From Bacillota bacterium (GTDB lineage: Bacteria; Bacillota; Desulfitobacteriia; Desulfitobacteriales; JAJXUE01), in NCBI GenBank assembly GCA_021783135.1, contig JAJXUE010000031.1, positions 1 through 35,398 on the forward strand: 35,398 nt of DNA, read 5' to 3'. Positions 1 to 35,398 of the stretch are shown piece by piece (within the stretch, counting starts at the first letter, position 1; the number at the start of each line of letters is the position of its first letter). The position numbers were made by a program, and so were the translations under genes. Below the pieces are notes generated by a model. It had not been told where the DNA came from, did no database searches, and saw only the letters and a list, made by a program, of their open reading frames with translations.

Positions 1-103
1 GTGTTTGTTTGGACACTTACACTTTCGAGATTTTGGGGAGGTACTCCTTTTTTTGTGGGTAAAAAATCCGCCTATATCAAGGGTTATGAGTTATGAAACT
101 AAC
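1..103. mobile_element. Possible end of an insertion element (partial)
   Basis: This noncoding stretch abuts the truncated 3' end of the LytS-like gene. It carries a 7-bp inverted repeat around a 6-nt loop at 87-106 (TGAGTTA and TAACTCA) that overlaps the premature stop codon, and AT/G-rich tracts that do not resemble the flanking genes. The gene stops in the middle of a motif that never ends a protein in this family, so insertion of a mobile element is the simplest explanation. No transposase is visible because the window starts here. A plain nonsense or deletion event would look similar. Confidence 0.25.
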
Positions 104-847
104 TCACGTATTAAAGAAAAAGTGGGGGTTTATCTGCGCCTGCAGGGCATCCAATTCAGCCTTGGTCACCAGCTGGCTCTGCCGGTCCAATTCAGCTAAT
201 TCCATTTGCATACTGAGCAGTTGCGCTACACCAATAGCAAGGCGAATTATATGTGGCGCCAGCTGTCCGTCCTTGGTTTGATACAATTTTACGGTACCAA
301 CAGTTTCCTCCCTGCACTTAAGTGGCACAATTACCGCAGCCGCCAAAGGACAATCGCAATTGTCAAATTTAGAACAATTTAGTTGTTCCTGGGTACGCAC
401 AACTTTATAAACACCGTTGGTGATTACCTCACGGGTAGCCTCAGTTAAAATTTTATCACCCGGTTGGTGCTTATCACACCCAACCCCTAAATAAGCCAGC
501 ACACGTTCTTTATCAGTAATGGCAACTGCACTTACTTCGGCAATCTTTTGGACCAATTCGCATATTTTTGCGGCTGTCGCGTCATTTAAACCGCGCCTCA
601 TATACGGCAACGTTTCATGCGCAATGCGTACCGTTGCATCTAACTGGGGCATGCCTATATCGAAATCATTTTCCGGTTCATAGTGTGCCTCGGTACGCCG
701 GTCCCCGGCATAATCCAACCCCAAAAACAAAACTATGTTTATGATAATAAAGGCTGGCCCCAACCAAACAGCATAGGCCTTGCTTAAAATCAGCATAATT
801 ATTTCCAGCACCGCAGCAACAACGAAAATTATTTTGGGTCTATCCAA
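104..847 (-). pseudogene. LytS-like sensor kinase, truncated at the phospho-acceptor motif
   Basis: The product is a 247-residue fragment of a LytS/YpdA-type membrane sensor kinase. Two hydrophobic segments lie at about residues 7-22 and 28-45, followed by a linker and a GAF-like domain at about 70-220. A short helix then leads into the His_kinase family motif INPHFFFNT at residues 239-247, where a TGA stop follows at once. In this family the His of INPHF is the phosphorylation site, and about 150 more residues of dimerisation and ATP-binding domain normally follow. None is found in any frame here. The start is TTG at 847, with GGGAGGAA about 9 nt upstream. It lies 16 nt after the MBL-fold gene, so the two probably share a transcript. 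It could still make a truncated sensor, but it cannot be a kinase. Confidence 0.75.
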
Positions 848-863
848 TGCTGATTCCTCCCTC

Positions 864-1679
864 TTACAGTGGCATAACCCAGGTCGCGCCTATTTCCTGC
901 ACAGGTATCTTGGCCAAATTACCTGATGCCGCTTGCCTAAAACGAACTATTGGCTCAGTCATTGGTTCCTGCGATAAACGAAAAGTACCCCAGTGCATGG
1001 GGATCACCCAATCAGCCCCGATTTCCATGCTCATTTTCCAAGCCTGTTCCGGTGTCGCATGGTGGGCCTCAAACGCTTTTGGCGCATAAGCGGCGATACC
1101 CATAATTGCCAAATGAATCGGGATTCCCGCTAGCTGTTGGTGAATCTTTTCGGTATATCCGGTGTCGCCACTAAAAAAGATGTTGATGCTGTTTTTACTT
1201 ATGAGCAGACTATTTGCTTGCATACTTTTTTGCCAGGGCAAACGGGCTCCCCAATGCTTACCTTCAATTGCTGTAACTTGGGTGTCCGCAATTAGTCTGG
1301 ATTCGCCCCAATGTAGTTCATGAATCGAGGCATAGTTCATACCCTTCCAAAGTGCGGCAGTGTTTTTGGCTGTAACTACGGATGTGTGTAAACTTTGCAA
1401 ACTGCGCAAACTGGGATAATCAAAATGGTCAGTGTGAGCATGGGATAACAGTAATAAATCAATATTCCCTGCTTCCTTAGCGCCTAGCGGCGCTGCCACA
1501 AAGCGTTTAGGTCCGATGGTATGCGAACCAATTGGACTTATTCCGATTCTTTTTTCCAAAGCAGGATCAATTAAGATTCGAGTGCCAAAAAAGTTGAGTA
1601 AAAACGCGGCATGCCCCAGCCAAGCTAGCGTGATGTTGTTATTTGACCAAGTATGCGGCAAGGGCTTATGTGTAGTCAT
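864..1679 (-). CDS. MBL-fold metal-dependent hydrolase (UlaG / NAPE-PLD-like)
   Basis: The product is a 271-residue metallo-beta-lactamase-fold hydrolase. The metal-binding motif SHAHTDHFD sits at about residues 79-87. It is followed by a later SGDTG, which supplies the bridging aspartate, an HH pair near 200 and a C-terminal PMHWGTF that supplies the last His. The order and the strand opening LAWLGHAAFLL match the UlaG/NAPE-phospholipase D branch, which hydrolyses phosphodiester or lactone bonds. There is no signal peptide, so it should be cytoplasmic. The ATG has GAGGAAT upstream at a normal distance. The truncated sensor gene follows directly. The substrate cannot be read from the sequence. 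Confidence 0.85.
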   Translation of the reverse strand: MTTHKPLPHTWSNNNITLAWLGHAAFLLNFFGTRILIDPALEKRIGISPIGSHTIGPKRFVAAPLGAKEAGNIDLLLLSHAHTDHFDYPSLRSLQSLHTSVVTAKNTAALWKGMNYASIHELHWGESRLIADTQVTAIEGKHWGARLPWQKSMQANSLLISKNSINIFFSGDTGYTEKIHQQLAGIPIHLAIMGIAAYAPKAFEAHHATPEQAWKMSMEIGADWVIPMHWGTFRLSQEPMTEPIVRFRQAASGNLAKIPVQEIGATWVMPL

Positions 1680-1822
1680 CCAATTTTATTCCTCACTTAA
1701 CTACCGTGTTAAAATACCTTGTATGATTATTCGCGATGCTAAATTGATTTCCTGCAATGTTCGGTATCTCATCTACGCCAGGAGTCTTTGCTGTTCAGAG
1801 TGTTCATGGGATTTAAAAACAA

Positions 1823-1860
1823 AAAAGGTATACCACCCTTTATGAGAGGCTATACCTTTT
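1823..1860 (-). terminator. Intrinsic terminator after the zinc-ribbon gene
   Basis: A perfect 10-bp stem (AAAAGGTATA paired with TATACCTTTT) encloses an 18-nt loop. On the minus strand it is followed by TTGTTTTT. It ends the small RHH/zinc-ribbon operon and separates it from the MBL-fold gene. Confidence 0.8.
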
Positions 1861-1888
1861 AACCATACACCACTTTTTCAATGGCTTC

Positions 1889-1975
1889 CACTATAAGAAT
1901 TCTTATAGTGTTCTGTAAGAGTTCTTTAAGAGTTCTTTAAGAGTTCTTTAAGAGTTCTTTAAGAGTTCTTTTTTA
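1889..1975. repeat. 22-bp perfect palindrome joined to six 11-bp tandem repeats
   Basis: A perfect palindrome at 1889-1910 (half-site CACTATAAGAA) runs straight into tandem copies of the 11-mer GTTCTTTAAGA, starting at 1910, 1921, 1932, 1943, 1954 and 1965. The four central copies are identical, the first has one change, and the last is degenerate. The array ends at the stop codon of the zinc-ribbon gene and lies before its terminator. The period is close to one helical turn. Confidence 0.9.
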
Positions 1976-1976
1976 G

Positions 1977-2159
1977 TTAGCGCTTAACAGGAAGCAAAAC
2001 GAGTTTATGCCTCGATGCAGGTAGCTCGGCACTTGTCTGGTTCAACAAAAGCACAGGCATATGAGCTAGGTCATTTCCGCATGTAGGACACTTCCAATGT
2101 CCTTGGGTTTGCGCGGAGTATGAATACCTATGGCAATTTGAACAATATTTTTTGACCAT
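1977..2159 (-). CDS. Small zinc-ribbon protein
   Basis: This is a 60-residue basic protein with two CxxC-type knuckles, CSNC at residues 6-9 and CPTC at 24-27. They form a single four-cysteine zinc ribbon, and the C-terminal tail has no recognisable motif. The ATG has AAGGGAG well placed upstream. It follows the RHH gene by 35 nt and precedes the repeat array and terminator, so the two small genes form an operon. Zinc ribbons of this kind often bind nucleic acid or act as partner subunits, but no specific family was recognised. The function is unknown. Confidence 0.7.
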   Translation of the reverse strand: MVKKYCSNCHRYSYSAQTQGHWKCPTCGNDLAHMPVLLLNQTSAELPASRHKLVLLPVKR

Positions 2160-2194
2160 AGTTTCTCCCTTGTTCCTCCCTAAGCTCTCTTGGG

Positions 2195-2419
2195 CTAATC
2201 CAATTGAATAGCTTCACGCCTGTTGCGACACCTTTCCATAGCCCTTTCCCGCTTTTTTCGTTGAATATGTTTCCACATAAGTCCGGCCTGCTGTTCAGCT
2301 GTCAAATTCAAAAAAATATCCAATCCTACCTGCATCACATCTGAAGTTGAGTACCCTGTTTGGGAAATTCGATGCGCTAACTCCGGCGCAACCTTTGCGC
2401 TTACTGTAACGTGAGCCAT
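2195..2419 (-). CDS. Small ribbon-helix-helix-like protein
   Basis: This is a 74-residue protein. Residues 1-40 read as an N-terminal strand (HVTVSAKV) followed by two helices (PELAHRISQTG and STSDVMQVGLDIFL), the pattern of CopG/Arc-type ribbon-helix-helix DNA-binding proteins or antitoxins. The C-terminal third is strongly basic (KKRERAMERCRNRRE) and could bind DNA or a partner. The ATG has a GGGGAG ribosome binding site. It heads a two-gene operon with the zinc-ribbon gene. The RHH assignment is from pattern only. The downstream gene does not resemble a known toxin, so a toxin-antitoxin role is only a possibility. Confidence 0.6.
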   Translation of the reverse strand: MAHVTVSAKVAPELAHRISQTGYSTSDVMQVGLDIFLNLTAEQQAGLMWKHIQRKKRERAMERCRNRREAIQLD

Positions 2420-2845
2420 TGCTCCCCCCCCTTACTTTAATTTATTACTGAAAGTATGACATAGGGGCCGGTTGCATCACTCGCTCAGTGTTCCCCAAGA
2501 TGCCCAAACAGGAAAAACACTTCATTGCTGCCGCTATCAGTGAAATTGACTTACGCAATATGCTAGCAAGTTCCCTCATTTCCAATATTACCTCTAACCA
2601 ACTAAAAATACGGTCGAAAATGCTAAGGGACTTGTGAAAAAATCAGGACAAATTTCTAGCTCAAAGTAAACCAAATCGACAACAACATCAGCCAGGATTG
2701 GTTATAAACCTTCTTTCAAGCTGTTTTAGCCTGAATGATGCAGGAGCTGATTCGACAGTTGATAAATTTTGTCGCAAATTACTTAGTTCTAAGTCCAGAC
2801 AGCAAGCATATGCACAAATGCTTACGGAGCGTCTTATGCGGACAC
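2420..2845. other. 426-bp intergenic gap without a supported gene
   Basis: The region lies between the sulfite-oxidase-family gene and the RHH gene. Plus-strand open frames at 2500-2637 and 2698-2883 have no ribosome binding site, and the second runs into the neighbouring gene. A small palindrome (ACTTAG TT CTAAGT) sits near 2783-2796. The promoter of the RHH operon should be at 2420-2480, but no convincing hexamers were found. Confidence 0.5.
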
Positions 2846-3949
2846 CTATTGGAGTGAAGGTGCCGGTATACCTGGAACTGTGACTTCAACCCGATGGTGT
2901 GAATTATTGGCATAACCCTTGGCATTCCAGCGCGCTTGCTTGGGTTGAACATCACCAAAGCTATCCTTGGCCCGAACCGTTAGAAAGTAATGTCCTGGGA
3001 AGCTGACCGTCCAAGTGTACTCCCAGAAAGTCCACGTATACGAGGAATGTTCGGGACTGGTTAACCGCGCATTTGACCAAGAAATTCCGTTATCCAAACT
3101 GATTTCGACCTCTGTTATCCTCGCTTTGCCAGCCCAGGCAATCCCCCTTATGGTGTGAACTCCCGGTTTGATTACCTCGCCTTTGGCAGGCCAGGTAATT
3201 ATCGAATTGACCTTTATTTCCGTCACCGGTACCGCCTTGCTAAAGTCGTCTTCATTATCTATATACACGTAATCAATAGCTTGGAACGGCCCTCTAAATT
3301 TATCCTGCGTAAATGTTAATTTATTTAACCATTTAACATGGGCCATACCATACCATCCCGGGACAATCAACCTAGCTGGATAGCCGTGTTTATATGGCAA
3401 CGGTTCATCATTCATCCACAAAGCAATGATGCATTCATCTAATAAATTACTGTCCAGAGGCAAGCTCCGCTCAAAATGGAATTGTCCGGGCATGTCCGGG
3501 CGTGACCCGTAGTCACAGCCCTTAAAAACTACTTCTCTGGCTAATGCGCTGATCTCAAATTGATCAAGCAGATAGCTAAGCGGCACGCCTGTCCACTTGG
3601 CGTTGCCGATTGCACCTATGTTCCATTGTTCTCCCAAGGCTGGTGGCTCCAGCAGTCCGCGCTTGTTGCCAGAACACTCAATTGTCACAAACTTCGATAC
3701 ATGTGGCATGTTGTAGAGGTCATCATAGCTATAACTTTTAGAACCGGCAACTTCCCCATCAATCTGCAAGTTCCACGTATCCATATCGATTGTAGGGTAG
3801 GGTAGATGATTGCGTAGATAGAATAGGTCAGTTGGGGTTTGCCAACTGAACAGGGTATTTAGCGGTGATTCTAAGTTTTCTGGTTGTAGCTGACGTGGAA
3901 TTAAGCCGGGTCTGTCAAGCCTTGTTTCCAACTGCGTAAATTCCGACAT
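2846..3949 (-). CDS. Sulfite oxidase-family molybdenum enzyme
   Basis: The product is about 367 residues and belongs to the sulfite oxidase/nitrate reductase molybdopterin family. The N-terminal part (residues 40-235) carries the RNH motif at 46-48 and VTIECSGNKR, whose C92 is the expected molybdenum-ligating cysteine. KGCDYG and HGYPARLIVPGWYG, typical of Mo-cofactor binding, follow. The C-terminal Ig-like dimerisation domain begins around residue 255 and includes WTFWEYTW. There is no cytochrome b5 or heme domain and no Tat signal, which suggests a cytoplasmic enzyme with an external electron acceptor. I chose the ATG at 3949 because GGAGG lies just upstream. The longer open frame to 4048 would run through a terminator. 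The substrate (sulfite or another oxyanion or S-oxide) is not certain. Confidence 0.85.
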   Translation of the reverse strand: MSEFTQLETRLDRPGLIPRQLQPENLESPLNTLFSWQTPTDLFYLRNHLPYPTIDMDTWNLQIDGEVAGSKSYSYDDLYNMPHVSKFVTIECSGNKRGLLEPPALGEQWNIGAIGNAKWTGVPLSYLLDQFEISALAREVVFKGCDYGSRPDMPGQFHFERSLPLDSNLLDECIIALWMNDEPLPYKHGYPARLIVPGWYGMAHVKWLNKLTFTQDKFRGPFQAIDYVYIDNEDDFSKAVPVTEIKVNSIITWPAKGEVIKPGVHTIRGIAWAGKARITEVEISLDNGISWSNARLTSPEHSSYTWTFWEYTWTVSFPGHYFLTVRAKDSFGDVQPKQARWNAKGYANNSHHRVEVTVPGIPAPSLQ

Positions 3950-4009
3950 AAATACCTCCAACATGCGAGAATAAAGTATATTATCCCCACCAAACGCGAA
4001 TTTAGCCCC

Positions 4010-4041
4010 AAAAAAATATGGAGGCCATTTAGGCTTCCATA
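4010..4041 (-). terminator. Intrinsic terminator after the HD-GYP gene
   Basis: A 10-bp stem with one G-U pair (TATGGAAGCC paired with GGCCTCCATA on the minus strand) is followed by seven Ts. It lies between the HD-GYP stop codon and the sulfite-oxidase-family start, so the latter needs its own promoter within about 60 bp. Confidence 0.8.
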
Positions 4042-4068
4042 CGCGCATGCATTCACCGACAACATAGC

Positions 4069-5133
4069 TCAGCGATTATCCACTTTGACAATTATTAATG
4101 ACGGGTGCTCTAATAAATCGTATTCCACAGGTTCGCAAAGTTCTTCTTCACCCTGAAAAAAAATGCGAACACGCGGGCGCTGCGGGAAGCCGTGACTTTG
4201 TGTAATAACATTACCCCGTTGCCCGGAACTCAATACCACTCCCGAACCATTTGGATAAATGACTGCGTGTTTCTGAAACACCTTAACAACCCTAGGTGCG
4301 AAGTGAGTCTCCGTATTGCCAACAATATATTCATAGGCCTGATAGGGTTCCATCGGCCCACGATAAACCCGCCAACTTGTTAACGCCTCATATACATCAG
4401 CAACCGCACCTATTGCGGCATACTCGTGAATTTCCCTACCTTTTAACCCGCGCGGATAGCCGCATCCGTCCCATCTTTCGTGATGTTGGAATGCAACATG
4501 CGCACACAAGAGGTTTACATCTCTGTTTTTACGCAAAATCTCAAACCCAAGCGTGGCATGCTCCTTAATTATCTCAAATTCCTCTTGCGTCAACTTCTCT
4601 TTTTTATTCAGCACATTTTGTGGAATCTTAGTTTTACCTACATCATGCATAATCAACCCTATACCGAGCTCAGTTAAGCGCTGTACAGGTAAGTTAAGCG
4701 CAAGACCAAGGGACAAGCCGATAATTGTAGTGTGCACAGAGTGAGTATAGGTATTTTCATCATGGCTTTTTATTTCCGAAAGGTTGAGCACAACATCTTG
4801 ACAGGAAAGTAAATCCTCAACAACTCGTCCTATCGTCTTGCGCAACTGATCTATCGGCAAAATATTCTCATCGTGCTCTAGGCACTTCGCAACGGACACA
4901 ATTGTTTTATATGTAAGCTCTAAAGTCTCCGCGCGAATAGTTTGATGTCTGACGACGTCCTCTAAACGCTCATCGACAATGTACACCGCTTGAAAACCCA
5001 TCCGCTGTAAACGCTGAATATACGCTTCCGAAAGTTGAACCCCCGCATGTAACAAAATCTTACCCTGACTGTTAATTACTGCTTTAGCCAGGGTATCGCC
5101 GTCTTTTAAATGCGCTATACTAACAAACCGCAT
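4069..5133 (-). CDS. HD-GYP domain cyclic-di-GMP phosphodiesterase-like protein
   Basis: The product is about 354 residues. Residues 1-60 form a small beta-rich N-terminal domain common in Bacillota HD-GYP proteins (AHLKDGDTLAKAV...). The HD-GYP domain lies at about 115-285 with the metal motif HDVGK at 163-167, a downstream HH pair at 217-218 and DGCGYP at 222-227. It is followed by a short C-terminal domain. Proteins with these motifs hydrolyse cyclic di-GMP to pGpG or GMP. There are no membrane segments and no receiver domain. The ATG at 5133 has GAGGTG 5-6 nt upstream and is preferred to the in-frame TTG at 5145. The gene ends at a terminator and appears monocistronic. Confidence 0.9.
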   Translation of the reverse strand: MRFVSIAHLKDGDTLAKAVINSQGKILLHAGVQLSEAYIQRLQRMGFQAVYIVDERLEDVVRHQTIRAETLELTYKTIVSVAKCLEHDENILPIDQLRKTIGRVVEDLLSCQDVVLNLSEIKSHDENTYTHSVHTTIIGLSLGLALNLPVQRLTELGIGLIMHDVGKTKIPQNVLNKKEKLTQEEFEIIKEHATLGFEILRKNRDVNLLCAHVAFQHHERWDGCGYPRGLKGREIHEYAAIGAVADVYEALTSWRVYRGPMEPYQAYEYIVGNTETHFAPRVVKVFQKHAVIYPNGSGVVLSSGQRGNVITQSHGFPQRPRVRIFFQGEEELCEPVEYDLLEHPSLIIVKVDNR

Positions 5134-5247
5134 CTTACACCTCAAAAAAATACTGTTATGATATTTTCGCGCTTCTTCGACAAAATCCTCTATATATTTG
5201 TGTTTTATATTTGTGTTTTTAGTGTGAATAATGTTGGGGGGGTTAGC

Positions 5248-6009
5248 TTACACAAGCCGCAAAATCTTGCCCAAATCTTGTACAGAATGAAATTCGTGAT
5301 CTTCAGAACAGGGTTGACGTTTGATCACAATAACCGGGATCTTCAGCGCTAAGGCAGCTGATATTTTGGTGTCAAGGCCACCTGCTCTGCCACTGTCCTT
5401 GGTCACTATCACCGAGGCCTTGTAGGCCTTAAATGTTGCCTTATTCATTTCTCGCGAAAACGGTCCTTGCATGGCCACAATATCGCGTTGTTCAATACCT
5501 AATTCCTGACACTTCTTGATAATACGATGGTCAGGCAGCACTCTTACCACTACCCTTTTATACTTAAACATCGTCCTGTCTAAAAAACACTCCAGATTGT
5601 TGCTACCTGTCGTCAGAAAAACTGTATTACCCCATTGAGCTGCCCGTTCCGCCGCTTCTTGCCAGCTATAGACAGCATGAATTAACGGATGCTCTGGCAA
5701 CTTTATCTCACTACGCATATACCGAGCATACAAAACCTGATTTGCCGTACATAGTTCTTTAAGCAAGGACGAAGTTTGTCCGGCAAACGGATGGGAAATG
5801 TCTAACACCAACCTGAATTTATTATTTTGTAAAATCCCTGCCAAATCCGTGCTGGTTCGAACACCGTTGTAAAACGTGACTGAGCCGAACTGCTGCGCAA
5901 ATTCCTGGCTGACAGGGGATGTTGCTAACACACTTACTTCATGTCCGGACTGCAAGAGTTTAACGATAACCGCTTCACTTTCCTTAGCCCCCGACAATAC
6001 TAAAATCAT
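5248..6009 (-). CDS. cbiJ: Precorrin-6A / cobalt-precorrin-6A reductase
   Basis: The product is 253 residues, the usual size for CbiJ/CobK, which reduces the corrin macrocycle with NAD(P)H during cobalamin synthesis. Diagnostic stretches are the N-terminal ILVLSGAKES, DISHPFA near residues 70-76, TTGSNNL near 133-139, AMQGPFS near 179-185 and VTKDSGRAGG near 202-211. The ATG has AGGAAGTG upstream. It is the last gene of the cooT-cbiM-cbiQ-cbiO-cbiJ cluster, 35 nt after cbiO. That links the metal transporter to corrin synthesis, since no other cbi/cob ring enzymes are nearby. The cytoplasmic location is inferred from the lack of signal or membrane segments. Confidence 0.93.
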   Translation of the reverse strand: MILVLSGAKESEAVIVKLLQSGHEVSVLATSPVSQEFAQQFGSVTFYNGVRTSTDLAGILQNNKFRLVLDISHPFAGQTSSLLKELCTANQVLYARYMRSEIKLPEHPLIHAVYSWQEAAERAAQWGNTVFLTTGSNNLECFLDRTMFKYKRVVVRVLPDHRIIKKCQELGIEQRDIVAMQGPFSREMNKATFKAYKASVIVTKDSGRAGGLDTKISAALALKIPVIVIKRQPCSEDHEFHSVQDLGKILRLV

Positions 6010-6044
6010 AAGACACTTCCTAACATTCTAAACTGAAGCTCATT

Positions 6045-6839
6045 TCACAGGTGCTTCGCATGTGAGGTTTGCCCCAAAATATGAAAGTGACTTCGTTCAT
6101 GAATGAGATTAACATCCAACAACAGTTGGCGGTTTAACAGGAGTTCCTGTGGTTTACCGTCGGCTGCTAATTGATGCGCTTCATTAAAAATAATCACCCG
6201 ATCGGCAATTTCCTCGACAATACTCAAATCATGCGTTGCAGTGATGATTGTCTTCCCCGCCTGACGCAAGCTGACCAGAAGCTCCACCAACCACCGTTGG
6301 GTACGCGGGTCCAAACCATTAGTCGGTTCATCCAACAGCAAAACTTCCGGGTTTACGGCAAGTACACAGGCAATTGCCACCTTTTTTTTCTCCCCGCCAC
6401 TCAACCTATATGGTGGCCGTGTCGCAAGATTAGCAATACCTAAGAGAGCTAATGTCTCCTCAACCCTAAGCTTAACATCCTCCGGATTTAAGCCCAACTG
6501 CAAGGGGCCAAACGCAACTTCATCCCAAACTGTAGCAGAAAACAATTGTGCATCTGAGTTTTGAAACACAAAGCCAACTTTCTGGCGAAACGCGCGGTTA
6601 AAATCCTCCATTTGCAGATTTTTTTCGTTTAATTCCGTACCAAAAGCGGCTATACGTCCCCGGCTTAAATACAATAAGCCGCTGATTAATTTTAATAATG
6701 TGGATTTACCGCTGCCATTAGCACCTAATATCACCACCGATTCTCGCGGATAAATCAGTAAATTCAATTCCTGCACCAGCGGTTGATCACTTTGATACCC
6801 AAAGCTAGCTTGGTCCAACACAAATATAGGTTGTTCCAT
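6045..6839 (-). CDS. cbiO: Cobalt/nickel ECF transporter ATPase CbiO
   Basis: This is a 264-residue ABC ATPase with Walker A GANGSGKST near residues 39-47, Q-loop FVFQNSDAQLF near 90-100, signature LSGGEKKK near 144-151, Walker B VLLLDEPTNGLD and switch ATHDLS. The spacing and the NSDAQLF segment are typical of CbiO/EcfA energy-coupling-factor ATPases. The C-terminal tail is His-rich (HERSHFH, SHAKHL), which could bind metal. The start overlaps the cbiQ stop by one base (TAATG), a sign of translational coupling. It powers import of Co2+ or Ni2+ with CbiM and CbiQ at the cytoplasmic membrane. Confidence 0.93.
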   Translation of the reverse strand: MEQPIFVLDQASFGYQSDQPLVQELNLLIYPRESVVILGANGSGKSTLLKLISGLLYLSRGRIAAFGTELNEKNLQMEDFNRAFRQKVGFVFQNSDAQLFSATVWDEVAFGPLQLGLNPEDVKLRVEETLALLGIANLATRPPYRLSGGEKKKVAIACVLAVNPEVLLLDEPTNGLDPRTQRWLVELLVSLRQAGKTIITATHDLSIVEEIADRVIIFNEAHQLAADGKPQELLLNRQLLLDVNLIHERSHFHILGQTSHAKHL

Positions 6840-7786
6840 TAAAAGTTGCCCCCCAACGCTTTGTCACTAACAAAGAGCAACAAACTTAGTAATATACTTA
6901 ACAATACTGCCGCCCAGTCCCAAAGCTTGAAGTGAAAGCTGCTCATGGTTTTAATTTCACCGCTATACCCGCGCGCCAACATGGATGCGTAAACTTCTTC
7001 GCTCATGGCCTGAGACTTGCCAAACAAAGTACCCATCGACGCGGCAATAAAATGCCGGTTTTCTTGCAAACTTCCAGGACCAAGCATACGGGCCTTGCGG
7101 GCAAAAAACATGTCTTCCACCAGTGCTAAAAGCACAAAAATGTACCGATACGTCATCTCGAGCGTCGTAATAAAGATTTTAGGTACAAAAAGAATGCGCA
7201 GGGCTTTAAGCAATTCCGGCCACCTAGTAGTCAAGGTTAGCAGGGCTGCCAGTGATACTGAATTGCCAACCCGCAGCATAACCAAAAGGTTACCTTTAAC
7301 ACCTTGTCGCGTAATCGCAAGTGTAGCGGGAAAATTCCAAGGTCCCACGCGCAGCACGTGACCAAAGTTGAGCAACGTAATTAGCGGATCTCCGGGACGT
7401 AGCCAGTTGAACAAAGCCGGAAGCAGCATTACTCCGGTAAATAGCGGCACAACGAGCCAAACCCGCTTCACAAACAACCCTAAAGGAACGTACGAAAGTA
7501 GCGCCAATAATACTAACGCCGCATACGCCAACAATAAAAGCACAGGATTTTGGACTATAGCTATCGCTAAGAGCAAGAAAAAGAAGCCGATGAGCTTAGA
7601 CCTAGGGTCAAGGCTCTGCAATAACCCTTGTTTTGCCGCTAATTCTTCGGAAAAGATGGAATCACGCACCACCCGCGCAAGTTCAAAAAGTGTCTTTTCG
7701 ACAAAATTTTTCTTACTGCGAGCACCCATGCAACCACACGGGCACATACCTATATCATTTTCTTGGAGCCACGTCGGAAGGTCCAT
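6839..7786 (-). CDS. cbiQ: Cobalt/nickel ECF transporter T component CbiQ with Cys-rich N-terminus
   Basis: The product is about 315 residues. Residues 70-310 form the EcfT/CbiQ transmembrane domain, with several hydrophobic helices and the two cytoplasmic coupling signatures (MTYRYI and MLARGYSGE) that contact CbiO. About 55 residues of soluble N-terminal extension precede it and include CPCGC at about residues 15-19, a potential metal site. The chosen ATG gives MDLPTWLQ and follows GGGG at a usable distance. It overlaps the end of cbiM by 32 bp. Extensions of this sort occur in some anaerobes' CbiQ/NikQ, but their role is not known to me. Confidence 0.9.
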   Translation of the reverse strand: MDLPTWLQENDIGMCPCGCMGARSKKNFVEKTLFELARVVRDSIFSEELAAKQGLLQSLDPRSKLIGFFFLLLAIAIVQNPVLLLLAYAALVLLALLSYVPLGLFVKRVWLVVPLFTGVMLLPALFNWLRPGDPLITLLNFGHVLRVGPWNFPATLAITRQGVKGNLLVMLRVGNSVSLAALLTLTTRWPELLKALRILFVPKIFITTLEMTYRYIFVLLALVEDMFFARKARMLGPGSLQENRHFIAASMGTLFGKSQAMSEEVYASMLARGYSGEIKTMSSFHFKLWDWAAVLLSILLSLLLFVSDKALGGNF

Positions 7787-8798
7787 GCTTCTTATCCCCT
7801 TTTGCGCCAAATCGCCGCACCACAACGGCTATGAGCAGGATTAGGATAACTCCTACAATAGCTGCCGCAATATAGCCAACTGCCTGCTGCCAAAAATTTT
7901 GGCCCAAGCCGGAGATACCGTAACCTGGCATAAGTGGTTTCCACAAATCGGCAAATTTTTGCATGCCCATAGGAACATACCCTAGCTTAGCTTTGATTGC
8001 CTCCGTACCCCATTCGCCCCAAGCTGTACCGGGTGCCAATAGGCCAACCGGCACCAGCAACACCAGTAAAACTCCAACCGGTATCAGTTTCCGCCAGTTT
8101 AGGTTCGCCGTATTGGCCGTTGAGTTACGTAATTCCAACAACTGTGGCGATGTCTTCTGCAGATAAGCTACTACCAACCCTGTCACCACTGCTTCGACCG
8201 GACCAGCTACTAATAAGTGGGCCAGGGACATAGCTGGTACTGCTACGCTAAGACCATACGGGTTATATAGAGGAGTACCGTCGGCAGCATGAAATAACAG
8301 TGGTTGCAAGCCAAGCTCTATCCCGGCAGCTAAAGCCGCTAAATTAATCCCCACATAACCGCCAATCCCAGCTGCTAGCCAGCGCCGTTTAGCAGTCAAC
8401 TGACTTCTCCCTGCGATTAATCGATAGATACCATAAGCTACAAAAGGGAGGATAAAAGCCATATTAAACACATTTGCCCCTAGGGCTAAAATGCCGCCGT
8501 CCCCAAAGAACAGGGCTTGGATTACGAGGGCGATAGTGATGGAAATAAAAGCAGCCCATGGGCCCAAAACTACAGCCAACAAACCTCCGCCCACGGCATG
8601 CGCCGTTGTTCCATCAGGAATTGGGACATTAAACATCATTATCAAAAAGGCAAAGGCGGAACCAATTGATAACAGTGGAATATACTTTGCCTTTAATGTT
8701 TTCGCTGTTTTATAAGAAGCCCCTGCCGCAACAATTGCGCTAGCCACTCCTAAAGTACCACAAGTCTGTGGACTTAAATAGCCGTCTGGGATGTGCAT
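7755..8798 (-). CDS. cbiM: Cobalt/nickel ECF transporter substrate component CbiM, with CbiN-like C-terminal part
   Basis: The product is 347 residues. It starts MHIPDGYLSP, the N-terminus that forms the metal site of CbiM/NikM (the amino group and His2). About six helices follow, with FNVPIPDGTTAHAVGG, a second conserved motif. After residue 230 comes an extra helix, an extracytoplasmic stretch (APGTAWGEWG to PGYGISG) and a final helix, the topology of CbiN/NikN. The protein is therefore likely an M-N fusion, which explains why no separate cbiN gene is present. The ATG has AAAGGGGG upstream and lies 14 nt after cooT. Metal choice between Ni2+ and Co2+ is not decided by sequence alone. The neighbour cbiJ argues for cobalt and cooT for nickel. 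Confidence 0.92.
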   Translation of the reverse strand: MHIPDGYLSPQTCGTLGVASAIVAAGASYKTAKTLKAKYIPLLSIGSAFAFLIMMFNVPIPDGTTAHAVGGGLLAVVLGPWAAFISITIALVIQALFFGDGGILALGANVFNMAFILPFVAYGIYRLIAGRSQLTAKRRWLAAGIGGYVGINLAALAAGIELGLQPLLFHAADGTPLYNPYGLSVAVPAMSLAHLLVAGPVEAVVTGLVVAYLQKTSPQLLELRNSTANTANLNWRKLIPVGVLLVLLVPVGLLAPGTAWGEWGTEAIKAKLGYVPMGMQKFADLWKPLMPGYGISGLGQNFWQQAVGYIAAAIVGVILILLIAVVVRRFGAKGDKKHGPSDVAPRK

Positions 8799-8812
8799 TT
8801 AAACTTCCCCCT

Positions 8813-9010
8813 TTATTTTTCCGGCAACTGCACCAGCGTGATACGATGATTGAGTAAATTCATGTCCTTGATTTTAGCTTTAATCAATTTTTGTCTGCCA
8901 AAGATATCCACCAAGCGCAGCCCTTCTTCAAAGGGCTCAATTACGTCAACTTGTTCCATGAAAAGTTCCTGTTCTTCACCTTTTTTCAGGTAAGCGTTGG
9001 CTTCACACAT
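8813..9010 (-). CDS. cooT: CooT-family nickel-binding protein
   Basis: This is a 65-residue protein beginning MCEANAYL. It continues with a short beta-rich fold containing VDVIEP and LVDIFGRQK, the pattern of the CooT family. In characterised CooT from a carboxydotroph, the protein dimerises and binds one Ni(II) through Cys2, which is present here. The ATG has a near-perfect GGAGGTGAT site. It is the first gene of the Ni/Co transport operon. No CO dehydrogenase gene is visible in the window, so the client enzyme is unknown. Confidence 0.9.
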   Translation of the reverse strand: MCEANAYLKKGEEQELFMEQVDVIEPFEEGLRLVDIFGRQKLIKAKIKDMNLLNHRITLVQLPEK

Positions 9011-9027
9011 GCTTAATCACCTCCTCT

Positions 9028-9077
9028 AAAACAAAAACACGAAGAACCTACAGGACTTTTGCCTGCTGGCCTTCGTG
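9028..9077 (-). terminator. Hairpin with T-tract just before the cooT ribosome binding site
   Basis: A 7-bp outer stem (CACGAAG with CTTCGTG, 9038-9044 and 9071-9077) encloses a further imperfect stem. On the minus strand it is followed by GTTTTTGTTTT. It could be the terminator of the chloride channel gene. It ends only about 10 nt before the cooT Shine-Dalgarno sequence, so any transcript of the cooT operon starting upstream must pass through it. It may act as an attenuator. Confidence 0.65.
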
Positions 9078-9206
9078 GTCATGTTGTGTTCATATAAAAC
9101 TATCTGCAGATTGCACATTTTAGAAAGCCTTCATGACTTTCGCTGTATTACTTTATTCGGCAGGGCAAACCTTATTCCTGCTAATGTAATAGAGGAATTT
9201 TCCTTC

Positions 9207-10787
9207 CTATCGATCGTAACATTCTTCCGCCATGGCAAGCAATTTTTCATTAGTAGTTACGGCGTGACTTTCATTAATCACGACATAAAGGTAATCACCT
9301 GAAATCAGCACTGTGTCACCCTTAGGAATTATCTCTGATTCGCCTCGTTTGATGTTAATCAATAGGCTATTGTCAGGCCAACTAATATTCTTGATTTGTT
9401 TTCCGTCCAATTCTGAACCCATGCACACCGCTACTTCCGCAATGACTTTCTTATCATGTGCCCCAATCGACACTACATCCCCTTTGCGGGCCAGACTCCT
9501 TGTCAAAAGTTGCTCGTAAATGGGCTTCGCTTGTAAAATATCACTCATCACATAAGCCATCATTGATACGGTAATCAGCGCTAATAAGTGCTGAAAGGAC
9601 CCTGTCATTTCAGTAATTAACACACTACCGGTAACCGGTGCTTTAACAACGGCTGTAAAGTATGCCGCCATTGCTAAAACAACAAAGTTAATCGCATAAT
9701 GGTTAGATAGATGCAGTACGCTTATGACGGTATGGCCGTAAATGTCTCCCGTCAAAGCACCAATTACCAATAAAGGCAAAAATATACCGCCCGGAACACC
9801 CGATCCGTAGCTAGCCATCGTAAACAGAAATTTCACAACCACTAAAGTAAATAACATGAGGAAAGTAAAGTTATTTTTGGTAATAGCTTCGATTAAGGTA
9901 TTGCCTCCGCCTAACGCCTGTGGCAAAACGAACCCGAGTACGCCTGCGATTAGTAACGGAACCGCCTGCACAAAGGCTTTGGGAATCCAGATCTGATCCT
10001 CATATAAATCTAAAGTGCGGACCAAGGTCTTATTAAACAGCGCGCCAAATGCCCCGCAAATTAAGCCTAGGATTATCAGATAAAAATAGTATTTGAGTGG
10101 AAAGATCGACATAGCCTGAAAACTAAATATTGGTTTTACCCCGAAGGCCTGCTGTGTAACGAAGTCCGCAGTGAGTGAAGCTGCCATGGCTGACATTAAA
10201 ACAGCCGGCGAAAAATTTTTATGTAGTTCTTCTAGGGCAAAAATCACACCTGCCAAAGGGGCATTAAAGGCGGCGGCTAAACCGGCACTGGCTCCGCTGG
10301 TCATTAGGTACTTTTCTTCAATCTTAAATCGATGCATCAGCCGGCTAAAGCCCTGACCTACCGCTGCCCCGAGTTGAACGGAAGGCCCTTCTCTGCCTAA
10401 GGACAGACCTGACCCAATCGCTAAAACTCCCCCAACAAACTTGGCGATCATCACCTTTGCCCAATTCATCTTGAGATGACCGGCGAGTATACCCTCCACA
10501 TCAGGTATACCGCTGCCTTTCGACATAGGCTCCCACTTGACTATTCTGCCCAGCACAAACCCTATGACTACCAGCACTACAAACCACAGGGCAATATGAG
10601 TAACATTACCATTTTTAAGGGTCTGATATAATTTACCGCGTAATACATCAGCTTCCTCAATGAGCCAGCGAAAAGCTACGCTGATTAAGCCTGCAACCAA
10701 GCCGATAATGATACCTTCGACAAAAATTTGTAAACGAAAATCGCGCCAATGCAGCACATTGTAATAACTGCTTTTTGATTTCTGCAC
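9207..10787 (-). CDS. ClC-type H+/Cl- exchange protein with C-terminal TrkA-C-like domain
   Basis: The product is 526 residues with about ten hydrophobic segments. The anion-selectivity motifs are in order: GSGIPD at 91-96, GREGP at 131-135 (E133 is the expected gating glutamate), a FALEEL pair of glutamates at 186-187 matching the internal proton glutamate, and GGIFLP further on. This argues for a proton-coupled antiporter in the cytoplasmic membrane. The last 90 residues (VAVCMGSELDGK to LAMAEE) form a soluble TrkA-C/RCK-C-like regulatory domain instead of CBS domains. The start is GTG at 10787, with GGAGG 13 nt upstream. No other in-frame start exists before a stop. An extended -10 promoter lies about 80 nt upstream. 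Confidence 0.9.
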   Translation of the reverse strand: MQKSKSSYYNVLHWRDFRLQIFVEGIIIGLVAGLISVAFRWLIEEADVLRGKLYQTLKNGNVTHIALWFVVLVVIGFVLGRIVKWEPMSKGSGIPDVEGILAGHLKMNWAKVMIAKFVGGVLAIGSGLSLGREGPSVQLGAAVGQGFSRLMHRFKIEEKYLMTSGASAGLAAAFNAPLAGVIFALEELHKNFSPAVLMSAMAASLTADFVTQQAFGVKPIFSFQAMSIFPLKYYFYLIILGLICGAFGALFNKTLVRTLDLYEDQIWIPKAFVQAVPLLIAGVLGFVLPQALGGGNTLIEAITKNNFTFLMLFTLVVVKFLFTMASYGSGVPGGIFLPLLVIGALTGDIYGHTVISVLHLSNHYAINFVVLAMAAYFTAVVKAPVTGSVLITEMTGSFQHLLALITVSMMAYVMSDILQAKPIYEQLLTRSLARKGDVVSIGAHDKKVIAEVAVCMGSELDGKQIKNISWPDNSLLINIKRGESEIIPKGDTVLISGDYLYVVINESHAVTTNEKLLAMAEECYDR

Positions 10788-10816
10788 GTTGACACATCAG
10801 CCTCCAAATTAAACCA

Positions 10817-10840
10817 AAAGAAAAAGCCCATTTTAGGCTT
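10817..10840 (-). terminator. Weak hairpin with T-rich tail in the ClC leader
   Basis: A 5-bp stem (AAGCC and GGCTT) with a 7-nt loop is followed on the minus strand by TTTCTTTT. It sits between the predicted promoter and the ribosome binding site of the ClC gene, or could be the terminator of the U32 gene. The stem is short, so activity is doubtful. Confidence 0.35.
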
Positions 10841-10868
10841 ATTTCTTTTCCAAATCTTTATATAATTT

Positions 10869-10897
10869 AGTTTAGCATATTTTAGACATGCTGTCAT
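10869..10897 (-). promoter_or_regulatory. Candidate sigma-70-type promoter for the ClC gene
   Basis: On the minus strand ATGACA (-35) and TAAACT (-10) are separated by exactly 17 bp, and the -10 is preceded by TG one base upstream (TGCTAAACT), an extended -10. It is about 82 bp upstream of the ClC start and lies within the U32-ClC intergenic region. Confidence 0.5.
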
Positions 10898-10971
10898 TAC
10901 CCGGACCCGGCTGCCTAGGTACGGTAGTTTTGCCCTTCACTAAGCGCTAAGGGCCAATAACGCATTGCCTT

Positions 10972-11967
10972 CTACCGGTAATAACACATATAGCCTGAGT
11001 GACATAGTTCTGGCTTGTTACGTAAAGACTTAGCCTTGATTTTGACAACCTCCGGTGGATCTCCCACATTAATTAATTCCCCAACTGTATGCAATAGTTT
11101 TACGCTAGCTTTTTTCTTAGCTAACGGAGCTTCCCGACCAACAATCTTTAAGGCTGTAACTCCCATTGCTTTGAATTGAGGCAATGCGCATAGACCGCAC
11201 ATACCCGAGCTTAAACCGGTAGGACCCGGTATACCGCCGCTATTTTTAATGGCAACCCACTGCCACCATCTATAGTCCTCCAAATGTTTGGGCAGACTTT
11301 CGTGCCGCGGCGCAGTAAATTCAGCGTCATGCTCGCGCCAAGTATAACTCCAAGCCGGATTGTGACAAAAAGCTCCGCCCAGAGCATGACTGGCATTACA
11401 ATAACCCTCCTCAAATATACAACCATCGTTCAGGGCAAATACTTCGTATTCTAAGTTGGGGCAGGCCTGCATGATCTGCTGCATATCACCTATATCCATG
11501 TAGCGGGGAAAAATAATGCGGCATACACCTAAATCGCGAAACAATTCTACAGCTTCGCTATTAAGCACTGCTGCCAGACTACTTACATGGATGCTAACCT
11601 TAGGCAGAGTTTCCTTTACCGCTCGAATTAAGCCGGGGTCACTGATAATCAAGCCTGCCACACCACATTGCTCCGTAACCGCTTTGACAAGCTCCAACAA
11701 TGCTGAATAGAGCTCGGCCGGATACGCTGGTAAATTAAGTGTCAGATAAACAGGTACATTTACCTTTTGCGCAGTTGCCACAGTCGCCTGTAAAGATGCT
11801 AAGTCGGCGATATTGCCGAAGCCCCCTGCTCGCCTGTTCAGCCACACTTCTTTGCCAAAGTGCTTTTCCCATACTAATGGATGAAGACCGCAATACAATT
11901 CGGTTGCCCCGCCTGCAAGAAGCTCCTCCGCCTCATAGACGGAGGTTACTGGCGCCAATATTTTCAC
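10972..11967 (-). CDS. U32 family peptidase-like protein (UbiU-type)
   Basis: The product is 331 residues with an N-terminal TIM-barrel start (KILAPVTSVYEAEELLAGGATELYCG) typical of U32 proteins. Four conserved-looking cysteine clusters follow: NDGC with EEGYC and FCHNP around residues 177-200, GMCGLC near 257-262, and a C-terminal CHSGYMCYYR. Despite the family name, studied U32 proteins (UbiU/UbiV, RlhA, TrhP) bind an iron-sulfur cluster and act in oxygen-independent hydroxylation of ubiquinone, rRNA or tRNA. The start is probably GTG with GGGGGGAGAG upstream. The next gene upstream, 14 nt away, encodes a related cysteine-rich partner, as in UbiU-UbiV pairs. The substrate is unknown. Confidence 0.85.
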   Translation of the reverse strand: MKILAPVTSVYEAEELLAGGATELYCGLHPLVWEKHFGKEVWLNRRAGGFGNIADLASLQATVATAQKVNVPVYLTLNLPAYPAELYSALLELVKAVTEQCGVAGLIISDPGLIRAVKETLPKVSIHVSSLAAVLNSEAVELFRDLGVCRIIFPRYMDIGDMQQIMQACPNLEYEVFALNDGCIFEEGYCNASHALGGAFCHNPAWSYTWREHDAEFTAPRHESLPKHLEDYRWWQWVAIKNSGGIPGPTGLSSGMCGLCALPQFKAMGVTALKIVGREAPLAKKKASVKLLHTVGELINVGDPPEVVKIKAKSLRNKPELCHSGYMCYYR

Positions 11968-11981
11968 CTACTCTCCCCCCT

Positions 11982-12872
11982 TTAAAGCGGCTTTGACTGG
12001 ACTATAATACGCTCTACGCCCAATTGCCTCGTTCGAGTTAGAGCTGCCCCTAATTGATCGCCTTCTAGGTGATAAAAAACACTGTTACCCCATTGTACAA
12101 TCATCCACTCGTCTCCCTCGCCGATCTGACCGCTCGCGTCTGTTAATTCCAGGTGCCCTGAACGGCAGGCTTTACTACAAGTGGCGTTTGTGGTCTTAAA
12201 TTTCTCACCACGGGGCAAACCCCATGCACCCAGCAAGCACATTCTCCCTGTAGTGATGCAGCCAAACGGCAGGTACAGGGAGATTGAAAATCCCCACTTG
12301 TCAAGTTCCGGGTCCAGCCCTTGGGGTGGGTAATCTATCTCTACGCGTTGCACTCCATAGCGGCAGAGTAAAGCCTGCATTGGCTTGCCTGACAAGCTGC
12401 AGGTCTGAAACAGCCTAAGGTCCGTTGGCAAATTACGCAGGATGCGCGGATCACGCCAAACTTTGTTCAGCATTCGCCCCAAAACCGGCTTAAGCTGTGG
12501 ATGTTTTGAGTGCAAAAGATGTAAAACTCCCCAATCATTTACTACCACTTCACAGTCCTGCTTAAGCTGAGCTAAACAACACAATAGCTCAGCTACTTGC
12601 TGTAATCCCTGCTCTGTTACATAGGGCGTTACTAGCGAAAATTCCAACTGTTGTTGGTTTGCCGCCATAAATGCGCTGCTTAGTTCCGCCGTTGTAGGTA
12701 ATAACCGCTCACAAAATTCCTGCCCGAAGTAAAGACGCGTAAACTCTATTTTGCCCTCCATTTCTATGCCTTTACTATACACTTCCTCACCACAGGCAAG
12801 TTCCCGGGCTTGTGTTAGCGCATCAATATGTTTACCTTCACTGTAGTTAGGCAGAGAAATCGCCCATTCCAC
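11982..12872 (-). CDS. Cysteine-rich U32-like partner protein (UbiV-like)
   Basis: The product is 296 residues. The layout resembles the smaller subunit of U32 pairs: LEFSLVTPYVTEQGLQ, then VVNDWGVLHLL near residues 112-122, then CSLSGKPMQALLC, YGVQRVEIDYPPQG and GCITTGRMCLLG followed by CSKACRS. The clustered cysteines of the second half could ligate an Fe-S cluster. The start is GTG at 12872, with GGGGGTGAAA upstream. It overlaps nothing and is 14 nt from the U32 gene, so the pair is co-transcribed. The family assignment is less certain than for its partner and rests on pattern and gene order. Confidence 0.65.
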   Translation of the reverse strand: MEWAISLPNYSEGKHIDALTQARELACGEEVYSKGIEMEGKIEFTRLYFGQEFCERLLPTTAELSSAFMAANQQQLEFSLVTPYVTEQGLQQVAELLCCLAQLKQDCEVVVNDWGVLHLLHSKHPQLKPVLGRMLNKVWRDPRILRNLPTDLRLFQTCSLSGKPMQALLCRYGVQRVEIDYPPQGLDPELDKWGFSISLYLPFGCITTGRMCLLGAWGLPRGEKFKTTNATCSKACRSGHLELTDASGQIGEGDEWMIVQWGNSVFYHLEGDQLGAALTRTRQLGVERIIVQSKPL

Positions 12873-12921
12873 ATTTTCACCCCCATCGGCTCGTATTTAA
12901 TATGATATGCAGGCAAATTGA

Positions 12922-12953
12922 AAAGAGCTTTACACCTAGATGCAAAGCCCTTT
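12922..12953 (-). terminator. Intrinsic terminator after the radical SAM gene
   Basis: A 13-bp stem containing two G-U pairs (12922-12934 with 12941-12953) has a 6-nt loop. On the minus strand it is followed by TTTTCAATTT. It lies between the radical SAM stop and the U32 pair, so the U32 pair may have its own promoter in the short gap or depend on read-through. Confidence 0.6.
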
Positions 12954-12966
12954 ACCCAAGCATTTC

Positions 12967-13839
12967 TTACAAGCCGCGGCGCCATTCCGGGGCTAATTGT
13001 TCCCAATGATTGTCCACAAGTATTTGGTCAATTGCACGCAACAAACTCGCCTTATCTCGGGGTAAGTTACCCTTTAAAGCCAAATAGTTCGAAGCATGGT
13101 TGCTACGGAAAACACAATCACTAACTTCTATGCTGCTTAACATTAAGCGCAATTCAACTAAACATTCCAGCGGGGTAAGCATTTGAAACGCACCATTTTG
13201 CACCGCTTGGTACAAGGGAGCATCTCGCTCCAGCATCAAGGTCAACGCCCCCAGGTAGTTAGGCTGAATCTCGCTCACCACTTTTGCCGTTTCACGCGCA
13301 TGTTCTTCCCAGTGTTCTTTACCACCCAAGCCAATAATTACTGTTGTTGACAACTTAAGCCCACTGTGCACGACCCGCTGGCCTGCCTCAATTAGTTCGA
13401 GCGGTGTTACTCCTTTACGAATTGCGTGCAACACCCGGGCGCTACCACTTTCAACACCCAAATAGAGCATATCCAAGCCGCAATCTTTCAACTTGCTTAG
13501 TTCGTCTGAACTCTTAGCCAATACATCCTTGGGACTGGCATAAGCACTTACACGCTTTAACTGCGGAAATTTTTGATAGAGTTCTTGTACAATAGCACAC
13601 AATAGCGGTGTCTCTACGGTCAGTGCATCACCGTCTGCCAAAAATATCTTTTCCGTCAGGGGGAATTCCTGTTTAGCTGCCTTTATAATGGCTACTAGCT
13701 CCGTTTGCGACTTAATTCTAAATTGCTTTTCCTTGTACATGCTGCAGAAGGTACACGCGTTGTGGCGACACCCTACCGTAATCTGCAAAATAAGACTTTT
13801 AGCCTCGCTCGGCGGGCGGAATATTCTCCCCTCGTACAC
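12967..13839 (-). CDS. Radical SAM protein
   Basis: The product is about 290 residues. The cluster-binding motif is CRHNACTFC near residues 25-33, with spacing C-x4-C-x2-C. That spacing recurs in a family of radical SAM proteins reading GC.xNxCTFC.MYK. Further TIM-barrel motifs are IFLADGDAL, YLGVESGS and STTVIIGLGGKEH. No extra cluster domain or B12 domain is present. The GTG at 13839 has GAGGAG 8 nt upstream, and a second in-frame GTG at 13848 overlaps that site, so 13839 is preferred. The substrate is unknown. The neighbouring U32 pair suggests, but does not prove, a shared pathway. Confidence 0.88.
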   Translation of the reverse strand: MYEGRIFRPPSEAKSLILQITVGCRHNACTFCSMYKEKQFRIKSQTELVAIIKAAKQEFPLTEKIFLADGDALTVETPLLCAIVQELYQKFPQLKRVSAYASPKDVLAKSSDELSKLKDCGLDMLYLGVESGSARVLHAIRKGVTPLELIEAGQRVVHSGLKLSTTVIIGLGGKEHWEEHARETAKVVSEIQPNYLGALTLMLERDAPLYQAVQNGAFQMLTPLECLVELRLMLSSIEVSDCVFRSNHASNYLALKGNLPRDKASLLRAIDQILVDNHWEQLAPEWRRGL

Positions 13840-14056
13840 TAAACCCACTCCTCATCCTAATAGCTAACCGTTTCAGTTAAGGATGCCTACGTAAAAAGTG
13901 CACACTTATCCTGTTAGGCTTTTACCAGCAATCAATTCAATTATATACGACGAGCGGCATAATACTAAACAAATTGCCTGAGTTCAAAAGTTTGTGCTAA
14001 CTCAATGTTAGTTCACAATTAATTCATCAATACGTCAAATATTCAACAAAACTCAT

Positions 14057-14065
14057 TGCTATAAT
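14057..14065 (+). promoter_or_regulatory. Extended -10 promoter of the SHOCT gene
   Basis: The sequence TGCTATAAT is a perfect extended -10 element 47 bp upstream of the SHOCT gene start. No good -35 hexamer was found at the usual distance, which is common for extended -10 promoters. Confidence 0.6.
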
Positions 14066-14111
14066 TCATTAGAAGAATAAATTTAGGTTTAAAATAAGGA
14101 GGCCAATTATT

Positions 14112-14375
14112 ATGATGGGTGGGTACGGTTACGGACCCGGCTTCGGTGGGCACTTCATGGGTGGTGGCATTGGCATTATCGGAATGCTTTTTCAGCTAGT
14201 ATTGCTGGCTGCAATAGTCGTGCTGGGAGTGTACTTATACCGCAGATTTACTTCCCACACCACTACTAGCGCGCCTGTTAGCCAGAATGCTTTAGAAATC
14301 CTCAAAGTACGCTATGCCCAAGGAGAAATCGATTCTGACGAATTTCAACGGCGTAAACAAGAACTGCAAAGCTAA
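14112..14375 (+). CDS. Small membrane protein with C-terminal SHOCT domain
   Basis: The product is 87 residues. A Gly/Tyr-rich start (MMGGYGYGPGFGG) and one membrane segment at about residues 20-44 precede a basic linker. The C-terminal 30 residues (ALEILKVRYAQGEIDSDEFQRRKQEL) are a SHOCT domain, the short helical oligomerisation motif. The ATG has GGAGG with a spacing of about 9 nt. It is the only convincing plus-strand gene in the window, with its own promoter and terminator. The function is unknown. Related small SHOCT proteins are widespread in Bacillota. Confidence 0.9.
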   Translation: MMGGYGYGPGFGGHFMGGGIGIIGMLFQLVLLAAIVVLGVYLYRRFTSHTTTSAPVSQNALEILKVRYAQGEIDSDEFQRRKQELQS

Positions 14376-14397
14376 CCTGCCAAAATAAAGACCCGCT

Positions 14398-14437
14398 AAA
14401 AATTAGCAGCCTGGGAATACCCAGGCTGCTAATTTTT
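14398..14437. terminator. Perfect bidirectional intrinsic terminator
   Basis: An 18-bp perfect stem (14398-14415 with 14420-14437) with a 4-nt AATA loop has a run of As on one side and Ts on the other. It can end the SHOCT gene on the plus strand and the glutamate-synthase-type gene on the minus strand, which converge here. Confidence 0.9.
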
Positions 14438-14519
14438 ATGCTTCCGTCAACGCGAAATTTCACATGCTCCTTACCTGCTTTGCCAACTCCTTTGCCTAAA
14501 AACTTTTGCCGTAATTTAT

Positions 14520-15863
14520 TCACTTAGCCACTGCCGGAACTTTCTGTTCAAGATAGGCGTGAATTGCTCTGGCTACCCTACGTCCTTCGCCCATTGCCCG
14601 CACCACCGTTGCCGGCCCATGGACAACATCACCTGCCGCAAACACGCCCGCTCGGGTTGTCATACCGTGTTCATCCGTCACCAAAACCCCATTTGAACCT
14701 ACAGCAAAACCCTGCGAGGTTGAGACTATGCGGGAAAAAGGGCGCAAACCTGTAGCCACAACTATTTTATCCGCAGGCAGAACGAAACTGTGTTCAGCCA
14801 AAATTGCCACACTTGTCTTGGCATCCTTGGTCTGTACCACTTCAGTAGGCGCACAACGCACTCCGGTCACATTGGCTTCACCAAGTATCTCTAAAGGGGC
14901 GGTGTTAAACATAAACTCGGCCCCTTCATGTTTTGCTTCCAGTATTTCTGTGGAGCGGGCAGTCATTTCCTGTTCACCGCGCCGGTGAAGAATTGTTACT
15001 TTAGCTCCTAAGCGCAAAGCAGTTCTAGCAGCATCCATAGCTACATTGCCGGCTCCGACCACCACTACAGTTTCACCTATCTGAATTGGCCGCTCCCATG
15101 CAGGTAACTGACCTAAATAAATTAGATTAACCGTTTGCAGCAAATAGTTCGCAAACATTACCCCTGGCATGTCTTCCCCGGGAATGCCAAGTGTGCGTGG
15201 CGAGCCTGCCCCCGTTCCGATGAAAAGGGCCTGATAGCCCTGAATGAAAAGATCTTCCAATAATATATCCTGACCCACAATAGTTCCCGTGCGAAAGTTA
15301 ATTCCCAAAGCCGCAACCTTGGCCATTTCGCTGCGCACTACCGCCTTTGGCAGACGATATTCCGGAATTCCGTGCAACAATATACCGCCGGGTTCCTTTT
15401 CGCCTTCAAATATAGTAACAGGATGGCCCAACTGTCGCAGTTGCATCGCTGCGGACAATCCGGCAGGTCCGGAGCCGATTACCGCCACAGGAGCAAGACT
15501 TGGAGGTTCAGCATTGATGGTTTGTGCCCATCGGATATCGCCTAGATAGCGTTCCAATTGACCGATGCTAATTGGTTTACCTTTTTTAGCTAAGATGCAT
15601 GCCTGCTCACACTGATTTTCTTGCGGACAAACTCTCCCACACACGGCAGGGAGGTAACTGTATTCGCTAATTTGCGCTAGACCTAAGGAATAATCCTCGG
15701 TTTTAATCGCATGAATAAATTGAGGTATAGCATTATTAACAGGACATCCGGTGCGGCAGGAGGGTTTTTTGCACTGTAAGCAGCGCGATGCTTCGGTCAG
15801 AGCTTCCTCCCGCGTAAAGCCGGGCTTAAATTCTTTTGACATCTCATTACATACTGTTTCCAC
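14520..15863 (-). CDS. NADPH-dependent glutamate synthase-type flavoprotein (homotetrameric / GltD-like)
   Basis: The product is about 447 residues. An N-terminal iron-sulfur part carries CLQCKKPSC and CPVNN, then CGRVCPQENQCEQAC. It is followed by an FAD site (VIGSGPAGLSAA), an NADPH site (VVVVGAGNVAMDAARTALRLGA) and the C-terminal FAD segment GVFAAGDVVHGPATVV. This matches the 440-470 residue glutamate-synthase small subunit or homotetrameric family, which passes electrons between NADPH and iron-sulfur partners. No large GltB or NfnA gene adjoins it, so it may work alone or with an unlinked partner. The GTG at 15863 has GGGGGAT upstream and is preferred to the longer frame. Confidence 0.85.
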   Translation of the reverse strand: METVCNEMSKEFKPGFTREEALTEASRCLQCKKPSCRTGCPVNNAIPQFIHAIKTEDYSLGLAQISEYSYLPAVCGRVCPQENQCEQACILAKKGKPISIGQLERYLGDIRWAQTINAEPPSLAPVAVIGSGPAGLSAAMQLRQLGHPVTIFEGEKEPGGILLHGIPEYRLPKAVVRSEMAKVAALGINFRTGTIVGQDILLEDLFIQGYQALFIGTGAGSPRTLGIPGEDMPGVMFANYLLQTVNLIYLGQLPAWERPIQIGETVVVVGAGNVAMDAARTALRLGAKVTILHRRGEQEMTARSTEILEAKHEGAEFMFNTAPLEILGEANVTGVRCAPTEVVQTKDAKTSVAILAEHSFVLPADKIVVATGLRPFSRIVSTSQGFAVGSNGVLVTDEHGMTTRAGVFAAGDVVHGPATVVRAMGEGRRVARAIHAYLEQKVPAVAK

Positions 15864-16029
15864 CGTTATCCCCCTACTGTCTTTGTCTAAGGTCAACCAT
15901 ATGCCTAATTGTAAGGCAGGGGGGCTGAAAGTCAACATTTGTAAAATATGTCGAAAATATTCGAAAAATCAGTTTTCGCAAATCAGCTTTATAGGCTCCA
16001 GTTGGCGTTAACCATAGGTATATCCAACA

Positions 16030-17706
16030 TTATATTGTAAATTGCCCAATTACGGTTTGCAAATCCTGCGCCATCGCAGCTAAGTTCTGACTAGAAGCTG
16101 CAATTTGGTCAATGGATGCCGTCTGTTCTTGCGTAGCCGCGGATACTGTTTGCGTCTCACCCGCCACATTTTTACTGATAGCATCTATGGCATGAATTGC
16201 ATCGACAACCTGCCTGCTATCGCCTGCTATACGCTGCGTCGCAGCGGAAATTGCTTGGACTCGGTCAGTAACCTGCATTACTAAATCTCTGATGGAAACA
16301 AAAGCCGTGCCGGCTGACTCCACTACCTTAATTCCAAGTTTAACGTCTTCAGCTCCGACTTCAATAGCCTGAACTGCTTGCTCGATATTGCCCTGATTGT
16401 TATGAATCAGTAGGGCTATTTGTTGCGTAGCTTCAGCTGACTGCTCGGCCAATTTGCGGACTTCATCAGCCACAACTGCAAAGCCCCTACCCTGTTCACC
16501 CGCTCGAGCTGCTTCAATCGCAGCATTGAGCGCCAGTAAATTAGTTTGTTGCGCTATGCCCGCAATTACGCCGACAATCTCTCCAATTTGCAGGGAGCTG
16601 GAGGCAAGCTGTTCAATGGCAGCATGGATCTTTACTTCCCCTTGAGCGATACTGTTTATTTGCCGTACCGCTCCGTTGACGGCCTGGCCTCCCGCTTCGC
16701 TCGATTCAGATGTTTTATTAGCTAAAGTAGCTACGTCATTGGTACTTGTGGCAACCTCTGCAATACCACACGAAATTTGTTCAATTGCAGCTGTAGTTGC
16801 TATCACTGCCAAGGACTGGTTGTCCACGCCCGTTGCCACTTCGGCTATTGATGCCGCCACCTGGCCGGAAGCCTGAGCGTGCTGTTCTGCGCTGGCAGTG
16901 AGTTCTTCTGAAGCAGCTGCCATGTGTTCTGAAGCTTGAGCTACCCCGCTAATCAGGCCGCGTAACTTACTAGCCGCCTTACCCAGCTCGTAAACGAGAA
17001 TGCCAATTTCGTCTTTACTCGCTTGCACCTCGATGACTAGATTACCCCCAGCAAGCTCTGTGGCCACTTTCTGTCCTTGCTTAATTGAGTGCCGCAGCGA
17101 ACGAATTAAATATACCAGCAAACTGATGCCAATCAACAAAGCCATGCCAAAAAAACCAATGCCTAAGAAAATGGTCCTACGGACTGATGCTGGGGCTTGA
17201 GCCGCATTTGCCACCAATTGTGCGTTCTGAGCTTGATCATAACCGGCAAGAGCCTGCAAAGCGGCCGCATTATCAGGCGCGGCAATCTCGGTCATGTATT
17301 TAACAGCGCTGGCTTTGCCGTAGTTTTTATAAATATCGAACAGTTCCTGCGGATGGGGCGCAAATTTAACGATAGCGGTGATTACCGCCTGAAGTTGGGC
17401 CTTGTTTTGAGGTGCCGTTTTGGCCTGCAAAAATTGCAGATCTTTGTCAGCCTGCAGATTTGCAGCTTGATAATCTTGTACCGATTGATAGTTTCCCGTA
17501 GCTAAATACCCCTGGATGCCTGACTCTTGCTTAGAAAATTGCAGCGAAAGGTCCTGAGCGGCAGCTTGCAGTGGTACGTCATAACTGGCCAAATGAGTCA
17601 CTATCCCTGCAAGTTGGTTTACCTGATTGTAAACTCCGCCTACCGCGAGCACCATTAAAAATATTAGTGCAAAATAACTTAAAATGAGCTTAGTTGCGAT
17701 TTTCAT
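16030..17706 (-). CDS. Methyl-accepting chemotaxis protein
   Basis: The product is 558 residues. TM1 is at about residues 7-29, with an extracytoplasmic helical sensor domain at 30-175 of the four-helix-bundle/CHASE3-like type. TM2 is near 178-200, followed by a HAMP linker. The long cytoplasmic coiled coil contains the signature [19 protein letters not shown]. The ATG has GGGGGGTTAG upstream. It follows the second KDG kinase by only 18 nt, the tight spacing of an operon. The ligand may therefore be a hexuronate or a breakdown product. The sensor domain gives no direct ligand evidence. Confidence 0.92.
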
Positions 17707-17724
17707 TTGCTAACCCCCCACTCA

Positions 17725-18669
17725 TCATCTAAGTATATCTGCCGCTTTTTCCTGCGGATTGACCTGAGACCAAGACGGTAGTCCCTCGACGTCTCCCACT
17801 ACTGTTAAAGCAAACGCTGCAACCCGATTACCTAGGCCTACAGCCGCACGATAGGTCCATCCCCTGAGCAGTCCGGACAGAAATCCAGCCACAAAAGCGT
17901 CACCTGCACCTAAGGGATCCACGATATGAGTAACCTTAGCTGCTGCGACAAATCCATCCTCAGTTGGTGTGGCAAAATAGGCCCCTTGCGCGCCGAGTTT
18001 TACCACTACTGCTTGCGCACCATTTTCAAGCAGACGCTGCGCTATAGCTTGCGGTTCAGTCTTGCCGGTAAGAATTTGACCTTCATCAAGGCCAGGCATA
18101 ACGATGTCGCATTGGCTTGCAAGTGGGAACAATACTTCTTTAGCAGTTTCAGCTGTCCATAACTTTAAACGGATGTTAGGATCAAAAACTACTTTGACTC
18201 CATTACGCCGGGCGATGGCAATAGCCTGGAGGACGGTTTCCCGGCAAGAAGAGCTCAAGGCAGGGGTAATACCCGTTATGTGTAAAAATTTAGCGGTGGC
18301 TATGTAGGCTTCATCTAAGTCTTGCGGCGTCATATAACTTGCGGCTGAGCCTTGGCGGTAATAGTAAATTTTGGGTTCCTGCATTGCTTGACGTTCTTTG
18401 AAGAACACTGCTGTAGCATGTTCATTGTCAAAAATAACGCGCGATATGTCTACTCCCTCACCGCGGATGTAGTTACGAATGTATAAGCCAAATTCGTCAT
18501 TGCCTAAACGACTAATCCAACCACAATGATGACCTAAACGTGACAGCCCGATAGCCACATCCGATTCAGCTCCGCCGATTTTCCTTTCAAATAACGCCGA
18601 ATGGCGCAGTGGCTCAATTGCTGTGGGAATGAATAGTACCATTGTTTCCCCAAGCGTTACCACGTCCAT
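17725..18669 (-). CDS. PfkB-family sugar kinase, probable second KDG kinase
   Basis: The product is 314 residues of the ribokinase/PfkB fold. The glycine-rich substrate segment KIGGAESDVAIGLSRLG lies near residues 30-46, and the catalytic motif DPLGAGDAFVAGF near 253-265 contains the expected aspartate base. The TGITPAL segment is shared with 2-keto-3-deoxygluconate kinases. It should phosphorylate KDG to KDPG at the expense of ATP. The ATG has GAGGAGG upstream. It lies 153 bp after the first kinase, with a stem-loop between them, and just before the chemoreceptor. A related keto-sugar acid could be the true substrate, since one KDG kinase would suffice. Confidence 0.85.
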   Translation of the reverse strand: MDVVTLGETMVLFIPTAIEPLRHSALFERKIGGAESDVAIGLSRLGHHCGWISRLGNDEFGLYIRNYIRGEGVDISRVIFDNEHATAVFFKERQAMQEPKIYYYRQGSAASYMTPQDLDEAYIATAKFLHITGITPALSSSCRETVLQAIAIARRNGVKVVFDPNIRLKLWTAETAKEVLFPLASQCDIVMPGLDEGQILTGKTEPQAIAQRLLENGAQAVVVKLGAQGAYFATPTEDGFVAAAKVTHIVDPLGAGDAFVAGFLSGLLRGWTYRAAVGLGNRVAAFALTVVGDVEGLPSWSQVNPQEKAADILR

Positions 18670-18705
18670 ACTTTTTCCTCCTCATGAATTAAGCTTGATA
18701 GAAAG

Positions 18706-18745
18706 ATACCTGCTACTTGTCGCGGGTATCAGCAGTAGCAGGTAT
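18706..18745 (-). terminator. Stem-loop between the two sugar kinase genes
   Basis: A 12-bp perfect stem (ATACCTGCTACT with AGTAGCAGGTAT) has a 16-nt loop. On the minus strand only a weak T-rich tail (CTTTCTATC) follows, so it could terminate partially or stabilise an upstream mRNA end. Confidence 0.5.
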
Positions 18746-18822
18746 TTTCTCAATTCATCGCACCCAAACCCGATTTTTTAACACGCAACAATCACCATGG
18801 CCAACTTCTCCGTAGAGTTTTT

Positions 18823-19848
18823 CTAACGTTGTACACGCCCGGATCCATCGCCTCCGGCTAGCGCCTCAACCTCAGCCAAAGTAACATGATTAAAGTCGCC
18901 CGGGATAGTATGTTTCAAACACGAGGCGGCAACTGCAAAATCTACGGCCTGTTGAGGTGTGTAATCGGCCAGCAAGGCATAGATTAAAGCGCCGCAGAAG
19001 GAATCGCCCCCGCCCACTCTGTCCACAATGTGAATCTTGTACTCGCGTGATTTTACAAACTGCTGACCATCATACAAGAGCGCCGACCACCCATTTTCAC
19101 TAGCTGAGAAGCTTTCACGCAAGGTAATTGCTACATATTTAAGTTTAAACCTTTCCATCAACTGTGTAGCAACTTGGCGATAGCCCGTATCGCTAAGTTT
19201 TCCCCCGGTAATGTCCGTGTCCTGGGCTTTGATGCCGAAAACCTTCTCAGCGTCTTCTTCATTGCCCACAGCTACGTCGACATACTCCATTAAACCGGAC
19301 ATGACTTGATTAGCCTTGGCCATGGACCACAGCTTTTTGCGATAGTTCAGATCACAACTAACGGTTAAACCCATTGCCTTGGCGGCTTTAACCGCCTCAA
19401 GCGTAACAGCAGTGGCGTCATCCCCTAGTGCCGGCGTGATTCCGGTAAAATGAAACCAATCCTTACCCGCAAAAGCAGTCTGCCAATCGATTTCACCCGG
19501 TTTAATTCCTGCTATGGACGAATTAGCACGATCATATACTACAACGGATGCTCGCTGTGAAGCTCCGGTCTCAGCAAAATAAATACCCAGACGCTCGCCG
19601 CCCCACTGGGTGTGGTCGACATTAACACCATAGCGCCGCAAATGGTTAACCGCGGACTGGCCAAGCGGATTTTGTGGAACCTTAGTCACGAAATAACTCT
19701 GCATTCCATAGTTTGCCAAGGATACAGCTACATTAGATTCTCCACCACCATAGGTAACGTCCAGTGAATCAGTTTGCACCAACCTCTGGTATCCCGGCGG
19801 GGAAAGACGCAACATAATTTCGCCGAAAGTAACTACTTTTTTAGACAT
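18823..19848 (-). CDS. kdgK: 2-keto-3-deoxygluconate kinase
   Basis: The product is about 341 residues of the PfkB family. The segment VTYGGGESNVAVSLANYG is near residues 30-47, TGITPAL near 130-136, and HIVDRVGGGDSFCGAL near 282-297 with the catalytic aspartate. The last motif reads GGGD instead of GAGD, which is tolerated in this family. The enzyme makes KDPG for the aldolase encoded just upstream. The ATG at 19848 is preferred to that at 19860 because AAAGGA abuts the earlier codon and leaves no spacing. It is directly downstream of eda in the same run of genes. Confidence 0.9.
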   Translation of the reverse strand: MSKKVVTFGEIMLRLSPPGYQRLVQTDSLDVTYGGGESNVAVSLANYGMQSYFVTKVPQNPLGQSAVNHLRRYGVNVDHTQWGGERLGIYFAETGASQRASVVVYDRANSSIAGIKPGEIDWQTAFAGKDWFHFTGITPALGDDATAVTLEAVKAAKAMGLTVSCDLNYRKKLWSMAKANQVMSGLMEYVDVAVGNEEDAEKVFGIKAQDTDITGGKLSDTGYRQVATQLMERFKLKYVAITLRESFSASENGWSALLYDGQQFVKSREYKIHIVDRVGGGDSFCGALIYALLADYTPQQAVDFAVAASCLKHTIPGDFNHVTLAEVEALAGGDGSGRVQR

Positions 19849-19894
19849 TTTTATACCCATTCCTTTCTCTATGCATCATTTATCCGCGCCCAAA

Positions 19895-20536
19895 CTATTG
19901 TCTGGCTTGCTTAACCTGCGCCACAAATTGTTGTGCCGTAGCACTAACCAAAGCAAAATCGCCCTGTTTGGCGCCAGCGGTCAATTCCCCCCCTACCCCT
20001 ACTGCCAGACAACCGTTTTTAATCCATTGAGCAACATTAGCCAAATTCACTCCTCCTGTAGGAATGATTTGCACATGCGGCAACGGGCCCTTTACTGCTT
20101 TAACATATTCCGGTCCTACAGCACTGCCGGGGAATAATTTGACCACATCCGCGCCCGATTCCAAGACCGTAAGTATTTCAGTAATTGTCATAGCTCCCGG
20201 CATGCTGAGTTTGCGATAGCGGTTGCAGAGTTTGATCGTTTGCGGATTAAAACCGGGGCTAACGATAAACTCTGCACCTGCCAGCAAGGCCGCTCGCGCA
20301 GTTTCACTATCTAGTACAGTTCCTGCCCCAATAATTACTTCCCCGCTGGCATAGACCTGAGCCAATTGCTTGATTACATCTAGCGCTCCCGGCACTGTCA
20401 TCGTAATTTCAATTATATCTACTCCACCTTGGCGGACTGCCTCTGTGATCTGCATAGCTTGCTCTGGGCTTTCAGCTCGTACAACAGCAACAATACCGGT
20501 AGCTGCAATTCGTTGAAGACACTCTTCTTTAGTCAT
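19895..20536 (-). CDS. eda: KDPG / 4-hydroxy-2-oxoglutarate aldolase
   Basis: The product is about 213 residues, the usual size. Characteristic stretches are VAVVRAES near the start, VDIIEITMTVPGA with the catalytic glutamate, EVIIGAGTVLD, AEFIVSPGFNP, and DVVKLFPGSAVGP with the Schiff-base lysine. PTGGV near the end is the phosphate loop. The enzyme splits KDPG to pyruvate and glyceraldehyde-3-phosphate in the cytoplasm. The ATG at 20536 has GGGAGG upstream. It is 24 nt from uxaA and precedes kdgK, so the lower end of the pathway is encoded together. Confidence 0.95.
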   Translation of the reverse strand: MTKEECLQRIAATGIVAVVRAESPEQAMQITEAVRQGGVDIIEITMTVPGALDVIKQLAQVYASGEVIIGAGTVLDSETARAALLAGAEFIVSPGFNPQTIKLCNRYRKLSMPGAMTITEILTVLESGADVVKLFPGSAVGPEYVKAVKGPLPHVQIIPTGGVNLANVAQWIKNGCLAVGVGGELTAGAKQGDFALVSATAQQFVAQVKQARQ

Positions 20537-20559
20537 AAATAAACCTCCCACTCATTGAG

Positions 20560-22074
20560 TTATAAAGTAACGCCGGTTTTAAAAATAGCGATTTCACGAA
20601 ATCCCATGTCTTCCGCCTTGGTTTTTTCTCCCTCTGCCACATTAAGCACGTGGGACCACAATTGCTCCGCAAGTTCCATCATACTCAAGCCCGAGAGTAA
20701 CTTCCCGGCATCGAAGTCCATCCAGTTTGGCTTGCGACGATATAATTCACTGTTGGTGGCTATCTTCACTGTCGGCACACACGTCCCCAAAGGAGTACCT
20801 CTACCGGTAGTGAACAAGATAATCTGGGCCCCTGCGGCCGCCAAAGCCGTTGCTGCAACCATATCGTTGCCTGGCGCAGCTAAGAGATTCAGTCCCTTAA
20901 GTGAGCACTTCTCACCATAACGCAGAACATCTACGACCGGTGAGTTGCCGCCTTTTTGAGTACATCCCAGCGACTTGTCCTCTAATGTCGATATACCACC
21001 TGCCTTATTGCCAGGGGATGGATTTTCATATATAGGCTGTTGGAAAGACATAAAGTAGCTTTTGAAGTCGTTGATTAAGCTGACAACTTTAGTGAAAACT
21101 TCACTGCTCACTGCTCTGTTCATTAGTATCGATTCTGCACCAAACATTTCCGGCACTTCAGTCAGAAGGCTGGTTCCGCCCGCTTGAATTAGCAGGTCGG
21201 AGAGCACCCCTACCAGGGGGTTAGCTGTAATGCCGGAAAGCCCGTCGGAACCACCGCATTTTAGCCCGATGGTTAGTTCTGCAGCCGGGCATGGCACTCG
21301 AACAAATTTTTCGGTAACCCCGACCAATTCGCGAATAAGTGACACCCCAGTCTCAATCTCGTCTTCTACTTCTTGCGCAACCAAAAACTTAACCCGCTCC
21401 GAATCGAAGTCACCGAGAACTTGTTTGATTGCGGCAACATTGCTGTTCTCGCAACCTAAACCCAGCACTAAAACCCCGGCGGCATTAGGGTGGTTTATCA
21501 AATCTGCCAGTATTTGCTGCGTGTTGACTTGATCTTCTCCCATTTGCGAACAGCCGTAAGGATGCTTAAACTCGTAAATGCCATCCAGATTAGTCCGCTC
21601 CGCCAGCTCGTTCCAAGCAGTCTTGGCGATAATTTCAGCAGTTCGATTGACACAACTGACTGTAGGAATTACCCAAATTTCATTGCGGATGCCAACTTTT
21701 CCATCGTGGCGACGATATCCCTGAAAGGTGGTCCCTAGCTTTGCTGCCTCGAGTTCCTTGACCCCCGAGCGTTCACCCTCTGCCTGTAAGCCGGGTTGGT
21801 ATTGATACTCTAAAAGCTCTCCGAGATTGGTCTTGAGATTATGCGTATGCACATGCTCTCCTGGGCTGACTTGTACTGTGGCGTGACCAATCGGGACGCC
21901 GTATTTGATCACATTTTCTTCCGCCCCAATTGAGTTTATGGCCAACTTATGACCGCGCGGAATATCTCCGTTTAATATTATCTGCCGATCATTGATGTTG
22001 ATTTTTTCACCTGCGTGAAAATCCCTTAAGGTTACAACAACATTATCACGCGCATTAATTTGTAAGTAGTCCAT
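20560..22074 (-). CDS. uxaA: Altronate dehydratase
   Basis: The product is 504 residues, close to the usual 495. An N-terminal SAF domain (residues 1-95) has a HVHTHNLKT segment with three histidines, and the large UxaA domain follows. That domain shows GYRRHDGKVGIRNEIWVIPTVSCVN, FKHPYGCSQ, LGLGCENSN, LKCGGSDGLSGITANP and FTTGRGTPLG. The enzyme dehydrates D-altronate to 2-keto-3-deoxygluconate with an iron-type metal. The ATG has GGTGGGG upstream. It is 28 nt after uxaB in the same operon, and together they form the altronate branch of galacturonate breakdown. Confidence 0.95.
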   Translation of the reverse strand: MDYLQINARDNVVVTLRDFHAGEKININDRQIILNGDIPRGHKLAINSIGAEENVIKYGVPIGHATVQVSPGEHVHTHNLKTNLGELLEYQYQPGLQAEGERSGVKELEAAKLGTTFQGYRRHDGKVGIRNEIWVIPTVSCVNRTAEIIAKTAWNELAERTNLDGIYEFKHPYGCSQMGEDQVNTQQILADLINHPNAAGVLVLGLGCENSNVAAIKQVLGDFDSERVKFLVAQEVEDEIETGVSLIRELVGVTEKFVRVPCPAAELTIGLKCGGSDGLSGITANPLVGVLSDLLIQAGGTSLLTEVPEMFGAESILMNRAVSSEVFTKVVSLINDFKSYFMSFQQPIYENPSPGNKAGGISTLEDKSLGCTQKGGNSPVVDVLRYGEKCSLKGLNLLAAPGNDMVAATALAAAGAQIILFTTGRGTPLGTCVPTVKIATNSELYRRKPNWMDFDAGKLLSGLSMMELAEQLWSHVLNVAEGEKTKAEDMGFREIAIFKTGVTL

Positions 22075-22101
22075 TATCTTTCCCCACCTTACGGACCAAA
22101 G

Positions 22102-23610
22102 CTATTTTGCCAATACCTCGACAAGTGCCTTATGCATGCCTTTTTGCAGGATTGCTGCTAAATGTCCCGCGACCTTTTCACTCAACCCACTTCTGCTATT
22201 GAGATTTTCACCCCACAAACTAGCATCGCTCAACAAGCTTTGGGTCAAGTTCTGAATAGATGCAGAGGTGCCGTCATATACCGACCAAGCTTTCTGCAGC
22301 TTCTGCAAGGCCGCTTGATCATCCTGTAAGGTGAACTCTCCCTGCTCACGCTTACCTGTCAGCCGATCCTCGTGTATCTCACCTTTGTATAAAGCCAACA
22401 ACGCCGCAAAGGAAAAACTCAACTTCTCCGGAATACAGGCATTGCGCTCAATGTAACCCAGCAAAGACGGTACAACGCGCGTTTTAAACTTGGAAGTGGA
22501 ATTCAACAGGATGCTCAAGAGATAATGTTTAATATAAGGATTTTGGAAGCGTTCCATTACCGCATTAGCAAAATCGGTGAGCATCGCAACATCTAGATTA
22601 ATTGAAGGGATTATCTCTTCAAACATCACTTCACGCGTATATTGACCCAGCAGGTTATGATCCACCATTTCTCCGACAGTATCTAACCCGAACAGGAATG
22701 CTACGGGAACACATGCCGTATGAGCGCCATTTAAGATCCGTACTTTACGTGTACGATAAGGGCTCATATCATCGGTCCAAATAACGTTGAGACCGGCCTG
22801 CGTAAAGGGCAACCGTGCTTTAATTGCTTGAGGCCCTTCAATTACCCATAAATGGAACAATTCCCCAGTATCGAGGAGCTGATCCTCATACCCTAAACGT
22901 TGGGCAATTGCGGCAACCTCATCTTTGGGATACCCGGGGACAACGCGGTCAACCAAGGAATTGAGGAAGTAGTTATGTTGCTCCAGCCAAGTGCGAAAAG
23001 CTGCGGGCCAACCCCATTCATCCGCCAATCGCAAAACAATGCTGCGCAAATTGTCTCCGTTTCGATCTATCAATTCGCACGGAATAATTACCATGCCTTT
23101 GCTGGGATCACCGGCAAAGTGTTGATAACGATGATACAGGTAAACAGCTAATTTTCCGGGAAATGAAGCCGGAGGCTTCGCGTCAGGACGATCTTCCGGA
23201 TTATAGGCGATGCCCGCTTCAGTTGTGTTCGATACGACAAACTCAATTGCCGGATCTTCGGCGCAGCGCAGGTATTCCGCCCATTCAGTATACGGATTTA
23301 TGCCGCGGCTAATCGAGGTAACGAGTTGTTCTGCCGCGACCGCTTCACCATCGCGCATACCCCGCAAAATTAGATTATATAAGCCATCTTGTTCATTTAA
23401 TTTGTTTACCAGACCACCCGCCAAGGGCTGAATAACAACAACTCTACCATTGAAAATTCCCTGTTTGTTCATGCTATCAAACATCCAATCGACAAAGGCT
23501 CGCAAGAAGTTTCCTTCGCCAAACTGAATTACCCGTTCCGGTAGGGCCTGATAGTTTTGTGGTTGCGCTTGTAGCGCATGCCCAAGCATAGCTTTGTTAA
23601 GTCTTTCCAA
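22102..23610 (-). CDS. uxaB: Tagaturonate reductase (altronate oxidoreductase)
   Basis: The product is 502 residues of the mannitol dehydrogenase superfamily. The N-terminal Rossmann part includes VIQFGEGNFLRAFVDWMFD, VVVIQPL and SNTTEAGI, and the catalytic domain carries VPCELIDRNGDNL with the usual active-site pattern. RTRKVRILNGAHTACVP supplies the catalytic lysine and asparagine. It reduces tagaturonate to altronate with NADH. The start is TTG at 23610, with GAGGGGA at good spacing. It lies 18 nt after the IolB-type gene and 27 nt before uxaA. With UxaE present, fructuronate can also enter through this enzyme. Confidence 0.94.
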   Translation of the reverse strand: MERLNKAMLGHALQAQPQNYQALPERVIQFGEGNFLRAFVDWMFDSMNKQGIFNGRVVVIQPLAGGLVNKLNEQDGLYNLILRGMRDGEAVAAEQLVTSISRGINPYTEWAEYLRCAEDPAIEFVVSNTTEAGIAYNPEDRPDAKPPASFPGKLAVYLYHRYQHFAGDPSKGMVIIPCELIDRNGDNLRSIVLRLADEWGWPAAFRTWLEQHNYFLNSLVDRVVPGYPKDEVAAIAQRLGYEDQLLDTGELFHLWVIEGPQAIKARLPFTQAGLNVIWTDDMSPYRTRKVRILNGAHTACVPVAFLFGLDTVGEMVDHNLLGQYTREVMFEEIIPSINLDVAMLTDFANAVMERFQNPYIKHYLLSILLNSTSKFKTRVVPSLLGYIERNACIPEKLSFSFAALLALYKGEIHEDRLTGKREQGEFTLQDDQAALQKLQKAWSVYDGTSASIQNLTQSLLSDASLWGENLNSRSGLSEKVAGHLAAILQKGMHKALVEVLAK

Positions 23611-23628
23611 TGCAATCCCCTCTTTTAA

Positions 23629-24441
23629 CTATTTCTTGGTTTCCAACTGGCGTAATTCAACAAAATCCGGATCGTCATGCGGCACCAATTTTCTCCCTAG
23701 CGTGCCCGCCATGAACCACAGATAATAAACTTTAACTGATGGTGGGGCTACTACCGGATGGTAACCAAACGGAATATTAACCGTATCCATGTCGCGAATT
23801 AAAACAGCTTCATCAAGTTCACGGTCTTCCGAGTATAAAACTTGGATGCCAAAACCATTGGCCGGGCTAACCCGAAAGTGATATATTTCTGCCAATTTGG
23901 TTTCTTCGCCCGGTACATAGCGGTCATGCTTGTGTGGTGGAAAACTCGACCAGTTACCAGGATTACTGAAGGTTTCACCCACTACAATGCGGTCAACGTT
24001 TCCCTCCCCATTATCCGTAATGATGTCATGTACATCACGCTGCCAAATTAAACCACCGCGATGATTGACGATTACCTGCTCTGGGGTAACCGCGAAGGCT
24101 TTAAATTTCTTTTCTGCCTCCACCTTACACAGCGCAGCTTCAAAATCATCGCTAAGTGACTCTACCCGAAAGCTACTGTCGCGCGGTATATAGACTGTGG
24201 CGGCAGTACCAGAAAATACATCCTTTCTTTGGCCTAGGTGCTTAAATTCCTCACCGTCCACAGCAATATTAGCTTGGCCGCTTAAAATAACTAAAGCTAT
24301 TTCATAAATACCTGATAACTCGGTACAGCTTTCACCTGATTTTAACTTAACCATGTCAAAGGCCATAAGACCGCCATCTGCCGCACCAACCACTTGTTGC
24401 AAACCCTGATATGGTTGCGCCTTAAAATATAGTTGTTCCAT
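23629..24441 (-). CDS. iolB: IolB-family isomerase (5-deoxy-glucuronate isomerase type)
   Basis: The product is 270 residues, the size of IolB, with two cupin halves. The metal ligands of the KduI/IolB fold are visible: H170 and H172 in PPHKHD, E185 in KLAEIYHF, and H228 in FGYHPV. IolB isomerises 5-deoxy-glucuronate to 2-deoxy-5-keto-gluconate in inositol breakdown. No other inositol ring genes (iolC, iolD, iolE, iolG) are nearby. Instead it lies between a Gfo-type oxidoreductase and uxaB in a hexuronate cluster that lacks UxaC. The chemistry is an aldose-ketose uronate isomerisation, like that of UxaC, so a role on galacturonate or glucuronate is plausible. The ATG has GGGGG upstream. Confidence 0.88.
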   Translation of the reverse strand: MEQLYFKAQPYQGLQQVVGAADGGLMAFDMVKLKSGESCTELSGIYEIALVILSGQANIAVDGEEFKHLGQRKDVFSGTAATVYIPRDSSFRVESLSDDFEAALCKVEAEKKFKAFAVTPEQVIVNHRGGLIWQRDVHDIITDNGEGNVDRIVVGETFSNPGNWSSFPPHKHDRYVPGEETKLAEIYHFRVSPANGFGIQVLYSEDRELDEAVLIRDMDTVNIPFGYHPVVAPPSVKVYYLWFMAGTLGRKLVPHDDPDFVELRQLETKK

Positions 24442-24481
24442 TTTTATCCCCCATTCGATTAATTACTTGTACTCAATGACA

Positions 24482-25543
24482 TTAGAGTTCAAACTTGACC
24501 GTGCGATTTTCGGCGTTGCTTTGTGCGGCCAGTTCAATAATCCGAATCGTATTGCGAGCTTGCTCCGGTTTCACGCAAAGGTCAGCACTCTTTACTATAG
24601 CCGCATAAATATTCGCGTAAAAATCAGGATAAGCACCCGGCAAAGTCTCAATTTTGCCTAAGCAATGCAGTCCGCCAAAATCCGTATTGAGCATCCCCCA
24701 TTGCTCCTGGGGTTCAAGTCCCCAACTAGGATCGCTAACACCACTCGGCGCAAGCCCTTTTTTAAGCATTTCTTCCTGTCCATCCAGGCCGTACTTGACA
24801 AAAGACCCCTTATTACCATGGATAACAAAGTGCGGTCCCCGTTCCCGTACCAACATCCCGGCCTTGAGAGTAACCGTGAGCTCAGAGTAATCCAACCTTA
24901 ACTCAAAGCTGTCATCAATTTTGCTCTCCTCCCGCTGCCGGCAGAGCTTGGCCGTGACCGATCTGGGCGTTCCAAACAGAACCTGAGCCTGATCGATGAG
25001 GTGCGAACCTAAATCGTACAAGATTCCCGAACCTAAACCAGATTCTTCTTTCCAAGTATTGGGTCTGATATAGTTCAGGTATCTGTCGTAATGGGCCTCG
25101 TACTCAACAATACGACCCAGCAGATTCTCTCGTACGATTTGCTGGATTGTGCGAAAATCGCCATCCCAACGTCTATTTTGAAACACGCTTAAAATTAACT
25201 TCTGGCTTTCAGCTATATCAATAAGCTCTTGTGCTTGCTGCGCAGTAACTGTGAACGGCTTTTCCACAACTACATGTTTGCCATGCAGTAAAGCTTGCTT
25301 CGCCAACTCATAATGCAATGCATTCGGCACCGCAATAACAACAAGTTCTAGCTCTTGGTCCTGCCACAGCACCTCAACATTATCCACTACCGTAACCCAG
25401 GGATATCGTTCCATCGCCTTGTGGCTATGGCGTTCAACCACTTTGGTTAGGCGTAAATTCGGAACTGCATTGATAATGGGCGCATGAAAAGCTTGTCCAG
25501 CCATGCCATACCCAATCAGGCCAACATTAAGCACTCGGTTCAT
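24482..25543 (-). CDS. Gfo/Idh/MocA-family oxidoreductase, IolW-like
   Basis: The product is 353 residues with an N-terminal Rossmann fold (NVGLIGYGMAGQAFHAP) and the family motif VVVEKPFT. A C-terminal domain follows, with FQNRRWDGDF, GSGILYDLGSHLIDQ and NKGSFVKYGLDGQEEML. The last two stretches are characteristic of the IolW/YdgJ branch, which includes NADP-dependent scyllo-inositol dehydrogenase. The substrate here may be a uronate or polyol entering the same pathway, since the gene sits between the IolB-type gene and the M24 gene. The ATG has GAGGTGGAGA upstream. Inositol use is an alternative. Confidence 0.88.
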   Translation of the reverse strand: MNRVLNVGLIGYGMAGQAFHAPIINAVPNLRLTKVVERHSHKAMERYPWVTVVDNVEVLWQDQELELVVIAVPNALHYELAKQALLHGKHVVVEKPFTVTAQQAQELIDIAESQKLILSVFQNRRWDGDFRTIQQIVRENLLGRIVEYEAHYDRYLNYIRPNTWKEESGLGSGILYDLGSHLIDQAQVLFGTPRSVTAKLCRQREESKIDDSFELRLDYSELTVTLKAGMLVRERGPHFVIHGNKGSFVKYGLDGQEEMLKKGLAPSGVSDPSWGLEPQEQWGMLNTDFGGLHCLGKIETLPGAYPDFYANIYAAIVKSADLCVKPEQARNTIRIIELAAQSNAENRTVKFEL

Positions 25544-25581
25544 TTAATCTCCACCTCAGTTAAGCCTTACACATTTAGACG

Positions 25582-26661
25582 TTATCGTTCCAGAATTAAT
25601 GAACGGCTAAGCTCCAACTCTCCAACTCTAACTTTTTGCGACGGAAAGTTTCCACTAAATGTAAGCATTTGTAATCCTTGCTCCGTAAGAAGCACTGTAT
25701 CTTCTGATTTAGCGCCTTGGATAGTCGGATTCCAGGCAAGCGCCTGTCCGGTTTGGATTAGCCTTGTCGCATCGGGCGTAGCCTTGGCCTCCCTAGATTG
25801 GTAACCTGCAATACCACCTTGGTGATGATATTGCCATTCGCCAGGAAATCCGGCCCGGGCATAGGCGTCTTGCCCAATCTTAAACACACTTCCGAGACTG
25901 ACACCGCGACGTGTCGCAGCCAACATCGCCGCGTCCACTTCTATCACAGCTTGTTGCTTGGCTGCCAATTCGGCTGAAATTCTACCAAAATGAACTGCTC
26001 TTGATACAGAAGCTACCAAGCCCCATTTTCTCGCGCTCAACACCAAAAGAGCATAATCTTGCACAACATTATCTGTTGGCAGAGGATGGCGGTAGGTCTT
26101 AGCCCTCATATCCCCTCCGACTAAGCACACCACCGGTTCCATACCAAGTTCACAGCTAGCCTTGGCCATTCGAGCGGCAATTTGGTACTCAGTTTCACCC
26201 CGGCCAAACTCTTGCGCCGTGCGCTCTACGACTTCTCCCGCTAATCTACCCAAAATTTGATATTGTTTTTGCTCAAACGGTGTTAATACGAGACGCATTT
26301 GCAAAAATTCCTCAGCCAATTGCTCATCGTTGGCAACCCGCAAACCCTCACTCAGGGTTTGCACAAGCTTGTCTTTTTCGTCTTCGGCATACCAAGGGTA
26401 TGTTCTCACCTGCTCACAGATGCGATTTACTCCCTCTTCATGCCAAAGTCGCTCTCCTTCAACATTGTTGACGATCAATTCCACACAATCAGGGCCGATA
26501 AAAATCGCTCCAATGCCCATTTGGCTGGCTATGTTAACAAAAAATCTACCTCCCGTTAACCAAGCCAAATTTAATTGTGACTGAACGATTACCCCTTGGT
26601 AATCTTTATGCGCTAGCATAGACCTAATCATTTGAATTTTTATGCTTGTTTCTTCGTCCAC
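25582..26661 (-). CDS. M24-fold (pita-bread) peptidase homologue lacking metal ligands
   Basis: The product is about 360 residues with an N-terminal creatinase-type domain (about 10-130) and a C-terminal M24 domain. Active M24 enzymes bind two metals with D, D, H, E and E. Here (numbered from the GTG at 26673, four codons upstream) the first two aspartates align with V211 and S222 in VLSARKWGLVASVSR. The histidine H284 is kept, the first glutamate is missing (region ALAWNPTIQG), and the last is kept as E324 (GAKSEDTVLL). Peptidase activity is therefore unlikely, although binding could remain. The likely start is GTG at 26661, with AAAGGTGG upstream. It lies between the TRAP transporter and the sugar acid enzymes. 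Confidence 0.8.
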   Translation of the reverse strand: MDEETSIKIQMIRSMLAHKDYQGVIVQSQLNLAWLTGGRFFVNIASQMGIGAIFIGPDCVELIVNNVEGERLWHEEGVNRICEQVRTYPWYAEDEKDKLVQTLSEGLRVANDEQLAEEFLQMRLVLTPFEQKQYQILGRLAGEVVERTAQEFGRGETEYQIAARMAKASCELGMEPVVCLVGGDMRAKTYRHPLPTDNVVQDYALLVLSARKWGLVASVSRAVHFGRISAELAAKQQAVIEVDAAMLAATRRGVSLGSVFKIGQDAYARAGFPGEWQYHHQGGIAGYQSREAKATPDATRLIQTGQALAWNPTIQGAKSEDTVLLTEQGLQMLTFSGNFPSQKVRVGELELSRSLILER

Positions 26662-26736
26662 TAACAGAGCCACCTTTGTATTACAATCCTTACTACGCCT
26701 AGTATAAAATTTATAAAATATCTGTCGCGTGTGTCA

Positions 26737-28026
26737 TTAATGAACCAGCAATCGCGGTAAAGTCATGGAAATAGCGGGGATATACGTAAGCAGCATTAGC
26801 ACAACAAACATAACTGCTAAAAATGGCAGCATGGCCTTGTATGCCTTTTCCAACGACAACCCTCCGATCGAACAACCGACAAATATAGCGGCACCGATCG
26901 GTGGAGTAAGCAAACCAATTCCCAAAGTCAGCATTAACATTACCCCAAATTGAATCGGATCCATACCAACTCGCACAGCGATTGGCAGTAAAATAGGGGT
27001 GGCAATTAAGATAAGTGGGGCCATATCAATTACCATGGCAAATAGCAGCAAAATAATATTGATCAATAACAAAATCACATATTTATTACTGGACAAGCCT
27101 GTAACAAAACTCATTACCATATCAGGAACGTGCAAGTAGGCCATAAACCAGGAGAAGGCTTGAGATGCAGCAATCAGAAAAAGCACCACAGACAATTTGC
27201 GAAAAGTACCCAGCACAATGCTATGAAACTTTTTAAACCCGACTTCTCTAAATACCAATGTTACCATGATCAAGGCATAGACAACGGCGACAGCTGCCGA
27301 TTCATTTGCCGTAAAAATACCGGCAAGAACTCCGGATACGATGATTAAAGCAGTGGTAAGACCCAGAAGTCCTTCCCAAATCACGCGAAGCCTTTCTTCT
27401 TTTGGAATCTTCTCACCTTTCGGATAGCGACGCCGAATCGAAATGATATAACTGGTAATCATCAATGAAATACCTAGCCCAATACCGGGTACCAAGCCTG
27501 CAGCAAATAAACCGGCAATCGACACGCCGCCAGCGGCAAGTGAGTACAAAATGATATTATGACTGGGCGGCAACAGTACCCCTTGAATTGACCCCGTACA
27601 GGTAACACCGACCGCAAAGTCGGTATCATACCCTCTTTCACGCATCATTGGGATCATGATACTGCCAATAGACGAAGCATCAGCCACGGCTGAACCGGTA
27701 ATTCCGCCAAAGAACATGGTTGAGAGCACATTTACGATCGCTAAGCCACCCCGGAACCGTCCTACTAATAAATTCGACAGACGGATTAAGCGAGTGGAAA
27801 TTCCTCCTTCACCCATGATTTCACCCGCAAAGATAAACAGTGGAATCGCCATAATTGAGAAAGAGTTCAAGCCATTAAGCATGCGTTGCCCAACAACTTC
27901 TAACGGCACACCTAAATAAAAACCTGTCAGCACTGACGCTACGGCTAAACCCAAAGCTACGGGGACTCGCATTAAAATCAGCAAAATAAACGACCCTAAC
28001 AAAATTGCAACCGCAATTCCTGACAT
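26737..28026 (-). CDS. dctM: TRAP transporter large permease (DctM/TctM-type)
   Basis: The product is 429 residues, very hydrophobic, with about 12 predicted helices. Characteristic segments are IPLFIFAGEIMGEGGIS, GGITGSAVADASSIGSIMIP, LPPSHNIILYS and LGIGLLTPPIGAAIFVG. The start overlaps the dctQ stop by one base (TAATG), so the two membrane subunits are translated in tandem. It imports a solute in symport with sodium or protons, together with DctP. Given the cluster, the solute is probably a hexuronate. Confidence 0.93.
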   Translation of the reverse strand: MSGIAVAILLGSFILLILMRVPVALGLAVASVLTGFYLGVPLEVVGQRMLNGLNSFSIMAIPLFIFAGEIMGEGGISTRLIRLSNLLVGRFRGGLAIVNVLSTMFFGGITGSAVADASSIGSIMIPMMRERGYDTDFAVGVTCTGSIQGVLLPPSHNIILYSLAAGGVSIAGLFAAGLVPGIGLGISLMITSYIISIRRRYPKGEKIPKEERLRVIWEGLLGLTTALIIVSGVLAGIFTANESAAVAVVYALIMVTLVFREVGFKKFHSIVLGTFRKLSVVLFLIAASQAFSWFMAYLHVPDMVMSFVTGLSSNKYVILLLINIILLLFAMVIDMAPLILIATPILLPIAVRVGMDPIQFGVMLMLTLGIGLLTPPIGAAIFVGCSIGGLSLEKAYKAMLPFLAVMFVVLMLLTYIPAISMTLPRLLVH

Positions 28027-28550
28027 TAACCTTCCTCCTCACCGACAAATAACCACTTAAGACCGGAAATAATTATTACCAGTCCGGTAACAGGAACGGC
28101 GACATAGCCTAACCCATTCGGCAATCCGGTTGCCGGCAACTGTGAGCTCCAAGTTAGCACTGTAAATTTATAGCCTTCAATCAGTAGGAGTAAGCCAAAA
28201 CCGATGGAGAGAACATCCGACAGACGATCGAGCCAAGGGCGTAACCATGCAGGTGCCCTATCATAGATAATTGTCACGCTCAAGTGACACCTTCTGCCCA
28301 AACCAGTCCCGATACTTAAAAAACCATACGCAGTCATAAACAGTAGCGCGACTTCTTCCGACCAAGCGGGGGTATTCCGCAACACATACCGTGCAAATAC
28401 TTGATAAGCTACAATGGCAACCATTATTACCATCATGTAAGCCCCGATCCATTCCACAACGGTATCAATGGCTTTAACAACCCTTCGCATTTTACCTTTC
28501 AATCCTTTGGCCCGTATCGGTAGCTCCTGGTCTTTAATTTTCAACCTCAT
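28026..28550 (-). CDS. dctQ: TRAP transporter small permease (DctQ-type)
   Basis: The product is 174 residues with four membrane segments at about 38-55, 70-90, 105-125 and 140-165. TPAWSEEVALLFM (near residue 62) and the pattern ARYVLRNTPAW are typical of DctQ proteins. It forms the membrane complex with DctM. The ATG has AAGGATG upstream. It lies 75 nt after the solute-binding protein gene. Confidence 0.92.
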   Translation of the reverse strand: MRLKIKDQELPIRAKGLKGKMRRVVKAIDTVVEWIGAYMMVIMVAIVAYQVFARYVLRNTPAWSEEVALLFMTAYGFLSIGTGLGRRCHLSVTIIYDRAPAWLRPWLDRLSDVLSIGFGLLLLIEGYKFTVLTWSSQLPATGLPNGLGYVAVPVTGLVIIISGLKWLFVGEEEG

Positions 28551-28592
28551 GCACCATCCTTCATGGGCAAAATCTTTATGCTGGGATAAGGT

Positions 28593-28616
28593 GGGTGACC
28601 GTTGACACGGTCACCC
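28593..28616. other. Stem-loop between dctP and dctQ
   Basis: A perfect 9-bp stem (GGGTGACCG with CGGTCACCC) has a 6-nt loop and no T-tract in either direction. This is where a processing or mRNA-stabilising element often raises the binding protein relative to its membrane partners. Confidence 0.6.
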
Positions 28617-28624
28617 CAACATGT

Positions 28625-29632
28625 CTATTTCACTGCGCGAATTTGTGTGATTAAACTTTGGTAGGGTTTGCCGTACTTGGCGTACAAAGGTGCTACCGCC
28701 TGTTGCCATTCAGCTGGATTGACTTGAGAAATAACATTACCGTTAGCAATAGCTGCTTTTTTAGCTGTTGTCTCTAATTGAGTCCAAGCTTGACGTTGCA
28801 CAGTTTGAGAATCTATGGCTGCTTGCATAATAATTTTTTGATCGGAAGGAGAGAGCTTGTTCCAAGTTGCTTGACTGGCAACTACAATTTCCGGAACGCG
28901 GGAATGCTCATCTTCTGTCATATATTTTGCAACCTTGTAGTGATTAGTTGAATAATAACTGGGCCAGTTATTTTCGGCGCCATCTACTACACCTGTTTGC
29001 AGTGCACTATAAACCTCGCCGTAATCCATTGGCGTTGGCGATCCTCCCAAGGCTTTGACAAGGTCGATAAAGATATCAGATTGTTGCACCCGAATCTTCA
29101 TGCCTTTAAGATCACTTGGATGAATAACTGGGTGCTTCGAATTGTAAAAGTCTCTCGCACCGGAATCGTAATAAGTCAGGCCCACCATTTTGGCCGATTG
29201 CAACGAATTTAACATTTGCGTACCGATTGGTCCGTTAAGCACATCCCACATCTGAGCACTACTGTTGAAAAGATATGGCAAGCTAAACACGTTTAACTCG
29301 TTGTCAAATGAGGCCAAAGGAGAAGCGTTAATGCGTCCTAAGTCGATTGCTCCCATTTGCAACTGCTCGATTACCGTTTTCTCATCGCCAAGTTGGGCAT
29401 TCGGGTAAACCACAATGTTTATCCGTCCATTAGTACGCTCTTTTACCAACTTAGCAAACTCGTTGTCACCGGTTACTGTAGGATAATTCGGGGCCTGATT
29501 ATCTGCCAGACGCAGTGTCATGGTCTCTTGAGGTGCCTTTGCACCTTGTTGTTGTGGGGTTGTCCCACATGCAGTAAGACTAAGCGCCAACCCCGCACTA
29601 ATAGCAATAGCTGAGATTTTTCTCCAATTCAT
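28625..29632 (-). CDS. dctP: TRAP transporter solute-binding protein (DctP-type), lipoprotein
   Basis: The product is 335 residues. The signal sequence ends LSLTAC, with Cys22 as the lipobox cysteine, so it is likely anchored on the outside of the cytoplasmic membrane. The DctP fold follows: LRLADNQAPNYPTVTG, GRINIVVYPNAQLGDEKTVIEQLQMGAIDLG, then GMKIRVQQSDIFID whose arginine normally salt-bridges to the solute carboxylate. This supports an acid solute, and the neighbours point to a uronate. The ATG has GGGAGG upstream. A 110-nt gap separates it from uxaE. Confidence 0.93.
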   Translation of the reverse strand: MNWRKISAIAISAGLALSLTACGTTPQQQGAKAPQETMTLRLADNQAPNYPTVTGDNEFAKLVKERTNGRINIVVYPNAQLGDEKTVIEQLQMGAIDLGRINASPLASFDNELNVFSLPYLFNSSAQMWDVLNGPIGTQMLNSLQSAKMVGLTYYDSGARDFYNSKHPVIHPSDLKGMKIRVQQSDIFIDLVKALGGSPTPMDYGEVYSALQTGVVDGAENNWPSYYSTNHYKVAKYMTEDEHSRVPEIVVASQATWNKLSPSDQKIIMQAAIDSQTVQRQAWTQLETTAKKAAIANGNVISQVNPAEWQQAVAPLYAKYGKPYQSLITQIRAVK

Positions 29633-29742
29633 GAATTTTCCTCCCTTTTTGTTCTAATCAAAAATGCCGTAACCTATCCGATTTAAGCTCATTTGAGTTA
29701 TTTCATCCCCCCAATCATCGTTTAAAGGACGCCATGGTTTGT

Positions 29743-31257
29743 TTAATGATCCGGCCAAAGCTTTTGCAAATGTGACTCTATATGCTTTGCCAATACACCA
29801 GCATACACTTCTTCATTTTCTTCCAGCGAGCGAAAAATTTCGGAACGGAACAAATATTCTCCCTGGTTATTCCGATTGGTAAGAAGTAAGCCGTACGCAA
29901 TGTGCATGAGCTGCCGGCAATCATCCATGTCAAGTAACCCTGCCAATTTGGAATCTTCCACTGTGCTGAGTGGCGGAAGGTTAGCCAAGTTTGGTGTAAC
30001 GTGATAATATTGCAAAGCCTCACTAAAATTAGTCAATGCATAAGTATGCATCGCCCTATACAGTTCTGGCTTATTCTGGGCAATTACTCTTACAGCTTCC
30101 AGCCAACTGGTACCGGCGGTCTTAACGTGAACTCGTCCGCCCGTTTTAGTGCCCACTATGGAGAATATTGTGAATTTATCGCTGCCGGAGTGAATGCTTA
30201 ATCTATACCCAAACTCATCTGCTATTTGAGCATGCAAGGAAAACTCTGCGGCAAATTGCTCTACGTCCCCTTTGTAGTCGATTCCCTTTTGGAACTCGCC
30301 ACAAAATCGCGGTGCTAGACTCGCAAATGCTACCTTAGCCTCTATGAGCTCTCTGGCCACAAAATAATGCGCTTGCGGCGTTGTGGGGACTGTAGTCTCA
30401 TCAATCGATATTTCAAAGTCAATTTGACGCGAGCTGATACAGGACTTATATACCTTACTGATAAAGGTGATTGCTTTGACATAGGTTAAGACGATACGCT
30501 TTAGTTCGTCACAAGAAAAAGTAATGGTATTTAAGCCTAGGCCAAAGTTTTTGTTCAGATAAGTTCGTTCATAATATTGCTTACTTGGATCGGGTAATTT
30601 TTCATACTCTGCATTAACTACACCACTTGGTAAATCCGTAATGTAATTTGCTAAATGCTCTGAGCAATCCAAGGTAATCATCGAATACCCCGCATCCAGG
30701 GCTAGACTGATTTCACCTTCAGTTTTTAGATGATCCCCATCTGCACCAAAACCGTTCGTATAATCTTCTTGAAATACTGCCCATGTAGCAGCATCGAGTA
30801 CCTGTCTAAAAGTCCGTTCGGTCAAGGTCAGTTCCCGCATAGATTGCTGTGCCAATACAGGCCTCACTCTCTCTGCCCTTTTTAGCGCCCGTAAATGGCC
30901 AGGTGTAGCTACGCCAAGTCGATCACCGAGCCCGATGGTCATTCCCTTGCGTCCTAGCGGGATTGGCGCCGTGAACGGAAACCAACGCCGCAGTTTTTGT
31001 GCATTTTCGCTAATCAACGGGCACACCTTGACTAACTTACCTTGAATTCTTGATTCGACGCCCTTAAAATCATCAAACATTGCGCCATTTTCTATTTGAT
31101 TAACGCATACTAAGAATTTCTCCATGGCATTTTTCACCAAACATACTACACAGCCAGCTTCTCTATGCACGGAATTCGGATAAATTTTAGTATGTTCCGA
31201 CCATAAAGAACTGATTATACTTTCTAGTTGCCCTTGCACCAACATCTCTCCCTTCAC
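29743..31257 (-). CDS. uxaE: Tagaturonate/fructuronate epimerase
   Basis: The product is 504 residues. The family motifs are LGRKGMTIGLGDRLGVATPG near 101-120, QQSMRELTLT near 137-146, ATWAVFQEDY near 157-166 and GFGADGDHLKT near 169-179. SIHSGSDKF lies further on. UxaE interconverts D-tagaturonate and D-fructuronate, so glucuronate can be fed into the altronate branch without uxuA or uxuB. None of those is in this window. The start is uncertain: GTG at 31257, or ATG or GTG a few codons later, since GGGAG lies between them. It is separated from the ROK gene by 50 nt and opens the catabolic part of the operon. Confidence 0.9.
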   Translation of the reverse strand: MKGEMLVQGQLESIISSLWSEHTKIYPNSVHREAGCVVCLVKNAMEKFLVCVNQIENGAMFDDFKGVESRIQGKLVKVCPLISENAQKLRRWFPFTAPIPLGRKGMTIGLGDRLGVATPGHLRALKRAERVRPVLAQQSMRELTLTERTFRQVLDAATWAVFQEDYTNGFGADGDHLKTEGEISLALDAGYSMITLDCSEHLANYITDLPSGVVNAEYEKLPDPSKQYYERTYLNKNFGLGLNTITFSCDELKRIVLTYVKAITFISKVYKSCISSRQIDFEISIDETTVPTTPQAHYFVARELIEAKVAFASLAPRFCGEFQKGIDYKGDVEQFAAEFSLHAQIADEFGYRLSIHSGSDKFTIFSIVGTKTGGRVHVKTAGTSWLEAVRVIAQNKPELYRAMHTYALTNFSEALQYYHVTPNLANLPPLSTVEDSKLAGLLDMDDCRQLMHIAYGLLLTNRNNQGEYLFRSEIFRSLEENEEVYAGVLAKHIESHLQKLWPDH

Positions 31258-31307
31258 AACATAGAGCTACAGTCGCATCGATTTGTTCTGCTGTTACATT
31301 TAGCGAA

Positions 31308-32537
31308 TCAGGAAATCATGTTGTCTGAGCCTTCCAATGTAAACAGATTTTTGATTACACCTAAACATGCTCCATAAAAAGCTGCGTTTCTTCCGATAGC
31401 AGAAATTTCTATTCGTGTATCACGAGCTATCTCCGGAAATGCATGGCGGTTCAGACTCTCCAACAAAGGTTCTATCAAAACGGTCTGACTTTCAGATAAA
31501 ATACCACCGAGGCACACGATTTCCGGATTATAAAAGTTTATGACATTGGCTATCCCTATTCCGATATACCATCCCGCCTGTCTAATCAACTGCCAAGCAT
31601 AGGAATCAACTTCATTAGCCGCGGCAATGATGTCATCAATTCCTATTTTCCCCTTCTGCTGCCAAATGGCTTTAAGTCCATCGTTATCCTGACACAGGGG
31701 CAGTTCATTATTTGCCTTTCGTACTAAGGCAGAAACGGCATAGATACTTTCTAAACAACCTTTATTGCCGCAATTACATAAGGGGCCGTCTTCAACTACA
31801 ACCATGTGTCCCATCTCTCCAGCATGGCCATGAGCACCATAGAGCATTTTATTATCCATAATTACCCCGGCGCTAAAGCCCTCACCAAGGTTAACGTAGA
31901 CCAGATTTTTAATATCTTTACCTTTACCAATTGTGTACTCAGCTAAAGCTGCCGCATGAGGATTATGCTCAACATGTAATGGCAGGTTTAGTCGTGCTTC
32001 CAACCACTGTTTTACTGGGATATTGCACCACTGTTCACCCAAACTTGGCGAGCGCTTAATTACTTTGGTAGTAATGTCCAACAAACCGGGAAATGCAAAA
32101 CCGGCGCCATGGATTTTCTTGACAGGAATTTCAGTCTCCGCAATTAACTCTTCTATTTTTTCTACCACTGAATCTATAGCTGTTTTGGGATTTTCCATAT
32201 CGATTTCGGCTTCCAATACTTTAACCGGACGAAGTAACAAATCTACAATTCCAATAGTTGTTCTATTTCTTGTTATCTCGGCTCCAATCACATATCCGGC
32301 ATCGGGGCAAATTTGCAGTCGCATTGGGCGACGCCCTCCACTAGATTCACCCAAGCCTATTTCTTGAACATAGCCTAATTCAACCAATTCCCGCACAATA
32401 CCAGTAATTGCCGCCGGAGTTAACCTAGTTAGCTCCGCTAATTGCTGGCGGGAAATGTTTTCGTTTTCTCTAACAATATTCAAAACATTAATTCGGTTAA
32501 GTTTTTTAACTGACTCTAGATTGCGAGCATCCTGCAT
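31308..32537 (-). CDS. ROK-family transcriptional repressor
   Basis: The product is 409 residues. An N-terminal winged helix-turn-helix at about 12-75 (ISRQQLAELTRLTPAAITGIV) is followed by the ROK domain. The zinc site is kept as H244, C254, C256 and C261 in HMVVVEDGPLCNCGNKGC. The kinase catalytic aspartate of the NDANA motif is replaced by P193 in EHNPHAAALAE, so this is a regulator and not a sugar kinase. Such NagC/XylR proteins usually repress the operon beside them until a sugar or its derivative binds. The ATG has GGGAG upstream. It heads the uronate cluster, and the effector is unknown. Confidence 0.92.
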   Translation of the reverse strand: MQDARNLESVKKLNRINVLNIVRENENISRQQLAELTRLTPAAITGIVRELVELGYVQEIGLGESSGGRRPMRLQICPDAGYVIGAEITRNRTTIGIVDLLLRPVKVLEAEIDMENPKTAIDSVVEKIEELIAETEIPVKKIHGAGFAFPGLLDITTKVIKRSPSLGEQWCNIPVKQWLEARLNLPLHVEHNPHAAALAEYTIGKGKDIKNLVYVNLGEGFSAGVIMDNKMLYGAHGHAGEMGHMVVVEDGPLCNCGNKGCLESIYAVSALVRKANNELPLCQDNDGLKAIWQQKGKIGIDDIIAAANEVDSYAWQLIRQAGWYIGIGIANVINFYNPEIVCLGGILSESQTVLIEPLLESLNRHAFPEIARDTRIEISAIGRNAAFYGACLGVIKNLFTLEGSDNMIS

Positions 32538-32564
32538 AACTTCACTCCCTTTATTAATCTATTT

Positions 32565-32593
32565 AATTTATACGACGCATTGCATAGTGACAA
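32565..32593 (-). promoter_or_regulatory. Candidate promoter of the ROK gene and uronate cluster
   Basis: On the minus strand TTGTCA (five of six -35 bases) and TAAATT (four of six -10 bases) are separated by 17 bp. Transcription would start about 20 nt before the ROK ATG. It may be the promoter of the whole cluster, since later gaps are short. Confidence 0.45.
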
Positions 32594-32713
32594 ATAGCCC
32601 CAATACCACTTTGTACGCCATTTACCCAGCATCTTTATTAATAGTGTTAATTAAGATGATAATAGATTCGCTCCCTCCTCTCATTTTTCCTGCTACCTTC
32701 AGACAAAATTTTT

Positions 32714-32806
32714 AATTATCTAACAATTATCTTTTTGATAACATTTTTACCTGCATTTTTGCCTATTTATTCCATTCAGATGTCATTCAGTTGTCTTGTT
32801 TATAAT
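32714..32806. promoter_or_regulatory. Repeat-rich regulatory region between the ROK gene and the two-component genes
   Basis: Several short repeats lie in this AT-rich gap. AATTATC occurs at 32714 and 32725 (11-bp spacing). TTATC-ttttt-GATAA forms an inverted repeat at 32727-32741. ATTCAGATGTC and ATTCAGTTGTC are tandem 11-mers at 32774-32795, five bases before a plus-strand TATAAT at 32801-32806. The 11-bp direct repeats resemble the spacing used by OmpR/PhoB-type regulators, and such a regulator is encoded 1.5 kb away. The rest of the 368-bp gap (32538-32905) holds the candidate ROK promoter and the terminator of the kinase gene. Confidence 0.4.
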
Positions 32807-32821
32807 TTGTGCTGTGAGCAT

Positions 32822-32863
32822 AATAAAAAATCTCGCAAACTAGTAGCTAGTTCTGCGAGATTT
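32822..32863 (-). terminator. Strong intrinsic terminator of the two-component operon
   Basis: A 16-bp stem with one bulged base (AAATCTCGCA then AACTAG, paired with CTAGTT then TGCGAGATTT) has a 3-nt loop. On the minus strand it is followed by TTTTTTATT. It ends about 43 nt after the sensor kinase stop codon. Confidence 0.88.
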
Positions 32864-32905
32864 AACTTACTTATGGTAAGTGATTGGTTAGAATCACCAA
32901 CTGTC

Positions 32906-34201
32906 TCAGGCGGAAGACCTGCGTTTGCCTTGTGTTTTCTGCCGGAACACGATATGAACACGTGTCCCTTGCCCTTCTTTACTATCAACCGAAATGGTAC
33001 CGTTATGAGCCAAAACTATCCATCTGGCAATCGATAGCCCCAATCCAGTTCCACCTGCAGCCCTGGATCTAACTTTATCACCTCTATAAAATCTGTCGAA
33101 AATATGAGGCAAGTCTGCCTGGGAAATACCGATCCCGTCATCCTCAACCGCAAGTTCCACGTCATGCTTAGTTTGTCGACACAAAACCTTGATGTTGCCA
33201 CTCTCTGAAGTATATTTTAAGGCATTGTCCAAAAGAATTACTAACAACTGGTGGATTCGCTCACTATCCCCCCAAAAGGAAACGTCTTTTTCGATTACGG
33301 TTTTAATCTCTATTTTTTTAGTCGCGGCTAACTGGGTAAAGTGTTCAATCACTTTGATAACCAATACATCTAAAGCAAAGTTGCGCCATTCCAGTTCCAG
33401 TTGATCCGAATCTGATCGAGCTAAAGTAAGAAGCTGCGACACCATCTTTGTCATTCTCTTTACCTCTGACAACATGGTCGAGATGCCACTACTTGCTTGC
33501 TCAATGGTTTGGTTGGGATGGCGGAACAGCATTTCTAATTGTCCCTGCACAACGGCAAGGGGGGTTCTTAGTTCATGCGAAGCATCTGCCACAAACTGCT
33601 GTTGTTTTTCCCACGACCGCTTGATAGGAACAAGTGCCCTCTCGGCCAAAAAAAGTCCGACGAAAAAGGATATTAGACCCCCAATAATGACTCCAATGAA
33701 GATTACAACCCCTAAATCATTCAGCATGTCTGTTTCCGGGTCGATGCTTATCACCGCTTGAACGGTAGCTGCTTTACTTAGGATCGGACTGCTAAGTGCT
33801 TTGAAGTTGGCAGCTGTGAAAATTACGGACTCTGCTAGCGTTCGGTATTTATGACCTTCAATATTAACAGTAAGGAACTTTTGCAGTGCCAAATGCTTTT
33901 TTAAAATGTCAAAATCACTTGCCAAAAACGCCTGATGTGGGGACTGTAAAATCAAGTTGTTTTTACTGTCCCAAATAATATAAACCACACGTCGGTCGGC
34001 TTGTCTTTCAATATTTTGTGGGCTTAATTCGTTAAATTGCTCTCGTGGTAGATGCAACATTGCGGACTGTAGTGAATTATCAACTTGCGAATACAGACGG
34101 CTATACGTATACATATAGATTACAAATCCAAATATGTTAAGGATAATGAAGAAGACAATGGTATTTAGAGCAACCATCCTAGTGCGAGTTTTTTGAAACA
34201 T
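32906..34201 (-). CDS. Membrane sensor histidine kinase (BaeS/CiaH-like)
   Basis: The product is 431 residues. TM1 is at about 11-33, with an extracytoplasmic sensor stretch up to 160. TM2 is near 163-184, followed by a short HAMP-like linker. The dimerisation domain carries FVADASHELRTPL with H199 as the phospho-acceptor. The ATPase domain has N box LLVILLDNALKYT, G1 VEDDGIGI, F box FDRFYRG and G2 GGTGLGLSI. The ATG follows AGGGAGAATAG and lies one base after the response regulator stop, so the pair is translationally coupled. The stimulus is not visible from the sequence. Confidence 0.93.
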   Translation of the reverse strand: MFQKTRTRMVALNTIVFFIILNIFGFVIYMYTYSRLYSQVDNSLQSAMLHLPREQFNELSPQNIERQADRRVVYIIWDSKNNLILQSPHQAFLASDFDILKKHLALQKFLTVNIEGHKYRTLAESVIFTAANFKALSSPILSKAATVQAVISIDPETDMLNDLGVVIFIGVIIGGLISFFVGLFLAERALVPIKRSWEKQQQFVADASHELRTPLAVVQGQLEMLFRHPNQTIEQASSGISTMLSEVKRMTKMVSQLLTLARSDSDQLELEWRNFALDVLVIKVIEHFTQLAATKKIEIKTVIEKDVSFWGDSERIHQLLVILLDNALKYTSESGNIKVLCRQTKHDVELAVEDDGIGISQADLPHIFDRFYRGDKVRSRAAGGTGLGLSIARWIVLAHNGTISVDSKEGQGTRVHIVFRQKTQGKRRSSA

Positions 34202-34202
34202 G

Positions 34203-34874
34203 CTATTCTCCCTTTAACATATAACCAATGCCTCTAACCGTCTTGATATAAGTACCGTAACCATGCGCTTCCAACTTTTTGCGCAAATGATGTACATATA
34301 CATCCACAACATTTATGGCTGACTCAGAGTCAAATCCCCAAATTCGATCAAAGATTTGCTCGCGTACCAGTATTTGCTCACTGTTACGTAGGAAAAATTC
34401 CAATAACTCATACTCTTTGACAGTTAAATTAAGCGCGTTCCCACCTGCAAAGCCGTCATGCAAATTTGGTTGTAACGCAATAGGTCCATAAACTACTTCA
34501 GCTGTCATTTCACCGTTGACCCGACGCAATAAGGCTCTCACCCTCGCCAATAATTCCGTGATTGCAAATGGTTTAACCAGGTAATCGTCCGCACCAAAAT
34601 CGAGACCTTTGACTCGGTCTTCCACGCTGTCCCTGGCCGTTACAAATAAAACCGGAGTTTTGATTGAGTTAGCGCGTAATCGCTTTACGATTGCCAATCC
34701 ATCTATACCCGGCAACATAATATCTAAAACCAATGCATCATATATATCCTTTTCAGCCAGCATCAATCCCTCATCGCCGTTGTCGGCACAATCTACTTCA
34801 TACGCTTCTTCTTTAAATATGGTGCAAATCAATTCCAGCAGAGATCTGTCGTCTTCAACAACAAGTATTTTCAT
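34203..34874 (-). CDS. OmpR-family response regulator
   Basis: The product is 223 residues. The receiver domain (1-118) has the acidic pair VEDD near 7-9, phospho-acceptor D51 in LVLDIMLPG, TAR near 80 and KPF near 100. The C-terminal winged helix (130-220) contains LNLTVKEYELLEFFLRN and VDVYVHHLRKKL, the OmpR-type DNA-recognition fold. The ATG at 34874 has AAAGG upstream and is preferred to the in-frame TTG at 34892. A tandem 16-bp repeat array lies within 55 bp upstream. The target genes are unknown. Confidence 0.93.
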   Translation of the reverse strand: MKILVVEDDRSLLELICTIFKEEAYEVDCADNGDEGLMLAEKDIYDALVLDIMLPGIDGLAIVKRLRANSIKTPVLFVTARDSVEDRVKGLDFGADDYLVKPFAITELLARVRALLRRVNGEMTAEVVYGPIALQPNLHDGFAGGNALNLTVKEYELLEFFLRNSEQILVREQIFDRIWGFDSESAINVVDVYVHHLRKKLEAHGYGTYIKTVRGIGYMLKGE

Positions 34875-34926
34875 TTTAAGCCTTTCTAGCAACAGCTTAA
34901 CTGTTAACTGTTTAACTATAAGTTCT

Positions 34927-35050
34927 CAATTATTTGCAGATTCAATTATTTGCAGATTCAATTATTTGCAGCTTCAATTGTTTGCAGCTTCAATTGTTTG
35001 CAGCTTCAATTGTTTGCAGCTGCAATTATTAATAGCTGCAATCACTTACA
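34927..35050. repeat. Tandem 16-bp repeat array upstream of the response regulator
   Basis: Units of the form CAATTRTTTGCAGMTT start at 34927, 34943, 34959, 34975, 34991, 35007 and 35023, with a partial eighth unit at 35039. The first six copies differ only at two or three positions, and the seventh and eighth are degenerate. The array lies between the 5S rRNA and the two-component operon. Just inside it toward the gene, AGTTAA is repeated three times at 7-8 bp spacing (about 34897-34917). Confidence 0.9.
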
Positions 35051-35127
35051 GTATAGCACGAAGTTAAATCCATTCTAAATCAAACAGGTTAAAAATCAAT
35101 TAAAACCATTGATAACTTAGAACTAAA

Positions 35128-35251
35128 AGCAGTTCAGCCATAAATGATACCAAGCTAGCCTAGACCTGCTTACGTGTTTGCCCACTACGTCACCAGAACT
35201 GCTCATACCCGCTGGAGCGCAGATTTGGGGTTATGAGTCTAGCCTAAGCTT
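35128..35251. other. Inverted-repeat element with nested and competing hairpins
   Basis: A long imperfect stem pairs 35152-35165 (AAGCTAGCCTAGAC) with 35237-35251 (GTCTAGCCTAAGCTT). Inside it lies a hairpin (CTCATACCC with GGGTTATGAG, 35202-35237). AGCAGTTC at 35128-35135 can instead pair with GAACTGCT at 35196-35203, which would compete with that hairpin. It lies between the 5S rRNA terminator and the repeat array. It contains no open reading frame. It could be a small structured RNA, a miniature inverted-repeat element or an rRNA spacer structure. No known RNA family was recognised. Confidence 0.4.
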
Positions 35252-35271
35252 TCAAATCAGCCTGTAAAATA

Positions 35272-35306
35272 AAAAAAAGACCGGTACTCACAAGAAGTAC
35301 CGGACT
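35272..35306 (-). terminator. Intrinsic terminator of the rRNA operon
   Basis: An 8-bp stem (CCGGTACT with AGTACCGG) extended through one mismatch into flanking A and T runs has a 7-nt loop. On the minus strand it is followed by TCTTTTTTTT. It lies within a few bases of the 5S rRNA 3' end. Confidence 0.9.
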
Positions 35307-35311
35307 TTTTA

Positions 35312-35398
35312 CCTGGCAACGACCTACCTTCCCAGGACCCTGCGGTCCAAGTATTATCGGCCCTGGAGGGCTTAACTGCCGTGTTCGGGATGGGAACG
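35312..35398 (-). rRNA. rrf: 5S ribosomal RNA, 3' portion
   Basis: Read on the minus strand, the end of the window gives the conserved 5S segments CCCATCCCGAACACGG, AAGCCCTCCAG and TACTTGG, then GGTCCTGGGA and a 3' end pairing region GTCGTTGCCAGG. About 87 bases are present, and the 5' part lies beyond the window. The 3' end is placed near 35312 by alignment of the closing stem to typical Bacillota 5S RNAs, and could be off by one or two bases. It marks the end of an rRNA operon transcribed toward the two-component genes. Confidence 0.95.

Follow-up and report, generated by a model that had tools for sequence, protein, structure and literature searches.

A KduI/IolB-type bicupin protein as a probable replacement of the uronate isomerase UxaC in hexuronate gene clusters of Bacillota

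Which enzyme performs the first step of hexuronate degradation in a bacterium whose gene cluster encodes the later steps and lacks uxaC? The question is raised by a stretch of 35,398 nucleotides (the window, i.e., the whole stretch of DNA analysed) from a Bacillota bacterium. The first-pass annotation had recognized genes for every step from tagaturonate to pyruvate (UxaE, UxaB, UxaA, KDG kinase and Eda) and, in the place of UxaC, an IolB homologue 18 nt from uxaB. Both points were confirmed here, UxaA and the kinases by family and context. The gene in question (23629..24441, minus strand) is an intact open reading frame of 270 amino acids with an ATG start and no internal stops, and its start codon is preceded by a G-rich stretch. 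Its product and the orthologues of that product are referred to by the working label IolBx.

The array follows the order uxaE-TRAP-M24-Gfo/Idh-iolB-like-uxaB-uxaA-eda-kdgK, and the genes from a ROK regulator to the KDG kinase are co-directional on the minus strand and separated by -1 to 110 nt. The IolBx gene lies 18 nt upstream of that for UxaB, the tagaturonate reductase, which has a TTG start (22102..23610; NF002969, 674.5 bits against a cut-off of 359). This is followed by UxaA, an altronate dehydratase of the GD_AH family (20560..22074; PF20629, 339.6 bits; PF04295, 160.4 bits), an Eda-type KDPG/KHG aldolase (19895..20551; NF005119, 297.1 bits against 238), a PfkB-type KDG kinase (18823..19860; PF00294, with 577.5 bits to the kinase half of NF041633, below the cut-off of that fusion) and a second PfkB kinase resembling KDG/KDGal kinases (17725..18669, minus strand; NF040938, 246.9 bits, below the cut-off of 400). 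UxaA and both kinases were assigned by family and context, their scores not reaching equivalog cut-offs. UxaA scored below the cut-off of the galactarate dehydratase model TIGR03248, and we infer an altronate rather than a galactarate dehydratase because uxaB adjoins it. On the other side of the IolBx gene lie a Gfo/Idh/MocA oxidoreductase (24482..25543; NF008607, 337.5 bits) and an M24-like protein (25582..26673; PF00557, 48.9 bits), two genes between the TRAP genes and the IolBx gene that the first-pass annotation had omitted. They are followed by the TRAP large permease DctM (26737..28026; TIGR00786, 393.6 bits), the small permease DctQ (28026..28550; PF04290) and the solute-binding protein DctP, a presumed sugar-acid binder (28625..29632; NF037995, 262.4 bits), and by the tagaturonate-fructuronate epimerase UxaE (29743..31257; PF16257, 629.3 bits). 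The ROK-family protein (31308..32537; PF00480 plus a winged HTH), syntenic in four other loci (L016, L018, L020 and L029), is the likely regulator of the cluster. Downstream of the cluster, the window carries an ordinary set of cobalt CbiM/CbiQ/CbiO-type transporter genes with a precorrin-6A reductase gene (5248-8798, minus strand).

The absence of UxaC extended beyond the window. No match to PF02614 was found in the whole assembly (2.71 Mb, 96.7% complete), and none of three first-look candidates matched when scored. IolD, which opens the inositol ring en route to the IolB substrate, served as the marker for the inositol pathway, and no match to TIGR04377 over cut-off occurred in the genome. 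The genome is therefore without a known hexuronate isomerase or inositol-ring-opening enzyme, and the IolBx gene is its single gene of the KduI/IolB family. UxuA was likewise without a match in the genome. Since UxaE is accompanied by UxaB and UxaA and not by UxuA, fructuronate must become tagaturonate. The presence of UxaE would make sense with an isomerase that also yields fructuronate, making glucuronate a likely substrate.

IolBx matched PF04962 (KduI/IolB) with 262.8 bits against a gathering score of 23.9; this was the sole Pfam family found by hmmscan, and PF02614 was not matched. The four metal ligands of the bicupin named in the first-pass annotation, three histidines and one glutamate (H170, H172, E185 and H228), are all present, and they are invariant in the 55 IolBx clade members examined. 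The predicted structure (pLDDT 82, low near the metal loop 169-176) matched the IolB structure 2QJV with a TM score of 0.84, followed by KduI at 0.61-0.70. In a profile alignment read by eye, E185 and H228 align with E203 and H245 of KduI, and W242 with an invariant KduI tryptophan. IolB and KduI share a chemistry in which the carbonyl of a uronate is shifted between C1 and C2.

We propose that IolBx is probably a hexuronate aldose-ketose isomerase, a non-orthologous replacement of UxaC built on the KduI/IolB fold. The TRAP transporter would import D-glucuronate and/or D-galacturonate, which metal-dependent IolBx would isomerize at C1-C2 to D-fructuronate or D-tagaturonate (we infer both the reaction and its direction). 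UxaE would interconvert fructuronate and tagaturonate, UxaB would convert tagaturonate into altronate and UxaA altronate into KDG, from which the kinase and aldolase would yield pyruvate and glyceraldehyde 3-phosphate.

Relatives within the class offered a direct comparison of cluster versions. Among 83 class genomes, five others carried a close IolBx orthologue (64-72% identity) and three carried UxaC. The orthologues sit in M24-[Gfo/Idh]-IolBx-UxaB-UxaA clusters, some on short contigs, with one exception (G041) in which IolBx is followed by a gene other than uxaB. Two of the genomes (G008 and G009) possess the order TRAP-Gfo/Idh-UxaC-Eda-KDGK-UxaB-UxaA, where UxaC fills the slot that IolBx occupies in the window. 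Most proteins of these two clusters are 51-78% identical to those of the window, the TRAP proteins 64-78%, and the Gfo/Idh protein beside UxaC (L021/L022) is 61% identical to the product of 24482..25543. The likeness of transporter and Gfo/Idh in both cluster versions suggests the same imported substrate. Desulfosporosinus sp. FKB (G025) possesses both enzymes, with IolBx encoded in its uxaBA cluster and UxaC grouped with UxuA in another cluster. Acididesulfobacillus acetoxydans, whose chromosome is assembled as a single contig, carries IolBx and lacks UxaC. In Peptococcaceae bacterium CEB3, an ORF of MtaA/HemE-like methyltransferase type and an unassigned ORF (L018:5149-7370) are located between the TRAP genes and the M24 gene. 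The Gfo/Idh gene in the cluster prompted us to consider a Thermotoga maritima-type inositol route, which leads to tagaturonate; this route was rejected, as a Gfo/Idh/MocA gene is common to the UxaC and IolBx cluster versions in the class.

The relationship between the two enzymes was examined in an unbiased census of 320 genomes from the class of Alicyclobacillus mengziensis (Bacilli-type; requested completeness at least 95%). UxaB scored over cut-off in 73 genomes, with UxaC present in 45 and absent in 28. A clade profile split IolBx (at least 343.8 bits) cleanly from other IolB proteins (at most 254.5 bits). IolBx was found in 24 of the 28 UxaB genomes without UxaC versus 5 of the 45 with it (Fisher p = 1.3e-10, kinship ignored). 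In all 24 the gene lay inside the region around UxaB that was analysed (about 5-11 kb); its order was often uxaA-iolBx-uxaB, the arrangement elsewhere being uxaC-uxaB-uxaA. On a ribosomal-protein tree, the IolBx and UxaC traits each change about ten times, and nine independent pairs gave about 4.2 opposite versus 1.5 same changes (sign test, median p = 0.45), a result that lies in the expected direction and is not significant because the independent changes are too few. Counts and synteny thus make for a strong association, which is suggestive and not proven once kinship is corrected for. The initial idea of an IolB-type substitute for UxaC is supported, at the level of sequence and gene context, by the exchange of the cluster slot, by these counts and by a clade set apart from the iol-operon IolBs. 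The replacement is most likely systematic across many Bacillota and not a single oddity.

Both enzymes occurred together in five of the 73 UxaB genomes, once (Melghirimyces, L033/G092) with UxaC in the same operon. Therefore, the term replacement does not fit every clade member, and some members may take another uronate. This co-occurrence favors the alternative that survives best, which we nonetheless regard as unlikely: that IolBx isomerizes a uronate other than galacturonate or glucuronate, such as D-mannuronate, D-taluronate or a modified uronate supplied by the M24-like protein, and so feeds fructuronate or tagaturonate into the shared lower pathway. It is also favored by clade members that accompany other transporters and dehydrogenases, and by the M24-like gene, which was found solely beside IolBx (13 of 29 UxaB neighbourhoods with IolBx versus 0 of 44 without). 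This gene is absent from the UxaC cluster versions and from most of the short uxaA-iolBx-uxaB operons. Its product belongs to the pita-bread family, has lost the canonical M24 metal aspartates according to alignments, and conserves the motifs RHxLPT, HHQGG and AWNP-I-G; it is possibly a metal-free creatinase-like enzyme. However, the close likeness of transporter and Gfo/Idh between the two cluster versions and the placement of IolBx in the UxaB neighbourhood of 24 of the 28 UxaC-less genomes argue against a different uronate. A broader reading, to which we give slightly less than an even chance, is that the bicupins of this clade make up, across Bacillota, another uronate isomerase family, one unrelated to UxaC that has taken its place on many occasions; the partner of this family would be a metal-free enzyme derived from M24, whose substrate is the same uronate or a modified form of it.

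To place IolBx among its relatives, a genome collection was scanned; the single sequence as query gave no matches, and an alignment query gave 28 loci, mostly from Bacillota. Seventeen of these adjoin UxaA and/or UxaB, and UxaC was absent from 16 of the 28 genomes, which were searched along with the genome of the window (one 25-bit fragment counted as present). A phylogenetic analysis placed all uxa-adjacent IolBx proteins in one clade (support 83/86) free of iol-operon proteins. Twelve of the 13 iol-operon IolBs formed their own clade (100/98), the remaining one (L057) being a divergent second copy, and KduI was far off. Members of the IolBx clade located away from uxa genes were L030, L032, L034, L039, L041 and L051. 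The residues F116, D139, G155, T157 and W242 were present in all 55 IolBx clade members, whereas the 13 iol-operon IolBs mostly had R/K, N, V, V and N at these positions; at position 242, asparagine occurred in 12 of the 13.

This separation bears on a second alternative, namely that an ordinary IolB, a 5-deoxy-D-glucuronate isomerase, lies in a hexuronate cluster by chance and draws on a substrate made elsewhere. IolBx does exceed the cut-off of the IolB equivalog TIGR04378, by a narrow margin (220.5 versus 205 bits), and it shares the fold of 2QJV. Nevertheless, we consider this explanation very improbable, given the separate clade with its five residue switches, the consistent linkage to uxaA/uxaB, and a genome in which no IolD scores over cut-off and which thereby offers no known source of 5-deoxyglucuronate. 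Moreover, IolD exceeded its cut-off in seven of the 28 IolBx genomes, and all seven carry a separate IolB of their own in the iol region. A canonical inositol role of IolBx was rejected on the lack of IolD over cut-off and the separate clade, and the branch of proteins labelled 'IolB' to which it belongs is probably mis-named.

Several loci showed other gene neighbourhoods. In most of five Bacillus, Paenibacillus and Aneurinibacillus loci (L036, L037, L038, L039 and L043), IolBx is preceded by genes for an aldehyde dehydrogenase and for an iron alcohol dehydrogenase and accompanied by a ribose-type ABC transporter, as judged from family scans of L036 and L038; uxaA/uxaB lie after it in four of the five loci. 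These gene sets suggest that a sugar or alcohol is oxidized to a uronate inside the cell. The gut bacterium Lachnospira eligens carries a plasmid-borne relative with 49% identity (L070:11992-12807), which is flanked by genes for a YhcH/YiaL-family protein and an SLC13 permease. Other IolB-like proteins, some of them very divergent (L017:11353-12381, L019:10534-11328 and L044:9917-11654), adjoin transketolase-like genes as read from the sequence, with ABC transporter genes in L017 and L044, and perhaps represent further substrate classes.

The least probable explanation is that the upper step falls to a highly divergent, undetected uronate isomerase, with IolBx in an accessory role, for example as a mutarotase. 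In its favor, Bh0493 of Bacillus halodurans is a known divergent uronate isomerase, and two genomes (G306, locus L090; G396, locus L137) have uxaBA clusters with TRAP genes and neither enzyme. The explanation accounts neither for IolBx in the UxaB neighbourhood of all 24 UxaC-less carriers nor for the conservation in IolBx of four metal ligands that belong to an isomerase family. It follows from these two genomes that the absence of UxaC does not always call for IolBx. As a UxaC query against the PDB did not retrieve Bh0493, a divergent isomerase missed by PF02614 stays a caveat.

If IolBx is indeed a hexuronate isomerase, many Bacillota would begin the use of pectin sugars and glucuronate with an enzyme of a second family. 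Genomes read as hexuronate-negative for want of UxaC, or as bearing an inositol enzyme, would need re-reading. The family would also offer a clean case of substrate change within one fold, spanning 5-deoxyglucuronate, 5-keto-4-deoxyuronate and hexuronate, for which the candidate switch residues are few. In the literature searched, we came across no description of an IolB-type hexuronate isomerase; the isomerase named in a 2019 review is UxaC, and the suggestion regarding KduI is mentioned there (PMC6353982).

Among known systems, UxaC (EC 5.3.1.12, amidohydrolase fold, PF02614) shares with IolBx the proposed reaction, the pathway position and, in relatives, the cluster slot, but is unrelated in fold and sequence. 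IolB (TIGR04378) has the same family, fold and metal ligands, with 31% identity at the profile level, and catalyzes an aldose-ketose isomerization of a uronate, as is proposed for IolBx. It differs in carrying Asn, Asn, Val and Arg/Lys where IolBx has Trp242, Asp139, Thr157 and Phe116, in belonging to a separate clade, and in that the IolBx genome has no IolD over cut-off. KduI, the 5-keto-4-deoxyuronate isomerase, has the same fold, the same ligand set and the tryptophan at position 242, whereas its identity to IolBx is about 20%. The precedent cited in the first-pass annotation is on record, as KduI of E. coli facilitates the conversion of galacturonate and glucuronate; the authors of that study also name indirect explanations, and the mutants they needed proved unobtainable (PMC3578941). 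The E. coli case is conditional and plays out alongside UxaC, whereas IolBx occurs in a genome without UxaC.
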